Assembly: GCF_020510445.1 (NCBI RefSeq)
Contig: NZ_JAHBAG010000001.1
Coordinates: 4,750,501 to 4,814,500 of the forward strand
Source of the DNA: Hydrogenophaga taeniospiralis
Lineage (GTDB): Bacteria; Pseudomonadota; Gammaproteobacteria; Burkholderiales; Burkholderiaceae_C
Direction: 5' to 3'
Length of the DNA: 64,000 nt
A model generated the notes under the pieces. It did not search any database. It was not told the DNA's origin and saw only the letters and a list, made by a program, of their open reading frames with translations. Positions 1 through 64,000 of the stretch are shown one piece after another. A program made the position numbers and the translations under genes. Every line of letters begins with the position of its first letter. Within the stretch, counting starts at the first letter, position 1.

Positions 1-488
1 GCATCCGACAGGCCCTGGCGCAATCGGCCCGCCTGTGCCGTGTCGGTTTCGACCAGAAAGATCCAGGGCCGGGCATCGGGGCGCAGGGGCTCCACCACCG
101 GCGGGGCGCTTGGCGCCACCTGCTCCAGCAGCGTGCGGGCCAGGGCAACCAGCCGCCGCAGCCCTTCGCCCACGTTCCGCCAAGCGCTCTCGCTGGGCGC
201 GCCACCCGCACCCGGGCCACGGACCAGCGCGGTCAGCGGTTGTTCCGCCTGACGCGCCGCGTCGGACAACGCCGGCATGCCAAAAACGCCCGCCGTCCCG
301 GTCAGGCTGTGCACCACGCGGTGCAGTGCCTCGGCCTCGGCCAGGTCCCAGCGCTGGGGTGAGAGCCGCCTGAACAGGGTTTCGATGCTGCCCAGTCGGG
401 TGGGCAGCTGCTCGGCGAATCGCCGGTTCAATTCGTCCAGCGCCGCGGCGGCCGCGTCGTGCCGGTCCTGGGTGCCTGCATCACTCAT
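1..488 (-). CDS. Hpt domain / receiver protein, N-terminal part (runs off window)
   Basis: The visible 162 residues begin with a histidine phosphotransfer domain. The motif HSLTGTAGVFG fits the Hpt H-x-L-x-G-x-A-G consensus and puts the phospho-accepting histidine near residue 60. A linker with PP repeats follows, then the first strand of what looks like a receiver domain (IFLVETD, around residue 140). The rest lies outside the window. The ATG start overlaps the stop of the upstream CheY-like gene by 8 bases, so the two are translationally coupled. It is the last visible member of a five-gene signalling operon. A diguanylate cyclase output domain would fit the YfiR-like gene upstream, but that is inference. 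Confidence 0.7.
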   Translation of the reverse strand, partial: MSDAGTQDRHDAAAAALDELNRRFAEQLPTRLGSIETLFRRLSPQRWDLAEAEALHRVVHSLTGTAGVFGMPALSDAARQAEQPLTALVRGPGAGGAPSESAWRNVGEGLRRLVALARTLLEQVAPSAPPVVEPLRPDARPWIFLVETDTAQAGRLRQGLSD

Positions 489-867
489 GGTGGTCCCCCC
501 ACACGCTGCGCACCTGCGCCGCCAGCGTCATCGGGTCAAACGGTTTGGGAATCACGGCCAGCGCGCCCAGCGCCGTGTAGTGCTGCACTTCCTGCGGTTG
601 CACCTTGGCGGTCATGAAGATCACCGGCACGCGGGCCAGCGCAGGCAGCGCGCGCAGGGCCTTGAAGGTGCCCGGGCCGTCCATGCCCGGCATCATCACG
701 TCGAGCAGCACCAGGTCGGGGGCAAAGGCCTGGGCCTCGCGCACGGCCTGCTCGCCGGACGAGCACACCAGCACCTGGAAGCCACCCACCATCTCCAGAG
801 CAATGCGGGCCACGGCCTGGATGTCGGGTTCGTCTTCGACGTACAGAATGCGTTGCAGTGTGCTCAT
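481..867 (-). CDS. CheY-like single-domain response regulator
   Basis: This 128-residue protein is a lone receiver domain. The acidic pocket is E11-D12, the phospho-accepting aspartate is D56 in LLDVMMPGMDG, and the conserved Thr (IFMTAK) and Lys (IPKPF) follow. The ATG at 867 was chosen because it overlaps the stop of the histidine kinase gene in an ATGA junction and gives the normal receiver length; the longer upstream frame reads into the kinase gene. There is no output domain, so it probably passes phosphate from the hybrid kinase to the Hpt protein encoded next. Confidence 0.9.
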   Translation of the reverse strand: MSTLQRILYVEDEPDIQAVARIALEMVGGFQVLVCSSGEQAVREAQAFAPDLVLLDVMMPGMDGPGTFKALRALPALARVPVIFMTAKVQPQEVQHYTALGALAVIPKPFDPMTLAAQVRSVWGDHHE

Positions 868-3125
868 GGCGTGTGTCCTTCCCGCGCGCCGCGGGTGTCG
901 GGGGGCGTGATGGCATCGAGCAGCTGGCGCGGCGAGACGCTGGATTTGCGCAGCACCGCGTCCACCCACTGCCCGTCGCCCGGCACTTCGTCGCCCCCGG
1001 TCAGCACCACCACGCGCGCGCCGGGCTGCTGCTCATGGATCGCGGGCAACAGGCTCCAGCCCGATTCGTTCGGCAGGGTGAGGTCGAGAATCACCGCATC
1101 GAAGCGCTCCAGCGCCACCCGGGCGCGGGCCTCGCGCAGGTTGGTGGCGTGTTCGAGGTCGAAGCGGTCGCCCGCCATGGCGCGCACCATCTGGTGCGTG
1201 TCGGCGTCGTCTTCCACGTGCAGCACCCGGGGTGTCGATGGCCTGGCCACCGATACCCGCTGTTCGAGCAGGCCCAGCAGGCGGGACTGGTCCAGGGGTT
1301 TGGCGAGCCATTCGACCTCCGGGAATTCGGCGCCGATGGCCTGCTGGCCCTCCTGCATCCGGGCCGAGATCACGATGATGGGCAGCCGCGCCGTGGCCGG
1401 CCGCGCGCGCAGCTCGCGAATGATCTGCTGGCCATCGGTATCGGGCAACAGCAGGTCCAGGGTCACGGCCGCATAACGGTTTTGCAGGGCCAGCCCCATC
1501 GCCTGGGCACCGCTGGCGGCCGAATCCACCGCGTACCCGGCACGCCGGAGCATCTGGCTCAGCAGGCGGCCCACATCGGGATCGTCTTCCACGACCAGGA
1601 TGCGCGGCGCGCCGGGCCGTGCGGCCGTCGGGGCCACCGGCCCGGCCTCTGGCGGCTGCGCGCGCCACACCGGGAGCTCGAAGAAGAAACAGGTGCCCTG
1701 GCCCTCCTGCGACTCAAACCCGATGCTGCCGCCCATGCGTTCAATCAATTCGCGGGAAATCGCCAGGCCCAGCCCGGTGCCGCCCTTTTTCCGTGTGTCC
1801 GACGCGTCGGCTTGCGAAAACTTCTGGAAGATGCGGCCCTGGAAACTGGCGGGGATGCCGGGGCCGTGGTCCCGCACCTCCACCCGCACCACCTCACCGC
1901 GGCGCCGCACGGCCACCTCCACCGGTGAGCCCTCGGGCGAGAATTTCGCGGCATTGGACAGCAGGTTGGCCAACACCTGCTGCAGCCGCTGGGCGTCCGC
2001 CCAGACCCGCAGGCCATCGACCCGTTGGCTGAGCGCGTAGCGCACCTTGTACTGTTCTCCGTAGGCCAGGTTCTCCGCCAGGGATTGCTCCAGCAAGGGC
2101 ATCAGCTCCAGCGCGCGCATGTCGAAGTGCAGCTTGCCCGCCATGAGCCCTTCCATGTCCAGCAGGTCGTTGATCAGGTAGGACAGCCGCTGGCTGTTCT
2201 TCTTGGCGATGCCCACCATCTCCTGGGCATGCGGCGGCAGCGGGCCCACGGCCCCGCCAGCGATCAGACCCAGTGCCCCGCTGATGGCCGTCAAGGGCGT
2301 GCGCAGCTCGTGGCTCACGGTGCTGATGAACTCCGACTTCACCCGGCTGGCGCGCTCGGCTTCGTCTCTGGCCAGTTGCATGTCCATCGTGCGCTGCTCC
2401 AGGAACAGGCGCTCGCGCCGCAAGGCGTTGTCGCGCGCCTGGATTTCGGCGAGCATGTGGTTGAAATGGTCCACCAGGGTGCCAATTTCGTCGTTGTGGG
2501 CCTTGGTCGCGCGGATCGAATAGTCCTGCTCGCGGGACACCCGGTGGGTGACCTGGGCCAGCGCGAGGATCGGGGCGGTGACGATGCGGCGCAGGCGCAT
2601 GCCGAAATACACCGCCAGCGCCGCGAGCAAGGCCCCCAGCAGCACCATCGCCGCCTGCCCCGCCAGGATGTCGAGCCAGATGGGCAGCAGATGCGCGGAA
2701 AGCTCGATCTGCCCCACGGTCTGCCCGCCATCGGTCATCACCTGATGGACCGCCAGCGTGGCGGGCAGCACGGCCAGCACCAGGCGTTCAAGCAGGCCCC
2801 CGCCGTGGTCCGGCCGGGGGAACTGGACCTGCGCGAACAGCGCGCCTTGCGCGTCGAGCAGGCGCACGGTGTCGATTTCTTTCTTGGCCGACAGCGCCGA
2901 CAAGGTCAGCCGCGCGCTCTCGGGATCGTCGAAAGCGAGCGCGGCCCGGCTGTTTTCACCCACCACCGCGGCCAGCGCGAGCAGTTGCGCCTGGGTGTCG
3001 TGGTAGCGCGAGTAGGCGCTGCCGATGGTGAACACCAGGGCAATCGCCAGCACGGCGACCAGGGTGTTGAACGCCAGCAGCAAGCCCAGCTTGCGCACGA
3101 TGGAGAGGTCGCGCCACGTCATCAT
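864..3125 (-). CDS. Membrane hybrid sensor histidine kinase with two receiver domains
   Basis: This 753-residue inner-membrane kinase has a TM segment near residues 12-34, a periplasmic region resembling a CHASE8-type sensor, a second TM near 165-190, and a HAMP linker. A HisKA domain follows (SHELRTPL, catalytic His near residue 270), then an HATPase with N box (NLLSNAAKF), G1 (DHGPGIP) and G2 (GTGLGLAI). Two receiver domains end it (VVEDD with TLDLLLPDTDG, and HVEDD with ILDLTLPNESG). The start overlaps the stop of the YfiR-like gene (ATGATGA; 3125 or 3122), and the stop overlaps the next regulator gene. It probably senses a state reported by the receptor/YfiR pair and feeds a phosphorelay. 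Confidence 0.9.
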   Translation of the reverse strand: MMTWRDLSIVRKLGLLLAFNTLVAVLAIALVFTIGSAYSRYHDTQAQLLALAAVVGENSRAALAFDDPESARLTLSALSAKKEIDTVRLLDAQGALFAQVQFPRPDHGGGLLERLVLAVLPATLAVHQVMTDGGQTVGQIELSAHLLPIWLDILAGQAAMVLLGALLAALAVYFGMRLRRIVTAPILALAQVTHRVSREQDYSIRATKAHNDEIGTLVDHFNHMLAEIQARDNALRRERLFLEQRTMDMQLARDEAERASRVKSEFISTVSHELRTPLTAISGALGLIAGGAVGPLPPHAQEMVGIAKKNSQRLSYLINDLLDMEGLMAGKLHFDMRALELMPLLEQSLAENLAYGEQYKVRYALSQRVDGLRVWADAQRLQQVLANLLSNAAKFSPEGSPVEVAVRRRGEVVRVEVRDHGPGIPASFQGRIFQKFSQADASDTRKKGGTGLGLAISRELIERMGGSIGFESQEGQGTCFFFELPVWRAQPPEAGPVAPTAARPGAPRILVVEDDPDVGRLLSQMLRRAGYAVDSAASGAQAMGLALQNRYAAVTLDLLLPDTDGQQIIRELRARPATARLPIIVISARMQEGQQAIGAEFPEVEWLAKPLDQSRLLGLLEQRVSVARPSTPRVLHVEDDADTHQMVRAMAGDRFDLEHATNLREARARVALERFDAVILDLTLPNESGWSLLPAIHEQQPGARVVVLTGGDEVPGDGQWVDAVLRKSSVSPRQLLDAITPPDTRGAREGHTP

Positions 3126-3691
3126 TGCAACACCTTGCCCGCGAGTTTGAGCATCTGGCTGTTGAGCACCAGGCCGGAGCGCTGGGCCGCCGCCAGATTG
3201 ACATCGAAGCGCACCCGGTTGGCCTCGATCCGCAGGCCGATCATGCCCCCGGCCTGCACGAACCCGGGCAGGTCGCCCACGGTGAGCACCGGCGCATTGC
3301 CCAGGCCGCGCAGCAGCGCGTCCAGGCGGTCCGCGTCGCCCTCGCCGATGAACAGCACGTCGCACTGCCGGACCTTGGCCGCAACGGCGCCGGGCACGAC
3401 CTCCAGCGCCCGGCCACCCATCGCCCGCCCCTGCAGCTGCGCGAGCTGGCCCTGCAGCGCCTCGGCCCCCGTGCTGCACAGCCTGAGCGGCGCGCTGACG
3501 GCCTCGTCACCCGCAGGCCACTGCGTGAACTTGATGAAGTTGAAGACGAAGCCCGCCTTGACCGCGTGCTCGCTGGCCGGCTGCGCCAGGCCCCCGGCGG
3601 CAGCCCCCAGGAGCAGCAGCGCGCACAGCATCCGCCGGGCGCCGCGCGTGCATGCGGCCACCACGGGACGCGTCCATGGGGCACTGTCCAT
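3122..3691 (-). CDS. YfiR-family (DUF4154) periplasmic protein
   Basis: This 189-residue protein has a signal peptide (hydrophobic LCALLLLGAAAGGLA) followed by HAVKAGFVFNFIKFTQWP, the typical opening of the YfiR/DUF4154 family. In Pseudomonas, YfiR is a periplasmic protein that represses a membrane diguanylate cyclase. Family members are often encoded beside TonB receptors and hybrid kinases, as here. The ATG at 3691 shares one base with the receptor stop (TGATG), and its own stop overlaps the kinase start, so receptor, YfiR and kinase are made in sequence. What it senses is not visible in the sequence. Confidence 0.85.
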   Translation of the reverse strand: MDSAPWTRPVVAACTRGARRMLCALLLLGAAAGGLAQPASEHAVKAGFVFNFIKFTQWPAGDEAVSAPLRLCSTGAEALQGQLAQLQGRAMGGRALEVVPGAVAAKVRQCDVLFIGEGDADRLDALLRGLGNAPVLTVGDLPGFVQAGGMIGLRIEANRVRFDVNLAAAQRSGLVLNSQMLKLAGKVLQ

Positions 3692-5682
3692 CAAAAGCGC
3701 AGCTCCATCTTGAGACGGACGCTACGGCCATCCTGTGGCAACTCCGTGATCCAGCCGCTGGCCGAGATCGGTTGCCGGTAGGCCTTGTCGAACAGGTTGT
3801 AGATGCCCAGGGAAACCGACAATCCCGGCGCCCAACGGTCGGCCGTGAGGTGCAGGTTGGACAGGCCCTGTCCCGGCAGGCGCGCACCGCTGGCGGCACG
3901 CCGGGCGCTTTCCAGCTGCCACTCGTAGCCCAGGCGCAGCCCGGCTGCGGGCAATGGGGCTGAAAAATGCAGCTTGCCGAGCCAGTGCGGGGAATTGGCC
4001 AGGCCTTCGCCACGGGCGAACCGCGCCTGCTGGCGCGAGAGGCTGGCCCGCAACCGCCCGCCCCAGCCCCAGGTCCTGTCGGCCGAGAGTTCCAGCCCGG
4101 TGGCCTTCACGCGCAGCCCGGAAGCGAACCGCCACGCCTCATCGTCCCAGACGATCAGATCCTTCAACGACCACTGGTACAGCGCCCCACGAACGCTCAG
4201 ATCGGGCGCCACGCGGTGGTCCACCACGAGCTCCCGGGTATCGATGACTTCGCTGTCGACGGCGGGCAGCAGCGTCGGGGACTCGCCTGCACGGAAGTCC
4301 CAGTCGCGTTCCGACGTGTTGGGCGCCCGGTGAGCCCGACCGGCCATCAGCTTGAGCGCGGAAGCCGGCGCGGCCTGCCAGATCAGCGCCGCCCGTGGGC
4401 TCGACCGGGTTCCGTTGACGCTGTTGCGATCGGTGCGCAGTCCCAGGGTCGCCACCAGCGTCTCCGACAGGCGCCATTCGTCCTGGGCGTACACCCCCGC
4501 ACGCCAACCCGAGTTCGGGTATTCCTTGTCCAGCTCCTGGCGCGGGTTGTCCTGCAGCTCCAGCCCCACCATCAGCTTGTGCGCCGGCCGTGCGGTGGAC
4601 AACAGGCGCAACTCACCACCGCGGGAGGAACTCGCGCCTGCGTAGGAATACCACCAGTCGTCGTACTTGGCATCGCTGTCGAACCGGTACTCTTCCAGGA
4701 ACAACCGCGCGAGCAGCTGCAGTGAGGCATCCGCCAGCGGGCCCTGGTACTGCACTTGTGTGAGCAGGTAGCGGTCCCGGATGAACTGGTTCGGCTCCAG
4801 CGGCCGGCTGCCACCCGCGGCCGTGGGGTCGTCTTTGCGGCGGTCGCTGTGGATCAGCTCGAACGACCAGGGACCCTTGGCCATGCGCGTGAAGAACGCC
4901 TCGTCGCGTTCACCGTCCATGTCGGTGGCCACGCCCGCAATGCCTTCGCCATAGTCGTAGAAGCGGTTTTCTCCCCGGGCGCGCAGGCCGGAAGCGGACA
5001 CCAGAAAATCCAGTCCACTGTCGAGCCGCCGCCCCACACTGACCCGGCCCTGCCGCAGGCGCTGCGGGTCTTGCACCGCCGCCGCCAGCTCCGCCCCGTC
5101 GATGCCCGCGCCGTCGCGCGTGACCACATTGACCACGCCAAAGAGGGCGTTCTGGCCATACACCGCGCCGCCCGGGCCCGGGACGTACTCAATGCGTTCG
5201 ATCAGGTCCAGATCCAGCGGAAACTCGTGCCCCAGGGTGGCGCTGTCGTACGTGGCCTCGTTGACGCGGTTGCCGTTGATGGTGACGAGCACCCGCACGT
5301 TGAGGTCACCCGGCTGGCTCAGCCCCCGGGTGCCCAGATAGGTGTACTGCCGGTCGTAGGTGCTGTGCACGCCGGGCAGGCTGGTCAGGGCCTCGGCCAG
5401 GGTGCGCCAGCCAAAGGTCCGGATGTCCTCGCGGGTGATGACGCTGACCGCGGCCGCCACCTCGCTCTGTTTTTGCTGGTACTTGGAGGCACCGACCACG
5501 GTGATCTCCATCAGTTGCTCCAGGCTCAGTGCCGCCATGTCGGTGGCGGCCCGGGCCGGAAAGGTCGCCGCCAGGACCAGGGCCAAGGCCAGCAGCCGGG
5601 AGGGCATGGCGCTGGGCGCCCATCCGCCGGATCGCCGGGTCATCAACAGGCCGCCGGTGGGTGGTGCAGAAACGGGGTGCAT
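3691..5682 (-). CDS. TonB-dependent outer-membrane receptor
   Basis: This 663-residue protein has a signal peptide (LALALVLAATFPARA), a plug domain (VVGASKYQQKQSEVAAAVSV, then IERIEYVPGPGGAVYGQNALFGVVNVVT) and a C-terminal beta-barrel ending in an aromatic residue (LKMELRF). Methionines at 5643 and 5607 are possible later starts; the one at 5607 would give a normal-length signal peptide. The plug resembles siderophore or vitamin receptors, but the ligand cannot be read. It heads an operon with YfiR and phosphorelay genes, which suggests a receptor that also feeds signalling. A CRP-like dyad lies about 100 bases upstream. Confidence 0.9.
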   Translation of the reverse strand: MHPVSAPPTGGLLMTRRSGGWAPSAMPSRLLALALVLAATFPARAATDMAALSLEQLMEITVVGASKYQQKQSEVAAAVSVITREDIRTFGWRTLAEALTSLPGVHSTYDRQYTYLGTRGLSQPGDLNVRVLVTINGNRVNEATYDSATLGHEFPLDLDLIERIEYVPGPGGAVYGQNALFGVVNVVTRDGAGIDGAELAAAVQDPQRLRQGRVSVGRRLDSGLDFLVSASGLRARGENRFYDYGEGIAGVATDMDGERDEAFFTRMAKGPWSFELIHSDRRKDDPTAAGGSRPLEPNQFIRDRYLLTQVQYQGPLADASLQLLARLFLEEYRFDSDAKYDDWWYSYAGASSSRGGELRLLSTARPAHKLMVGLELQDNPRQELDKEYPNSGWRAGVYAQDEWRLSETLVATLGLRTDRNSVNGTRSSPRAALIWQAAPASALKLMAGRAHRAPNTSERDWDFRAGESPTLLPAVDSEVIDTRELVVDHRVAPDLSVRGALYQWSLKDLIVWDDEAWRFASGLRVKATGLELSADRTWGWGGRLRASLSRQQARFARGEGLANSPHWLGKLHFSAPLPAAGLRLGYEWQLESARRAASGARLPGQGLSNLHLTADRWAPGLSVSLGIYNLFDKAYRQPISASGWITELPQDGRSVRLKMELRF

Positions 5683-5778
5683 GGCTGGGAAGCGGACAAC
5701 CGCAGTGTTGGAAGTGCTGGTGCAATCGATTTCTCAGATTATCGGACGCCATCCGATTTTCTTGAGTTGACGGCCCAG

Positions 5779-5800
5779 GCGTGTGACATTGCTCACACGC
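5779..5800. promoter_or_regulatory. Perfect CRP/FNR-type palindrome upstream of the TonB receptor operon
   Basis: The bases read GCGTGTGA-CATTGC-TCACACGC, a perfect 8-bp inverted repeat with a 6-base spacer. The core TGTGA-N6-TCACA is the cAMP receptor protein consensus. It lies 97-118 bases upstream of the receptor start. A second, weaker dyad (ATCGGA-CGCCA-TCCGAT, 5741-5757) sits between it and the gene. The fit to CRP is seen directly; that a CRP or Vfr homologue of this organism uses the site is inference. Confidence 0.5.
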
Positions 5801-5895
5801 GGCGCCAAATACCCGCCGTTCAACCGCCCATGTGCTGCGGCTTTGCAACGCTGCGAGCCCCCCCGGGGCGGCGGCCCTTGCCCGCGCTCTGCCGC

Positions 5896-6987
5896 TCAGG
5901 TGTCCTTGGAAATCTTGATGCTCGGGAACTTCGAGGAAAAGTCCTTGGCCTTGGCCGCGATCTTGATCGCCACCTGGCGCGCCACCGTCTTGTAGAGCGT
6001 GGCGATCTCGCCATCGGGCTCCGCCACCACCGTGGGTTTTCCGCTGTCGGCCTGCACGCGGATCGACATGTTCAGCGGCAGGGCGCCCAGGTAGTCCATG
6101 CCGTACTCGGCGGCCATGTTCTTGCCACCGTCGGCGCCAAAGATGTGCTCGACGTGACCGCAGGCGGGGCAGCAGTACACCGCCATGTTTTCCACGATAC
6201 CCAGGATGGGCACCCCCACCTTCTCGAACATCTTGATGCCCTTGCGCGCGTCCAGCAGAGCGATGTCCTGCGGGGTGGTGACGATCACCGCGCCGGTGAG
6301 CGGCACGCGCTGGGAGAGGGTGAGCTGGATGTCGCCGGTGCCGGGTGGCATGTCGACGATGAGGTAGTCCAGTTCTTTCCAGTTGGTCTGGCGCAGCAGC
6401 TGCTCCAGCGCCTGGGTGGCCATGGGGCCGCGCCAGATCATGGCCTCGTCACGGTCGATCAGGAAGCCGATCGAGATCACCTGCACGCCGTAGTTCTCCA
6501 GCGGCTCCATGGTCTGGCCATCAACGCTCTCGGGCCGGCCTTCCAGCCCCATCATCATGGGCTGGCTCGGACCGTAGATGTCGGCGTCCAGGATGCCGAC
6601 CTGCGCGCCTTCGGCGGCCAGCGCCAGCGCCAGGTTCACCGCGGTGGTGCTCTTGCCCACGCCGCCTTTGCCCGAGGCCACGGCGATGATGTTCTTCACA
6701 TTGGGCAGCAGCTGCACCCCGCGCTGCACGGCGTGCGCGGTGATCTTCATGCCCATGTTGACCGAAACGTTCTCCACGCCGGGCACTTCCTTGGCCGCGA
6801 CGATCAGCGCACGGCGCAGCGCCGGCATCTGGCTCCTGGCCGGGTAGGCCAGCTCGACGTCGAACGAAACGTCGCCGTACTGCTCATTCAGATTCTTCAG
6901 CGCCTTGGTGGACACGAAGTCCTTGCCGGTGTTCGGGTCGGTCACGGCCTGCAGGGCCGCCAGCAGCGCTTGTTGGTCAACAGCCAT
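5896..6987 (-). CDS. apbC: Iron-sulfur cluster carrier protein ApbC/Mrp
   Basis: This 363-residue P-loop ATPase of the Mrp/NBP35 family carries and transfers [4Fe-4S] clusters in the cytoplasm. It has an N-terminal MIP18-like domain (ALLAALQAVTDPNTGKD), the deviant Walker A GKGGVGKST, switch motif DADIYGPSQP and a C-terminal CxxC (CCPACGH) that binds the cluster between subunits. The ATG at 6987 has a Shine-Dalgarno sequence (AGGAG) about 8 bases upstream, so the longer frame to 7218 was rejected. It is transcribed away from metG. Confidence 0.95.
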   Translation of the reverse strand: MAVDQQALLAALQAVTDPNTGKDFVSTKALKNLNEQYGDVSFDVELAYPARSQMPALRRALIVAAKEVPGVENVSVNMGMKITAHAVQRGVQLLPNVKNIIAVASGKGGVGKSTTAVNLALALAAEGAQVGILDADIYGPSQPMMMGLEGRPESVDGQTMEPLENYGVQVISIGFLIDRDEAMIWRGPMATQALEQLLRQTNWKELDYLIVDMPPGTGDIQLTLSQRVPLTGAVIVTTPQDIALLDARKGIKMFEKVGVPILGIVENMAVYCCPACGHVEHIFGADGGKNMAAEYGMDYLGALPLNMSIRVQADSGKPTVVAEPDGEIATLYKTVARQVAIKIAAKAKDFSSKFPSIKISKDT

Positions 6988-7154
6988 TCGAAAAATCTCC
7001 TGTGAGGAACGGTTTTGTGGGGTGCGGATGCGTGCCGGCAAGTCTACCCGCCCACCCGACCGGGGCCGATACACCCAGGGGCCATGAGGGCTTGCGCCAG
7101 CGCCCTTCGCGCCGCGTGTGGCGCCCAGCAACCCGGGGCGGCGGGCAGGCGGCC

Positions 7155-7160
7155 TAAAAT
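7155..7160 (+). promoter_or_regulatory. Possible -10 element of the metG promoter
   Basis: TAAAAT lies 30 bases upstream of the metG start. The same hexamer occurs at a similar place upstream of the DUF3460/scpA genes (29311-29316). No convincing -35 is visible, so this is a weak call. Confidence 0.3.
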
Positions 7161-7189
7161 CACGGGTTCCCCGACAGAAAGTACCTCCC

Positions 7190-9244
7190 ATGAGCCAGCG
7201 ACGCCTGTTCGTCACCACCGCCCTGCCCTACGCCAACGGCCATTTCCACATCGGCCATATCATGGAATACATCCAGGCGGACATCTGGGTGCGGTACCAG
7301 CGCATGCAGGGCCACGAGGTGCATTTCGTCTGCGCCGACGACGCGCACGGCGCGCCCATCATGATCGCGGCCGACAAGGCGGGCAAGACGCCGCAGCAGT
7401 TCGTGGCCGACATCGCCGCCGGCCGCAAACCCTACCTGGACGGTTTCCACATCGGTTTCGACAACTGGCACAGCACCGACGCGCCCGAGAACCACGCACT
7501 GGCCCAGGACATCTACCGCGCCCTCAAGGCCAACGGCCTGATCGACACCCGCACCATCGAACAGTTTTTCGACCCCGAGAAAAACATGTTCCTGCCCGAC
7601 CGCTTCATCAAGGGCGAGTGCCCGAAATGCGGCACCAAGGACCAGTACGGCGACAACTGCGAAAACTGCGGTGCCGTCTACGCGCCCACCGAACTCAAGA
7701 ACCCGTATTCGGCCCTGTCCGGCGCCACACCGGTGCTGAAGAACTCGGAACACTTCTTCTTCAAGCTGTCCGACCCGCGTTGCCTGGCCTTCCTGGACCA
7801 GTGGACGCAGAGCGGTGCGGTGCAACCCGAGGTGTTGAACAAGATCGCCGAGTGGATCGAGCCCGGCGAAGACGGCAAGCCCAAGATGGGCGACTGGGAC
7901 ATCAGCCGCGACGCGCCCTACTTCGGCATCGAAATCCCGGACGCGCCGGGCAAATACTTCTACGTCTGGCTGGACGCGCCGATCGGCTACCTGGCCTCGC
8001 TGAAGAACTACTTCGGCAAGACCGGCCGCGATTACGACGCCTTCATGGCCGACCCGTCCACCGAGCAGTACCACTTCATCGGCAAGGACATCATCACCTT
8101 CCACACCCTGTTCTGGCCGGCGATGCTCAAGTTCAGCGGCCGCAAGGTGCCCAACGCGGTGTTCGTGCACGGCTTCCTCACCATCAACAACGGCGAAAAG
8201 ATGAGCAAGAGCCGGGGCACTGGCCTGAACCCGCTCAAATACCTGGAACTCGGCATGAACCCCGAGTGGCTGCGCTACTACCTCGCGGCCAAGCTCAGCG
8301 GCAAGAACGAAGACGTGGACTTCAATCCCGAAGACTTCATGGCCCGGGTCAACAGCGACCTGATCGGCAAATACATCAACATCGCCTCGCGGGCGGCCGG
8401 CTTCATCGCCAAACGCTTCGGCGGCCAGCTCGGCGTGGTCTCGGCCGACGGCGACAGCCTGCTCGACCACCTGCAGACCGCGGCTCCGTCCATCACCGAG
8501 CTCTACGCCGAGCGCGAATACGGCAAGGCGCTGCGCGAGATCATGCTGCTGGCCGACCGGGTCAACGCCTACGTGGACCAGAACAAGCCCTGGGAACTGG
8601 CCAAGAAGGAAGGCATGGAAGGCCGGTTGCACGATGTCTGCACCACCTGCATCGAAGCCTTCCGCCTGCTCACGCTCTACCTCAAGCCGGTGCTGCCGGC
8701 GCTGGCCGCCAACGTGGAGGCCTTCCTGAACACCACGCCCCTGGGCTTCGGCGACGCACGGCGCCTGCTGGGCGCGGGCCATGCCATCGGTATCTACCAG
8801 CACCTGATGCAGCGCGTGGACGTGAAGCAGCTCGACGCACTCTTTGAACCGCCGCCCGCACCGGCCGCCCCGGCCGTGGTGCCCGGCGGTGAACCGATCG
8901 CCGACACCATCTCCATCGACGACTTCGCCAAAATCGACCTGCGCATCGCGCAGATCGTGAACTGCGAAGCGGTGGAAGGCTCCACCAAACTGCTGCGCCT
9001 CACGCTCGACGTGGGCGAGGGCAAGACGCGCAACGTCTTCAGCGGCATCGCCAGCGCCTACCGCCCCGAAGACCTGGTGGGCAAGCTCACCGTGATGGTG
9101 GCCAACCTGGCGCCGCGCAAGATGAAGTTCGGCGTCAGCGAAGGCATGGTGCTGGCCGCCAGCCACGCCGACGAAAACGCCGAACCCGGTATCCATATCC
9201 TCAACCCCTGGCCGGGCGCCACGCCGGGCATGCGGGTGCGCTGA
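7190..9244 (+). CDS. metG: Methionyl-tRNA synthetase
   Basis: This 684-residue class I synthetase charges tRNA-Met. It has the HIGH motif (FHIGH, about residue 20), a zinc knuckle (CPKCG...CENCG, near 145-165), the WLDAPIGY signature and the KMSKS loop (KMSKSRG). The last 110 residues ([14 protein letters not shown] onward) form the EMAP/Trbp111 tRNA-binding domain that makes the enzyme a dimer, as in long bacterial MetG. The ATG at 7190 starts at the family N-terminus; in-frame codons back to 7118 have no support. Confidence 0.97.
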
Positions 9245-9650
9245 GCCCTCCGCGCCAGAACACACCCATCCCACCCAGCTCGCGCATGCACAGACCGCAC
9301 AGCATCAAGCCCACCCACGGCGCGCCTTCGCGCCGCAAGCGGTTCGGCATGCGCCTGCACCACTGCGGCCCACCCACGGGTCGCTGAAGGACGCCGTCGC
9401 CCCTCCACGGCCCGCGGCCCGAACTCCCCCTGCCTCCTACGGTGCTGCGCTCGACGCAGCGCGACAACACCGGGTTGCTGTCCGCAGCGAACACGGGTGG
9501 ACGGCTCCTCGGCCCGGCAGTTGCCGGCAACCAAGGGTCCGACATCCTGCCGTTTGCCGGCCCCAACCCCTGGTACGCTGCCCGGGCATGTGGCGTATCT
9601 GAACCGTTCGGCCCCCTCTCCTTTCCTGTTCAACGACCAAAGGTCCCGTC
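9245..9650. other. 405-base non-coding gap between metG and Ehr-type cluster 1
   Basis: No frame here has family signatures; open frames on both strands look like GC-driven chance ORFs. A GC-rich self-complementary stretch (GGCGCGCCTTCGCGCC, about 9319-9335) could end metG transcripts but lacks a T run. The leader of the downstream cluster must start here, but no clear promoter is visible. Confidence 0.5.
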
Positions 9651-11657
9651 ATGAACCACCTGATCGCAGCGGTACTGACACTGATGCTGGGGGGTGCGCT
9701 GTGTCTGCTGCCCGCGAGCAATCGGCTGCGCGCGGGCCTGGGCCTGGGGTCGCAGCTGATCGCCACCGTGCTGGTGCTGATGACGGTGGTACCGATTCTG
9801 CTGGGCGGCCCCCCGATCACCACGGAGATGCCCTGGAGCTACCCGCTGGGCTCCCTGCACTTCCGGCTCAACGCGCTGGGCGCCTTCTTTCTCAGCTGGT
9901 CCCTGCCCATGACGCTGCTGGGCAGCGTCTACGCCGTCGGCTACCTGCGCCAGTATGTCGACAGCCCGCGCCACATGGGGGTGCACTTCGGCCTGCTGAA
10001 CATGATTTCGCTCTCGTTCATCCTGGTCTACACGGGCGAACACGCGGTCACGTTCCTGATGGGCTGGGAGATCGCCGCGCTGTCGGCCTGGTTGCTGGTG
10101 ATCTGGGACCACGGCAACCAGAAGGTGCGCTTCGCCGGCTTCAATTACCTGGTCTCCACCCACATCGGGCTGATCTTCCTGGTGGCCGCGGTGATGATCC
10201 TCTACACCCACACCCACTCCTGGTTTCTCGACGACTACGGTCGCTGGATGAGCGAGAACCCTGGCGCCGTGCGCAACCTGGTGTTCGTCCTGCTCGTCAT
10301 CAGCTTCGGCCTGAAGTCGGCCTTTTTCCCGTTCCACTCCTGGCTGCCGCGCGCACACGCGGCGGCGCCCGCCCATGTGTCCGCGCTGATGTCCGGTGTG
10401 ATCCACAAAGCCGGCCTGTACGCGCTGGTGCACTTTCTGATGATCTCGGGCAAACCCGATGAGTGGATGGGCTGGTTCCTGATCGCCTTCTCCGCCACCT
10501 CGGCCGTCATCGGCGGGCTGTACACCGTGGGGCAACGGGACCTCAAGCGCCTGCTGGGCTATTCGTCCACCGAAAACGTGGGCATTGCCGGCATTGGCTT
10601 CGGCCTGGGTTGCCTCGGGCTGAGCTGGGACCAGCCGATGCTGGTGGCGCTGGGTTTTGGCGGCGGCCTGCTGCATGTGCTCAACCATGCGTTCTTCAAG
10701 TGCCAGCTGTTCTACGCCGCGGGCTGCGTCTACCAGATCAAGCACGTGGTGGACATCGAGCGGCTCGGGGGTCTGTTTCGCCTGATGCCGATCACCGCGC
10801 TGTGTTTCCTGGTGGGCGGCATCGCCATCTCGGCGTTGCCCCCGTTCAACGGATTCGTCAGCGAGTTCGCCATCTACTCGGGCCTGTTCACCCACACCGA
10901 CGTGTCGCTGTGGGCCAAGCTGGCCCTGGCGCTGGTGGCCGCCGCGCTGGCCTTCGTGGGCGCCGTCTCCGCGCTGAGCATCACGCGTGCGTTCGGCGTC
11001 ACCTTCCTGGGCCAGGCGCGCGACGACAGCCTGCCCCCGGCGCACGAGCCCAGCGCCTGGATGCTCGCGCCCATGGGCCTGCACGCGGTCGGCACGGTGT
11101 TGCTCGGGCTGGTGCCGGCCTGGGGTTTTGCCATGGTGGCCGCGCCCACGGCCCTGTTCCTGAACGCCCTGCCCACAGCCGAGGCCGAACAGGCGCTGCG
11201 GGATGTGGCGCACACGCTTGACCGGGTAGGCCTGGTCTCCGTGGCCCTGCTCGGCGCGATCCTGCTGGTGCTGGCCCTGCGCTGGCTGCTGCTGCGCCCT
11301 GGCCCGCGCCTGGGCAGCACCTGGGGCTGCGGCTACAGGGCGCCCAACACCCGCATGCAATACACCGGCAGCGCTTTTTCGACCGACTTTGCCCAGCCGT
11401 TCCACAGCGTCATGCTGCTGCTCAAGCGGCAGAAGCCCCCCGATACCTACTTTCCCACCGACAGCTATGTCATCACCAACTGCGTGGACGCGGTGGAGCA
11501 CCGCCTCTACAACGTGATCGGCCACGGCGACGAGTCGGCGTCCGAGATGTCCCGCCTGATGCACGAAGACGACCCGCGGCTGGCGTTCGCGGCCGCGCTG
11601 GTCGCGCTGCTGGTCATCGCCTCGCTGGTGGTGCTGGCCGATGGAGCCTTGCCATGA
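9651..11657 (+). CDS. Ehr-type cluster 1: hydrogenase-4 subunit B-like (HyfB/NuoL family) proton-pumping subunit
   Basis: This 668-residue multi-spanning membrane protein belongs to the Mrp-antiporter family shared by NuoL/M/N and HyfB/HycC. The proton-channel residues are present: the glutamate in LMGWEIAALSAW, the lysine in FGLKSAFFPFHSWLPRAH, and the following SALMSGVIHKAGLYAL helix. The C-terminal part (about 560-668) has the HyfB-type extension with a cytoplasmic loop (CGYRAPNTRMQYTGSAF) and a last TM helix. It opens a six-gene operon in which every junction is an overlap or a gap of a few bases. With no Ni-Fe site in the partner large subunit, hydrogenase naming refers to homology only. 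Confidence 0.9.
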   Translation: MNHLIAAVLTLMLGGALCLLPASNRLRAGLGLGSQLIATVLVLMTVVPILLGGPPITTEMPWSYPLGSLHFRLNALGAFFLSWSLPMTLLGSVYAVGYLRQYVDSPRHMGVHFGLLNMISLSFILVYTGEHAVTFLMGWEIAALSAWLLVIWDHGNQKVRFAGFNYLVSTHIGLIFLVAAVMILYTHTHSWFLDDYGRWMSENPGAVRNLVFVLLVISFGLKSAFFPFHSWLPRAHAAAPAHVSALMSGVIHKAGLYALVHFLMISGKPDEWMGWFLIAFSATSAVIGGLYTVGQRDLKRLLGYSSTENVGIAGIGFGLGCLGLSWDQPMLVALGFGGGLLHVLNHAFFKCQLFYAAGCVYQIKHVVDIERLGGLFRLMPITALCFLVGGIAISALPPFNGFVSEFAIYSGLFTHTDVSLWAKLALALVAAALAFVGAVSALSITRAFGVTFLGQARDDSLPPAHEPSAWMLAPMGLHAVGTVLLGLVPAWGFAMVAAPTALFLNALPTAEAEQALRDVAHTLDRVGLVSVALLGAILLVLALRWLLLRPGPRLGSTWGCGYRAPNTRMQYTGSAFSTDFAQPFHSVMLLLKRQKPPDTYFPTDSYVITNCVDAVEHRLYNVIGHGDESASEMSRLMHEDDPRLAFAAALVALLVIASLVVLADGALP

Positions 11658-12583
11658 ATCCAACCCACCTGACACTGGTCCACGCCGTGCTGGCGCTGAC
11701 ACTGCCGATAGCGCTGGTGGGCGTGGTCAACCGCACCAAGTCGTGGTGGGCGGGCCGCAAGGGACCGCGCCTGCTGCAGTCCGCCCACGACCTGCGGCGG
11801 TTGCTGGGCAAGCGCCCGGTGGTCAGTACCGTGGCCAGCCCGCTGTTCCGGGTCGGGCCCTATGTGGTGCTGGTGTGCAGCCTGCTGGCCATGAGCATGG
11901 TGCCCTTGCTCGGATCGTTCGCGCCGCTGCAGTTTTCCCACGACTTCGTGGCGCTGGCCTATACGCTGGGGCTGGCGCGCATCGCCCTGATGGTGTCGGC
12001 CATGGACGTGGGCAGTTCCTTCGAAGGCATGGGGGCGGCGCGCGAGGCCTCGTTCTCGACGCTGGCCGAGCCCGCGCTGTTCCTGCTGATCGGCAGCGTC
12101 GGCGCGGCCACCGGCATGAGCAGCTTCGCCGACCTGATGGGCCACCTGCATACCACCCCACACTACCTGTGGATGGTCCTGCCCCTGGTGGTGGCGTTGC
12201 TGATCCTGCTGCAGCTGGAGGCGGCCCGGGTGCCGGTGGACGACCCACTGACCCACCTGGAGCTGACCATGATCCACGAGGTGATGGTGCTGGACCACAG
12301 CGGCCCCGACCTGGCCGCCATGCAGTACGCCGCGGCGCTCAAGATGACGCTGTACGCCGGCCTGATCGCCGCCCTGCTCAACCCCTTCAACCCGCTGACG
12401 GAGCCCGCGCTGGCGATCGCGGTGGCCGTGCTGCTGATGCTGGCGGTGGCGGTGGTGGTGGGGTGTTTTGAATCGCTGATGGCCCGCCTGCCGATGCGCG
12501 CGGTGCCGCGCTACGCCCTGCTGGCCTCGGGCGCGGCGCTGCTGAGCATGCTGGCCGTGGGCCTGGGAGGGCTTCAGCCATGA
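11654..12583 (+). CDS. Ehr-type cluster 1: HyfC/NuoH-like membrane subunit
   Basis: This 309-residue membrane protein of the respiratory complex I subunit 1 family (NuoH, HyfC, HycD) anchors the peripheral arm to the antiporter-like subunits. The family signature is RVPVDDPLTHLELTMIHEVMVL near residues 195-216, matching the acidic loop by the quinone cavity. The start overlaps the subunit B stop (ATGA) and has GGAG 7 bases upstream. The paralogue at 26187-27137 shares the same signature, so both clusters encode the same subunit set. Confidence 0.9.
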   Translation: MNPTHLTLVHAVLALTLPIALVGVVNRTKSWWAGRKGPRLLQSAHDLRRLLGKRPVVSTVASPLFRVGPYVVLVCSLLAMSMVPLLGSFAPLQFSHDFVALAYTLGLARIALMVSAMDVGSSFEGMGAAREASFSTLAEPALFLLIGSVGAATGMSSFADLMGHLHTTPHYLWMVLPLVVALLILLQLEAARVPVDDPLTHLELTMIHEVMVLDHSGPDLAAMQYAAALKMTLYAGLIAALLNPFNPLTEPALAIAVAVLLMLAVAVVVGCFESLMARLPMRAVPRYALLASGAALLSMLAVGLGGLQP

Positions 12584-13188
12584 ACCTGCCGCTGATGCTG
12601 TGTCTGGTGGCGACCGTGGTTCCGGTCTTCTTTGGCAAAGTGGGCGCGGCCCCCCTGTGGCTGAGCCTGCAGGCCCTGGCGCTGGGCTGGATCACCCTGA
12701 CCCAGCACCACGAGCTGTCGGCCCACACGCTGGCCGTGGGCCTGGAGATCCTGCTGGTGCGCGCCTGGCTGGTACCGACCCTGCTGCGCCGCGCCTTGAC
12801 GGACCCGCGGGCCGCACAAAGCGACGTCATGCCATCCAACCTCTTCACCTGGGGCGTGGGCATCACCCTGGTCATCCTGGCGTTCAAGTTCGGCGACGGC
12901 GCGCGGGTCGATCTGCGCGCCATGACGCTGGGCACAGCGGCCGCCACCGCCATGATGGCCTTTCTGGTACTGGGCACCAACCGCGAACCGGCCGCGCAGC
13001 TGGTGGCCCTGCTGTTCATGGAAAACGCCATGGCGCTGTTCGAGTCGCTGATGGCCGAACCCTGGCCCCTGACGGTGCACCTGGCCGTCAGCGGCCTGTA
13101 TGTGCTCACGGTGGCGGTGGGCAGCTGGCTGGTGCGCGGCCAGGCCAGCACCACGGCGCCGCCCGCGACGGACAAGGAGATTGCATGA
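12580..13188 (+). CDS. Ehr-type cluster 1: HyfE-like (hydrogenase-4 component E) membrane subunit
   Basis: This 202-residue hydrophobic protein has about six TM helices. The central stretch ALLFMENAMALFESLM corresponds to the conserved helix of HyfE, a fusion-like relative of NuoK/MrpC (compare FLSMENGLIF in the paralogue at 25531). It overlaps the preceding gene in ATGA with GGAGG upstream, and overlaps the next frame at 13185. In complex-I-like machines this subunit sits between the H-like and antiporter-like subunits. Its own sequence is less conserved than its neighbours, so naming leans on position. Confidence 0.8.
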   Translation: MNLPLMLCLVATVVPVFFGKVGAAPLWLSLQALALGWITLTQHHELSAHTLAVGLEILLVRAWLVPTLLRRALTDPRAAQSDVMPSNLFTWGVGITLVILAFKFGDGARVDLRAMTLGTAAATAMMAFLVLGTNREPAAQLVALLFMENAMALFESLMAEPWPLTVHLAVSGLYVLTVAVGSWLVRGQASTTAPPATDKEIA

Positions 13189-13241
13189 ACACTGCACCAA
13201 GCCGTTCCCAAGCCAGCTCGCCAGGCGAAGGAACGCCGATG
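13185..13241 (+). repeat. Junction cassette copy 1 (subunit E/F junction, cluster 1)
   Basis: This stretch begins at the ATGA overlap and ends at the next in-frame ATG, which has an AAGGA Shine-Dalgarno sequence just before it. It shares the core CCGTTCCCAAGCCAGCTCG, and the later GAAGG-AC-CC pattern, with the copy at the start of mutY (41130-41198). It reads as an 18-residue tail (MNTAPSRSQASSPGEGTP) in frame with subunit F. Related copies lie at 25459-25527 and 41195-41263, always in the orientation of the genes. Confidence 0.6.
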
Positions 13242-14675
13242 ACTACCCCCACGCTGCCCCAGAGCCCCGACCACGCCGCCCCCGACGCGCGCGCCCGCAC
13301 ACGCTGGGTGGCCCCGGCCCTGGTGCTGGTGGCCGCGCTGATGTGGCTCGCCAGCGTGGGCGTGTTCATCGCCGTTCCGCTGGCCGAGCTGCCGCTGTAC
13401 CTGGTCGAGCGCCATTTCGTGCTCGACCCGACCTCGATGCTGTTCGTGCTGGTGATCAACACCGTGTTCCTGGGCATCGGCGTCTACCTGTACTCGCGCG
13501 AGCGCACCACCCCCGCCCTGCAGCGCGACATCCGCTCCCGTGCGGGGCTGATGCTGCTGTTCGTGGTGGTGGTCAACCTGGGGGTGTTGTCCAACCACCT
13601 GGTGCTGATGTGGACCCTGATCGAGGTCAGCACCCTGTGCGCGGCACCGCTGGTGGCCCGGGGCGATGCGCCGTCGCCCAAAGGCGTGGCGTGGCGCTAC
13701 CTGCTGTACTCGGCCATGACGCTGTCCATCACCTTCGTCGGCTTCATGTGCCTGGCGCAGTCGGCGCACCTGCGCGGCGTGGACATCAGCTTTGCCGTGG
13801 ACCAACTCAGCCTGTCGCTCACGCACCAGCCCGACGGCTGGCAGCGCCTCGGCCTGGCCCTGATGCTGTTTGGTCTGGGTGGCAAGCTCGGGCTGGCGCC
13901 TTTGTACAGCTGGCTGCCGGAAACCTACGAGGGCGCCCCCACCAGCACCAGCGCCCTGCTCGCGGCGGTGCAGTTCAACGTGAGCGTGGTGGCCGTGTTC
14001 CGGATCCTGCAGATCTTTCAGGGCTTCGAGTCCGGCTTCGTTTCGCAGGAGCTGCTGGTGATGGGTTATCTGTCGCTGATCGTGGCGGCCATCCAGGTCA
14101 TGGCTGCGCGCAACTACAAACGCCTGATCGCCTACGCCTGCGTGAGCTCCTCGGGCGTGATCGCGCTCGGGCTGTCGGTGGGCAAGGCGGCTGCCTACGG
14201 CGTGGTGCTGTACGTGGTCAGCAATGCGTTCGTGAAGTGCCTGCTGTTCCTGACCGCCGGGCGCCTGCGCTCGGTGTACGGCACCAACGACGTGGCCCCC
14301 CTGAGCGGCGTGATCCGTGTCATGCCGTTCTCCGGCGCGCTGTTCGGCGTGGGCATTTTCGTGCTGCTGGGCTTCCCGCCTTTCGCCAGCTTCCTGGCCG
14401 AGATGCTGATCCTCTCGGGCATCGTGCAGGCCGGCAACCTGATGGCGTTTTCCCTGATGTGCGTGATGTTGACCATCATCTTCGTGGCCACCGGCCGCGC
14501 CGTGTTTCCCATGCTGTGGGGTGCCTCCCACGGCGAGCGGCCGAGCGTTCAGGAGTCGTGGATCACCGCCTTGCCCAAGATCGGCTTCGTGACCGTGCTG
14601 ATCATGCTGGGCACCTACACCCCCGACGTGTTCACGGAGCTGCTCCAGGCGGTGGCTCAATCGATTGAAGGCTGA
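13185..14675 (+). CDS. Ehr-type cluster 1: HyfF-like antiporter-type proton-pumping subunit
   Basis: This protein of up to 496 residues belongs to the NuoN/HyfF antiporter family with about 14 TM helices. Channel residues include the glutamate in MWTLIEVSTL and the lysine in GLGGKLGLAPLYSWLPETYEGAP. Two starts are possible: 13185, in an ATGA overlap, or 13239, which has AAGGA 6 bases upstream. The intervening 18 codons belong to a repeated junction cassette, so 13239 may be the ancestral start. The paralogue is at 24008-25462. Confidence 0.88.
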   Translation: MNTAPSRSQASSPGEGTPMTTPTLPQSPDHAAPDARARTRWVAPALVLVAALMWLASVGVFIAVPLAELPLYLVERHFVLDPTSMLFVLVINTVFLGIGVYLYSRERTTPALQRDIRSRAGLMLLFVVVVNLGVLSNHLVLMWTLIEVSTLCAAPLVARGDAPSPKGVAWRYLLYSAMTLSITFVGFMCLAQSAHLRGVDISFAVDQLSLSLTHQPDGWQRLGLALMLFGLGGKLGLAPLYSWLPETYEGAPTSTSALLAAVQFNVSVVAVFRILQIFQGFESGFVSQELLVMGYLSLIVAAIQVMAARNYKRLIAYACVSSSGVIALGLSVGKAAAYGVVLYVVSNAFVKCLLFLTAGRLRSVYGTNDVAPLSGVIRVMPFSGALFGVGIFVLLGFPPFASFLAEMLILSGIVQAGNLMAFSLMCVMLTIIFVATGRAVFPMLWGASHGERPSVQESWITALPKIGFVTVLIMLGTYTPDVFTELLQAVAQSIEG

Positions 14676-14679
14676 GACC

Positions 14680-16191
14680 GTGTCCCTCACCATTCCCAAA
14701 CCCTCGCCCTGCGCGCTGTTCTCCGGCCAGGCGCTGCAGCCCCTGCCGCTGAACGATTTCGCTGCCCTCTGCCTGCAGCGCCTGCAACAAGGCGAGCGCC
14801 TGCTGAGCCTGTTCGGCCGTGCGGCGACCCCGGCCGATGCGGGCGACTGGGTGCTCACCGCCGTGTTCCTGCCCCCCGAAGGCGCGCTGTACGTGGTGCG
14901 CGGCCAGGCCCGCCGGGGCGAGCACTACCCCAGCCTGAGCGCCAGCCACCCGGCCGCGCAGATCCACGAGCGCGAGCTGTGGGAACAGACCGGCGTGGTG
15001 CCCGAGGGCCACCCCTGGCTCAAGCCGGTGCGCTTCGAGGGCGAACGCCAGCAGCACATGGCCGACTACCCCTTCTTCACCGTGCGCGGCAACGAGGTCC
15101 ATGAGGTGGGCGTCGGCCCCATCCACGCCAGCGTGATCGAACCCGGGCACTTTCGCTTCATGTGCCATGGCGAACGTGTGATCCACCTCGAAATCCAGCT
15201 CGGCTACCAGCACCGCGGCGCCCAGGCCCTGCTGCTGCGCCGCCCGGCCTGGAGCCTGACCCCCATCATCGAGTCGATCGCCGGCGACTCCGCGGTGGCC
15301 TACGCCTGGGCCCACTGCCAGGCCATGGAAGCCCTGTCGGGCCGGCCGGTGAGCGCCGACACCGCGCAGTCGCGCGCGGTCGGGCTCGAAATGGAACGCA
15401 TCGCCATGCACGTCGCTACACTCAACGGGCTGGCGACCGACATCGCCTACCTGCAGGCCGCGGCCACCTACGGCCGCCTGCGCACCGCCATCATCAACGC
15501 CAGCCAGCGCGTCTGCGGCAACCGCTTCGGGCGCGGCTGGCTGCGCCCCGGCTGGGCCCGCTCGCTGCCCACCGAACTGCGCGACGACCTGCGCAAGACC
15601 TTGCAAGGCTTCGCCCGCGACATCCACGAAGTCAATGGGCTGATGCGCAGCGCACGCAGCGTCAAAGCCCGCTTTGTCGGAACCGGCGTGCTCAGCCCGC
15701 AGGCAGCGCTGGACATGGGCCTCGCCGGCGTGGTGGCGCGCGCCAGCGGCGTGGCGCTGGACCTGCGCAAGCGGCTGCCGGGCGCCTACGAACACGCCCC
15801 CATCGCGACCGTGACCGCCCCCACGGGCGACTGCTGGGCGCGCATGGACCTGCGCATGCGGGAAATCGATGCGTCGGTGACCTGGCTGCTGGAGGCACTG
15901 GCCCGCGCTCCGGGCGAACAAGCCGCCGCGCGCGCGCCCGCAGCGCCCGAAGGGGAGAACGCCGCGCTGGCCGCCCGGACCCTGTGCGTGAGCCTGGTCG
16001 AAGGCACCCGCGGCCCGGTACTGCAGGCCATTGAAACCTCGGACTCCGGCGGTCTGCTGCACCACCAGGTGCAAGACCCGTCCCTGGCCAACTGGTTTGG
16101 CCTGGCGCTGGCCGTGCGCGACAACGGCATCTCGGACTTCCCCATCTGCAACAAGAGCTTTGACCTCTCGTACTGCGGCAACGATCTGTGA
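14680..16191 (+). CDS. Ehr-type cluster 1: NuoC-NuoD-like large subunit without Ni-Fe ligands
   Basis: This 503-residue peripheral subunit fuses an N-terminal NuoC-like domain (to about residue 120) to a NuoD/HyfG-like catalytic-type domain (VHEVGVGPIHASVIEPGHFRF onward). In true group 4 [NiFe] hydrogenases the L1 motif is RxCGxC and L2 is DPCxxC. Here the L1 position reads ESIAGDSAVAYAW and L2 reads FDLSYCGNDL, so the metal site cannot form. GTG at 14680 is preferred (GAAGG upstream, 4 bases after the previous stop); a TTG at 14665 is possible. It probably handles electrons to a quinone-like acceptor, but no substrate can be inferred. Confidence 0.88.
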   Translation: MSLTIPKPSPCALFSGQALQPLPLNDFAALCLQRLQQGERLLSLFGRAATPADAGDWVLTAVFLPPEGALYVVRGQARRGEHYPSLSASHPAAQIHERELWEQTGVVPEGHPWLKPVRFEGERQQHMADYPFFTVRGNEVHEVGVGPIHASVIEPGHFRFMCHGERVIHLEIQLGYQHRGAQALLLRRPAWSLTPIIESIAGDSAVAYAWAHCQAMEALSGRPVSADTAQSRAVGLEMERIAMHVATLNGLATDIAYLQAAATYGRLRTAIINASQRVCGNRFGRGWLRPGWARSLPTELRDDLRKTLQGFARDIHEVNGLMRSARSVKARFVGTGVLSPQAALDMGLAGVVARASGVALDLRKRLPGAYEHAPIATVTAPTGDCWARMDLRMREIDASVTWLLEALARAPGEQAAARAPAAPEGENAALAARTLCVSLVEGTRGPVLQAIETSDSGGLLHHQVQDPSLANWFGLALAVRDNGISDFPICNKSFDLSYCGNDL

Positions 16192-16949
16192 GCCCCACCA
16201 TGCTGAAAACCATCGCCGTGCGCCGCTCCCAGGGCACGCAGTACATCGCCGACCTGCGCGGCGCCGTGCCGGCCGGATTCCGCGGCAAACCCCTGATTGC
16301 CGACACCGCCTGCGCCGACAGCTGCCAGGCCTGCCTGAGCATCTGCCCCAGCCACGCCATCGAGCTCGCGCCCCTGCGCATCGACCTGGGCCGCTGCGTG
16401 CTGTGCGGCGACTGCGAACCCGCCTGCCCCAGCGGCAAGCTGAGCTTCAGCAACGACGTGAAACTCGCCAGCACCCGGCGCGAGGGCCTGGTGGTCACGG
16501 CGGCGCGCGCCCACATCGACCCGGTGCAGGTGTCGGCAGCGCTGCACCAGCGTTTCGGCCGCTCGCTCAAGCTGCGCTCGGTGTCCGCCGGCGGCTGCAA
16601 TGGCTGCGAGATGGAGCTCAATGCCACCGGCAACGTGAACTTTGACCTGGGCCGCTACGGCATCGACATCGTGGCCTCGCCGCGCCATGCCGACGGCCTC
16701 GTGCTCACAGGCCCCATCACCCGCAACATGGCGCAGGCGCTGGATATCTGCTGGGACGCGATCCCCGAGCCGAAACTGGTGATCGCCATGGGTGCCTGCG
16801 CGATCTCGGGCGGCGTGTTCGCCGACAGCGACGCACTGGACCGCAGCTTCCTGGAAAAAGTGACCCCCTCGCTCTACCTGCCAGGCTGCCCGACGCATCC
16901 ACTGACCTTTATCTCTGGCATTCTGGATTTGCTGGGGATTGCGGGATAG
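16188..16949 (+). CDS. Ehr-type cluster 1: ferredoxin + NuoB-like small subunit fusion
   Basis: This 253-residue protein joins two modules usually encoded separately (NuoI/HyfH and NuoB/HyfI). Residues about 38-86 hold eight cysteines for two [4Fe-4S] clusters (CADSCQACLSICP and CVLCGDCEPACP). From about residue 130 the small-subunit fold carries GGCNGCEMELNA, GACAISGG and PGCPTHP, the four ligands of the proximal cluster. GTG at 16188 overlaps the large-subunit stop (GTGA); ATG at 16200 is an alternative. The fused chain gives a three-cluster electron wire to the large subunit. The cluster 2 homologue lacks the ferredoxin part. Confidence 0.88.
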   Translation: MSPTMLKTIAVRRSQGTQYIADLRGAVPAGFRGKPLIADTACADSCQACLSICPSHAIELAPLRIDLGRCVLCGDCEPACPSGKLSFSNDVKLASTRREGLVVTAARAHIDPVQVSAALHQRFGRSLKLRSVSAGGCNGCEMELNATGNVNFDLGRYGIDIVASPRHADGLVLTGPITRNMAQALDICWDAIPEPKLVIAMGACAISGGVFADSDALDRSFLEKVTPSLYLPGCPTHPLTFISGILDLLGIAG

Positions 16950-17342
16950 CGTTTATTCGGGTCGGGGGGACTTCAGGCGACGGGGTCAAGTTCGGTTTAG
17001 AGGTATTGCAGTCGGTCACGCGGTGCGTGCACAAGTCAAGTAGGCAGCGCGAGGAGTCAGTCCCTTGCAACGGGTAGCCTCACTGTATGAGCCGTCAAGC
17101 AGACGTCCGAATCGGCGGTTCGGTATCGACCTGGGCGGCAGCCATTCGAGGAACTGCTGACCTTGGGGTCGCGCCTGCTGTTCGCCACCTCAGCAGCCGG
17201 TTTCGCTACCAGCGTTGGATTCAAGTCCACCCCGCTGCGGAAATCACATCATCGCTCCATTGATCTTCAAGAAAGCTAGCTTTGCGCCGTTAGCGTAGCT
17301 TCAGGAATGGAGCACACCCATGCGATTCCAAAATTGGAGGCG
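16950..17342. other. Non-coding left border of the lower-GC island
   Basis: About 390 bases follow the end of Ehr-type cluster 1 with no supported gene. Base composition drops from here on. A short open frame at 17307-17558 is the complement of the deoxyribosyltransferase-like gene. No integrase, tRNA or obvious direct repeat marks the border. As the end of two convergent operons it should contain terminators, but no clear stem with a T run is seen. Confidence 0.5.
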
Positions 17343-17819
17343 TTAGAGCTCTATCTGAGATTGAGCGAACGAGTCGGCCCACTCGCCAGCATTCTCAATA
17401 CTGCGGAAGACCTTCTGCAGCGGCATTTCGATCATCGGATTGTTTCCTGCCGGCAGCAGACGTCGCGGATCAGTTTGGAGTCCGAAGCACAGCTTCGAAT
17501 GGGCATAGGCGTACCCAAGCTCGAAGGCTGCCCCCTCGTCGATCGCACGTCCATCTAGCACGATGATCAGAGCGCAGGCGGCCTCGAGTGCTCGCAAATC
17601 GCGGTCAAAAATCGATTTGTAGGCTGCATGTTGCTCCACCCCGCACGCGAGCAGATCAACGAGCTTGCCGCCATCCCTTTGGGGCAAGTAGACATCCAAG
17701 CTTGCCTCAATGCGTTTCGTCAATGCGCGATTGAAGTCGAGTTCGGCTTCTGAAAAGAGGGGGGCCGCTAGGTACACGAGCGGCCGATTGTGATCAAACC
17801 GGTCCACTGCTTGCTCCAA
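17343..17819 (-). CDS. Nucleoside 2-deoxyribosyltransferase-like protein (DRT/DRHyd fold)
   Basis: This 158-residue protein matches the nucleoside 2-deoxyribosyltransferase family: VYLAAPLFSEAE at the start, IFDRDLRALEAACALIIVLDG in the middle, and AIDEGAAFELGYAYA with the catalytic glutamate. Family members cut or exchange the base of deoxynucleosides or nucleotides, and relatives recur in bacterial conflict systems. It is the last gene of the island operon and overlaps the SIR2/P-loop gene by 26 bases, so the products probably act together. Substrate is unknown; a deazaguanine-type or NAD-derived nucleotide would fit the neighbours but is inference. Confidence 0.8.
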   Translation of the reverse strand: MEQAVDRFDHNRPLVYLAAPLFSEAELDFNRALTKRIEASLDVYLPQRDGGKLVDLLACGVEQHAAYKSIFDRDLRALEAACALIIVLDGRAIDEGAAFELGYAYAHSKLCFGLQTDPRRLLPAGNNPMIEMPLQKVFRSIENAGEWADSFAQSQIEL

Positions 17820-19455
17820 TGTAACTCTTCAGTTTCGCCGTCAAATCCGCTGGCACATATTTCTGACGGTGGATGACTTCGGCGACTCGCTTCGTTAGCT
17901 CCGCTATCCCCATGAATTGGGTATCGATCGTAATCGTACCAGGCATGGATCCATACAGCGCCATCATGTCGGTTTGCATTTTATCCAACTTCTTCGCCGT
18001 ATATTTTTGTCTGCCCGTGGCGCGCACTCGGGCAGACAGCTCTTTAGGGTCACCCAACAATAAGATGACGACCCCCTTTTCGACGCCATAGTCGCCGTGC
18101 CCATCATCAGGACAGAGGTGTTCCGCCAGAAACTTCGCCTTGGCGGACCTCTTATTTTTAGGCGTAAAAACCAGTGGATCAAGCGGTGGACGGTCAACGA
18201 CACTGATCATGGCATTTCCTCCGTGCCTAAGCGTATAGTTTTTTTCCGCAAATTGATCCGCGATCCATTCGTCTACGAACTCTCTTTCGTCGTCTGTCAA
18301 TTTGTCCCAGGGGATACTTAACACCTCGGGTCGAGGTACAAGCCACTCATCCAAGACGTTCAAATTCCGGAGATGGCTAGTGGTCGTACTCTTACCAACC
18401 CCTATGGAGCCAGTCATATAAAAAGTGTACTTCAGCGGAATGGCGCTGCGTTTTGCAAAATCCTCAAGCTTGCCGTCTGGAATCGCGCTTTCGTTAATTA
18501 ACTTCAGCAGCAACCTAATTTCTTCAGATGTAAGAAAAAGGGTTATCAAGTTGTAGACTCTGAAATTCGTCTCCGAAATTAGCCTCTGTTCGACTTCGGA
18601 AAGTGCGCCCTTATCCTTAACCCAGTGGCAATAGTAGTGGAAGTTGCCTGGATTTGTCTCGGCGCCACGCATTAAAACATTTCTAAGCTCAGCTTCTAGC
18701 GAGCAGCCGACTAGCAAACAGGTGTTTCTGGCAAAGTGGGCCAGAAGAAAAGACGAGTCATGGCCGCGCGCGCCGACATATTGCTTTGAATATGCAGCCT
18801 CTGAAAAAACGAATCTATCAACCGCCTTCTCCATAAGACCTGCCGGAACATATCCGTGCAGATGATAAATCACACAATCTTCCCGACGAAATTGGGGCCA
18901 TGGATCAGTGACCACCTCGAAGCCGCGGTTACCTCTGTCTTTTTCGCGCTTCCTTGCGGCGAGCGCCTGCTCAAGATAGTTATCGAAGTTGAAATTGACT
19001 GTCAGTGCGCTGTTTTGAATAAGTGGAATTAGCGCATCCATATACGGATGTTTCAGCAGCTCATCAGCTATATCGATCGGCGGGGATTTGTATAAATATT
19101 TTTGACAAATTGTGAGCCATGCTGCCGTCATAGAGCTCTGCAGCTCCGCAGGAGATAAACAAGAGAATCTAGTCGAATATTTTGCTCGAAACTTTTGATA
19201 GAGCATCTCGGTTTGGTAGGGAGCGGCCATGGCTTTGAATGCGGCTCCGTCTGCTACATTCTTTGCACTCACGTCCGGATCAGAAGCAATGTTATTGATT
19301 AACTTATCCCATAACGGAGCACCAAAATCATAGCTGATACCTGCTCCAAGTATCGTGCCGAAGCGCCGCTTGCGGACCTGAGAGCGTAAATGCACGATGG
19401 CACGAGAGTATCGTCTCAGCAGATCGCAAAAAGCCCTATCTTTATCCTTGGTCAT
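17794..19455 (-). CDS. SIR2-like domain fused to a P-loop (deoxynucleoside) kinase-like domain
   Basis: This 553-residue protein has an N-terminal SIR2-like domain: GAGIS near residue 37, TVNFNFDNYLE with the conserved Asn/Asp, VIYHLHG with the catalytic-type histidine, and LLVGCSLEAELRNVL. In defence proteins such domains are NADases. From about residue 345 a P-loop (MTGSIGVGKST) begins a kinase-like domain with VVDRPPLDPLVF and RVRATGRQKY, resembling deoxynucleoside and thymidylate kinases. The ATG has AGGGGA upstream. Codons are visibly more A/T-rich than the Ehr-type genes. It follows the DUF6884 gene by 8 bases. Both active sites look intact by motif, but the pairing is unfamiliar to me. 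Confidence 0.8.
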   Translation of the reverse strand: MTKDKDRAFCDLLRRYSRAIVHLRSQVRKRRFGTILGAGISYDFGAPLWDKLINNIASDPDVSAKNVADGAAFKAMAAPYQTEMLYQKFRAKYSTRFSCLSPAELQSSMTAAWLTICQKYLYKSPPIDIADELLKHPYMDALIPLIQNSALTVNFNFDNYLEQALAARKREKDRGNRGFEVVTDPWPQFRREDCVIYHLHGYVPAGLMEKAVDRFVFSEAAYSKQYVGARGHDSSFLLAHFARNTCLLVGCSLEAELRNVLMRGAETNPGNFHYYCHWVKDKGALSEVEQRLISETNFRVYNLITLFLTSEEIRLLLKLINESAIPDGKLEDFAKRSAIPLKYTFYMTGSIGVGKSTTTSHLRNLNVLDEWLVPRPEVLSIPWDKLTDDEREFVDEWIADQFAEKNYTLRHGGNAMISVVDRPPLDPLVFTPKNKRSAKAKFLAEHLCPDDGHGDYGVEKGVVILLLGDPKELSARVRATGRQKYTAKKLDKMQTDMMALYGSMPGTITIDTQFMGIAELTKRVAEVIHRQKYVPADLTAKLKSYIGASSGPV

Positions 19456-19463
19456 GCTTTCCC

Positions 19464-20702
19464 CTAAAGCAACTCAATTTGACCGCTGGCGTTTTCGCGG
19501 TCCTTGATACGCAGGCGCCATCCGCTCGGGGCCAATGACTGCTCTGTTCTCGTTCGTCGCCCCTCAGCGCCTTCAATGTGTTGTTCGAATATATCTAGGG
19601 ACGTTGCATCAAATGTCTCGTAGACGTGATTGACGTTCCAAAGCCCTGAGCTTGTAACAGCTTCGCGGGTGCTCCAACGACCGAGCCAATTCCCACTTGG
19701 CAGATCCAGCGGCCCTGTTGGGCCTGCCAGGAGGGCGATGAAGTTCCTCTCCAGGTAGCTGCGATCACTATCTGCCGACGATGCGTCAGGCACCTCCAGC
19801 CACGCTGCTTGCATGTTCCCAATGTGCTCGGAGACTGCGAGTTCAATCTCTTCCTCTGCTGAGCGAATCTCGGTAGATGCAGACTGCCCCTTGCCCCACG
19901 TCGGAAAAATTGGCTCGAGCTCTGCACGCCGTATGAGGGATTCGCCAACGTGAAGACGAAAGATCGATCCACGGTGATTGCCGAGTCCGTCGCCTCCCCC
20001 ACGGTGCGTGCGGAGCCGGTTCCAAAGGGTGGCCTTTGAGCCCTCACTGACCGCATGGGTGCCGATTCGAACAACTCGGTGCTGGAATGGTGCAGTCATG
20101 CGCATCTCGCCGTCTTCAAAGAAGAAGTAGATGCCGCGCTTGTGTCTAACAGACGCGGCAGTCTGCTGAGAAAGCTTTCGGCTCAAACCAGTGTTCAAGG
20201 CGGCAACACGTGCCAGAAGCGCGTAGAAGCGATCGATGTGCGATAAGCGTGCGTGTTCTCTTTCGACCTTCTGCAGCCAAGCTACCTGACTACCAATCCC
20301 CAGCGCTGACATCGGCGCTGCAGTTTCACGCCCTTCTGACTCAAGTGCAGGGGCAAGATATGAACGATACGCAGATCCGGCTAGAAAGATGACGCGACCG
20401 CCGGCGGGCACGCACGCATTGAAGGCGCTATGGACACCTGCGGCCCACGCCTGTCGTTGCGCCTCGCTTTGATTCAGGAGCGACTCGTTGTATGGGGCGA
20501 TTACGTCTTTGGGTGACAGCAGCCCGTGCTTTGCGGAAAGGATGAACCATTGATCGGCGCGCCGTTCGGCGTAGCTGCGCGCAGCCGAGAAGAGCGGCGA
20601 TCGATAGATAAATTCGGCTGTTGCCGGCTGGTCGCCCTTTCTGCTGGTACAGGCGACTAGACAAACCGTATTCACGCGGGCTTTCTCCACGGACTCCGTC
20701 AC
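19464..20702 (-). CDS. DUF6884 domain + GIY-YIG-like nuclease domain protein
   Basis: This protein of about 412 residues opens with a DUF6884-type domain (VCLVACTSRKGDQPA, then YRSPLFSAARSYAE and WFILSAKHGLLSP), which recalls YaaA-like and deazapurine-linked families. Around residue 205 a GIY-YIG-like core follows: RGIYFFFEDGE, then VVRIGTHAVSEGS, LWNRLRTHRG and GNHRGSIFR. The far C-terminus is not recognised. The GTG at 20702 forms a GTGA overlap with the queC stop; GTG codons at 20690 and 20675 are alternatives. Lying between queC and the SIR2 gene, it could be the nucleic-acid-targeting part of the system (inference). Confidence 0.65.
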   Translation of the reverse strand: MTESVEKARVNTVCLVACTSRKGDQPATAEFIYRSPLFSAARSYAERRADQWFILSAKHGLLSPKDVIAPYNESLLNQSEAQRQAWAAGVHSAFNACVPAGGRVIFLAGSAYRSYLAPALESEGRETAAPMSALGIGSQVAWLQKVEREHARLSHIDRFYALLARVAALNTGLSRKLSQQTAASVRHKRGIYFFFEDGEMRMTAPFQHRVVRIGTHAVSEGSKATLWNRLRTHRGGGDGLGNHRGSIFRLHVGESLIRRAELEPIFPTWGKGQSASTEIRSAEEEIELAVSEHIGNMQAAWLEVPDASSADSDRSYLERNFIALLAGPTGPLDLPSGNWLGRWSTREAVTSSGLWNVNHVYETFDATSLDIFEQHIEGAEGRRTRTEQSLAPSGWRLRIKDRENASGQIELL

Positions 20703-21337
20703 TTCAGGCCCTGCCACGCGAACTCGTGGAGCTTGCACGCGTCGCACGCGCCGCACGGAACGAACCCAGCCTCCGCAATCTTTGGCCTGTAGCAGCTCCA
20801 AGTGTCATGGCGCTGCAAACCCAGACGCTGGGCGAGCTTGGCAATCTGAGGTTTCGACTTCTTTTGCAGCGGCGCGAAGAGCTTTGGCCCCTTGGGAATA
20901 GCGTACGAGAGCATGTCTCTGAAACTTGCGATGAACTCGGGGCGGCAGTCGGGATAGCCGGAGAAATCAACCGAGTTGATTCCCGTCCACACCTCGTCGG
21001 CGCCAATTCCAGCAGCTTCGGCCGAAGCCAACATGAGGAAAATCCCGTTGCGGCCAGGAAGGAAGGCACTCGAAACGCCCCTTTTGATTTCGGCCACCGA
21101 GCGATCTTTCGGTATCTCGCGTGCGGGCTTGCTCCAAGCAACCGACACAATCTTCCGCTCTACACCGAAGCGAGCGCACTGTGCCGCTGCGTAGTCCAGT
21201 TCGACGTGGTGATGCTGGTTGTAGCTGACGCCGAGGCTAACGACTTCGTGACCGCGCGACTGTGCAAGTAGCAAACAGACGGTGGAGTCCAGCCCTCCGC
21301 TATGCAGCACGACAACCTTTCGCTTTTCCTTTTTCAT
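20699..21337 (-). CDS. QueC-family 7-cyano-7-deazaguanine (preQ0) synthase homologue
   Basis: This 212-residue protein has the PP-loop SGGLDST near residue 13 and a C-terminal zinc site (SCYRP...CGACDAC), both typical of QueC, which turns carboxydeazaguanine into preQ0 using ATP and ammonia. Its ATG has GGAG 6 bases upstream. It is the first gene of an operon with no other queuosine genes, so its role is probably not tRNA queuosine. QueC homologues are known in 7-deazaguanine DNA modification, in type IV CBASS and in Qat defence systems. The divergent, island-type base composition supports transfer. Confidence 0.85.
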   Translation of the reverse strand: MKKEKRKVVVLHSGGLDSTVCLLLAQSRGHEVVSLGVSYNQHHHVELDYAAAQCARFGVERKIVSVAWSKPAREIPKDRSVAEIKRGVSSAFLPGRNGIFLMLASAEAAGIGADEVWTGINSVDFSGYPDCRPEFIASFRDMLSYAIPKGPKLFAPLQKKSKPQIAKLAQRLGLQRHDTWSCYRPKIAEAGFVPCGACDACKLHEFAWQGLK

Positions 21338-21910
21338 TTCGCGCTCCGTTTCTGCCGATTTCCACAGTGCTACTTTCTCGCCCCAAAGGCTCGCAGTGCA
21401 CGCTACAAGCCCAGCTCCAGGCTGGCCTGGCCCGCTGCTATCGTACAGCGCCCAGCGACCAAAGCGTCACCTAGCAGTACCGCTGCCGAACTGGTCGCGG
21501 CTGGTGGCTTTTTGAGTACAGCTGGCGCAAGGGTGTTGCGACCACCAACGTCAGGTTTCTGAGTCAGCAGCCTTTCGGCCGTCATGCATGGCTGACCGCT
21601 CCCAGCCTATTGTGTTGAAAAACTCCCCTGAGTAAGTGTTCATCACATTTTCGGGGGTGCTTTACCCCTTGCCTTAAGTGAGATCGTTGATCCTGGGCCC
21701 TTCTATGGGGTCGATTTTCCAGTTACGACGACCCCGAGGGCGGCGCTCGAGTTTTTCAACACAATAAGCCAGCAAGAGTCATCCGCAGCGTCAAATCCGA
21801 TGACTGCTACCTCCCCAAATTCGTTGCTGGAACAACCCACTGAATGAATATCTGTTGCTTTGCTCGGATCCAGATTGCGCATGCCAGCAGGGGATGGGTT
21901 GGCGCGACAA
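21338..21910. other. Non-coding right part of the island, with a transposon remnant
   Basis: About 570 bases lie between queC and the end of Ehr-type cluster 2. The first 270 should hold the promoter of the queC operon; no clean -35/-10 pair is visible. The middle is the 159-bp inverted-repeat element (21608-21766). Open frames here are short and without family motifs. A frame on the minus strand crossing the right repeat (reading LIVLKNS) is a typical by-product of such ends. Confidence 0.5.
21608..21766. mobile_element. 159-bp insertion-sequence remnant or MITE with perfect 18-bp terminal inverted repeats
   Basis: The ends are TATTGTGTTGAAAAACTC (21608-21625) and its exact reverse complement (21749-21766). 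They are flanked directly by the 4-base repeat AGCC (21604-21607 and 21767-21770), as expected for a target-site duplication. The interior codes for nothing, so this is either a MITE or an internally deleted insertion sequence that a full-length relative elsewhere could move. The family was not identified. Confidence 0.75.
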
Positions 21911-22429
21911 CTATGCCACCCGCCGCCGCACGGCTGTGAGGATGCCGCGCAGGATGTCCACCGGCGGCGGTGGACAACCGGGCACCACCACATCCACCGG
22001 GATCACGTTGGCCACCCGTCCGCAGCTGGCGTAGCTTTCGCCGAAGATGCCGCCGTCGCAGGCGCAGTCCCCCACCGCCACCACCAGCTTGGGCTCGGGC
22101 GTGGCGTCGTAGGTGCGCCGCAGCGCGGTTTCCATGTTGCGCGACACCGGGCCGGTGACCAGCAGCAGGTCGGCATGGCGCGGGCTGGCGACGAAGCGGA
22201 TGCCCAGCCCCTCCAGGTTGTAGTAGGGGTTGGTCAAGGCGTTGATCTCCAGCTCGCAGCCGTTGCACGAGCCGGCATCCACCTCCCGGATCGCCAACGC
22301 CTGCCCCAAGATGCCCAACAGCTCGGCCTGGATCCGGGACGCCTCGGCCTGCGCCGCCTCGCCAATGTCGGGCGCGGGCTCGCTGCGGATGCCCGTCTTC
22401 ACGATCTGCCACGCGACTTTCCAGATCAT
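21911..22429 (-). CDS. Ehr-type cluster 2: NuoB/HyfI-like small subunit
   Basis: This 172-residue protein carries the proximal [4Fe-4S] cluster ligands of the NuoB family: AGSCNGCELEINA, GDCACDGG and PGCPPPP. The ATG at 22429 overlaps the large-subunit stop in ATGA; the longer frame to 22675 only shadows that gene. Unlike its cluster 1 counterpart it has no ferredoxin module, and no separate ferredoxin gene lies in cluster 2. Electrons must come from an outside carrier or a partner encoded elsewhere. Confidence 0.9.
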   Translation of the reverse strand: MIWKVAWQIVKTGIRSEPAPDIGEAAQAEASRIQAELLGILGQALAIREVDAGSCNGCELEINALTNPYYNLEGLGIRFVASPRHADLLLVTGPVSRNMETALRRTYDATPEPKLVVAVGDCACDGGIFGESYASCGRVANVIPVDVVVPGCPPPPVDILRGILTAVRRRVA

Positions 22430-24003
22430 AGGTCGTGCCCCGAATAGCTGAGGTTGAACGACTTGTTGATCAGGGGGAAGTCGGCCACGATGTCGCCCAT
22501 GATGGCGTGCTCCAGCACCGGCCAGTTCTGCCACGACGGGTCGTGCAAGTGGCAGCGCGCGATGCGCGCACCCGCCCCGCCCCCCACGAGCTCCAGCGCC
22601 ACGAACACCTCGCCGCGCCAGCCCTCCACCCAGCCCGCGCCCCGGCAGGGCAGATCGGGCAGCGCCAGCTCGCAACGCACCGGCCCTTGCGGGAGTCCGC
22701 GCAACAGGTCGCGCACCAGGCGGATGGACTCGAACACCTCGTCAAAGCGCAGCGCCACGCGCGCGGCCACATCGCCCCCCCGGTGGGTCGCCATCGCCAC
22801 CTCCAGCTGGTCGTAGGGCGCCCATGGGTGGTCGCAGCGCAGGTCCCGGGCCTGGCCGCTGGCGCGGCCGGCCAGCCCGGTCAAGCCCAACTGGGCGGCC
22901 AGCGCTGGCGGCACCGAACCGCAGTTCATCAGCCGGTCCTGCAGCCCCGCATGCGACTCAAAAATCGCGAACAAGCGGCGCACGTCGTTCTCCAGCAGCT
23001 CGCAGGTCTGCAGCATCCGGTCGATCTGCTCGTCTGCCACGTCGCCCTGGACGCCGCCGGGCTGGACGCAGTCCATCATCAGCCGGTGGCCAAACGCCGC
23101 GTGGGAGTCGCGCAGCCAGTCTTCGCGCAGGCGCGAGAACTGGGCCAGTGCGAACGCGAACGCGGCATCGTTGCCCAGCGCGCCGAGGTCGCCCAGGTGG
23201 TTGGCGATGCGCTCCCTCTCCAGCAGCAGCGCGCGCAGCCAGGCGGCACGCGGGGGCACCACAGTCCGCGTGGCCGACTCCAGCGCCATGCAGTACGCCC
23301 ACGCAAAGGCCACGGTGCTGTCGCCCGACACCCGGCCCGCCAGCCGGTGCGCCTGCAGCGGCGCGAGCTGGGTCATGCGCTGCTCCACGCCCTTGTGGGT
23401 GTAGCCCAGGCGTTGCTCCAGCCGCAGCACTTTTTCGCCCACCACGGAAAACCGGAAATGGCCGGGCTCGATGATGCCGGCGTGCACCGGACCCACCGCG
23501 ATCTCGTGCACGCCGTCGCCGGCCACCTGCACGAACGGGTAGTCGGTCAAGGGCCCCGGTGCGGGTTCGGGCAAGGCCAGCGGGTTCTGCAACAGGGGCG
23601 GGTGCTCCCTGGCCCAGGCGCCATGGTTCAGCCACGCGCGCTGGTCCTGCGCGCCTTCGGCGTGCACGCCCGAGAGATCGGCGGCCGCGCGCTGCATCCG
23701 GCCCGCGGCCGGGAACACCGTGGCGAGGTCCGGGTACGGCGTGAAGCCGTTCCCCGCCACCAAGGGCAGGGTGAGCCAGAAAAGGCCTTCGGGCGTGGCG
23801 TAGGCGGCGCACACCGCTTCGGCGCGCAGCGGCCCTTCTGCCACCGGCACCGCCTGGCCCGCCCAGAGCGCCAGCAACCGCCCGCCGGCCTCGCGCACCG
23901 CTGCGGCGGCGGCCAGCCATTGCATGTCGGTGACCTGCCCGTGCGCCATCGGCACCGGGGCCGGCAGCGGCATGAACGCCAGGTCGAGGCCGGGTATCTT
24001 CAT
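22426..24003 (-). CDS. Ehr-type cluster 2: NuoC-NuoD-like large subunit without Ni-Fe ligands
   Basis: This 525-residue protein has an N-terminal NuoC-like domain (to about residue 150) and a NuoD/HyfG-like domain (VHEIAVGPVHAGIIEPGHFRF, then RLGYTHKGVEQRM). The L1 position reads GRVSGDSTVAFAWAYC instead of RxCGxC, and the C-terminus reads FNLSYSGHDL instead of DPCxxC. No [NiFe] site is possible. Both motifs are lost more completely than in cluster 1, where one cysteine remains near L2. Four bases separate the start from the preceding gene's stop. The conserved GDST and NKSF stretches suggest a retained, non-hydrogenase function. Confidence 0.9.
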   Translation of the reverse strand: MKIPGLDLAFMPLPAPVPMAHGQVTDMQWLAAAAAVREAGGRLLALWAGQAVPVAEGPLRAEAVCAAYATPEGLFWLTLPLVAGNGFTPYPDLATVFPAAGRMQRAAADLSGVHAEGAQDQRAWLNHGAWAREHPPLLQNPLALPEPAPGPLTDYPFVQVAGDGVHEIAVGPVHAGIIEPGHFRFSVVGEKVLRLEQRLGYTHKGVEQRMTQLAPLQAHRLAGRVSGDSTVAFAWAYCMALESATRTVVPPRAAWLRALLLERERIANHLGDLGALGNDAAFAFALAQFSRLREDWLRDSHAAFGHRLMMDCVQPGGVQGDVADEQIDRMLQTCELLENDVRRLFAIFESHAGLQDRLMNCGSVPPALAAQLGLTGLAGRASGQARDLRCDHPWAPYDQLEVAMATHRGGDVAARVALRFDEVFESIRLVRDLLRGLPQGPVRCELALPDLPCRGAGWVEGWRGEVFVALELVGGGAGARIARCHLHDPSWQNWPVLEHAIMGDIVADFPLINKSFNLSYSGHDL

Positions 24004-24007
24004 CGGT

Positions 24008-25462
24008 TCAGCCTCCCAGCAAACGCGCCGCCTGCACGTACCAGTCGTTCAGGTAGGGCGGGATGTACAGGCCCAGCACCAGGCCCAACGTCAGGTGCAG
24101 AAACACGGGGATCAGGGCCGGCGGGTGCGCCAGGGCCTTGAGCGTCGTGTCGCCAAACACCATGGGCAAAACGCGGACCAGCATGGAAGCGAACGCGACC
24201 CCGAGCGCCAGGAACAGGAACGGCGTGGCCCATGGCTGGTCGCGCATGGCGGTGGTCAGGATCAGGAACTCGCTGGCGAACACGCCAAAGGGGGGCATGC
24301 CCAGAATCGCCATCACGCCCAGGATCAGGCCCCAGCCCACCGTGGGGTTGACCTTGATGAGGCCGCGGATCTCGCTCATGACCTGGGTGCCCGCCTTCTG
24401 CGTGGCGTGGCCCACGGTGAAGAAGATGGCGGACTTGACCAGCGAATGCACCGTCATGTGCAGCAGGCCGGCAAAGTTGGCCACCGGCCCGCCCATGCCG
24501 AAGGCGAAGGTGATCAGGCCCATGTGTTCGATGGACGAGTAGGAAAACATGCGCTTCACGTCTTTCTGGCGCGACAGGAAGAACGCGGCCACCACCACCG
24601 AGACCAGGCCGAAGCCCATCATGAGTTGCCCGGCCATGTTGGAGTCCAGTGCGCCGTCGGTCAGCACCTTGAAGCGCAGCACGGCGTACATCGCCACGTT
24701 GAGCAGCAGCCCCGAGAGCACCGCGGACACCGGCGTGGGGCCTTCGGCGTGGGCGTCGGGCAGCCAGCTGTGCAGCGGCACCAGACCGATCTTGGTGCCG
24801 TACCCCACCAGCAGGAAGACGAAGGCCAGCGTCATGATGGCCGGGTCGAGCTGGTGCTTGATGCCGTTGAGATCGCTCCACAGCAGCGAGGCGTGGTCCA
24901 GCCCCATCGCCTTGTCGGCCGCCATGTAGACCAGGATGGTGCCGAACAGGGCCTGCGCAATCCCCACGCCACACAGGATGAAGTACTTCCAGGCCGCTTC
25001 CAGGCTGGCCGAGGTGCGGTACACGCTGACCAGCAGCACGGTGGTGAGCGTGGCGGCTTCCATGGCCACCCAGATGATGCCCAGGTTGTTGGTGGTGAAA
25101 CCCAGCAGCATGGTGAAGCTGAACAACTGGTACATGCTGTGGTAGAGCTGCATGCGCCGTGGCGTCATCTTGCCGTGGTCCTGCTCGATGCGCATGTAGG
25201 GCCTGGAAAAGATGGCCGTGGTCATCCCCACGAACGCCGTGAGCGTGACCAGGAAAACGTTCAGCGGGTCGATGAAGAACTGCCGGTCCCAGACATACTG
25301 CGGCCCGTCGTTGATGACCTGTGCCGTCAGAAAACACGCCGCCACGAAGGTCCCCAGGCTGAAGACCACGTTCACGTCGCGCGCACGCGACCAGTGCCCG
25401 ATGAAGGCCAGCGCCAGGCCCCCCATCAGCGGCAAACCCAACACCAAGTAGAGGGCGCTCAT
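24008..25462 (-). CDS. Ehr-type cluster 2: HyfF-like antiporter-type proton-pumping subunit
   Basis: This 484-residue multi-TM protein of the NuoN/M-HyfF family has key residues in WVAMEAATLTTVL and GYGTKIGLVPLHSWLPDAHAEGP, plus the FSYSSIEHMGLI stretch typical of the family. Its ATG overlaps the stop of a 22-residue upstream frame (AAATGAGC), whose end supplies the GGAGG ribosome-binding site. The homologous gene in cluster 1 has a related cassette at the same junction. Confidence 0.92.
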   Translation of the reverse strand: MSALYLVLGLPLMGGLALAFIGHWSRARDVNVVFSLGTFVAACFLTAQVINDGPQYVWDRQFFIDPLNVFLVTLTAFVGMTTAIFSRPYMRIEQDHGKMTPRRMQLYHSMYQLFSFTMLLGFTTNNLGIIWVAMEAATLTTVLLVSVYRTSASLEAAWKYFILCGVGIAQALFGTILVYMAADKAMGLDHASLLWSDLNGIKHQLDPAIMTLAFVFLLVGYGTKIGLVPLHSWLPDAHAEGPTPVSAVLSGLLLNVAMYAVLRFKVLTDGALDSNMAGQLMMGFGLVSVVVAAFFLSRQKDVKRMFSYSSIEHMGLITFAFGMGGPVANFAGLLHMTVHSLVKSAIFFTVGHATQKAGTQVMSEIRGLIKVNPTVGWGLILGVMAILGMPPFGVFASEFLILTTAMRDQPWATPFLFLALGVAFASMLVRVLPMVFGDTTLKALAHPPALIPVFLHLTLGLVLGLYIPPYLNDWYVQAARLLGG

Positions 25463-25527
25463 TTGGCAACCTCCGTGCTGCGCACTGCGGTGCGAGCTGG
25501 CTTGGAGCGGTCCGGCGCTGCACTCAT
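25459..25527 (-). repeat. Junction cassette copy 2 with 22-codon coupled frame (subunit E/F junction, cluster 2)
   Basis: A 69-base cassette fills the gap between subunits E and F of cluster 2. It holds a complete short frame (MSAAPDRSKPARTAVRSTEV and two more residues) whose TGA overlaps the subunit F start. It shares CGCAGTGCGCAGCACGGAGG with the copy at 41195-41263, and AAGCCAGCTCG with copy 1. The GGAGG at its end is the ribosome-binding site for subunit F. Whether the peptide matters or only its translation does cannot be told. Confidence 0.6.
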
Positions 25528-25530
25528 GGC

Positions 25531-26190
25531 TCAGTCTTCCTTGAGTGACTCAAGGTTGTGGATGTCCAGGCTGTCGAACTTTTCCCGGATCTGGAACATG
25601 AACACGCCCAGGATCAACACCCCCACCAGCACGTCCAGCGCAATGCCGAACTCCACGATCATCGGCATGCCGTTGGTCACGGTCGTGGCCGCGAAAATCA
25701 GTCCGTTCTCCATCGACAGGAATCCGATCACCTGGGGAATGGCCTTGGAGCGGATGATCATCATCATGAACGACAGCAGCACGCAGGCCAGCGCGATGCC
25801 CAGCGCATCGCTCGCGATGGAGTTCGACAGGCGCGACACCGGCAGCGCCAGGCTGAAGGAGAAGATCACCAGCGCGATGCCCACGAGCATGGTCGTCGGG
25901 ATGTTCAGCAGCGTCTCTACGTCCCAGCGCACATTGAGGCGCCGGATCAGCCGGTGCAACATCCAGGGAATGAACAGCACCTTCAGCACGAAGGTGATCG
26001 CGCCAGACACGTACAGGTCCGGCTGCCGCGTGACATAGCCCAGCAGGAACGACGCCGCCACCAGCGCGGCGCCCTGGATCATGAACAGATGGATCAGCGA
26101 CCCGACACGCCGCTGGGAGATCATGGCGAACGAGAGCAGCAGGATCAGGGTGGCAAACAGATTGATCAGTTGCGGCGCGAATTGGATCAT
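25531..26190 (-). CDS. Ehr-type cluster 2: HyfE-like membrane subunit
   Basis: This 219-residue hydrophobic protein has about six TM helices and the conserved IGFLSMENGLIFAATTV stretch of hydrogenase-4 component E. The acidic C-terminal tail (REKFDSLDIHNLESLKED) resembles that of HyfE. The ATG at 26190 overlaps the stop of the upstream NuoH-like gene in ATGA. The longer frame back to 27051 runs antiphase through that gene and was rejected. Confidence 0.9.
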   Translation of the reverse strand: MIQFAPQLINLFATLILLLSFAMISQRRVGSLIHLFMIQGAALVAASFLLGYVTRQPDLYVSGAITFVLKVLFIPWMLHRLIRRLNVRWDVETLLNIPTTMLVGIALVIFSFSLALPVSRLSNSIASDALGIALACVLLSFMMMIIRSKAIPQVIGFLSMENGLIFAATTVTNGMPMIVEFGIALDVLVGVLILGVFMFQIREKFDSLDIHNLESLKED

Positions 26191-27137
26191 CCCACCCCCA
26201 GCAGCACGTTCACCAACAGGCCGATCACCGCAAGCAAAAAGGCGGTGCCCAGGAATTCCGGCACGCGGAAGATCCGCATCTTGGCGCTCGCCGTCTCGAC
26301 CACCGCCAGTGCGATGCCGCCCAGCGCCAGCTTGAACACCAGCATGGGCAGGGCCAGCAACAAGGCCATGGGTGCATGGGCCTGCGCCACGCCCCAGGGG
26401 AAAAACAGCGCCAGGCCGGCACAGGAGTAAGCAAACAGTTTCAGGCTGGCGGCCCACTCCATCAGCGCGAGGTGGCGGGCGGAGTATTCGAGCACCAGCG
26501 CCTCGTGGATCATGGTGAGCTCCAGGTGGGTGTCGGGGTTGTCCACCGGCACGCGCGCGTTCTCCGCGAGCGACACCATGGTGAAGGCCACGCCCGCGAG
26601 CAACAGGCTGGGATAGATCGTCAGTTCGCGGTGGGCGAGCGTCTCCACGATGGCGGTCAACGAGGTCGAGCCGGTGATCATCGAGGCGCAGAACAGCACC
26701 ATCAGCAAGGCGGGCTCGGCCAGAAAGCCCACCAGCATTTCGCGCCGGGCACCGAGCGTGCCGAAGGCCGTTCCCACGTCCATCGCCGCCAGCGAAATGA
26801 ACACGCGGGCCAGGGCGAACAGCCCCACCAGCGCAATCGCGTCGGCCGCGGGCGAGAGCGGCAGGTCGGTCGACAGGGTGGGAATGATGGCGCTGGCCAG
26901 CAGCATGCAGCCGAACACCACGTAGGGCGCGATCCGGTACAGGCGCGAGGCGTGTTCGGCCATGACGGACTCTTTGTGAAACAGCTTGTGCAGCATGCGG
27001 TAGGGCTGCAGCAAACCCGGCGCCGATTTGTTCTGCAACCAGTGACGCCACTGATTGACCCAGCCCGTGAGCAGGGGCGCCAGCAGCAAGGCCGTCACCA
27101 GCGCCAGCAATTGTGAAAAGACGCCCAGGGCACTCAT
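26187..27137 (-). CDS. Ehr-type cluster 2: HyfC/NuoH-like membrane subunit
   Basis: This 316-residue membrane protein of the complex I subunit 1 family has the signature ENARVPVDNPDTHLELTMIHEALVLEYS near residues 195-220 (split here by function: acidic quinone-cavity loop, then helix). The ATG at 27137 overlaps the subunit B stop in ATGA. The order B-C-E-F-G-I matches cluster 1 exactly, which implies duplication or separate acquisition of a whole module. Confidence 0.92.
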   Translation of the reverse strand: MSALGVFSQLLALVTALLLAPLLTGWVNQWRHWLQNKSAPGLLQPYRMLHKLFHKESVMAEHASRLYRIAPYVVFGCMLLASAIIPTLSTDLPLSPAADAIALVGLFALARVFISLAAMDVGTAFGTLGARREMLVGFLAEPALLMVLFCASMITGSTSLTAIVETLAHRELTIYPSLLLAGVAFTMVSLAENARVPVDNPDTHLELTMIHEALVLEYSARHLALMEWAASLKLFAYSCAGLALFFPWGVAQAHAPMALLLALPMLVFKLALGGIALAVVETASAKMRIFRVPEFLGTAFLLAVIGLLVNVLLGVG

Positions 27138-29158
27138 CGCTTCACCAGCAGCAGCAACACGATCAGCGTCGCGAAGCTGTACATCAGGTACACCGCGATC
27201 CGACCCTTCTGGAGCATCCCGACAACCCTGGACGCTTTGTCGACCAGCCGCGCCACCGGCAGGTACAGCCAGTGCCACAGCGGGTCTTCCACCTTGACCG
27301 CGTAGACCGGCCGTTCGTCAAACGCCGTGGGCAGTTGCCGTTGCAGGCGGAAAAAAGGCTCAAAGATCTGGCGGATCGGTTGCCCGAAGCCTTCGGCCGT
27401 GTCCTGCATGCGGGCGGTCTGCCAGGGGTGGCCGCAATCCCACGGAGGCGCCCGGCGCAGGCGGCCGTGGTAGAGCTTGCGCACCATCACGAACGCCAGG
27501 CCCATGCTGACCAGCACGCCCAACAGGAAGATCACGGGGGCATAGCTGGCCCGTTCCACGCCCACCGGAACCAGCAGCCAGCCGCTGGCCGCGGCGCTCT
27601 GGGACAGCCCCGCCTGCACCAGCCGCTGCGTGACGGGGCTGATCAGCGCAATCACCTGGTTCGGCAGCAGCCCCAGCCCCACGCAACCGCCCACCAACCA
27701 CAACATCCCCCCCCGCTCCCAGGGCCCGGCATCGTGGGCGCCGCTCAGCTTTTCCTCGCGCGGCTGGCCCAGAAAGATCACCCCGAAGTACTTGACCATG
27801 GTGTAGGCCGAGAGCGCGGCGATCAGCGCGACCAGCGCCGCCATGACCGGCAACAACATGTCGAGCGACGGACTGGGCAGCCCCGTGGTGAACAAAAAGC
27901 TCTGGAGCAACAACCACTCGGCCACGAAACCCCCGAAGGGCGGCAGACCGGCACAGGCCAGCACCCCGACCAGCGTGGGCCAGGCCACCCAGGGCATGGT
28001 GCGCATCAGGCCGCCGAGCTTGCCCAGGTTGCGCTCACCGGTGGCGTGCATCACCGCGCCGGTGCTGCAGAACAGCAGGCTCTTGAAAAAAGCGTGACCG
28101 ATCATGTGGTACATCGCCGCCGTCAGGGCCAGGGCCGACAAGGCCTGCATGCCGTAGGCGGAGAACAGCAGCGACAAGCCAAAACCCGTGCAGATCAGCC
28201 CGATGTTCTCGATCGACGAATAGGCCAGCAAACGCTTCATCTCCACCTGCACGGTGGAAAACACCACCCCGAACAACGCACTGGCCAGGCCCACAGCCAT
28301 CAGCAGCACACCCCACCACCAGATGCGGGTCTGGAGCAGATCGAAGGACACCCGCAGGATGCCGTACAGCGCAATCTTCAGCATCACCCCGCTCATCAGC
28401 GCTGAAAACGGTGACGGGGCGGCGGGGTGTGCCTCGGGCAGCCAGGCGTGCAAGGGAAGCACGCCAGCCTTCGCGCCGAATCCGAACAGCGCCAGCACGA
28501 AGGCGGCCGACCCCCAGAACGGCGACAGCTGCTGGGCGCGCATGTTGGCAAAGGTGTAGTCCCCGGTACCGGCCTGCAGCACCCCGAAACACAGCAGGAT
28601 GCCCAGCGCACCGATGTGCGCCACCAGCACATAGAGGTAAGCGGCCTGGCGAATCTCCGGCATGCGGTGGTTGGCCAGCACGAGAAAGAACGACGAGAAC
28701 GCCATGGTTTCCCACATCACCATGAACACATAGGCGTCGTCGGCCATCACCAGCATGGCGATACTGGCCAGAAAGACGTGGTATTCGAGACAGATGAGCC
28801 CCGGAGGCGTGCCTTCGCCACGGCGGAAGTAGCCCGCCGCAAACATGGACACACCCGCCGATACGCCACCGATCAGGATCAGGAAGAAAGCGGACAGGCT
28901 GTCGAGCCGCAAATGGAACGGCAACTGAGGCAGGCCCAGCGGCAGCACCGCCACCTCCGGCGTGGCGAACGCGGCGCTGATGCCCACCGCCATCAGGACC
29001 ACCGAAAAAAGAGCGCCCACCGGGAACAGCACCACCGCCACGAACCGGAACCGGCGCAGCGCCGCAACGCCTGCAACGCCAACCAGCAACCACGCCACGA
29101 CGACCACCAGAACCCAGTCCAGATGGAGCCATGAGGCAGGTTGAGGAAAACTGTTCAT
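27134..29158 (-). CDS. Ehr-type cluster 2: hydrogenase-4 subunit B-like (HyfB/NuoL family) proton-pumping subunit
   Basis: This 674-residue antiporter-family protein has channel residues in FMVMWETMAFSSFF and FGAKAGVLPLHAWLPEAHP, then SALMSGVMLKIALYGI. It carries the HyfB-type C-terminal extension (WDCGHPWQTARMQDTAEGF, then a final TM helix). It is the first gene of cluster 2, with GAGG upstream of the ATG at 29158. The promoter must lie in the 197-base space shared with the divergent DUF3460 gene. Confidence 0.93.
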   Translation of the reverse strand: MNSFPQPASWLHLDWVLVVVVAWLLVGVAGVAALRRFRFVAVVLFPVGALFSVVLMAVGISAAFATPEVAVLPLGLPQLPFHLRLDSLSAFFLILIGGVSAGVSMFAAGYFRRGEGTPPGLICLEYHVFLASIAMLVMADDAYVFMVMWETMAFSSFFLVLANHRMPEIRQAAYLYVLVAHIGALGILLCFGVLQAGTGDYTFANMRAQQLSPFWGSAAFVLALFGFGAKAGVLPLHAWLPEAHPAAPSPFSALMSGVMLKIALYGILRVSFDLLQTRIWWWGVLLMAVGLASALFGVVFSTVQVEMKRLLAYSSIENIGLICTGFGLSLLFSAYGMQALSALALTAAMYHMIGHAFFKSLLFCSTGAVMHATGERNLGKLGGLMRTMPWVAWPTLVGVLACAGLPPFGGFVAEWLLLQSFLFTTGLPSPSLDMLLPVMAALVALIAALSAYTMVKYFGVIFLGQPREEKLSGAHDAGPWERGGMLWLVGGCVGLGLLPNQVIALISPVTQRLVQAGLSQSAAASGWLLVPVGVERASYAPVIFLLGVLVSMGLAFVMVRKLYHGRLRRAPPWDCGHPWQTARMQDTAEGFGQPIRQIFEPFFRLQRQLPTAFDERPVYAVKVEDPLWHWLYLPVARLVDKASRVVGMLQKGRIAVYLMYSFATLIVLLLLVKR

Positions 29159-29310
29159 GGACCTTTCGCGCGTGTTGCGGACGCCCAAATGGTACGCCCG
29201 AAGCGGACGGGCTCCCGTCGGCAAGCCGCTGGCTGGCCCAGGCCTGATGCCGAAAGGACACAGACCGGCGCCGCCGCGCAGCCCCGGATCGGGCCGGCAG
29301 GCCCGCCCGG

Positions 29311-29316
29311 TAAAAT
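29311..29316 (+). promoter_or_regulatory. Possible -10 element for DUF3460-scpA
   Basis: TAAAAT lies 40 bases upstream of the DUF3460 start, inside the divergent space with cluster 2. It matches the hexamer upstream of metG. No -35 was recognised. Confidence 0.3.
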
Positions 29317-29355
29317 CGGCGTTTTCCCCATCTTGCGCCGCCCGCGCCACCGACC

Positions 29356-29568
29356 ATGTCTTTCTTCGCCCGCCCGCACTACACGTCTGACGCGACGCAG
29401 TTCATCGACAAGCTCAAGGCCGACAAGCCCACGCTGGAGCAGGAACAGCGCCAGGGACGCGCCCTGCTGTGGGACAAGCAGATCGACCGCGACTTCCAGG
29501 CCAAGGCCGCAGCGACCACCGTGCCCCAGCAGCCCTACGTGTACCAGACCCAGGCCGACCCGCACTGA
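29356..29568 (+). CDS. DUF3460 family small protein
   Basis: This 70-residue soluble protein matches DUF3460, a short family seen mostly in beta-proteobacteria: TQFIDKLKADKPTLEQEQRQ, then GRALLWDKQIDRDFQA and VPQQPYVY. Function is unknown. It is followed after 25 bases by scpA, a common order in Burkholderiales, which also supports the lineage call. Confidence 0.9.
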   Translation: MSFFARPHYTSDATQFIDKLKADKPTLEQEQRQGRALLWDKQIDRDFQAKAAATTVPQQPYVYQTQADPH

Positions 29569-29593
29569 TTCCGCCCCCGCCCGGGCGCATGCC

Positions 29594-30445
29594 ATGAGCC
29601 ACGAATCGCCGGCACTCGACGAAGCCCCGCAGGGGCTGGACGATGTGCTGCCCACCGTGGTCGACCACGTCGCCCTGGCGCGGCTGTATGGCGAGCCGCT
29701 GTTCACCATGCCGCGGGATCTGTACATCCCGCCCGATGCGCTGCAGATCTTCCTGGAGGCCTTTGAAGGGCCGCTGGACCTGCTGCTCTACCTGATCCGC
29801 AAGCAGAACTTCAACATCCTCGACATCCCGATGGCGGCGGTGACGCGCCAGTACCTGAGCTACGTGGACGAGATCCGCGCCAGCAACCTGGAACTGGCGG
29901 CCGAGTACCTGCTGATGGCGGCGATGCTGATCGAGATCAAGTCGCGCATGCTGCTGCCGCCCAAGAAGGTGGCCGAAGGCGAAGAAGCCGAAGACCCGCG
30001 CGCCGAGCTGGTGCGCCGCCTGCTCGAATACGAGCAGATGAAGCTGGCTGGCCAGCGTCTGGCCGAGATGCCGCAGTACGGCCGCGATTTCCTGCGCGCG
30101 CAGGTCTACGTGGAACAGGCCCTGGTGCCGCGCTTTCCCGACGTGCACGTGCTCGACCTGCAGGGCGCCTGGCGCGACATCCTCAAGCGCGCCAAGCTGG
30201 TCCAGCACCACAAGATCAGCCGCGAGGAACTCTCGGTGCGCGAACACATGAGCATCGTGCTGCGCAAGCTGCAGGGCCAGCGCTTCGTGGAATTCGGCGA
30301 CCTGTTCGACCCCACCCGGGGTTCGCAGGTGCTGGTGGTGACCTTCATCGCCATGCTGGAGCTGGCCAAGGAAACGCTGATCGAACTCACGCAGGCCGAG
30401 GCCTTTGCCCCCATCTACGTGCGGCTGGCCTACTCACCCAACTGA
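29594..30445 (+). CDS. scpA: Segregation and condensation protein A
   Basis: This 283-residue kleisin bridges the SMC heads in chromosome condensation. The family core is clear: [25 protein letters not shown] near residues 57-81, then [21 protein letters not shown]. The acidic stretch [22 protein letters not shown] follows. The ATG at 29594 gives a 50-residue N-terminal extension before the core. No scpB lies next to it in this window. Confidence 0.95.
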
Positions 30446-30515
30446 ACCGAACTGGCCACCGCGCCCCGCTGTACGGGCGCGCACCCAGCACCACACCCCT
30501 TCACATCAGAGAGCC

Positions 30516-32120
30516 ATGAGCGCCCACCATTCCTTTGACGTTCTCATCATCGGCAGCGGCCTGGCCGGTCTCACGGCCGCGTTGAAACTCGCGCCCACCC
30601 ACCGTGTGGCGGTGGTGACCAAACGCGGCATCTCCGACGGCTCCAGCAACTGGGCCCAGGGCGGCATTGCCGCCGTGCTGGCCGAGGGCGACAGCTACGC
30701 CTCGCACGTGGACGACACGCTGGTCGCCGGCGCCGGGCTGTGCGATCTGGAGGCCACGCAGTTCACGGTGGAGAACGCGCCCGCGGCCATCGCCTGGTTG
30801 CAGGAACTGGGCGTTCCCTTCTCCACCGAAAACGGCGAACTGCACCTCACGCGCGAAGGCGGCCATTCCCACCGGCGCATCGTGCACGCCACCGACGCCA
30901 CCGGGGCGGCCGTGCAGGCGACCCTGAGCCAGCTGGCCCGTGTCACGCCCGGCATCACCTTCTTCGAGAACCACATGCTGGTCGATCTGGTCACCGAGCG
31001 CCAGTTGCCCGACCACAAGCCCGGCGTGGGGTCCACCCGTTGTTATGGCGCCTATGTGCTGGATGTGGACCGCGACGAGGTCGAGACCTTCAGCGCGCAG
31101 CACACCATCCTGGCCACCGGCGGGGCCGGCAAGGTCTACCTCTACACCACCAACCCCGACACCGCCACCGGCGACGGCATCGCCGCCGGCTGGCGCGCGG
31201 GTTGCCGCGTCGGCAACATGGAATTCATCCAGTTCCACCCGACCTGCCTGTACCACCCCAACGTCAAGAACTTCCTCATCACCGAGGCCGTGCGGGGCGA
31301 AGGCGGGCAATTGAAGCTGCCACCGCACCTGGGCAGCCACCGCTTCATGCCCGACCACGATCCACGCGCCGAACTCGCACCGCGTGACATCGTGGCCCGC
31401 GCCATCGACTATGAGATGAAGCGCCACGGACTGGATTGCGTGCACCTGGACATCTCGCACCAGAGCCCCGAGTTCCTGAACGAGCATTTCCCCAACATCC
31501 TCGCGCGCTGCGCCGAGTTGGGCATCGACATCACCAAAGAGCCCATCCCCGTGGTGCCCGCCGCGCACTACACCTGCGGGGGGCTGGTGACCGACCTGGA
31601 AGGCCACACCGACATCGACGGTCTGTACGCCGTGGGCGAAACCACCTGCACCGGCCTGCACGGCGCCAACCGCCTGGCCAGCAACTCGCTGGTCGAATGC
31701 ATGGTGTTCGCCCAGGCCGCGGTGAAGGCCATCGGCACCGCGGCATTGACCCCGCGCCCGGACATCCCGCTGTGGGACGACAGCCGCGTGACCGACGCCG
31801 ACGAGCAGGTGGTGATCTCGCACAACTGGGACGAACTGCGCCGCTTCATGTGGGATTACGTGGGCATCGTGCGCACCAACAAGCGCCTGGAGCGCGCCGC
31901 CCACCGCATCACCCTGCTGCAGCGCGAAATCCAGGAGTTCTATTCGCAGTTCCACGTCACACGCGATCTGCTGGAACTGCGCAACCTGGTGCAGGTGGCC
32001 GACTTGATCGTGATGTCGGCCATGATGCGGCATGAGAGCCGGGGTCTGCACTACAGCCGCGACTACCCCGACCTGCTGCCCGAGGCCAAGCCGACGATTC
32101 TGGTGCCGCCCTTGCGCTGA
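30516..32120 (+). CDS. nadB: L-aspartate oxidase
   Basis: This 534-residue flavoenzyme makes iminoaspartate for NAD synthesis. The FAD-binding motif [11 protein letters not shown] is at residues 13-23, and the succinate dehydrogenase/fumarate reductase family features follow: [33 protein letters not shown] and [15 protein letters not shown]. The ATG at 30516 was chosen over the long upstream frame, which overlaps scpA. nadA and nadC are not in the window. Confidence 0.96.
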
Positions 32121-32203
32121 CCAGACCAGCGCCAAGCACGCTCCGGGGCCCGCCGCCGGGGGCTGCCCCTGCATGCCCACCCGTCTCAGGCTAAAGTACA
32201 GGG

Positions 32204-34453
32204 ATGACCACCGTGGCTGAAACCGGCAAAAAGAGATCCTCCGCTGCCCAGGCGCACCCGGCGGCGAGTGCCGCCGCGGCCAGCTTTGCGGCACTGGTGG
32301 GCAAGCTGGACTATCTGAGCCCGGCCGAGATCGAAAGCGTGCGCCAGGCCTACCGCTTTGCCGACGAAGCCCACCTGGGTCAGTTGCGCAAGAACGGCGA
32401 CCCCTACATCACCCACCCCATCGCGGTGGCGGCCCAATGCGCCGAATGGAAACTCGACGCCCAGGCCCTGATGGCGGCGCTCATGCACGACGCCATCGAA
32501 GACTGCGGCGTCACCAAGGAAGAGCTGGTCCAGCGCTTTGGCGCGCCGGTGGCCGACCTCGTGGACGGGCTCACCAAGCTGGAACGGCTGGAGTTCGACA
32601 CCCGGGAACAGAACCAGGCAGAGTCGTTCCGCAAGATGCTGCTGGCCATGGCCAAGGATGTGCGGGTCATCCTGATCAAGCTGGCCGACCGCACCCACAA
32701 CATGCGCACCATGGGCGACATGCCGCGCAGCAAGTGGCAGCGCATCAGCAGCGAGACCCTGGAGATCTACGCCCCCATCGCGCACCGCCTGGGGCTGAAC
32801 TTCACCTACCGCGAACTGCAGGATCTCGCCTTCCGCTTTCTCCACCCCTGGCGTTACGAGGTGCTGTCCAAGGCCTTGAACAAGTCGCGCACCCGGCGCC
32901 ACGACCTCATTGCCCGGGTCCAGCGGGAGGTCGAGGCCGCGTTTGCGCGCCAGGGCATGGGGGTGCGCATCCTGGGCCGCGAAAAGACGCTGAATTCGGT
33001 CTACCGCAAGATGGACAGCAAGCACCTGTCGTTCTCCCAGGTGACCGACATCTACGGTTTTCGCATCGTCGTGCCCGAACTGACCGACTGCTACACCGCC
33101 ATGGGCATCCTGCACCAGCTCTACAAGCCGGTGCCGGGCAAGTTCCGCGACTACGTGGCCATTCCCAAGGTCAATGGCTACCAGTCGCTGCACACCACCC
33201 TGATCGGCCCGTTTGGCACCAACATCGAGTTCCAGCTGCGCACCCACGCCATGGACGTGGTGGCCGAGTCGGGCGTGGCCGCGCACTGGCTCTACAAAGC
33301 CAGCGAACCGGGCAGCGACACCTCGCAGCGCCTGGGCACGCAGTGGCTGCAGTCCCTGCTGGACATTCAGCAGGAAACCCACGACGCCGGCGAGTTCTGG
33401 GACCACGTCAAGATCGACCTGTTCCCCGATGCGGTCTATGTGTTCACGCCCAAGAGCAAGATCCTCGCGCTGCCACGCGGCGCCACCGTGATGGATTTCG
33501 CCTACGCCATCCACAGCGGCGTGGGCAACCGGGCGGTGGCCGCCAGGATCAATGGCGAGCAAAGGCCGCTGCGCACCGAGCTGGCCAATGGCGACGTGGT
33601 GGAAATCGTCACCGGCGACACCGCCGAACCCAATCCGGCCTGGCTGTCGTTCGTGAAGACCGGGCGTGCCCGCTCCAAGATCCGCCACCACCTCAAGACC
33701 CTGGCGCAGGAAAAAGCCAACGAACTGGGCGAGCGCATGCTCACCCAGGCCCTGCGCTCCGAGGGCATCGCGACCCTGCCAGACGAGGAAGGCGACCACA
33801 AGAGCACCTGGGAAAAGCTGCTGCGCTTCACCGGCAACAAGTCTCGACACGAACTGATGACCGACATCGGGATGGGCAAGCGCATCGCCAGCATGGTGGG
33901 CAAAAAACTCGCTGTGCTGCTGTCGGAAACCGGTCTCAAGCCCGACGCGCTGCTCATCAGCACCGAGCGCTACGCCAGCGGCCAGGACGAGACGGTTTCG
34001 CAAGGCGTGGTCAGCCTGGACGGCAGTGAGGGCCTGTCGGTGCAGTACGCCCCGTGCTGCCAACCGATCCCGGGCGACCGCATCGTAGGCTATCTGGGTC
34101 GCGGGGAGGGCCTGGTGGTGCACGCCGAAGACTGCCCCACGGGCAAACGCCTGTTGCTGCGCGACAGCGAGCGCTTCCTGCAGGTGGAGTGGGCCGACGA
34201 GCCCGTGCGTCCGTTCGACACCACGGTGGTGGTCACGGTGGCCAACGGCAAGGGGGTGCTGGCCCGCGTGGCCTCGGCCATCGCCTCGGCCGAGGCCGAC
34301 ATCACCCACGTGGACATGGGCGACGAACCGGCACAGACGGCCACCGACATCCGCTTCTCGGTTTCGGTGCGCGACCGCCAGCACCTGGCCGACGTTTTGC
34401 GCAGCCTCAAGCGCACGACCTCGGTCATCAAGGCCCAGCGCTTCAAGCCCTGA
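32204..34453 (+). CDS. spoT: Bifunctional (p)ppGpp synthetase/hydrolase SpoT
   Basis: This 749-residue Rel-Spo protein has the metal-binding HD hydrolase domain (HDAIEDCG near residue 97), a synthetase domain (GREKTLNSVYRKM, TDIYGFRIVV, KVNGYQSLHTT), a TGS domain (VYVFTPKSKILALPRGATVMDFAYAIH) and a C-terminal ACT domain (VVVTVANGKGVLARVASAIA). An intact HD motif supports hydrolase activity. It converges with greB with no bases between the stops and no obvious terminator between them. Confidence 0.95.
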   Translation: MTTVAETGKKRSSAAQAHPAASAAAASFAALVGKLDYLSPAEIESVRQAYRFADEAHLGQLRKNGDPYITHPIAVAAQCAEWKLDAQALMAALMHDAIEDCGVTKEELVQRFGAPVADLVDGLTKLERLEFDTREQNQAESFRKMLLAMAKDVRVILIKLADRTHNMRTMGDMPRSKWQRISSETLEIYAPIAHRLGLNFTYRELQDLAFRFLHPWRYEVLSKALNKSRTRRHDLIARVQREVEAAFARQGMGVRILGREKTLNSVYRKMDSKHLSFSQVTDIYGFRIVVPELTDCYTAMGILHQLYKPVPGKFRDYVAIPKVNGYQSLHTTLIGPFGTNIEFQLRTHAMDVVAESGVAAHWLYKASEPGSDTSQRLGTQWLQSLLDIQQETHDAGEFWDHVKIDLFPDAVYVFTPKSKILALPRGATVMDFAYAIHSGVGNRAVAARINGEQRPLRTELANGDVVEIVTGDTAEPNPAWLSFVKTGRARSKIRHHLKTLAQEKANELGERMLTQALRSEGIATLPDEEGDHKSTWEKLLRFTGNKSRHELMTDIGMGKRIASMVGKKLAVLLSETGLKPDALLISTERYASGQDETVSQGVVSLDGSEGLSVQYAPCCQPIPGDRIVGYLGRGEGLVVHAEDCPTGKRLLLRDSERFLQVEWADEPVRPFDTTVVVTVANGKGVLARVASAIASAEADITHVDMGDEPAQTATDIRFSVSVRDRQHLADVLRSLKRTTSVIKAQRFKP

Positions 34454-35017
34454 TCAGGTCTTCGCGGCGGGCGCCGGATACGTCACCGACACGATGTCCA
34501 GTTCCTGCACACCACCGGGCACCACCAGCCGCACCACCTCGCCCACACGGGCCTTGAGCAGCGCGCGCGCCACGGGTGACACCCAGCTGATCTGTCCCTG
34601 CGCGCTGTCGGCCTCGTCCACGCCGAGGATGGTCACCGTGGTTTCCAGCCCCGACTCGTCGGCGTAGGTCACGGTGGCGCCGAAAAACACCTGGTCGCCT
34701 CCGTGGTGCATGGAAGCATCCACCACCTCGGCGATCTCCAGCCGCTGGGTCAGGAAGCGGATGCGGCGGTCGATCTCGCGCAACCGCTTTTTGCCGTACA
34801 GGTAGTCCCCGTTCTCCGAGCGGTCGCCGTTGCTGGCCGCCCAGTGGACGATTTCCACCATCTTCGGACGCTCCTCGTCCATCAGCGTGAACAACTCGGC
34901 GCGCAGCCGGTCGTAGCCAGCGCGCGTGATGTAGTTCTTGCCGCTGGGCACGGGCGCGGCGACGGGCAGTTCGTCGTCGGCGTCCTGATCGGACTCGCGG
35001 GTGAAGGCCTTGCTCAT
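34454..35017 (-). CDS. greB: Transcription elongation factor GreB
   Basis: This 187-residue factor rescues backtracked RNA polymerase. It has the N-terminal coiled coil (ITRAGYDRLRAELFTLMDEERPKMVEIVHWAASNGDRSENGDYLYGKKRLREIDRRIRFL in overall pattern; key acidic tip DRSENGDY) and the FKBP-like C-terminal domain (VFFGATVTYADE, WVSPVARALL). The SNGDRSENGDY tip and the YGKKRLREID form favour GreB over GreA. The ATG at 35017 was chosen; the frame upstream runs into tRNA-Arg. Confidence 0.92.
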   Translation of the reverse strand: MSKAFTRESDQDADDELPVAAPVPSGKNYITRAGYDRLRAELFTLMDEERPKMVEIVHWAASNGDRSENGDYLYGKKRLREIDRRIRFLTQRLEIAEVVDASMHHGGDQVFFGATVTYADESGLETTVTILGVDEADSAQGQISWVSPVARALLKARVGEVVRLVVPGGVQELDIVSVTYPAPAAKT

Positions 35018-35040
35018 GGGTACGGTGTACAGCAGAAATG

Positions 35041-35071
35041 AAAAAGCCTGCAGCTTTTGGCTGCAGGCTTT
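35041..35071 (-). terminator. Rho-independent terminator after tRNA-Arg
   Basis: A perfect 12-bp stem (AAAGCCTGCAGC, 35043-35054, paired with 35060-35071) with a 5-base loop is followed on the minus strand by TTCATTTC. It lies 6 bases past the tRNA-Arg 3' end, so it probably ends the tRNA transcript before greB. Confidence 0.75.
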
Positions 35072-35076
35072 CATTT

Positions 35077-35153
35077 TGGTGCGGCTGGCAGGAATCGAAC
35101 CCACGACCCCTTGGTTCGTAGCCAAGTACTCTATCCAGCTGAGCTACAGCCGC
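35077..35153 (-). tRNA. tRNA-Arg (anticodon ACG)
   Basis: The 77-base gene has a perfect 7-bp acceptor stem (GCGGCTG/CAGCCGC), D-arm GTAGCTCAGCTGGATAGAG, anticodon arm CTTGG-CTACGAA-CCAAG (anticodon ACG, read as ICG) and T-arm GTGGGTTCGAATCC, with CCA encoded. Confidence 0.96.
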
Positions 35154-35182
35154 GTAAGCCACGCATTGTAGCACGACTTTTT

Positions 35183-35259
35183 TGGTAGGCCGTGTTGGAC
35201 TTGAACCAACGACCAAAGGATTATGAGTCCTCTGCTCTAACCAACTGAGCTAACGGCCC
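35183..35259 (-). tRNA. tRNA with CAT anticodon (lysidine Ile2 or elongator Met)
   Basis: The 77-base gene has anticodon loop CTCATAA, T-arm GTTGGTTCAAGTCCAAC and encoded CCA. Acceptor stem GGGCCGT/ACGGCCT has a G1-U72 wobble and C4-G69, C5-G68 pairs. C-G pairs at 4 and 5 are among the features that TilS uses to recognise Ile2 in E. coli, and the T-arm resembles Ile2, so Ile2 is slightly favoured. A general annotation tool would probably call it Met. Confidence 0.9.
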
Positions 35260-35308
35260 GCGAAGGGGTGGATTGTAGAGGCCGCCGACGAGCGCCAGCC
35301 GGGGCCGG

Positions 35309-36328
35309 CTATTTGCTGTGGCTCAGCGCGTTGCTCACCAGCTTGGCCGTGACGTCAACGATCTGGATCATGCGTTCGTAGGACATGCGCTGGGGCCCGA
35401 TGACGCCCAGCGTGCCCACCACCTGCCCGTCGACTTCGTACGGGGCCGTCACGACCGACAGGTCTTCGAAGGGCACCACCTGGCTTTCGCCACCGATGTA
35501 GATGCGCACGCCATCGGCCTGGGCCGACACGTCGAGCAGGCGAATCAGCTGCGTCTTCTGCTCGAACAGATCGAACAGGCGACGCAGGTTGCCCATGTCG
35601 CTGGAGAACTCGCTGACCGAGAGCAGGTTGCGCTCGCCAGAGACCACCACCGCCTCCTGCCCCGCGTTGTCGTCGGCGCCGATCTCCACCGCGGCCTGCA
35701 TCAGGGTCGCGATCTCGCCACGCAGCACATCGACCTCGGTCTTCAGCCGTGAGCGCACCTCTTCCATGGTCAGCCCCGAGTAATGGGCGTTGAGGAAATT
35801 GGCCGCCTCCAGCAACTGCGACTGGGTGAAATGCACCTGGGTGTGGATGATGCGGTTCTGCACATCGCCATCGGGCGACACCAGGATCACCAGCACCCGC
35901 CGCTCGGACAGGCTGAGAAATTCAATGTGGCGAAACACCGAAGCTCGGCGCGGCGCCATCACCACGCCCACGAAGTGCGAGAGGCTGGAGAGCATTTGCG
36001 CGGCGTGGCTGATGACGCGCTGGGGCTGGCCCGCCTCGATGCCCGGTGCGCCCATCTCGCCCACCCCCGGCAGTCCGTCGCGCCGCACCGTGAGCATGGT
36101 GTCGACGAACAGGCGGTAGCCACGCGCGGTGGGAATCCGACCGGCCGAGGTGTGGGGGCTCGCGATCAGACCCAGCTCTTCAAGGTCGCTCATCACGTTG
36201 CGGATGGTCGCGGGCGAGAGATCCAGACCGGCGGCTTTGGCCAGCGTGCGGGAACCCACGGGCTGCCCGTCGGCGATATATCGCTCGACGAGGGCCTTGA
36301 GCAGCAACTTGGCGCGGTCATCCAACAT
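35309..36328 (-). CDS. hrcA: Heat-inducible transcription repressor HrcA
   Basis: This 339-residue repressor has the N-terminal winged helix ([46 protein letters not shown] in pattern; key [13 protein letters not shown] and [16 protein letters not shown]), followed by GAF-like and insert domains ([18 protein letters not shown]). HrcA binds CIRCE operators at heat-shock genes. No CIRCE element (TTAGCACTC-N9-GAGTGCTAA) was seen in this window. It is divergent from nadK with 97 bases between. Confidence 0.96.
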
Positions 36329-36425
36329 GGTTTCATTTTACGGAGGTATGCGCCCCGCGGGAGCCCGCGGGCGACAAGGGTTTTCCGGGTCGGGCGGGCC
36401 GCGCGGGCTATGTTGTAATTTGTGC

Positions 36426-37343
36426 ATGAGCCTGCCTCCCGAACCCTCGCCGACAGCCCGAAAAATGGGCAAGCCGCTGCGCTTCGCGCACGTCGCCATC
36501 ATCGGCAAATACCAGGCGCCGGGCTCGCGCGACGCGGTGGAGGAAGTGGCCCATTTCCTGCACGATGTGGGCTGTGAGGTGTCGCTGGAGCAGGACACCG
36601 CGCTCAACACCGGCCTGCTGCAGTACCCCGCGCTGGACGTGCCCGCCATGGGCAGTGCCTGCGACCTGGCGCTGGTGGTGGGGGGTGACGGCACCATGCT
36701 GGGCATCGGTCGCCAGCTCGCGCGCTACGGTGTGCCACTGGCCGGCATCAACCAGGGCCGGCTGGGCTTCATCACCGACATTCCCTTCGACAGCTACCGT
36801 GAAAAGCTGCGACCCATGCTGTACGGCGAGTTCGAGGAAGACCCGCGTGCACTCATGGCCGCCAGTGTGTGGCGCGACGGCCGATGTGTGTTCGAGGCCA
36901 CCGCGCTCAACGATGTGGTGGTCAACCGGGGTGGCGTGGCCAGCATGATCGAGCTGCGTGTGGAGGTGGACGGCCATTTCGTGGCCAACCAGCGCGCCGA
37001 CGGTCTGATCATCGCCTCGTCCACCGGCTCCACCGCGTATTCGCTCTCGGCCGGCGGCCCGCTGCTGCACCCGGCCATTGATGGCTGGGTGATGGTGCCG
37101 ATCGCGCCCCACACCCTGTCCAACCGCCCCATCGTATTGCCCGCTCACTGCGAGATCGCGGTTGAGATCGTCTCGGGCCGCGACGCCAGCGCCAACTTCG
37201 ACATGCAGTCCCTCACCAGCCTGCTGCACGGCGACCGGATCGTGGTGCGGCGCTCCGAGCACACCCTGCGTCTGCTGCACCCGGTCGGCTGGAGCTATTT
37301 CGACACCCTGCGCAAAAAGCTGCACTGGAACGAAGGCGGTTGA
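36426..37343 (+). CDS. nadK: NAD kinase
   Basis: This 305-residue enzyme phosphorylates NAD to NADP. It has the GGDGTMLG motif near residue 82, [10 protein letters not shown], the NDVVVNRG stretch and the [15 protein letters not shown] motif. The ATG at 36426 fits the family length; in-frame codons upstream lie in the divergent promoter and hrcA. A palindrome, CCGCGGGAGCCCGCGG (about 36354-36370), lies in the intergenic space, with no known role. The recN gene follows after 58 bases. Confidence 0.95.
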
Positions 37344-37401
37344 AAACCCGGTCAAAATACGACCGGTCTGCCCTTCACACGTTCCACTTCACCCCACGTT
37401 C

Positions 37402-39045
37402 ATGAGCCTCCGACGCATTGTTTTGCGCGACTTTGTCATCGTGCAGTCGCTGGACCTGGAGCTGGACCAGGGCTTTTGCGTGCTCACCGGCGAAACCGGC
37501 GCCGGCAAGTCCATCCTGATCGACGCGCTGCAACTCGCCCTGGGCGCACGCTCCGACAGCGGCGTGGTGCGCGAGGGTGCGTCGCGCTGCGAAATCGCCG
37601 CCGAGTTCGATGCCCCGCCCCACCTGGCCAACTGGCTGGAAGAGCAGGGTTTCCCGCTGGATGACAGCCTGCTGCTGCGCCGCACGGTCGACACCGAAGG
37701 CCGCAGCCGGGCCTGGATCAACGGCAGCGCGGCCACCGTGGCCCAACTCAAGGTGCTGGCCAACGAGCTGGTGGACATTCACGGCCAACACGCCTGGCAA
37801 AGCCTCACCCGTGCCGACGCCGTGCGTGCCCTGCTGGACGGTTATGCCGGCATCGACACCTCCGCCGCGGCGCAGGGCTGGGCGCAGTGGCGCCAGTGCC
37901 GCAAGGCGCTGGAGACAGCGACCGAGCGCCAGAACAGCCTGCAACAGGAAAGCGAACGGCTGGCCTGGCAGATCGGCGAGCTGGACAAGCTCGCGCCGCA
38001 ACCCGGCGAGTGGGACGAGCTCAACGGCCAGCACGGCCGCCTGGCCAACGCCCAGGGGCTGCAGGACGCGGCCCAGGCCGCCGTGGCGGCGCTGGACGCC
38101 ACCGAACCGAGCGCGGGCGACCTGATCCACCGCGCGCTGGCGGCCCTGCAGGCCCAGGCCCACATCGAGCCCGCCTTCGCCGACCCCGTGGAAGCGCTGG
38201 AAGCGGCACTGGCCCAGGTGCAGGACAGCGTGCACAGCCTGCACCAGTACGCCCGCCACGCCGAACAGGACCCGTCCCGCCTTGAGGCGCTCGACCAGCG
38301 GCTTTCGCTGTGGCTGTCGCTCGCGCGGCGCTACCGCCGCCCGCCCGAAGAGCTGGCCGAACTGCATGCGCAGTGGAAGGCCGAACTGGCCCAGGTGGAC
38401 CAGGCGCTGGATCTGGCCGCCCTGCAGCAGGCCGAGCGCCAGGCCTGGAAAACCGTTGACAGCGCCTTGCTGGCCTTGACGAAAAAGCGCCAGCAGGCCG
38501 CCCCCCGTCTGTCCCAGGCGGTCACCGAAACCATGCAGACCCTGGGACTGCAGGGGGGGCGATTCGAAGTGGCGCTGCAGCGCCTCGAAGAGCCCCAGGC
38601 CCATGGCCGCGAGCAGGTCGAGTTCCTGGTGGCCGGCCACGCCGGCGTCACGCCACGCCCGGTCGGCAAGGTCGCCTCCGGCGGTGAACTCTCGCGCATC
38701 GCGCTGGCGATCTCGGTCGTCACCAGCCGGCTCGGCCAGGCCCCCACGCTGATTTTTGACGAGGTGGATTCGGGCATCGGCGGTGCCGTGGCCCACACGG
38801 TGGGGCGCCTGCTGCGCCAGCTGGGCCAGGACCGGCAAGTGCTGTCGGTGACCCACTTGGCGCAGGTGGCCGCCTGTGCCGACCACCACCTGCTGGTGAG
38901 CAAACAGCAATCCGGCCAGCAGACTGTGAGCACGGTCGAGGCGATCGCACACGAGCAGCGCATCCGCGAACTCGCCCGCATGCTGGGCGGCAACGAACAG
39001 TCCGAGGTGTCGCTGGCCCATGCCCGCGAGTTGCTCGCCGCCTGA
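37402..39045 (+). CDS. recN: DNA repair protein RecN
   Basis: This 547-residue SMC-like ATPase acts in double-strand break repair. It has Walker A (GETGAGKS near residue 32), Q-loop region (DIHGQHAWQSL), long coiled coils in the middle, the ABC signature (VASGGELSRIALAI) and Walker B (LIFDEVDSGIGG). The ATG at 37402 gives the canonical N-terminus MSLRRIVLRDFVIV. It is followed by rapZ after 12 bases. Confidence 0.96.
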   Translation: MSLRRIVLRDFVIVQSLDLELDQGFCVLTGETGAGKSILIDALQLALGARSDSGVVREGASRCEIAAEFDAPPHLANWLEEQGFPLDDSLLLRRTVDTEGRSRAWINGSAATVAQLKVLANELVDIHGQHAWQSLTRADAVRALLDGYAGIDTSAAAQGWAQWRQCRKALETATERQNSLQQESERLAWQIGELDKLAPQPGEWDELNGQHGRLANAQGLQDAAQAAVAALDATEPSAGDLIHRALAALQAQAHIEPAFADPVEALEAALAQVQDSVHSLHQYARHAEQDPSRLEALDQRLSLWLSLARRYRRPPEELAELHAQWKAELAQVDQALDLAALQQAERQAWKTVDSALLALTKKRQQAAPRLSQAVTETMQTLGLQGGRFEVALQRLEEPQAHGREQVEFLVAGHAGVTPRPVGKVASGGELSRIALAISVVTSRLGQAPTLIFDEVDSGIGGAVAHTVGRLLRQLGQDRQVLSVTHLAQVAACADHHLLVSKQQSGQQTVSTVEAIAHEQRIRELARMLGGNEQSEVSLAHARELLAA

Positions 39046-39057
39046 CACGCAGCCCCC

Positions 39058-39984
39058 ATGTCAGACACCCTGCCCCGCCCCATCGAACTGGTGCTGATCA
39101 CCGGCATGTCCGGCTCGGGCAAGTCGGTGGCCCTGACCGCGCTGGAAGACCTCGGTTTCTACTGCGTGGACAACCTGCCACCCGAACTGCTTGAGTCCTT
39201 CATCGCACTCGAACAAAGCCACCAGGCCCATCGGGTCGCCATCGCCATGGATGTGCGCAGCGCCGCTTCGCTGCCGGGCCTGCCCCGCCGGCTGGAACGG
39301 CTGCAGGCCCAGGCCGACCGGCCGGTGCACCTCACCACCGTGTTCCTGGACGCCACCACCGACACCCTGGTGCGCCGGTTTTCCGAAACGCGCCGGCTGC
39401 ACCCGCTCTCGCTCAAACAGGCCAACGATCAGCACAGGGCGCTGACCGACGCCATCGAACACGAACGCGAATTGCTGGCCGAATTGCGCGAGCAGGCGCT
39501 GGTGCTCGACACCAGCCTGATCCGCCCGGCGCAATTGCGCAGCCACATCAAAGAGCTGCTGGGCACGGTCCAGGCACCGCTGACGCTGGTGTTTGAGTCG
39601 TTTGCCTTCAAGCGCGGCATCCCGATGGACGCGGATTTCGTGTTCGACGTGCGCATGCTGCCCAACCCGCACTACGAACCCGAACTCAAGCCCCTGACCG
39701 GACGCGATGCGCCGGTGGCGGCCTACCTCGCCGCCCAGCCCGAGGTGGACCAGATGCGGCAGCAGATCGATGATTTCCTGCGGCACTGGCTGCCGCAGAT
39801 GCTGCGCGACCATCGCAGCTACGTGACCGTGGCCATTGGCTGCACCGGGGGGCAGCACCGCTCGGTGTACCTGGCCGAACAGCTGGCGCAGGCCTTCGCC
39901 ACCGAGTGGGCGACCCAGGTGCGGCACCGCGAGGTCGATGGTTGGCCCGCCTCCGCGGCCCGTCCAGCCACCTCGGGTTCCTGA
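39058..39984 (+). CDS. rapZ: RNase adapter protein RapZ (YvcJ family)
   Basis: This 308-residue nucleotide-binding protein has Walker A GMSGSGKS near residue 16, the DNLPPELL stretch, and a C-terminal domain ending in the conserved [16 protein letters not shown]. In E. coli RapZ presents GlmZ RNA to RNase E, but no rpoN/pts context is visible here. A perfect 14-base tandem repeat spans its stop codon. Confidence 0.94.
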
Positions 39985-40006
39985 CGACGTGCTCCTGACG
40001 ACGTGC
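39979..40006 (+). repeat. 14-bp tandem duplication across the rapZ stop codon
   Basis: TCCTGACGACGTGC occurs twice in a row, the first copy containing the rapZ TGA. It is probably a recent replication slippage. It adds a second TGA downstream in the same relative position and does not change the protein. Confidence 0.8.
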
Positions 40007-40028
40007 CTGCGGTCTCCCTGAGGTTGAA

Positions 40029-41198
40029 TCAGGGCGGGTCGTTGGAGAGCAGCAGGCGCACCGGGGCCGGCAGCCCGTATTGCACCAGCGCCGCTTCCTC
40101 CACCCATTGGCCGCTCAGACCGGTCGCGAATTCCACGGGCTGCGAGGTTTCGAGCAGCCATGGGTGCAGACGCAGCTCGCGGTGCGTCAGACTGTGGGAC
40201 ACCGGCTCCAGCGCACGCGCGGCACCGCGCAAGCCCGGTGGCAAAGCCGCCAACAGGGAGGCCTCGCTGTCGAACACCGGCAGGCAATACAAGTCGGCCC
40301 AGATGCCCCGGGCCGGCCGGCGCTCGAGCCACACCCGACCCGGCGCACCCACGTCCTGGCCGCGCAGCCACAGCAGCCACCAGGACTCGTGCCGCCGCTT
40401 GAGCGACCGGGTCTTGACCGGGTAATTCTGCGGAACCCCCTTGGCATGGGCCACGCAGAGGTCCTGCACCGGGCAGCGCCCACACAGCGGCCGGCTTCGC
40501 AGGCACACCGTGGCACCCAGATCCATCAGGCCCTGCGTATAGGCCGTCATGTCCCCGTTCGAAGGGGTTTCTGGCAGCAGCGCCTGCGCCCGCTGCCAGA
40601 GTTCGCGCTGGGCCGGTAGCTGGGCCATGTCCGCGTCAAAGGCCAGCAGGCGCGTGAGCACGCGCCGGACATTGCCGTCCAGAATCGAGATGCGTTCGCC
40701 GTGGCAAAACGCGGCGATCGCCGCAGCGGTGGAAGCACCAATGCCAGGCAGTGCCTCCAGGCCCAGCGCCGAATCCGGAAACACCCCCCCATGCTGCGCC
40801 ACCACCACCTGGGCGCAACGGTGGAGGTTGCGCGCCCGGCTGTAGTAGCCCAGGCCACTCCACATCGCCATCACGTCGTCGGCCGGCGCCTCGGCCAGGG
40901 CGAACACGTCGGGAAACTGGGCCAGAAAGCGCGGGTAATAGCCCAGCACGGTGCTCACCTGGGTCTGCTGCAGCATGACCTCGGACAACCAGACCCGGTA
41001 CGGGTCGCGGGTGCCCTGCCAGGGCAGGCCGCTGCGCCCCGACTGGCGCTGCCAGTCGATGAGGCGCCGGGCAAAAGTGAGTGGCAGGTCCGGCGCCCGG
41101 GCCGCCTCGGCCGCAGCCGTGCGGGGGCCTATGGGAGTACCTTCCCCCTGTGGGCTGCGGTGCGAGTTGGCTTGGGAACGGCCCAGCGCTGCGCTCAT
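40029..41198 (-). CDS. mutY: Adenine DNA glycosylase MutY
   Basis: This 389-residue enzyme removes A from A:8-oxoG pairs. The catalytic region reads LPWQGTRDPYRVWLSEVMLQQTQV (Glu in SEVMLQQT), with the helix-hairpin-helix LPGIGASTAAAIAAF and catalytic Asp in ILDGNVRRVLTRL. The [4Fe-4S] loop CLRSRPLCGRCPVQDLC follows, and the C-terminal NUDIX-like domain recognises 8-oxoG. The first 23 codons (MSAALGRSQANSHRSPQGEG and three more) belong to a repeated junction cassette and are absent from typical MutY, whose N-terminus would begin near LPLTFARRLIDW. Confidence 0.95.
   Translation of the reverse strand: MSAALGRSQANSHRSPQGEGTPIGPRTAAAEAARAPDLPLTFARRLIDWQRQSGRSGLPWQGTRDPYRVWLSEVMLQQTQVSTVLGYYPRFLAQFPDVFALAEAPADDVMAMWSGLGYYSRARNLHRCAQVVVAQHGGVFPDSALGLEALPGIGASTAAAIAAFCHGERISILDGNVRRVLTRLLAFDADMAQLPAQRELWQRAQALLPETPSNGDMTAYTQGLMDLGATVCLRSRPLCGRCPVQDLCVAHAKGVPQNYPVKTRSLKRRHESWWLLWLRGQDVGAPGRVWLERRPARGIWADLYCLPVFDSEASLLAALPPGLRGAARALEPVSHSLTHRELRLHPWLLETSQPVEFATGLSGQWVEEAALVQYGLPAPVRLLLSNDPP
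41130..41198 (-). repeat. Junction cassette copy 3, translated in frame as the MutY N-terminus
   Basis: A 69-base cassette starting at the mutY ATG shares CCGTTCCCAAGCCA and GAAGGTAC-CC with copy 1 at 13185. It ends in ATA where copy 1 has ATG, so the expected start codon at its end appears to have mutated, leaving the cassette fused to MutY. It lies directly after copy 4. Confidence 0.55.
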
Positions 41199-41263
41199 GG
41201 AACATCCCTCCGTGCTGCGCACTGCGGGGCTGAGCGCCTTCGGAACGGCCGGGCGGCGCTCAT
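41195..41263 (-). CDS. 22-residue coupled frame in junction cassette copy 4 (between dynamin-like gene and mutY)
   Basis: A 69-base frame reads MSAARPFRRRSAPQCAARRD followed by VP. It starts in an ATGA overlap with the dynamin-like gene's stop, and its own TGA overlaps the mutY ATG. It shares CGCAGTGCGCAGCACGGAGG with the cassette at 25459-25527, and its GGAGG gives mutY a ribosome-binding site. The peptide is Arg-rich and unlikely to fold; passing ribosomes on to mutY is the more likely role. Confidence 0.4.
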   Translation of the reverse strand: MSAARPFRRRSAPQCAARRDVP

Positions 41264-43203
41264 GCCGCGACAGCTTCGGCGGCGTCTTCTTCGGGAACGG
41301 ACAGCAGGTGGTCGGTCAGCTCCGCCAGCTTGGCGTCCAGCAGATTGAGCTCGGCCTGCTGCGATTGCAGCTCGCGAATGCGTCCGTCCAGGCCACCCGC
41401 GGCCTGCTGGATGCGCGAGACCGCTTCAATGCGGCGGATGAAATTGCGCCGACGTTCGCGCAGTTGGGTGTCGAGCTGGGCCGAAGCCGATTTGTTCCAC
41501 AGCTCCACTTCGTTCACGGCCGTGTCGTACACCACGCGCAGGCGACTCATGAGTGCCCGTGTCAGCCGTTCGGCAAACTCCGGCTGGGCCAACCGCAGCG
41601 CATTGCCCAGGCTCAGGTACTGCAGGTGGCTCTTTTCAATCGCCGACAGGTCCCGGGCGTAGTGGCCCAACTGGGGCGGGGAAGGCGGCTGGAGCGAAAA
41701 ACCGTATTCGGCATTCAGCCCCTTGAAACTGCCTTCCAGCATCGACTGGATTTCGGCGGCCAAGGTATCGGCGCGCGCCAGATCGGCGCGCAGACGGTCA
41801 AAGGTATGGCCATAGGCGCGCCGCACGCCGAGCTTGATCCCGGGCTGTTTCAGCGCGCGCGACAGCTCAGACACCTCGGCCTTCAGGTGGGTACGCCCGA
41901 GCAGCGCGAAGAGGTTCTTGAGCAGGCGCAGGTGCACCGACCGCACGGCGTGGATCTTGGCGCCACTGGCGTCAAAATCGGCCTGCTCCTGTTCGATGCG
42001 CAGGCGCATCTGCTTGATGACCCCGGCGTTCTTGCCGCGCAGCCCATCGAGCTCCTGGACCTGCTCCACCAGATCACGTGCCCGGATGTGGACAAGGCGC
42101 CCGGTTTCCTGCCGCAGCGCCTGAATACCCGCCGCCACGGCCCCGCTCAGAATCTTGCGGCGCTGACCGAGCAGGTCCACACCCAGCGCCGACTCCAGCT
42201 CCATCAGGTTGCTGGCTTCGAGCAGCTTGTCGTCGCCACTGACTTTGGCCAGCAAGCCCTTCTGGGCCGACACCGCCAGCACCTGCTTGGACGACAGCCC
42301 CAGGATATCGGCCGAATCGGTGCGTTGCGCCGCGATCTGCAGCTGCACCTGTTCGGGCGAACTGAGGGCATCCCACATGGTGTCGATCTTATTGAGCACC
42401 ACCAGGCGCGACTCCCGGCCTTCACCCCGCACCGCCAGGTGCTGGCGCCAGATCGTCAGGTCGGATTTGGTCACACCGGTGTCGGCCGCCAGGATGAACA
42501 CCACCGCATGGGCCTGCGGCAGCAAACTGACCGTGAGTTCGGGCTCGGCGCCGATGGCGTTGAGCCCCGGGGTGTCCAGGATCACGAGACCCTGCTTGAG
42601 CAGCGGGTGCGCCATGTTGATCAGCGCATGGCGCCATTTCGGCACCTCGATCAAGCCGTCCGGCCCGACCAGCGGGTTGTCGTCCGGCAACTCTTCATTC
42701 CAGAAACCCAGCGCAGCCGCTTCGGACTTGCTGACGCGGCGCACCTCGGCCACTTTCTGGATCGCACGCGCGAGCTGCTGGGGATCGTTGACGTCCAGGT
42801 CAACGCGCTCCCACTTGTTCGGGGCATTGCGCCAGTCCAGCAAGGACTTGGGCTGCAGCCGCGTCTCGATGGGCAGCAGCCGCAGGCAGGGGGGCACTTC
42901 CGCGTCGTACCCCAGCTCGGTCGGGCACATCGTGGTGCGCCCGGCGCTCGCGGGCATGATGCGCCGGCCATAACCGGCAAAAAACACCGCATTGATCAGC
43001 TCGGACTTGCCGCGCGAGAACTCGGCCACGAAGGCCACCATGATCTTGTCGTTCTTGACCTGGGCATGCAACTGGTCGAGCCGTTCGCTCACGCCGGCTT
43101 CCATCAAATCGTGGTCGGTCAGCCATTCAGACAACAACTTGAGCCGCAAAGCAAACTGCCTGCGCCATGCGCCGTGGTCGTCAAATTCCTGATTGAAGCT
43201 CAT
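41260..43203 (-). CDS. Dynamin-family GTPase (bacterial dynamin-like protein)
   Basis: This 647-residue protein has a dynamin-type GTPase domain: G1 FVAEFSRGKSELINAV near residue 60, a conserved Thr in RTTMCPTEL (G2), G3 DTPGLNAIG and G4 LNKID. Long helical, coiled-coil regions follow (about 380-640), with a leucine-rich end. No TM helix is obvious. Bacterial dynamin-like proteins remodel or protect membranes, and some act in phage defence. It is coupled through a cassette to mutY, which looks incidental. The ATG at 43203 was chosen because the frame upstream enters mutM. Confidence 0.85.
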   Translation of the reverse strand: MSFNQEFDDHGAWRRQFALRLKLLSEWLTDHDLMEAGVSERLDQLHAQVKNDKIMVAFVAEFSRGKSELINAVFFAGYGRRIMPASAGRTTMCPTELGYDAEVPPCLRLLPIETRLQPKSLLDWRNAPNKWERVDLDVNDPQQLARAIQKVAEVRRVSKSEAAALGFWNEELPDDNPLVGPDGLIEVPKWRHALINMAHPLLKQGLVILDTPGLNAIGAEPELTVSLLPQAHAVVFILAADTGVTKSDLTIWRQHLAVRGEGRESRLVVLNKIDTMWDALSSPEQVQLQIAAQRTDSADILGLSSKQVLAVSAQKGLLAKVSGDDKLLEASNLMELESALGVDLLGQRRKILSGAVAAGIQALRQETGRLVHIRARDLVEQVQELDGLRGKNAGVIKQMRLRIEQEQADFDASGAKIHAVRSVHLRLLKNLFALLGRTHLKAEVSELSRALKQPGIKLGVRRAYGHTFDRLRADLARADTLAAEIQSMLEGSFKGLNAEYGFSLQPPSPPQLGHYARDLSAIEKSHLQYLSLGNALRLAQPEFAERLTRALMSRLRVVYDTAVNEVELWNKSASAQLDTQLRERRRNFIRRIEAVSRIQQAAGGLDGRIRELQSQQAELNLLDAKLAELTDHLLSVPEEDAAEAVAA

Positions 43204-43249
43204 GTGCCGTGTTCTCTGGAGTGAGGGCAATATAGCATCGGAGCGGTCT

Positions 43250-44065
43250 TCAGGGCTTCTGGCAGAACGGGCAGTAATACGTGGACCGCTGCCCCTGCCG
43301 GATCGCCCGGATGGGGGTGGCGCAGACCCGGCACGGCAGCCCCTCGCGGCCGTACACCATGGCATCGAGCTGAAAGTAACCGTTCTGGCCTTGCGCACTG
43401 GAGAAGTCGCGCAAGGTGCTCCCACCCAGGGCCACGGCGCGTTGCAGCACCGCCACAATGGCCCCGTGCAGGCGCGCCGCCCGGGGTTTGCTCAGTCGAT
43501 CGGCCCGCAGCGTGGGGCGGATGCCCGCCATGAACAGCGCCTCGGACGCATAGATGTTCCCCACACCCACCACGATATCCCCCGCCAGCAGCACCTGTTT
43601 GATGCTGGAGCGGCGCTGGCCCAAGGCCTGGTGAAAAGCCAGAGGCTCAAAACCCACCTCCAGCGGCTCCTGCCCCAGTCCCGCCAGCAACTTGTGCGCA
43701 CGCGGATCGTCCAGCGACGCCACGTACACCACAGCACCAAACCGGCGGGGGTCGTGCAGGCGCAAACACCCCCGGCTGGTGTCCAGTTCGAAATGGTCGT
43801 GCACCCCGGGCGGCGGCAGGCGGGGTGCAAACAGCAGGCTGCCCGACATGCCCAGATGCAACAGCAGCACACCACGGTCCAGGTGCACCAACAGGTATTT
43901 GCCGCGCCGCGCCACATGCAGCACCGTGCGCCCCTGCAACTCGGACGGCTCGCAACCCAACGGCCAGCGCAGGGGTTTGCCCAGATGCAGGCCGCGCACC
44001 TGCGCCCCCGCGATGCGGTCGGCAAAACTGCGGCGTGTCACTTCAACTTCGGGAAGTTCGGGCAT
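43250..44065 (-). CDS. mutM: Formamidopyrimidine-DNA glycosylase (Fpg/MutM)
   Basis: This 271-residue enzyme excises 8-oxoG and formamidopyrimidines. After Met removal the catalytic N-terminus is [22 protein letters not shown] and the C-terminal zinc finger (CRVCATPI...YYCPFCQ) are typical. The ATG at 44065 is required because the new N-terminal proline is catalytic. Together with mutY two genes downstream, it forms a small 8-oxoG repair group. Confidence 0.97.
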
Positions 44066-44156
44066 GGGCAGGCGCTTTTTCAGTGGGGACCGGAACACCG
44101 GCGGGTTACAGGAATCACACGCAATGCGCCCTGAACCCTTCCATTATCATGACCCA

Positions 44157-45998
44157 ATGAATACCCTGCACCACAGCGCCAACAAGGCTCCCGGGCACAT
44201 GGAACCAGCACACCCGCTGCGCCCCCAGGCCAGACCCATGCGGTTGTTGTTGGTGGCCGCCCTCCTCGGTTCAAGCCTGGGCACATGGGCACAGACCCCC
44301 CCGCCACCTCTCGCGCCAGTGACCGGCGCTGGCGAGCCGGCCGAGCCGGTGGTCAATTCCACGTTGAACGCGCCGCAGTTCTACCAATTGCTGCTGGGAG
44401 AACTCAATATTCTCTCGGGGGAGCCCGGCGCGGGCTATTCCTTGATACTGGATGCGGCGCGCCAGCAGCGCAACGCCCAGCTCTATCGCCGTGCGGTGGA
44501 AGTGGCCCTGCAGGCCCGCTCCGGCGAGGCCGCCTTGACGGCAGCCCGCGCTTGGGCCAAAGACCTGCCAAAGGACGTCGAAGCCAACCGGTTTGTATGG
44601 CAGATCCTGCTCGCGCTCAATCAGGTCAATGAAACCGGACCGGTGTTGCGCGACATCCTGGAACAGAGCAGTCCGACCGAGCGCAACGACGCCATCAACG
44701 CGATTCCCCAGGCCTATGCGAGGGTCGCCGACAAGTCCCAGGCGCTGGCCGTGGTGCGTGAAGCGCTGGGCCCGTCGCTCAAACAGCGGGCACACGCCGC
44801 CGCCGCGTGGACCACATTGGGGCGCATGGAGCTTGCGCTGGACCAGCAATCCCAGGCCCTTGCGTCGGCCCGGAAAGGACACGCGGCCGACCCGGCATCA
44901 CCCTTTCCCGCCCTGCTGGCGCTGGAACTGCTCGAACAGGGACAACCGGAGGCTGAGGCCCTGATACAGGACCACCTGCGGGTGGCGGCACCGGCCGACC
45001 CCAACGGACCCGTGGTTTCGCTGACCTACGCGCGCCTCCTGCTGGACCTCCAGCGCAACGCCGAGGCGCGTGACCAGCTGAACCTGCTCACCAGTCGCCA
45101 GCCCGAACTGCCAGAACCCTGGCTGCTGCTGGCCACCCTGCAAATACAGGACGACGCGCTGCCGCAGGCCACCGCCTCGCTGCAAAAGTACATGGGACTG
45201 GCACGCCAGGTGAACGATGAGCGTTCGGCCCGCGGCCTCACCCAGGCCTATCTGCTGATGGCCCAGATCGCCGAAAAACAGAACGACATCGCCGCCGCCA
45301 ACGCCTGGCTGGACCGCATCGAAAACGCGGACGACATCATGGCCGCCCAGATGCGCCGGGCCTCGCTGCTGGCCCGCCAGGGACAACTCGCCCAGGCCCG
45401 GGCGCTGCTGCGCAATCAGCCCGAGCGACGACCGGAAGACGCCCGCCTCAAGCTGGTGGCCGAAGGCCAACTGCTGCGCGACTTCAAGGCCTGGGAGCAG
45501 GCCTACGAGGTGTACGGAGAAGCGGTGAAGCGTTTTCCCCAGGACGTGGAACTGCTGTACGACCAGGCCATGGTGGCCGAAAAGGCGGGCAAACCCGAGA
45601 CCATGGAGCAATTGCTGCGTGAGTTGATTGCGGCCAAACCGGACTACCACCACGCCTACAACGCCCTGGGGTATTCGCTGGCCGACCGCAAGCTGCGCCT
45701 GCCCGAAGCCAAGCAACTGATCGAAAAAGCGGTCGAACTCGCGCCCACCGACGCCTATATCCAGGACAGCCTGGGTTGGGTCGAATTCCGGCTGGGCAAT
45801 TTCCAGCGCTCGCTGCAGATCCTGCAGGCCGCGTACGGCAAACGCCCCGACGCGGAAATCGCGGCCCATCTGGGCGAGGTGCTCTGGGCCCAGGGCCAGC
45901 GCGAACAGGCGCTGAAAATCTGGCGCGAGGGCCTGCTGCTGGCCAGAGACAACGAAACCCTGCGGGAAACCCTCAAACGGCTGCGCGTCAACCCATGA
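44157..45998 (+). CDS. Exported tetratricopeptide repeat protein
   Basis: This 613-residue protein has an N-terminal signal-like segment (MRLLLVAALLGSSLGTWAQ after a 27-residue lead; a later Met at residue 28 may be the true start). Tetratricopeptide repeats run across most of its length, clearest near the C-terminus (AYNALGYSLADRKLRLPEAKQLIEKAVELAPTD in pattern). It precedes lolB with a 4-base overlap, so it is probably a periplasmic or outer-membrane-associated scaffold acting with lipoprotein sorting. The specific role is unknown. Confidence 0.85.
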   Translation: MNTLHHSANKAPGHMEPAHPLRPQARPMRLLLVAALLGSSLGTWAQTPPPPLAPVTGAGEPAEPVVNSTLNAPQFYQLLLGELNILSGEPGAGYSLILDAARQQRNAQLYRRAVEVALQARSGEAALTAARAWAKDLPKDVEANRFVWQILLALNQVNETGPVLRDILEQSSPTERNDAINAIPQAYARVADKSQALAVVREALGPSLKQRAHAAAAWTTLGRMELALDQQSQALASARKGHAADPASPFPALLALELLEQGQPEAEALIQDHLRVAAPADPNGPVVSLTYARLLLDLQRNAEARDQLNLLTSRQPELPEPWLLLATLQIQDDALPQATASLQKYMGLARQVNDERSARGLTQAYLLMAQIAEKQNDIAAANAWLDRIENADDIMAAQMRRASLLARQGQLAQARALLRNQPERRPEDARLKLVAEGQLLRDFKAWEQAYEVYGEAVKRFPQDVELLYDQAMVAEKAGKPETMEQLLRELIAAKPDYHHAYNALGYSLADRKLRLPEAKQLIEKAVELAPTDAYIQDSLGWVEFRLGNFQRSLQILQAAYGKRPDAEIAAHLGEVLWAQGQREQALKIWREGLLLARDNETLRETLKRLRVNP

Positions 45999-46498
45999 GG
46001 CGCGCAGCGCATCCGGCGATGGCGCTCGCAGGGCGGTGGATGGTCCTGCTGTGCGCCGCATGGCTGACCGCCTGCGCCACACCCCGACCAGTGGCGCCCG
46101 GCGAGGCGGCCTGGAATGGCCGGCTGGCCCTGCGGGTTGACAACGATCCGCCACAGTCCTTCTCGGCAGGGTTCGACTTGCGGGGTTCGGCGCAAACCGG
46201 AGAGCTCCAGCTCACGTCGCCCCTGGGCACCACACTGGCCACGGTGATCTGGTCCCCCCAGGGGGCCGAGTTGCGCCAGGGTGGACAGATCACCCAGCGC
46301 AGCAGCCTGGACGAACTCACCACCGAACTCGGCGGCACCGCACTGCCGGTGGGCGCCCTGTTCGAGTGGCTGCAAGGCCAGGCCGGCAGCGCCAGTGGCT
46401 GGCAGGTCGATCTGGCTCGCCATGCCGAAGGCCGCGTCACCGCGTGGCGCACCAGCCCGCCGCCCACCGCCGAACTGCGCATCGTTTTCGAACCATGA
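45995..46498 (+). CDS. lolB: Outer-membrane lipoprotein receptor LolB
   Basis: This 167-residue lipoprotein has a signal peptide with lipobox LTAC (Cys near residue 27) and the LolB fold opening AWNGRLALRVDNDPPQSFSAGFDLRGSAQTGELQL in pattern. It accepts lipoproteins from LolA and inserts them in the outer membrane. It overlaps the TPR gene and ispE by 4 bases each. The lolB-ispE-tRNA-Gln-prs order is standard in beta- and gamma-proteobacteria. Confidence 0.92.
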   Translation: MRRAAHPAMALAGRWMVLLCAAWLTACATPRPVAPGEAAWNGRLALRVDNDPPQSFSAGFDLRGSAQTGELQLTSPLGTTLATVIWSPQGAELRQGGQITQRSSLDELTTELGGTALPVGALFEWLQGQAGSASGWQVDLARHAEGRVTAWRTSPPPTAELRIVFEP

Positions 46499-47403
46499 GC
46501 GCCTCCTTGTCCCGAACGCCGCTGCTGCGGCTGTACGACGTTCCCGCCCCCGCCAAACTCAACCTGTTCCTGCACGTCACCGGACGGCGGCCCGACGGCT
46601 ACCACCTGCTGCAGTCGGTCTTCATGCTGATCGACTGGTGCGATCGCCTGCACTTCGAGTGGCGGCACGACGCAGGCATCAGCCGCGAAGACCTGACGCC
46701 TGGCCCATCATTGCCCGCCGAAGACCTCTGCGTGCGCGCCGCTCGCGCTCTGCAGCAGGCCACCGGCTGCACGCAGGGTGTGCACATTGCACTGGAGAAA
46801 CACCTGCCGGCCGAGGCCGGCCTGGGTGGCGGCTCCTCCGATGCCGCCACCTGCCTGCTGGCCCTCAACAGGCTTTGGGGGCTGGGCCTGAACCGCGCCC
46901 AGCTCGCCGCCATTGGCGTGCAGCTTGGTGCCGACGTGCCCTTTTTCCTGGGCGGACGCAACGCCTGGGTCGAAGGCGTGGGTGAACAGTTGACCCCGCT
47001 GGCTTTGCCCGCCGCCCGGTTTGTGGTGGTCAAACCACCGGGAGGCGCATCCACGCAGCGCATTTTCAGTTCGCCAGATTTGAAACGGGACACAAAGACT
47101 GCTACAATCCAAGGCTTTGCTGCAAACGATTCGTGTGAGCGGTTGACGTGTGAAATCCAGAGCCTTCTGGATTTTGGTCACAACGACCTGCAACCCGTGG
47201 CGCAGGCGTTGTGTTCCGATGTGGGGCACGGCATTCAATGGCTTCAAAGCCATGGACTGCAAGGACGCATGACCGGCTCGGGCACCGCTGTCTTTGCGCA
47301 AATGCTGCAGTCGCAAGATCTGTCGGACGCCCCCAGCGGCTGGACGGTTAGAGAATGCAGCAACATGGATGCACATCCATTGCTCGACTGGTGCACCGAT
47401 TAG
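46495..47403 (+). CDS. ispE: 4-diphosphocytidyl-2-C-methyl-D-erythritol kinase
   Basis: This 302-residue GHMP kinase of the MEP isoprenoid pathway has PAPAKLNLFLHVTGRRPDGYH at its start, the ATP-binding motif PAEAGLGGGSSDAA near residue 101, and the C-terminal motif MTGSGTAVFA. The ATG at 46495 overlaps the lolB stop. Around 47084-47130 the codons turn locally A/T-rich (DTKTATIQGFAANDS), an insertion-like loop. Confidence 0.95.
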   Translation: MSASLSRTPLLRLYDVPAPAKLNLFLHVTGRRPDGYHLLQSVFMLIDWCDRLHFEWRHDAGISREDLTPGPSLPAEDLCVRAARALQQATGCTQGVHIALEKHLPAEAGLGGGSSDAATCLLALNRLWGLGLNRAQLAAIGVQLGADVPFFLGGRNAWVEGVGEQLTPLALPAARFVVVKPPGGASTQRIFSSPDLKRDTKTATIQGFAANDSCERLTCEIQSLLDFGHNDLQPVAQALCSDVGHGIQWLQSHGLQGRMTGSGTAVFAQMLQSQDLSDAPSGWTVRECSNMDAHPLLDWCTD

Positions 47404-47494
47404 AATCGGCCGGCACACAGCCCAGGCAGTTGATGCGCAGCCTGCGACATATCGGTCGCCTGTCCGGCCCCAAGGTCAAACAGGTGTCCTGCGT

Positions 47495-47571
47495 AGGGGA
47501 GTCGCCAAGTTGGTTAAGGCACTGGATTTTGATTCCAGCATGCGAAGGTTCGAATCCTTCCTCCCCTGCCA
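47495..47571 (+). tRNA. tRNA-Gln (anticodon TTG)
   Basis: The 77-base gene has acceptor stem AGGGGAG/CTCCCCT, anticodon arm CTGGA-TTTTGAT-TCCAG (anticodon TTG), T-arm GAAGGTTCGAATCCTTC and encoded GCCA end. It lies between ispE and prs, its common place in proteobacteria. Confidence 0.97.
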
Positions 47572-47674
47572 CCGTTTTTCTGCAACACACCACACAGCGG
47601 CTTGATGCCGCATGGCCAAGCACCCGGCCATGTGCCGCCCGACCCCGATGACCGCCGATCCAGCTGGGAACACC

Positions 47675-48649
47675 ATGCAAGTTCAACCCCCGGATTTCAT
47701 GATTTTCACCGGCAACGCCAATCCGGTATTGGCGTCCGAGATCGCCCAGCATCTGGGCACGCAGCTCGGCGCGGCCAACGTGGGCCGCTTCTCGGACGGT
47801 GAAGTCACGGTGGAAATCACCCAGAACGTGCGCGCCCGCCACGTGTTCGTGATCCAGTCCACCTGTGCCCCGACCAACGAAAACCTGATGGAACTCATCA
47901 TCATGGTTGACGCGCTCAAGCGCGCGTCGGCCGTGAGCATTTCGGCCGTCATTCCCTACTTCGGCTATGCCCGCCAGGACCGCCGTCCGCGTTCGAGCCG
48001 CGTGCCCATCAGTGCCAAGGTGGTGGCCAACATGCTGCAGGCCGTGGGCGTGAACCGCGTGCTGACCATGGACCTGCACGCCGACCAGATCCAGGGCTTT
48101 TTCGATATCCCGGTGGACAACATCTACGCCTCGCCGGTGCTGCTGGGCGATCTGCGTCAGAAGAATTATTCCGACCTGCTGGTGGTTTCGCCCGACGTGG
48201 GTGGCGTGGTGCGGGCCCGTGCCCTGGCCAAGCAGCTCAACTGCGACATGGCCATCATCGACAAGCGCCGGCCCAAGGCCAACGTGTCGGAAGTCATGCA
48301 CGTGATCGGTGACATCGACGGGCGCAACTGCGTGATCATGGACGACATGATCGATACCGCCGGCACGCTGGTCAAAGCCGCCGAAGTGCTCAAGGAGCGC
48401 GGCGCCAAGCACGTCTATTCGTACTGCACCCACCCGATCTTCTCGGGCCCGGCCATCGAGCGCATCGCCAAGGGTACCGCCCTGGACGAGGTGGTGGTGA
48501 CCAACACCATTCCGCTGTCGCAGGCCGCCCAGGCCTGCTCCAAGATCCGCCAGCTCTCCGTGGCGCCGCTGATGGCCGAAACCATCGCGCGCATCGCCTC
48601 GGGTGAGTCGGTCATGAGTTTGTTTGCCGATCAGGACAACCTCTTCTAA
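47675..48649 (+). CDS. prs: Ribose-phosphate pyrophosphokinase
   Basis: This 324-residue enzyme makes PRPP from ribose-5-phosphate and ATP. It has [22 protein letters not shown], the Mg-binding [11 protein letters not shown] and the PRPP loop DDMIDTAGT. The ATG at 47675 gives near-normal family length; 47612 would add 21 residues without family support. Confidence 0.96.
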
Positions 48650-48750
48650 GAGGCACTGAAGGCAACAAAAAGTGGGCGACCTCCATGGTGGGGGTGGCTC
48701 TTTTGAAACAGAGGCGTTCTGGTCGCGGAACCCCTCCATTGGAGAACGTT

Positions 48751-49374
48751 ATGCAATTTGTCGCTTTTGAGCGCGCCAAGCAGGGTACGGGTGCGAGCCG
48801 CCGTCTGCGCAACACCGGTCGCGCGCCCGGTATCGTTTTTGGCGGTGAAGCCCCTGCCGCCACGATCGAACTCGATCACAACGCCCTGTGGCATGCCTTG
48901 AAGAAGGAAGCGTTCCACGCCTCCATTCTCGACATGGAACTCGGTGGCCAGGTGCAAAAAGTGCTGCTGCGCGATGTGCAGTACCACCCCTACAAGCCCC
49001 AGGTGCTGCACGTGGACTTCCAGCGCGTGGACGACAAGACCCGCCTGCGCAAGAAGGTGCCGCTGCACTTCATCAACGAAGAGAACAGCCCCGCGGTCAA
49101 GACCGACAAGTGCGTGGTCAACCACGTGCTGACCGAGATCGAAATCGAATGCCTGGCCACGCAACTGCCGGAGCACATCACCGTTGATCTGGGCGAATGC
49201 ACCAAGGGCGCTACCGTGCACACCGGCGACATCAAGCTGGGCAAGGGCGTGAAGCTCGTGATGCACGGCCGCAAAGACCTGACCTTGGCCACCATGGTTG
49301 AACCCGTCGAAGAAGTGGTGGCCGCTCCCGTGGTCGCCGCCGCCGACGACAAGAAGGGCAAGAAGAAGAAATAA
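48751..49374 (+). CDS. rplY: 50S ribosomal protein L25/general stress protein Ctc
   Basis: This 207-residue protein has an N-terminal L25 domain that binds 5S rRNA ([17 protein letters not shown]) and the CTC-type C-terminal domain ([22 protein letters not shown] onward), ending in a basic tail (DDKKGKKKK). The ATG at 48751 has GGAG 6-9 bases upstream. It is followed by a strong terminator. Confidence 0.96.
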
Positions 49375-49402
49375 GTCCCCACAGGACCTTTCTCTTCTGC
49401 CT

Positions 49403-49430
49403 GAAACGGCCCGCTCTGGCGGGCCGTTTC
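49403..49430 (+). terminator. Rho-independent terminator after rplY
   Basis: A perfect 12-bp stem (GAAACGGCCCGC paired with GCGGGCCGTTTC) with a TCTG loop is followed by GCTTTCC. It lies 28 bases past the rplY stop and 40 bases before pth, so pth must have its own promoter or depend on read-through. Confidence 0.85.
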
Positions 49431-49469
49431 GCTTTCCGTGCTTTCACCAAACTGCCGATAATCCTGCGC

Positions 49470-50924
<1,455 letters not shown>

Positions 50925-50957
50925 GGCCGGGATTATGCGCGAGCGCCCCGGGCGGCA

Positions 50958-51572
50958 TCACTGCGCCGGCAATAGCCGCAACAGGTGAAAGGCGACCGCG
51001 CCGGCCTTGCCCTGGCGATGCAGCTGCAGCCCCAGCCTGGCCAGTTCGTCGTCGCTCCAGGCGCGGGGGGCTTCGAGGTAGATCAGGCCATCGTCGCGCA
51101 GCGTCTGGCGCGCCGCCTGCAAGGCAGCGAGGTACAGCGGCTCGTTGCCGTCGTCCCCGAAGGGGGGGTCCAGAAACACCACATCCAGCCCCTGGCCGCT
51201 GCGCTGGCGCAGCGCGGCCACACCGTCACCACGCTCCACCCGCACCGCATCGGCCTTCAGGCGGGTCCTGGTGGCGTTGAGCTGGTGGACCAGGCCCGGG
51301 TCCTGCTCGACCAGCACCACCTCGAGCGCGCCGCGCGATGCCGCTTCCAGTCCCAGCGCGCCGGTGCCGGCGAAGGCGTCCAGACAACGCAGCCCGGAGA
51401 GGTCCTGCCCCAGCCAGTTGAACAGGGTTTCACGCACCCGGGCGGGGGTGGGACGCAGGCCGGGCCGGTCGCTCACGGGCAGTTTGCTGCGCTTCCACTG
51501 ACCGCCGATGATGCGGACTTCCTGGGGTGCGTTCACCGTCGGGCGACGGGTGGATCCGGGTTGCTTTTTCAT
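50958..51572 (-). CDS. rsmD: 16S rRNA (guanine966-N2)-methyltransferase RsmD
   Basis: This 204-residue SAM-dependent enzyme has VRIIGGQWKRSKLPV, RPTPARVRETLFNWL, the SAM motif DAFAGTGALGLEAASRG and the catalytic DPPF (VVFLDPPFGDDG). The start at 51572 gives a basic N-terminal tail of about 17 residues. It follows the M16 peptidase pair with a 53-base gap. Confidence 0.94.
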   Translation of the reverse strand: MKKQPGSTRRPTVNAPQEVRIIGGQWKRSKLPVSDRPGLRPTPARVRETLFNWLGQDLSGLRCLDAFAGTGALGLEAASRGALEVVLVEQDPGLVHQLNATRTRLKADAVRVERGDGVAALRQRSGQGLDVVFLDPPFGDDGNEPLYLAALQAARQTLRDDGLIYLEAPRAWSDDELARLGLQLHRQGKAGAVAFHLLRLLPAQ

Positions 51573-51625
51573 GACGCTAGCTTAAAGGCTGCCGGGCTGC
51601 CCCGCCCTGCATCGGACCCAGGCAC

Positions 51626-52999
51626 TCAAGGTTTGGCGCCCACCGTCACCGTCACCATGCGGTCGGGCTGCAGCACGCGGGCGAAGGCGCGGCGGATGTC
51701 GGCCACGCCGACCCGCTGCACCTGTTCGGTCCAGGTGTCCAGGTAGTCCAGCGGCAGGCCGTGCCAGGCGATGTTGGACACGTTGTCGAGCAGCTTGCGG
51801 TTGTTGTCGATGCGCAGGGCGAAGCCGTTGACGAGGTAATCCTTGGCGGCCTGCAGTTCGGCCTCGGTCGGGCCTTGCTCCACGAAGGCGCGCACCACCT
51901 CGCGCGCCACGCCGATGGCCTGATCGGCCTGGTCCGGGCGGGTGGTCAGGCCCAGCTGGAACGCCCCGGCGTGCAGGCCGGGCGCGAAATAGCTGTAGAC
52001 GCTGTAGCTCAGGCCGCGCTTTTCGCGCACTTCGGTGGTCAGGCGCGAGACGAAGCCGCCGCCCCCCAGGATGTAATTGCCCACGAACAGCGGGAAGAAG
52101 TCGGGGTCGTTGCGCGCCACGCCGGGCTGGCCGATCAAGACCTGCGCCTGCGCGGCGTCGAACGGCAGGCGCTGCTCGACCGCGGCGGTCAGCGGCGCCA
52201 CCTCGGCCACCGTCGGCAGCGCCTCGCAGCCGTGCGGCGCCACCGCGGCCATGAACTGGCCCACGATGCGGTCGGCGCGCGCGCGGTCGATGGCCCCCAC
52301 CAGACTCACCTGGGCGCGGCAGGCCACCACATGGCGGCGGTAGAAACGGCGCATGTCGGCCACCTCGATGGCGTTCAGGGTCTCGGCCTTTGCCTCCTGT
52401 CCGTAGGGGTGACTCCCATACACCGCGCGCGAAAACGCACGACCCGCATGGGTGCCGGGCCGGGTCTCGGCCTCGCGCAGGGCGGCAAGCGAGCGCTCGC
52501 GATCGCGCCGCCACACGCTGGACGTCCACGCCGGCGCGGCGAGCTGGCGCGCGGCCAGCGCCACAGCGCGCTCCAGCAACTCGGGCTCGGTGAGGCTGCG
52601 CAACGACACGCTGAAGCGGTCGCCGCCGGCCTGGGCACCGAACTGTGCCCCGAGATCGACCCAGGCTTCGCTGAGCTGGTTCTCGTCGAGCGCGGGCTGG
52701 CCGGCGTGGGCCAGCACTCCTGCGGACAACATCCCGGCGGTGGCACTGGCCAGACCGGCCTGCCCGGCGGGGTCGCGGCGGCTGCCGCCGTCGAAATTGA
52801 GCTGCACGTCCAGCATGGGGATGGATGGGCTGGGCACCAGGTAGACCCGCGCGCCGCTGGCGTGCGTCCAGTGCTCGATGGGGATGGCCGCGTGCGCTGG
52901 CAGCAGCGCGTTGAGCACCAGCAGGCCAGTGGCGATCAGGCCCGGGCGGATGAAGGGGGAGCGCAAATGGGGCATCGGTGGTTTCCGGTGGCGGCTCAA
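51626..52999 (-). CDS. M16-family peptidase homologue without the zinc motif
   Basis: This 457-residue protein has a signal-like segment (ATGLLVLNALLPAHA) and the M16 fold (LDVQLNFDGGSRRDPAGQAGLASATAGML). Where active M16 enzymes have HxxEH it reads AGLASATAG, so it cannot bind zinc. The C-terminal M16 half is intact (YILGGGGFVSRLTTEVREKRGLSY, with the Arg/Tyr pair). As in other M16B pairs it probably forms a heterodimer with the active partner encoded just upstream (4-base overlap). ATG at 52975 is an alternative start. Confidence 0.92.
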   Translation of the reverse strand: MSRHRKPPMPHLRSPFIRPGLIATGLLVLNALLPAHAAIPIEHWTHASGARVYLVPSPSIPMLDVQLNFDGGSRRDPAGQAGLASATAGMLSAGVLAHAGQPALDENQLSEAWVDLGAQFGAQAGGDRFSVSLRSLTEPELLERAVALAARQLAAPAWTSSVWRRDRERSLAALREAETRPGTHAGRAFSRAVYGSHPYGQEAKAETLNAIEVADMRRFYRRHVVACRAQVSLVGAIDRARADRIVGQFMAAVAPHGCEALPTVAEVAPLTAAVEQRLPFDAAQAQVLIGQPGVARNDPDFFPLFVGNYILGGGGFVSRLTTEVREKRGLSYSVYSYFAPGLHAGAFQLGLTTRPDQADQAIGVAREVVRAFVEQGPTEAELQAAKDYLVNGFALRIDNNRKLLDNVSNIAWHGLPLDYLDTWTEQVQRVGVADIRRAFARVLQPDRMVTVTVGAKP

Positions 53000-54477
53000 T
53001 GGCGCGTCAGCGCCGGGCGCGGACCGGCCGGCCTGGGCGCCGCAGGCTCGCGACGGCCCGGGTCGGGCACCAGCACGGCGGTGGTGAGTTGTTCGTCACT
53101 GAAATAACGCTGGGCGACCGAGCGCACCTGCTGCGCCGTGACGCCGCGCAACTGGTTCATGAGGCGTGCGCTGGCGTTCACGTCCATGCCGTTGATCCAG
53201 TAGCTGCCCAGCTCCTGCGCCTGGTTGAACACCGAGTCGAGCTTGTAGATTTCGCCCGCGGTCCATTGCGTCTTGACGCGCTGCAGCTCGGCCTGGGTGA
53301 CGCCCTCGCGGGCGATGCGCGTCACCTCGTTCCGTAGCGCGGCGGCGGCCCGTTCGGCGGACACGCCCTTGGCGGGCACGGCGCTGAGTGTGAACAGCTG
53401 CGGGCCGCGGCCCATGAGGCCGTAGGAAGCGCCGGCGCTGTCGGCGATGCGCCGGCCGCCAGTGCCCAAGCCCTGCACCAGGGCGCGTTCCAGCCGGGCG
53501 CCGCTGTAGCCGTCGAGCACGGCGGCCAACACGGTCAGCGCCAGCGCGTCCTGGTTGGCCGCATCGTCGCCCCCGGTCCAGCGTGGCGTCTTCCAGGCCT
53601 GCACCACCATGGCCTGCTCGGTGCCGGCGCGGTATTCGAGCCGGCGCGGCCCGGCCTGGGGCGGCTCCTCGCGTGGTTTGCGCGGTGGCACGGCGCTCGC
53701 GGGCAGGCTGCCGTAGAGGGTTTCGGCCAGTGCCCGCACCTGCGCCACGTCCACGTCGCCCGCGATCACCACCGCCGCGTTGGCCGGGCTGTACCAGCGC
53801 TGGTAGAAGTCGCGCGCGTCCTGCGGTGTCATGGCCTCGATGTCGCTCATCCAGCCGATGATGGGCCGCCGGTAGGGGCTGGCCTGAAAAACCATGGCGC
53901 TGAGGGCTTCGAACATGCGCGCACGCGGCGCTTCCTCAATGCGCTGGCGACGCTCTTCCTTGATGACTTCGATCTCGCGCTGGAACTCCTCGTCGCTCCA
54001 GCGTGCGTGCGCGAAGCGGTCGGCCTCCAGCCGCATCACGGCCTCCAGCTGGCTCGCGGGCACTTGCTGGTGGTAGGCCGTCGCATCGCGGCTGGTGAAC
54101 GCGTTTTCGCGCCCGCCCAAGGCGGCCACGCGGCGCGAGAACTCCCCGGCCTGCAGGTCGGGCGTGCCCTTGAACATCAGGTGTTCGAGCGCATGCGCCA
54201 CGCCCGAGGTGCCATCCACCTCGTCCATGGCGCCCACGCGCACCCACAGCATGTGGGCCACGGTGGGGGCGCGGCGGTCGGGTCGCACGATCAGGGTCAT
54301 GCCATTGGACAGCGTGAAGGTCTGCGCCTGGGTGGGCGCGGCCGGTGTGGCGGTGGCCGGCGATGGCGGCGCTTCGGCGGGCGTCTGGGCCAGTGACGGC
54401 CCGGCCATCAGCGCGCCGATCAGGGCCGGGAAAAGCGCACCGCGGACGGTGTCAAACAAGGGCGGGGTGCGTTTCAT
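52996..54477 (-). CDS. M16-family zinc peptidase (active partner)
   Basis: This 493-residue periplasmic peptidase has a signal peptide (MKRTPPLFDTVRGALFPALI in its first 20 residues, cleavage near SLAQ), the inverted zinc motif HALEH in GVAHALEHLMFKGT, and the distal glutamate in the E-x6-E stretch of FQREIEVIKEERRQ. The ATG at 54477 is used rather than an upstream TTG. It is divergent from ftsY with 29 bases between starts, so promoters must overlap the opposite genes. Confidence 0.94.
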   Translation of the reverse strand: MKRTPPLFDTVRGALFPALIGALMAGPSLAQTPAEAPPSPATATPAAPTQAQTFTLSNGMTLIVRPDRRAPTVAHMLWVRVGAMDEVDGTSGVAHALEHLMFKGTPDLQAGEFSRRVAALGGRENAFTSRDATAYHQQVPASQLEAVMRLEADRFAHARWSDEEFQREIEVIKEERRQRIEEAPRARMFEALSAMVFQASPYRRPIIGWMSDIEAMTPQDARDFYQRWYSPANAAVVIAGDVDVAQVRALAETLYGSLPASAVPPRKPREEPPQAGPRRLEYRAGTEQAMVVQAWKTPRWTGGDDAANQDALALTVLAAVLDGYSGARLERALVQGLGTGGRRIADSAGASYGLMGRGPQLFTLSAVPAKGVSAERAAAALRNEVTRIAREGVTQAELQRVKTQWTAGEIYKLDSVFNQAQELGSYWINGMDVNASARLMNQLRGVTAQQVRSVAQRYFSDEQLTTAVLVPDPGRREPAAPRPAGPRPALTRH

Positions 54478-54506
54478 AGAATGCAATGGATTCTAGAGAT
54501 TGAAAA

Positions 54507-55550
54507 ATGTTCTCGTTCTTCCGCAAAAAAGCCCCCACCCCACCCTCGCCACCGGCAGCGCCGGACCGTGCAGCCGCGCCAGCGATGCCCCCCGCCGCCG
54601 CGCCCGCGGCTCAGATCGCCACACCCGTCCCGGCGGCGCGCGAAGCGGCGCCACGCCAAGGCTGGCTCGACAAGCTCAAGGCCGGGCTGCGCAAGACCGG
54701 CTCCAGCATCGCCACGGTGTTCACCGGCACGCAGATCGACGACGCGCTCTACGAAGAGCTGGAAACCGCGCTGCTGATGGCCGACACCGGCGTCAAGGCC
54801 ACCGAGCACCTGTTGGCCGATCTGAAAAAACGCGTCAAGGACAGCAAGACCACCGACCCGGCCGCCGTCAAGGGCCTGCTGGCCGACGCCATCGCCGACC
54901 TGCTGGCGCCGCTGCAGAAGCCGCTGGTGATTGGTGAGCACAAACCCACGGTGATCATGGTCGCGGGTGTCAACGGCGCGGGCAAGACCACCTCCATCGG
55001 CAAGCTCACACGGCACCTGGCCAACGAAGGCGCCACCGTGCTGCTGGCCGCGGCCGACACCTTCCGCGCCGCCGCGCGCGAGCAGCTCGCCATCTGGGCC
55101 GACCGCAACACTGTGGAGATCATCACCCAGCAGGGCGGCGACCCGGCGGCCGTGAGCTTCGACGCCGTCACCGCCGGCAAAGCGCGCGGTCGCGACGTGG
55201 TGCTGGTGGACACCGCCGGGCGCCTGCCCACGCAGCTGCACCTGATGGAAGAGCTGCGCAAGATCAAGCGCGTGGTGCAGAAGGCCGATGCCACGGCGCC
55301 GCACGAGGTGCTGCTCGTCATCGACGGCAACACCGGCCAGAACGCGCTCACGCAGGTGAAGGCGTTTGACGACGCGCTGCAGCTCACCGGCCTGATCATC
55401 ACCAAGCTCGACGGCACGGCCAAGGGGGGCGTGATCTGCGCCATCGCGCGGGAAAAGCCGGTGCCGATCTATTTCATCGGCGTGGGCGAAAAGCTCGAAG
55501 ACCTGGAAACCTTCGACGCCCGCGAATTCGCGCAAGCGCTGCTGGCCTGA
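54507..55550 (+). CDS. ftsY: Signal recognition particle receptor FtsY
   Basis: This 347-residue SRP GTPase brings ribosomes to the membrane. After a short Pro/Ala-rich N-terminal region come the N domain (GWLDKLKAGLRKTGSSIATVF) and G domain: GVNGAGKTTSIGKLT, DTFRAAAREQL, DTAGRLPTQ and TKLDGTAKGG. It lacks the long acidic A domain of E. coli FtsY, as is usual in this group. Confidence 0.96.
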   Translation: MFSFFRKKAPTPPSPPAAPDRAAAPAMPPAAAPAAQIATPVPAAREAAPRQGWLDKLKAGLRKTGSSIATVFTGTQIDDALYEELETALLMADTGVKATEHLLADLKKRVKDSKTTDPAAVKGLLADAIADLLAPLQKPLVIGEHKPTVIMVAGVNGAGKTTSIGKLTRHLANEGATVLLAAADTFRAAAREQLAIWADRNTVEIITQQGGDPAAVSFDAVTAGKARGRDVVLVDTAGRLPTQLHLMEELRKIKRVVQKADATAPHEVLLVIDGNTGQNALTQVKAFDDALQLTGLIITKLDGTAKGGVICAIAREKPVPIYFIGVGEKLEDLETFDAREFAQALLA

Positions 55551-55636
55551 ACGGCTGGGGGCGCCATCACCCCTGGCCGGCGTCGCCTTCGTGGGGCCCG
55601 CTGGCCTCGTCGGCCGCGTAATGGCACCACGGCTGC

Positions 55637-55936
55637 ATGGCGTTGCGCATGGTGAGCAGCTGCCTTTCGAACCGCGGACAGACCGGCTGCGCGGTCTGCC
55701 GCGACAAGGTGCACGAGCTGCGCACCAACCTCAGCGGCTGGCAGACCCAGCGGCGCCTGCTGGACGGCGGTGATCTGCCGCAAGCACCCGACGCGGCCTG
55801 CGCCTGCGCCGCCACTGGCGAAGCCTTCGATGTCTCCACCGGGTTGACCGCCGCCGTGACGGACGGCCTGGTCACCGGCATGCACCGCCTCACGGCCGCC
55901 GACCCCAACGACCCCACCCAGGCGGCGCGTGCATGA
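55637..55936 (+). CDS. Small hypothetical protein (possible gene remnant)
   Basis: This 99-residue frame has the strong G/C third-position bias of real genes here, which supports coding. It has a cysteine pair region (GCAVCRDKVHEL) and CACAATG, but no family was recognised. A Met at residue 5 may be the start. It has no clear ribosome-binding site and may be a decayed or very local gene between ftsY and the CDP-alcohol transferase. Confidence 0.4.
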   Translation: MALRMVSSCLSNRGQTGCAVCRDKVHELRTNLSGWQTQRRLLDGGDLPQAPDAACACAATGEAFDVSTGLTAAVTDGLVTGMHRLTAADPNDPTQAARA

Positions 55937-55976
55937 GAATTAAGCGCCCCGCCCACACGCCCGCCAGGAGCCGCCC

Positions 55977-56150
55977 TTGCCAACCGCCCCTCTTCGCCCG
56001 CATCGCCGCAACCACCCGTCGAGGTGCGTCGCCGGCCCGGCCGCCGCGCGGTGGGCCTCCCTGGGCGTGACGCCGGAGCCGATGAAGACCCGCGACGCGG
56101 CCGACCGGGCCTATCCGTCGCGGTGGGTGGAGCCGGCCCATGCTGGATAA
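55977..56150 (+). CDS. Possible small TTG-start frame before the CDP-alcohol transferase
   Basis: A 57-residue frame starts with TTG after GGAG and ends in GLY-stop 11 bases inside the next gene (ending WVEPAHAG). Third positions are strongly G/C, and the overlap suggests coupling, but no family match or second evidence exists. It may instead be the 3' end of a degraded gene. Confidence 0.2.
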   Translation: MPTAPLRPHRRNHPSRCVAGPAAARWASLGVTPEPMKTRDAADRAYPSRWVEPAHAG

Positions 56151-56745
56151 AGCCGTCCAGCGCGCCCTGCGCCCGACCATGACGCGGGCCGCGCGTGCCC
56201 TGGTGCGGCTGGGCGTGGGCGCCGACGCCCTCACCCTCGCCGGCTTCGCCATCGGAATGGCGGCGGCCGCCGCCATTGCTTTCGAGGAGTTCCTGCCGGG
56301 CCTGGCGCTGCTGCTGCTCTCGCGCCTGATGGACGGTCTGGACGGCGCGGTCGCCCGTGCCACCCACCCGACCGACCGCGGTGGCTTTCTGGACATCACG
56401 CTCGACTTCCTGTTCTACGCCGCCATTCCACTGGCCTTCGCCCTCGCCGACCCGGTGGCCAATGCCCTGCCCGCCGCCGTGCTGCTCGCCGCGTTCATCG
56501 GCACCGGCAGCAGCTTCCTGGCCTTTGCCGCCGTGGCCGAAAAGCGCCGGCTGCAGTCGCTGGCGTTTCCGGAGAAGAGCTTCTACTTTCTGGGTGGCCT
56601 GACCGAAGCCACCGAAACCATCACCGCTTTTGCCGCCATGTGCCTGTGGCCGCAGTGGTTCGCGCCCATCGCCTACGGCTTCGCCGCGCTGTGCGGCATC
56701 ACGATCGCGCTGCGCATCGGCTGGGGGTGGCAGCGGTTCCGTTGA
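56140..56745 (+). CDS. CDP-alcohol phosphatidyltransferase family protein
   Basis: This 201-residue membrane enzyme has the full family motif D-G-x2-D-G-x2-A-R-x8-G-x3-D-x3-D: LMDGLDGAVARATHPTDRGGFLDITLD. About five or six TM helices flank it. Such enzymes join a CDP-activated lipid to an alcohol head group. The acceptor cannot be read; the short length resembles orphan members rather than PgsA or PssA. Confidence 0.9.
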   Translation: MLDKAVQRALRPTMTRAARALVRLGVGADALTLAGFAIGMAAAAAIAFEEFLPGLALLLLSRLMDGLDGAVARATHPTDRGGFLDITLDFLFYAAIPLAFALADPVANALPAAVLLAAFIGTGSSFLAFAAVAEKRRLQSLAFPEKSFYFLGGLTEATETITAFAAMCLWPQWFAPIAYGFAALCGITIALRIGWGWQRFR

Positions 56746-56897
56746 AGGGGTGTGTTGGCGCTGGCCCGCGCCACGCTTGGCATTAAACTCCCGCGAGGGT
56801 GCTTCCCCGTTCCGTTCGCCCTGGACAGCGATCGGTCCGGCCACAGGTCATCCGGTGCGGGAGTACCGTGTATCAACACCATGCTGGAGAACAAGAC

Positions 56898-57578
56898 ATG
56901 AAGGGAATGCTGGGCTTCCTGGAAAAGGCCGGGCTGGTCAAGATGGACACGCCCGTGGAGCCGCCGCCCATGGAACCGCTGGCCGAGGCGGTCCCCAGCC
57001 AGGCCAACGCGGCGCCCGCGCAGGAAGCCGCCGAACCGGCGGCCCCGCCCAGCGCCGCAGCGGCCCCGCTCGACCTCGATGCCGTCTACGCCCAGGCGGG
57101 CGTGGCACCGGCTCTCTACCCCGCGGAGCGGCTGCTCCGGCTGCTGGACGGGCTCAGCGCCATGGACGAGGCCACGCGGCGCATGGCCATCAAGGCGATG
57201 GACGCCGCCGACGAATCCTGGACGATCGAAGACCCGCTCGCCGACGCCGCCGCCAAGGTCCAGGCCCTGGCGATGCACGCCGAACTGCTGCAGCTGAATC
57301 TGCAGGCGCTGGAACGCGACACGCGGGCCCGCATGGAAGCGGTGGCGGCGCGCCGCGAAAAAGTGGTGGGCGACATCCGCCAGCAGATGTCCGAGCTCGA
57401 CGCGCTGGCGACCCGCGAGACCACCCGGGCCGCCCAGGAGCTGGCCACCCAGGAAGCCCAGCTCAAAGCGGCGCAGGACCGCACCGCCGCCGAGCTGGCC
57501 AGCCTGTCCCAGCTCAGTCGGCAGTTCCAGGGCCTGTCCACCCAATTCGGCGCCCCCGCCGCCCCCACCCAAGAATGA
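56898..57578 (+). CDS. Coiled-coil protein, first gene of the PspA/AAA/TerB-type operon
   Basis: This 226-residue soluble protein begins MKGMLGFLEKAGLVKMD, then an Ala/Pro-rich linker (residues about 20-60), a short helical domain (LYPAERLLRLLDGLSAMDEATRRMAIKAM) and a long coiled coil to the end. GGAGA lies 7 bases before the ATG. No named family was recognised. Its coiled coil and co-operonic position suggest a structural partner of the PspA-like and 59701 proteins. Confidence 0.75.
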   Translation: MKGMLGFLEKAGLVKMDTPVEPPPMEPLAEAVPSQANAAPAQEAAEPAAPPSAAAAPLDLDAVYAQAGVAPALYPAERLLRLLDGLSAMDEATRRMAIKAMDAADESWTIEDPLADAAAKVQALAMHAELLQLNLQALERDTRARMEAVAARREKVVGDIRQQMSELDALATRETTRAAQELATQEAQLKAAQDRTAAELASLSQLSRQFQGLSTQFGAPAAPTQE

Positions 57579-57582
57579 CACC

Positions 57583-58080
57583 ATGGCCAGCTTGACCCCC
57601 CTCTCCAAAGGACTGATCGGCCTGGCCGTGGTCGGCGCCATGGCGTCGGCCGTGTGGCATCTGGCGCTGAAGGAACGCTTCGGCTCCGCCCCACAGACCA
57701 CCCCGGAAGCGACAACGCCCGCCACCGTGGCCACCCCACCCGCGCAAGACCCCTATTCGCCGCCCGCCGTCGCGGCCGAGCCCCCCGTCCCGGCCCCGCC
57801 GCCGAACGAGGCCAGCAGCGCGGCCGCCACCGCCGACGGCGCCCTGTCGCCGGCCGAACACGCCGAGCGCGGACGCCAGTTGATGGAGCGCGGCGAATTT
57901 GCCCAGGCGCGCGGCCATCTGGAGCAGGCGGTGCAGGGCGGCAACGGCGGGGCGGCCTGCCACCTGGGCGAGATGACCCTGAAAGGCCAGGGCGGCATTC
58001 CCGCGAACCAGGACGCCGCCGCGCGCCTGTTCCAGTTGGCCCAGTCGCGCAATACCATCTGTTTCGCCGCGGGCCAGTGA
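57583..58080 (+). CDS. Membrane-anchored protein with a Sel1/TPR-like repeat
   Basis: This 165-residue protein has one N-terminal TM helix (GLIGLAVVGAMASAVWHLAL), a Pro/Ala-rich spacer (about 30-85) and a C-terminal pair of TPR/Sel1-like helices (GRQLMERGEFAQARGHLEQAV, GGNGGAACHLGEMTLKGQGG). It is probably periplasmic. It begins 4 bases after the previous stop, so it is in the same operon. Confidence 0.75.
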   Translation: MASLTPLSKGLIGLAVVGAMASAVWHLALKERFGSAPQTTPEATTPATVATPPAQDPYSPPAVAAEPPVPAPPPNEASSAAATADGALSPAEHAERGRQLMERGEFAQARGHLEQAVQGGNGGAACHLGEMTLKGQGGIPANQDAAARLFQLAQSRNTICFAAGQ

Positions 58081-58112
58081 AGGCTCGGTGCTTCCTGTTG
58101 AAAAGGTTTCCC

Positions 58113-59684
58113 ATGAAATTTCACACCCTTGCCCTGACCGCGACCCTGGTGGGCAGCGTCTGGATCGCCGGTGCCGCGCAAGCCCAGGGCTTCGTGTTCG
58201 GCACGGCCGAGCCCAAGGCCGCACCCAACGCCGCGGCCGGCGCGCGCAATCCGAAGGTGGAGTCCGCGCAGCGCCTGCTGGCCCGCATGGGCCTGCTGCG
58301 CGAGGCCCCCACCGGCACGCTCACGCCCGCCACGCAGGAAGCCATCCGCAGCTTTGCCGCCCGCGCCGGCCTGGCGCCCACCAGCGAAGTCAACGACGCG
58401 CTGCTCAACGCCATCCGCCGCCACATCTGGCAAAGCCAGAACTGGTCCGCCGGCAACTACAAGGGCAAGGAAAAGCTCGTGGACGCCCAGGGCCTGCGTG
58501 AAGCGCAGATCCTGCTCGGCAAACTCGGCTTCAACGCCGGCCCGCTGGACGGCACCTTCGGCCCGCAGACCCAGGTCGCCACCGAAGCCTTCCAGGAGTC
58601 CCAGGCCGTGAGCGTGGACGGCCTGATCACGTCCACCGTGCTGATGAACCTGCGCCGCGCCGTCAACGGCGCGGGCGCCAGCGCCAAGGAAACGGTGCGG
58701 GTGCTCAACTGGCCCGACTACATCGAACCCAGCGTGCTGCAGGACTTCGAGAAGGAATACAACATCCGCGTGGTCTACGACATCTTTGCCGGCAACGACG
58801 ACCTGCAGGCCAAGCTGAGCGCGGGCGGTGTGCCCTACGACGTGGTGTTCCCCACCGCCAACGCGGTGCCGGGCATGGCCAGCCAAGGCCTGCTGAGCAA
58901 GCTCGACAAGACCAGCCTGAAGAACCTGAACAACATCGACCCGCGCGTGGATGCGACGCTGCGGGCCTGGGACAAGGACGGCAGCTTCAGCCTGCCCTAC
59001 ATGTGGTACACGGTGGGCATCGCCTGGAACCCCAAGCTCACCGCCAAGGCCTACCCCGGTTACGCCATGGACGCGCTGGGCTCGGTGTTCGACCCAGCCA
59101 TCGCGCGCCGCTTCCAGTCCTGCGGTGTCGGCGTGGTCGACTCGGCCTCCGACGTGGTGCCCCTGGCCGCCATGGCCGGCGGGCAGGGCAAGTGGGACAG
59201 CAAGAACTCCATCGCCGCGGCCGACAAAGTGCTGCAGCGCCTGGCGGGCACCGTCAAGGTGATCCCCACCGACCAGTTCATCGACGCCCTGGCCACCGGC
59301 AAGATCTGCGTGGCCATCGGCTTCTCGGGCGACGCCGTGCAGGCGCAGGGCAAGTCGCGCAACGCGGTGGAATACCGCGTGCCGGCCGACGGCGGCCTGC
59401 TCGCCATCGACGCCATGGCCGTGCCCGCGAACGCCAAGAACAAACGCGCCGCCCACCTGTTCATCGACTACCTGATGCGGCCGCAGGTGATCGCGAAGAT
59501 CTCCAACACCGTGGGCTACGCCAACGCCAACCTCAAGGCCGGCGAGTTCATGAGCGACAGCGTCAAGTCCAACCCGGCCGTGGTGCCCAGCACCACCGCG
59601 CTCAGCCGCTCCTCGCCCATCCCCATCCTCACCGAGCGGGACCAGCAGGAGATCGCGCGCGTCTGGGCCCGATTCGCCAAGTGA
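58113..59684 (+). CDS. Two peptidoglycan-binding domains fused to a PotD/PotF-like substrate-binding protein
   Basis: This 523-residue exported protein has a signal peptide (ALTATLVGSVWIAGAAQAQ), two PG_binding_1 modules (VESAQRLLARMGLLREAPTGTLTPATQEAI and EAQILLGKLGFNAGPLDGTFGPQTQVA in pattern, about 48-85 and 125-165), and from residue 190 a polyamine-type periplasmic binding protein (VRVLNWPDYIEPSVLQDFE, YDIFAGNDDLQAKL, YDVVFPTAN, MWYTVGIAWNP). No permease or ATPase gene lies nearby, so it is probably a wall-tethered sensor or buffer, not a transporter part (inference). Confidence 0.88.
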   Translation: MKFHTLALTATLVGSVWIAGAAQAQGFVFGTAEPKAAPNAAAGARNPKVESAQRLLARMGLLREAPTGTLTPATQEAIRSFAARAGLAPTSEVNDALLNAIRRHIWQSQNWSAGNYKGKEKLVDAQGLREAQILLGKLGFNAGPLDGTFGPQTQVATEAFQESQAVSVDGLITSTVLMNLRRAVNGAGASAKETVRVLNWPDYIEPSVLQDFEKEYNIRVVYDIFAGNDDLQAKLSAGGVPYDVVFPTANAVPGMASQGLLSKLDKTSLKNLNNIDPRVDATLRAWDKDGSFSLPYMWYTVGIAWNPKLTAKAYPGYAMDALGSVFDPAIARRFQSCGVGVVDSASDVVPLAAMAGGQGKWDSKNSIAAADKVLQRLAGTVKVIPTDQFIDALATGKICVAIGFSGDAVQAQGKSRNAVEYRVPADGGLLAIDAMAVPANAKNKRAAHLFIDYLMRPQVIAKISNTVGYANANLKAGEFMSDSVKSNPAVVPSTTALSRSSPIPILTERDQQEIARVWARFAK

Positions 59685-59700
59685 CACGGACCCCTCGCCA

Positions 59701-60567
59701 TTGAGCCCACAACCTTCCTATCTGGGCGCTTTCCTGAAGCACCCGCACAACCGGGTCGCCCTGCTGGCGGCCGGTGTGGTGGCCATTTTTGCGTCCATTC
59801 CCATGGGCTGGGCCGGCCTGGCCCTGGTGGGCACGGTGGCGCTGGGGACCGAGATCCTCGCCGCCCTGACCATCCCGAGCCTGCCCGTGTTCCGCGCCTG
59901 GGTGGACCGGGAGCAGCAGCACCAGGCGCTGACCCAGCGGCGCCAGCAGCTGATCGCCGAACTGCGCGACCGCGGTGAAACCAGCGCCCTGTCCACCTAC
60001 CAGCACATGTGGGAACGCGTGCAGGCGCTCTACCAGACCGCCAGCGACCGGCGCACCTCGCTCACCCGGCAGGACGTGGAAAAGCTCGACGCCCTCACGG
60101 TGGACTACCTCGGCCTGTGCACGGTCAACGCCTCGCTGCGCCAGCGCAAGGACCGCGCCAGCGAAGACCAGGTGGTCAAACGCATCGCCAGCGTCGAGGC
60201 CCAGCTGAAAAACCCCGCCCTGTCGGACGAAGAGGCGCGGCAGTTGCGCGCCACCCTGGGCGAATACAACGAGGTCATGAACCGCTCGCGCCGCCTCGCG
60301 GTGCGCCGCAGCGCGCTGGAGGCCGCCCTGATCGCCATGCCCGACAAGATGGAAGAGGTGTACCAGCTGGTGATCACCTCGCCCTACGCCACCGACATGG
60401 GCGGCAAGCTCGAAGAATCGCTCTCGCGCCTGCGCATCGCCGAAGAGGTGGCGGCCGAATTCGGCCCGGCCGACCTGTTCGATGTGGACAAACCCCAGGC
60501 CGCCCGCGCGGCATCCACCGCGGCGAACCCCGCGGCGCGGCAGGCGGCGCAACGCCTCAAAACCTAA
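59701..60567 (+). CDS. Membrane-anchored coiled-coil protein (TTG start)
   Basis: This 288-residue protein has two TM helices near residues 18-58 (VALLAAGVVAIFASIPMGWAG, LALVGTVALGTEILAALTI) and then a long alpha-helical region. It has no ATG in frame; TTG at 59701 is the only usable start, 17 bases after the previous stop. No family name was recognised. It probably anchors the soluble coiled-coil partners of the operon to the membrane. Confidence 0.75.
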   Translation: MSPQPSYLGAFLKHPHNRVALLAAGVVAIFASIPMGWAGLALVGTVALGTEILAALTIPSLPVFRAWVDREQQHQALTQRRQQLIAELRDRGETSALSTYQHMWERVQALYQTASDRRTSLTRQDVEKLDALTVDYLGLCTVNASLRQRKDRASEDQVVKRIASVEAQLKNPALSDEEARQLRATLGEYNEVMNRSRRLAVRRSALEAALIAMPDKMEEVYQLVITSPYATDMGGKLEESLSRLRIAEEVAAEFGPADLFDVDKPQAARAASTAANPAARQAAQRLKT

Positions 60568-60614
60568 GGCCCCACAGGCCCCAAAACCCCCAACGCATTC
60601 AACCAGGAGAACCC

Positions 60615-61325
60615 ATGGCCAACAACGCAATCTTCGCCCGCCTCGCCAACCTCTGGAGCGGTTTCATCTCCCTGTGGGTCTCGGACATCGAGAAAGAGCA
60701 CCCCGAGATCGCCTACCAGAACGCGATCGCCTCGATGATCCAGAAATACACCCAGCTCAAGGCCGCCACCGGCGCCATCATCGCGCGGCGGCTGGAAATC
60801 ACCTCGCGGCTGGAGACGCATGAGCGCGAACTCGCCAGCGTCAGCACCGATCTGGAAGCGGCGCTCGCCACCAACCAGGACGATCTGGCCGTGGTGCTGA
60901 TCCAGAAGAAGAACTCGCTGGATGCCGCCATTGCCGAGCTGCGCGCCGACGCCACCCAGGCCACCGCCGACGCCGACAACGCCAAGGATTCGCTGATCCA
61001 GGTGAAGACCGAGATCGACAAGCTCAAGGCCGAGAAGGAACGCATGCTGGCGCAGATGCACAGCGCCCAGGCGCGGCTCAAGATCCAGGGCCAGCTTGAC
61101 GGTCTGTCGGTGGACGCCGAGGTGCAGGCACTGGGCGCGGTGCGCGACCACATCAAGAGCCAGGTGGCGCAGGCCAGCCTGGGCGCCGAACTGCAGAACT
61201 CCGATCTGGACGTGCGGCTGAACAAACTGCGCCAGAGCAGCGGCAGCGTGACCGCCAAGGCCCAGCTCGAAGCCATGAAGCAGGCCCGCGCCGCCGCGCA
61301 GGCCGCCCCGACCAAGACCCTCTGA
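60615..61325 (+). CDS. PspA/IM30-like coiled-coil protein
   Basis: This 236-residue protein begins with an amphipathic helix (MANNAIFARLANLWSGFISLWVSD-type start) and is otherwise helical coiled coil (IASMIQKYTQLKAATGAIIARRLEITSRLE in pattern), as in the PspA/Vipp1/IM30 fold. AGGAGA lies 5 bases before the ATG. PspA-like proteins sit on stressed inner membranes and bind AAA+ partners; here the next gene encodes an AAA+ ATPase. Confidence 0.7.
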   Translation: MANNAIFARLANLWSGFISLWVSDIEKEHPEIAYQNAIASMIQKYTQLKAATGAIIARRLEITSRLETHERELASVSTDLEAALATNQDDLAVVLIQKKNSLDAAIAELRADATQATADADNAKDSLIQVKTEIDKLKAEKERMLAQMHSAQARLKIQGQLDGLSVDAEVQALGAVRDHIKSQVAQASLGAELQNSDLDVRLNKLRQSSGSVTAKAQLEAMKQARAAAQAAPTKTL

Positions 61326-61337
61326 ACGGCCCCACGC

Positions 61338-63182
61338 ATGAACGCACCCGCACCCCCCCGCCACGAGCTGCCCCGCTGGGCGGAGGTCCTGCGGCAGAAG
61401 TACCTGGCGGGCGAAGCGTCCACCTTCGTGCTGTACCGCAACGTGTTCGACAACTACCTGGTCGGCGACACGCTGCACAACCTGGACTCGTTCCTGGTGC
61501 AGGCGCTGTTCAAGGACACCAAGAAGCACGTCTGCGAGATCAGCCTGGAGCGCGGTATCCGGGTGCTGTCCGGGGCCACCACCGAAGACAAGCGCAAGGC
61601 GCTGGAACAGGAGCTCGAAGCGGGGAGCGAGCCCGACCTGCTGGCCTCGCTGCACGCCCTGGAAAAGCGCATGCGCGCGCAGCAGTCCACCGCCGTGATC
61701 GTGCCGTATGCCGACGCCCTGCTGCCCGCGGGCGACCCGAGTTTCATGGCGCAGCCCGACCGCCAGACCTACCTGGTGTTCCACCGCTGGTCGCTGGACC
61801 AGAGCCTGACCAACGGCGACAACATCATCGTCCTGATCACCGAGTCGCTCAACGCGATCAACCCGGGCCTGTTGTCCAACCCCAAGGTCGCGGCCATCGA
61901 GATCCCCATGCCCGACCTGCCGCTGCGCAAGCGGGTGATCGGCTTTTTCGCGCCCAAGCTCAGCGAACACCAGCAGACCCTGTTCTCCGAACGCACCAGC
62001 GGGCTGCGCACCGTGCAGCTGGCCAACATCCTGGCCAGCTCCCAGGGCCACGGCCTGAGCGAACCCGAGCGACGCCAGCTGATCCAGACCCTGCTGCAGG
62101 GCACGCCCGATGCCGAGGCGCGGGCCAACACGCTGGCCACCATCACCGCCGGCATGACCCCGGCCGAGATCACGCGCCTCATCGAACCCGGCAAGACCCT
62201 GCCCACCGGCGACGCCGACCAGGAAGTGCTCCAGGTCATCCACGCGCGCAAGCGCGAGATGATCGAAAAAGAATGCGCGGGCCTGATCGAGTTCATCGAG
62301 CCCAAACACGGCCTCTCGTCGGTCGGTGGGCACGAACACATCAAGCACGAGCTGATGGCGATCGCGCAGAACCTCAAGGCCGGCGAAACCACCCTGACCC
62401 CGATGGGCCTGCTCGCGGTGGGCCCCATGGGCTCGGGCAAGACCTTCGTCATCAAGGCCTTCCTGAAAGAGGCGGGCCTGTCGGCTGTGGCGCTGAAGAA
62501 CTTCCGCTCCAAGTGGGTGGGTTCCACCGAGGCCAACCTGGAGCGCGTGCTGGCGACGGTCAAGGCCATGGGGCCGATCGCCGTGATCATCGACGAGGGC
62601 GACCGCAGCTTTGGCAACGGCGGCGGCGAAGACAGCGACGGCGGCACCAGCTCGCGCGTGATCGCGCGGCTCAAAGAGTTCATGGCCGAGCCGGAAAACC
62701 GGGGCCAGGTGCTGTTCGTGATGATGACCAACCGCCCCGACAAGCTCGACACCGACATCAAGCGCCCCGGCCGGCTGGACCGCAAGATCCCGTTCTTCTA
62801 CTGCGACACGGCCGCCGAGCGCGTCCAGGTGCTGCAGGCGGTGCTCTCGCGCTACGAAGAGCCCTGCGTGGCGAGCATGGAAGAGCTGCTGACCCTGTGC
62901 GACACGCTGACCGGCTACTCCAATGCCGACCTCGAAGCGCTGGCCCTGCTGTCGGTGGAGCTGGCCCGCAACCGGGCCACGCCGCTGAACGCCGATGCGC
63001 TCACCGCCGCCGCGGCCGATTTCATGCCCCCGCAGGAGCGCGACATGATCGAGTTCATGGAGCTGCTCGCGGTATCCGAAACCTCGCGCCGCTCCATGCT
63101 GCCCCAGCGTTTCCGCGACATGGCCATCGCCGACATCCAGAGCAACCTGGTCGCCGCCAAACGGCGCGCCCTGACCCGCTGA
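61338..63182 (+). CDS. AAA+ ATPase (Ycf46-like)
   Basis: This 614-residue ATPase has an N-terminal half resembling the Ycf46-type degenerate AAA region (STFVLYRNVFDNYLVGD) and a C-terminal AAA+ module. Walker A is GPMGSGKT near residue 360, the pore/ISS region reads KNFRSKWVGSTEANLERVL, Walker B is AVIIDEGDRSF (DEGD in place of DEAD/DEID), sensor 1 is MMTNRP, and the arginine region is RPGRLDRKIPF. It is 12 bases after the PspA-like gene and probably remodels that protein or another membrane partner. Confidence 0.88.
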   Translation: MNAPAPPRHELPRWAEVLRQKYLAGEASTFVLYRNVFDNYLVGDTLHNLDSFLVQALFKDTKKHVCEISLERGIRVLSGATTEDKRKALEQELEAGSEPDLLASLHALEKRMRAQQSTAVIVPYADALLPAGDPSFMAQPDRQTYLVFHRWSLDQSLTNGDNIIVLITESLNAINPGLLSNPKVAAIEIPMPDLPLRKRVIGFFAPKLSEHQQTLFSERTSGLRTVQLANILASSQGHGLSEPERRQLIQTLLQGTPDAEARANTLATITAGMTPAEITRLIEPGKTLPTGDADQEVLQVIHARKREMIEKECAGLIEFIEPKHGLSSVGGHEHIKHELMAIAQNLKAGETTLTPMGLLAVGPMGSGKTFVIKAFLKEAGLSAVALKNFRSKWVGSTEANLERVLATVKAMGPIAVIIDEGDRSFGNGGGEDSDGGTSSRVIARLKEFMAEPENRGQVLFVMMTNRPDKLDTDIKRPGRLDRKIPFFYCDTAAERVQVLQAVLSRYEEPCVASMEELLTLCDTLTGYSNADLEALALLSVELARNRATPLNADALTAAAADFMPPQERDMIEFMELLAVSETSRRSMLPQRFRDMAIADIQSNLVAAKRRALTR

Positions 63183-63208
63183 CCCACCACCCGATGAGGA
63201 GCCTTTCC

Positions 63209-63661
63209 ATGAACCCCATGCAAGACCAGAACCTGAGCACCACCCAGGTCATCCAGCTGACGCAAGCCATGCTCGCAGTGGCCCAGGTGGACGGCATCCA
63301 CCCCGCCGAAGCGGCCCTGATCGGCCAGTTCTACGAAAGCTCGCGCACGCCGGAAATGCCGACCACCGCCTCGGTGCTGTCGGGCAGCCACGCCTTTGAC
63401 GCCCAGGCCATGGCCGGTTGCCCGGCCGACGTGGCCGACACCGTGGTGCTGATGTGCCTCATGACCGGCCATGCCGACGGCCACCTGAGCGCCGAAGAGC
63501 GCGCCATGGTCAAGTCGTTCGCGACCGCCCTGGGCGTGGACGCCGCCCGCTTTGAAACCCTGCTGGGCCAGGTGCGCGACGAACTCATCGGCGCCATCTC
63601 GCACCTGCCAGACGCCGGATCGGTCGCGAACGTGGTGCACGAACTCACGACCGGCGGCTGA
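63209..63661 (+). CDS. TerB-like protein
   Basis: This 150-residue soluble helical protein has paired acidic motifs, QVDGIHPAEAALIGQFY and HADGHLSAEERAMVKSFA, matching the TerB/tellurite-resistance fold whose DG-x3-x-EE loops bind metal. The ATG at 63209 has GAGGAG 7 bases upstream; an ATG at 63194 is less likely. It ends the seven-gene operon and converges with the P-type ATPase gene 12 bases further on. Confidence 0.75.
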   Translation: MNPMQDQNLSTTQVIQLTQAMLAVAQVDGIHPAEAALIGQFYESSRTPEMPTTASVLSGSHAFDAQAMAGCPADVADTVVLMCLMTGHADGHLSAEERAMVKSFATALGVDAARFETLLGQVRDELIGAISHLPDAGSVANVVHELTTGG

Positions 63662-63673
63662 GGCGACCCCGCC

Positions 63674-64000
63674 TCACATGCGCCGCACGCCCAGCCGGCG
63701 CAGCACCGCCTTCTCGATTTCCACCACCACGAACTTCGCGCTCGCCAGCGCGGTGATCAGCAGCCACGACCAGGCGTCCAGTGGAGCGGTGCCGAACAGC
63801 GCCTGCATCGGTGGCGCGTAGGTGAACAGTGCCTGCAGCCCCAGCGTGATGGCGCAGGCCCAGAGCGCGATGCGATTGCCCGCCAGGGTCTCCCAGCGGA
63901 AGGCGCTGGCGGTGAAGTGGCGCACGTTGAAGAGGTAGAAAATCTCGCTCATCACCAGCATGTTGACCACCGCGGTGCGCGCCACTTCGATGGAGCTGCC
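63674..64000 (-). CDS. P-type cation-transporting ATPase, C-terminal end (runs off window)
   Basis: The visible 108 residues form the last TM helices of a P-type ATPase (Cation_ATPase_C): TAVVNMLVMSEIFYLFNVRHF, then NRIALWACAITLGLQALFTYAPPMQALFGT and a last helix ending KFVVVEIEKAVLRRLG. This end is typical of P2/P3-like calcium or magnesium ATPases. The head domains and the ion site lie outside the window. Confidence 0.85.
   Translation of the reverse strand, partial: GSSIEVARTAVVNMLVMSEIFYLFNVRHFTASAFRWETLAGNRIALWACAITLGLQALFTYAPPMQALFGTAPLDAWSWLLITALASAKFVVVEIEKAVLRRLGVRRM

Follow-up and report, generated by a model that had tools for sequence, protein, structure and literature searches.

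Related Defense Systems

Thoeris, Kongming, type IV CBASS and Qat are the described defense systems nearest to the locus considered here. Thoeris consists of ThsA, a SIR2-SLOG protein, and ThsB, a TIR protein, and Kongming (KomABC) is described as combining a deoxynucleotide signal with a SIR2 NADase (PMC12948488). According to PMC13174449 and PMC11204291, nucleoside 2'-deoxyribosyltransferase (NDT) and TIR domains are related both in sequence and at the active site. Type IV CBASS (Cap9) and Qat (QatC) include QueC-family proteins, and deazaguanylation of proteins by members of this family is described for two defense systems (PMC11996544, PMC13329287). PDC-M57 is an uncharacterized candidate in PADLOC.

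The window, a 64,000-nucleotide stretch of Hydrogenophaga taeniospiralis DNA, contains an operon encoding QueC, a DUF6884 and GIY-YIG-like fusion (DUF6884-GIY), a SIR2-kinase fusion and an NDT-family protein. With somewhat less than even confidence, this operon is taken here for a horizontally acquired candidate anti-phage system of the abortive-infection type, in which a deoxynucleotide-gated SIR2 would be combined with a preQ0-dependent nucleic-acid module. PADLOC-DB 2023 has no named system for the four-gene set and none was found elsewhere, in line with the sequence-only reading of this DNA; however, one member of the set, DUF6884-GIY, is already catalogued as the PADLOC candidate PDC-M57A/B. 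Literature on DUF6884, PDC-M57 and deoxyribosyltransferase with SIR2 gave no useful lead.

Organization of the Locus

An ORF check of the window confirmed four minus-strand ORFs at 17343..21337 and recovered the gene arrangement proposed earlier, namely a GTGA overlap between QueC and DUF6884-GIY, an 8-base gap between DUF6884-GIY and SIR2-kinase, and a 26-base overlap between SIR2-kinase and NDT (junctions of -4, +8 and -26 bases). The three junction values are identical at locus L005 (Burkholderia sp. Ax-1724). GC content is 0.54 in the island versus 0.677 (7000-16949) and 0.667 (22000-32000) in the flanks, as the first reading had also noticed. A promoter scan found none. An Rfam scan of the island gave one match, far under its gathering score, and that of seven loci gave tRNAs only, with the preQ1 riboswitch absent. 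When the left flank was used to look for an empty site, 17 same-genus genomes gave only short matches, and DNA searches gave two short matches in plasmids and none in E. coli.

The Four Gene Products

The SIR2-kinase gene (17794..19455, minus strand; 553 aa; SIR2_2 4.7e-12) encodes a SIR2 domain fused to a P-loop nucleoside/nucleotide-kinase-like domain. The SIR2 domain (18526..19398, minus strand) is ThsA-like: its N156 and H200 align with N112 and H152 of ThsA (6lhx), which is the best solved relative found with the wide profile A3 (E 1.5e-12). With profile A1, which is nearest to the window protein, FAM118B comes first (8.6e-5) and ThsA reaches just 0.014; KomC is also among the solved SIR2 relatives found. 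In the residue table of 41 rows, from which proteins shorter than 450 aa (L010, L044, L046 and L047) are excluded, the position of ThsA H152 is Asn in 35 rows, and the window protein is one of the six others. A killing role for SIR2, as proposed from the sequence, is plausible for the window protein, but because of this Asn it is uncertain whether the wider family has NADase activity. The kinase-like domain (17851..18438, minus strand) has the Walker A sequence TGSIGVGKST, the DRPPLDP motif and the lid arginine R476; all 41 rows retain GK[ST] of Walker A together with the DR pair and R476. Family members match AAA_28 (30/30), DTMP_kinase (12/30) and Thymidylate_kin (5/30), while the matches of the window protein itself are weak (AAA_28 0.002, DTMP_kinase 0.057). 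The fused P-loop domain is predicted to be dTMP-kinase-like.

The NDT gene (17343..17819, minus strand; 158 aa; PF05014 1.7e-18) begins with TTG, and its start position is uncertain. The nearest solved relative is 7O62 (DpNDT; E 3.4e-36). The active-site residues in the window protein are Y16/Q47/D74/D94/E100; across 39 rows, both Asp and the Glu are invariant, while Tyr is kept in 38 and Gln in 37. Glu98 of LdNDT is described as catalytic (PMC9570332), and a pair of Tyr and Glu is linked to 2'-deoxy specificity in PMC11204291. Judged by these residues, NDT has the active site of a 2'-deoxynucleoside/deoxynucleotide enzyme.

The gene for DUF6884-GIY (19464..20702, minus strand; 412 aa; PF21818 2e-42) starts at a GTG overlapping the queC stop codon; a longer TTG ORF is also present, and this 445-aa form was used for the PADLOC scan, which gave PDC-M57A (1.3e-34), PDC-M57B (5e-72) and a weak match to DpdC (1e-4). 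The DUF6884 domain (20268..20666, minus strand) bears CxxxK and LSAKHG motifs and is a distant relative of YaaA (PMC11701544). The GIY-YIG-like domain (19713..20165, minus strand) has the motifs GIY, RIG, RLRTH and YLERN, which bears out this part of the earlier proposal at motif level, but profile comparisons lent it no support: Pfam GIY-YIG did not match the protein at E<=1, and hhalign against 24 GIY-YIG domains of relatives gave non-significant probabilities of 1-3% with shallow query alignments. The GIY-YIG identity is a motif-level prediction. DUF6884 alone is common beyond the operon: the DUF6884-GIY protein matches 80 records from plasmids and 22 from phages, with only one of these matches, in a plasmid, covering >80% of its length.

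The first gene (20699..21337, minus strand; 212 aa; PF06508 7e-53, TIGR00364 above cut-off) encodes a dedicated QueC of the preQ0 (7-cyano-7-deazaguanine) synthase type. The whole canonical signature (SGGxDS, YxQxHxxE, PxRN, YPDC, Cys4 and the essential Tyr of the Zn region) is present in the window protein, in which C(x)12 replaces C(x)8 ahead of CxxCxxC. Mutants define the residues essential for preQ0 synthesis (PMC13329287), and operon QueCs keep those tested: Y39, R96, Y128, Y183, YPDC and the four Cys are found in 17/17, as are the remaining checked residues except the H of YxQxHxxE (11/17). In a tree of 17 operon and 17 other QueCs, from which L096 (failed motif filter) and fragments or matches without a locus record (L112-L120 and others) were left out, the operon QueCs form a single clade (support 100/98) separate from housekeeping QueC and spanning Pseudomonadota, Thermodesulfobacteriota, Bacteroidota and Planctomycetota. 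The L111 row sits on a long branch. The window QueC scores 116 bits against canonical QueC and 39 bits against Cap9. QueC is of the canonical preQ0-synthase type, in agreement with the deazaguanine-forming role first suggested for it, and protein conjugation in the style of Cap9 or QatC looks unlikely. For QueC, PTPS/QueD and TGT, the window indeed holds no other queuosine genes; elsewhere, the host genome carries another QueC and one each of PTPS and TGT.

Recurrence and Gene Content

The complete QueC/DUF6884-GIY/SIR2-kinase/NDT operon, in the same order, was found in 15 of the 43 SIR2-kinase loci of species genomes, across four phyla, and also on one viral contig (L048). The four genes thus co-occur elsewhere as a unit, and a chance neighborhood was rejected on this count. 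The distribution is patchy: the 369 genomes of the class yielded the window's own locus and one weak match. No SIR2-kinase was found in the phage records searched.

SIR2-kinase and NDT occur together in 37 of the 43 loci, 22 of which have no operon QueC (14 without and 8 with GIY). Operon QueC always adjoins DUF6884-GIY (16/16 QueC-bearing loci, counting viral L048), and GIY occurs without operon QueC in 11/43 loci, including L017. In 11 minimal loci whose upstream sequence extends for 2 kb or more, QueC and GIY are both missing; the "minimal" label of L010, L019 and L028 is unsure, as their sequences end within 430 bases upstream. By gene content, the core is SIR2-kinase plus NDT, with DUF6884-GIY as an add-on and QueC as the most dispensable part, and, given the 11 minimal loci, preQ0 cannot be essential to the core. 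L017 was rejected as QueC-bearing because 1009 bases separate its QueC from GIY and this QueC has the YxDC form of Cap9; it is counted here as lacking QueC but is still labeled QueC-bearing in one tree. Read by eye, a TGT-like frame follows the L017 QueC.

Other partners are also seen. In two Clostridia with no QueC seen in their genomes, a gene of the preQ0-transporter family PF02592 lies between NDT and GIY; since both have TGT, the role of this transporter may lie in tRNA queuosine salvage. The L033 locus includes GIY, yet its genome yielded no match to QueC or PF02592. L076 has a KAP NTPase as an alternative partner, and L073 has two adjacent genes resembling the PDC-M57A/PDC-M57B pair. 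At L009 and L011, Qng1 and TGT-type salvage genes adjoin the operon.

The surroundings are rich in defense genes: neighbors matched 101 and 127 PADLOC families in two scans versus 3 in the control, these counts being of overlapping models, not proteins, and the control (80/82 ORFs from 12 stretches) being all of the window's phylum, unlike the neighbors. Neighbor ORFs were chosen with a mechanical caller (at most five per locus, 230-750 aa), and 158 of the 161 selected were scanned, the other three being LepA of L043 and the pair of PF02592 genes. Overall, the first proposal is partly supported: the unit recurs in defense-rich surroundings, but its core is SIR2-kinase plus NDT, DUF6884-GIY is already catalogued as PDC-M57, and kinase and NDT, whose roles had been left open, call for an explanation.

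Possible Modes of Action

In the favored model, NDT would, upon infection, make or alter a deoxynucleotide by base cleavage or base exchange on a deoxynucleoside or dNMP. The kinase-like domain would bind or phosphorylate this deoxynucleotide, and this would switch on SIR2, resulting in NAD+ depletion. DUF6884-GIY would be an optional front module that recognizes or cuts nucleic acid. QueC would supply it with preQ0, which DUF6884 (YaaA/DpdC-like) may use as a ligand or substrate. In favor of this model are the recurrence of the operon and of its core pair, the confinement of operon QueC to loci with DUF6884-GIY, the single QueC clade with its conserved residues, the PF02592 gene of the Clostridia, the ThsA-like SIR2, the Tyr and Glu of NDT, the dTMP-kinase-like domain, the defense-rich neighbors and the KAP NTPase of L076. 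Weighing against it are the Asn of most SIR2 rows and the low rank of ThsA with profile A1, the motif-level GIY-YIG identity, the weak kinase matches of the window protein, the minimal loci, the TGT of the Clostridia, the gene content of L033 and the wide occurrence of DUF6884 alone.

A doubtful alternative is that NDT attaches preQ0 to deoxyribose and the kinase domain phosphorylates the 2'-deoxy-preQ0, the product of which activates SIR2, with DUF6884-GIY releasing deoxyribose donors or removing the product. One operon does hold QueC, kinase and an NDT with an intact active site, and QueC-like Cluster 4 adjoins PfkB-kinase/NDT proteins in ~89% of neighborhoods (PMC13329287), but the 22 loci with SIR2-kinase and NDT and no operon QueC, and the fact that QueC tracks DUF6884-GIY rather than NDT, argue against such a signal. 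Immunity would then use a second messenger of a new kind: starting from preQ0 and from deoxynucleosides released by the phage, QueC, NDT and the kinase domain would build a 7-deazaguanine deoxynucleotide, to be read by the kinase-fused SIR2; this wider claim is likewise doubtful. If true, preQ0 supply, by QueC or from an imported precursor, would be a licensing step of immunity.

Modification and restriction of the Dpd type, in which preQ0 marks host DNA, DUF6884-GIY cuts according to mark status and SIR2 serves as back-up, could account for QueC together with a weakly DpdC-like and a nuclease-like domain. It is nevertheless improbable, as the operon has neither DpdA nor TGT nor any gene known to insert a base into DNA, the host genome has one TGT match only, and the TGT near L009 is of the tRNA type (DpdA match just 8e-7). 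Conjugation of deazaguanine to a partner N-terminus by QueC, following the type IV CBASS/Qat precedent noted above, seems less probable still, given the canonical signature and bit scores of the operon QueC and the lack of a conserved Gly2 at the N-termini of SIR2 (30 rows) or GIY (22 rows). Least probable is a non-defense cluster for nucleoside salvage or deazapurine-nucleoside biosynthesis: the operon does hold three enzymes of base/nucleoside chemistry (NDT, kinase and QueC), and salvage genes lie alongside at L009 and L011, but the ThsA-like SIR2, defense-rich neighbors, patchy spread and low GC point away from it.

Because the gene content is nested (core; core and GIY; core, GIY and QueC or transporter), how far each part depends on the others can be tested directly. 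If the favored deoxynucleotide-gated model is correct, preQ0 would have a role in immunity beyond DNA marking and protein conjugation.

Comparison with Known Systems

The operon QueC shares its tested essential residues with canonical QueC (PF06508 Cluster 1), but forms its own clade in an operon without queD/queE, in a host carrying a second QueC. Unlike Cap9 and QatC, it has YPDC and RN motifs and a Zn site of the canonical kind. The CD-NTase, Cap9 and Cap10 set of type IV CBASS was not found among the operon proteins, nor was the QatA/QatB/QatC/QatD set of Qat (QatC model just 0.048; no TatD or KAP ATPase in the operon). Both halves of the window DUF6884-GIY match PDC-M57, but here they form a single protein, encoded ahead of SIR2-kinase and NDT; the QueC, SIR2 and NDT proteins have no PDC-M57 match. 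The catalogued but unexplained PDC-M57 would gain a partner set and a candidate cofactor.

The proposed logic follows Thoeris, with its signal maker of TIR fold and SIR2 effector, and Kongming, with dITP and SIR2. The window protein shares with Thoeris a SIR2 domain with aligned catalytic Asn and His, but the operon has a kinase-like domain in place of SLOG and NDT (Tyr and Glu) in place of TIR. The four proteins gave no match to TIR or SLOG, and an NAD-derived cyclic signal as in Thoeris is not expected. KomA deaminase and HAM1-type KomB likewise have no match in the four proteins; compared with Kongming, the kinase is fused to SIR2 and NDT is new. If the favored model holds, the operon would add a deoxynucleotide-handling SIR2 system next to Thoeris and Kongming.

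Structure of the operon

The minus-strand operon at 17343..21337 encodes proteins that Pfam assigns to QueC (PF06508), DUF6884 (PF21818, second protein), SIR2 (SIR2_2, PF13289) and nucleoside 2'-deoxyribosyltransferase (NDT, PF05014). An ORF check of the window places the four genes and their overlaps where the sequence-only reading had put them, and the low GC content of the island also holds (0.54, against 0.677 and 0.667 in the 10-kb stretches on either side). The GIY-YIG label of the second protein stands in part: the motifs GIY...RIG...RLRTH...YLERN are present, but no confirmation came from Pfam or from hhalign comparison with 24 GIY-YIG domains of relatives. When the four proteins were scanned, PADLOC yielded no named system for the set; it terms the two halves of the DUF6884-GIY protein PDC-M57A and PDC-M57B, PDC-M57 being an uncharacterised candidate.

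A MITE-like 36-base inverted repeat (78% complementary; window 21590-21784) lies ~250 bases upstream of queC, with a partial copy (71% over ~114 bases) elsewhere in the host genome at C1:2385224. On either side of the island lies a hydrogenase/NuoB-like gene cluster (identified by eye); the two clusters converge, and their facing end genes (window 16188-16949 and 21911-22675) are related (68% over 248 bases).

Recurrence and genomic neighbourhood

A SIR2-kinase profile built from 30 sequences, run against a single genome of each species, gave 43 loci; ORFs were called mechanically in these and searched with profiles to score gene content. The co-occurrence elsewhere that the earlier reading had proposed to look for is found: all four genes are present in 15 of the 43 loci, with identical gene order and strand. 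Of the others, 8 have GIY, SIR2 and NDT, 2 have GIY and SIR2, 14 have SIR2 and NDT, and 3 have SIR2 alone (L016; L032, where the locus reaches the end of its contig; and L047, a weak fragment). Overall, NDT is present in 37/43 loci and GIY in 26/43. L017 was scored as QueC, GIY and SIR2; its QueC is a separate gene resembling Cap9, the QueC-family protein of type IV CBASS. Beyond SIR2-kinase, DUF6884 and GIY, this Lokiarchaeal locus (4317-6000) continues with a protein that seems to span the membrane twice, then the Cap9-like QueC and a frame resembling TGT; it may be a type IV CBASS-like or deazaguanylation locus of archaea.

The full set is also carried by a viral contig (L048), and SIR2-kinase plus NDT by two plasmid records, in one of which a KAP NTPase gene precedes and overlaps the SIR2 gene. 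On the Rhizobium plasmid L076 (6363-10001), the KAP NTPase overlapping the SIR2-kinase gene is 1212 aa long and is possibly another front module for the SIR2-kinase–NDT core. At L035 (6074-10016), two genes directly upstream of the SIR2-kinase gene form a possible alternative partner module: one encodes an Eco57I-type methylase, the other a 605-aa protein that has no Pfam match and overlaps the SIR2-kinase start.

In the protein database, the SIR2-kinase was found to have 145 relatives and a Pseudomonas SIR2-kinase of the minimal type (lacking QueC and GIY) 287, with ~8000 candidates scored in each search and the best 120 of each listed; Pseudomonas aeruginosa proteins are among the relatives listed. 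The system is rare and patchy: among 369 class genomes, the SIR2-kinase gave the window's own match and one weak match, and DUF6884-GIY matched at 1e-20 in 4/398 phylum genomes, the window's own included. DUF6884 extends more widely than the system, as the window's DUF6884-GIY protein is matched by 80 plasmid and 22 phage records, of which one plasmid alone matches over at least 80% of that protein. On the viral contig L050 (9181-11240), a DUF6884 gene lies between two proteins without Pfam matches.

The 158 neighbouring ORFs, in two batches (80 and 78), gave hits at E<=1e-10 to 101 and 127 families in PADLOC, against 3 for 80 control ORFs from 12 stretches; because PADLOC models overlap and the control was unmatched by phylum, these figures represent enrichment of matches, not the number of systems. 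The names listed include capP, RmrA, type III restriction and methylase, SoFic, PglX, HamA/HamB and GajB.

SIR2, kinase-like and NDT domains

Against solved structures, the wide SIR2-kinase profile (32 rows) matched Thoeris ThsA (1.5e-12), Kongming KomC (2.7e-7) and FAM118B (4.6e-5), and the profile nearest the window protein matched FAM118B first (8.6e-5), then KomC (0.003) and ThsA (0.014). N156 and H200 of the window protein align with ThsA N112 and H152, the latter of which we take to be catalytic. Asn156 is kept in 41/41 aligned rows, and the His position is His in 6/41 (window, L005-L008 and L048; one tree clade) and Asn in 35/41, with an invariant His two residues N-terminal to it. In the proteins of L009-L043 and L045, the motif at the position of the ThsA catalytic His is HxNG rather than HxHG, which marks them as a branch of SIR2 proteins altered at that catalytic position. 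This substitution may matter, since KomC(H146N) is named as a variant in a PDB entry. The proposal that SIR2 is the killing arm therefore fits the window protein, for which NADase activity is predicted with moderate confidence, but is not extended to the wider family.

In 41/41 rows, the C-terminal domain retains a Walker A GK[ST], the DR pair within a DRxPLDP-like motif, and the lid Arg R476; its profile kin at E<=0.1 are AAA_28 (30/30), thymidylate kinase (5/30; by TIGR00041, 12/30) and dNK (2/30). As AAA_28 includes NadR-type kinases, a nicotinamide-riboside kinase is a possible alternative identity. The closest solved relative of NDT is 7O62, the Desulfotalea psychrophila NDT (PMC9570332, in part). 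Glu100, Asp74 and Asp94 are invariant in 39 NDT rows and Tyr16 is kept in 38/39; as the Tyr-Glu pair accompanies 2'-deoxy specificity (PMC11204291, in part), the substrates are likely to be deoxynucleosides or dNMPs, not NAD+.

Supply of preQ0

The 17 operon QueC rows, from four phyla, group in a single clade (100/98), separate from a further 17 QueC homologues drawn from the genomes of SIR2-kinase loci and the host. Alanine mutants of E. coli QueC Y35, R99, Y131 and Y189 abolish preQ0 synthesis (PMC13329287, in part), and the equivalent residues are kept in 17/17 operon QueCs. The host, in which another queC had been suggested as a check, has a second QueC, and the upstream PTPS enzyme and TGT occur once each in its genome.

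In a QueC survey of the genomes of 26 loci, 12 of the 15 with the full operon encode another strong QueC (212-268 bits), L037 has two QueC fragments, and L009 and L015 show the operon copy alone. Among genomes with GIY-bearing, QueC-less operons, L025, L031, L040 and L045 have a strong QueC (227-250 bits), L043 homologues at 184 and 95 bits, and L046 a partial homologue (124 bits); the QueC search gave background only in L020 and PP-loop background (<= 32 bits) in the Clostridia L029, L033 and L044. In L029 and L044, a gene of PF02592, the COG1738/YhhQ preQ0/preQ1 transporter family (PMC5372724, in part), sits between NDT and GIY and, judged by position, is the sole PF02592 match in the genome; no PF02592 match was found in the L033 genome. 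As these Clostridia genomes also encode TGT, salvage of queuosine for tRNA may be another role of the transporter.

Qng1 (DUF2419) and TGT lie directly downstream of the operon in L009 (6016-8390) and L011 (6999-9630). The L011 Qng1 matches solved queuosine salvage proteins at 8e-86 and the L009 copy falls in the same cluster; the L009 TGT is of the tRNA type, and both TGTs match DpdA of deazaguanine DNA modification weakly. In L011 a further Qng1, which is truncated, precedes the operon, so the operon is as likely to have been inserted at a salvage locus as to be functionally linked to these genes.

Proposed mechanism and relation to known systems

Operon QueC was seen only alongside DUF6884-GIY (15 species loci, L048 and the window), GIY occurs without operon QueC in 11/26 GIY loci (L017 included), and 11 minimal loci whose upstream sequence extends for 2 kb or more lack both. 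On a tree of the 43 SIR2-kinase rows, GIY presence and QueC presence each take 5 changes; L017 was scored there as having QueC, and L028, which is truncated by the end of its contig, as minimal. We read this nesting and these changes as indicating that QueC serves the module of the GIY protein and that the core works without both. A bolder idea, that the deoxynucleotide signal has preQ0 as its base, finds a parallel in PF06508 Cluster 4, which adjoins PfkB/NDT proteins (PMC13329287, in part), but is weakened by the same nesting.

Around the observed gene content, conservation, nesting and dedicated QueC, the best-supported model is one of abortive infection by SIR2, in which the deoxynucleotide chemistry of NDT and the kinase-like domain would act as the gate and DUF6884-GIY would be a preQ0-dependent front module. 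A phage would provide the trigger, and a signal would lead to NAD+ loss. The weak similarity of DUF6884-GIY to DpdC (1e-4, PADLOC scan) and the relation of DUF6884 to YaaA per Pfam (PMC11701544, in part) suggest that preQ0 might be the DUF6884 ligand.

Searches of open-licence papers, a scope outside which most subscription papers fall, listed none recognisable as a description of the QueC/DUF6884-GIY/SIR2-kinase/NDT set, and the portions consulted of a 2026 QueC-family survey and the qatABCD paper do not mention it; newer defence catalogues could include it. Nucleotide-gated SIR2 immunity is known, and a dedicated deazaguanine supply is new to us.
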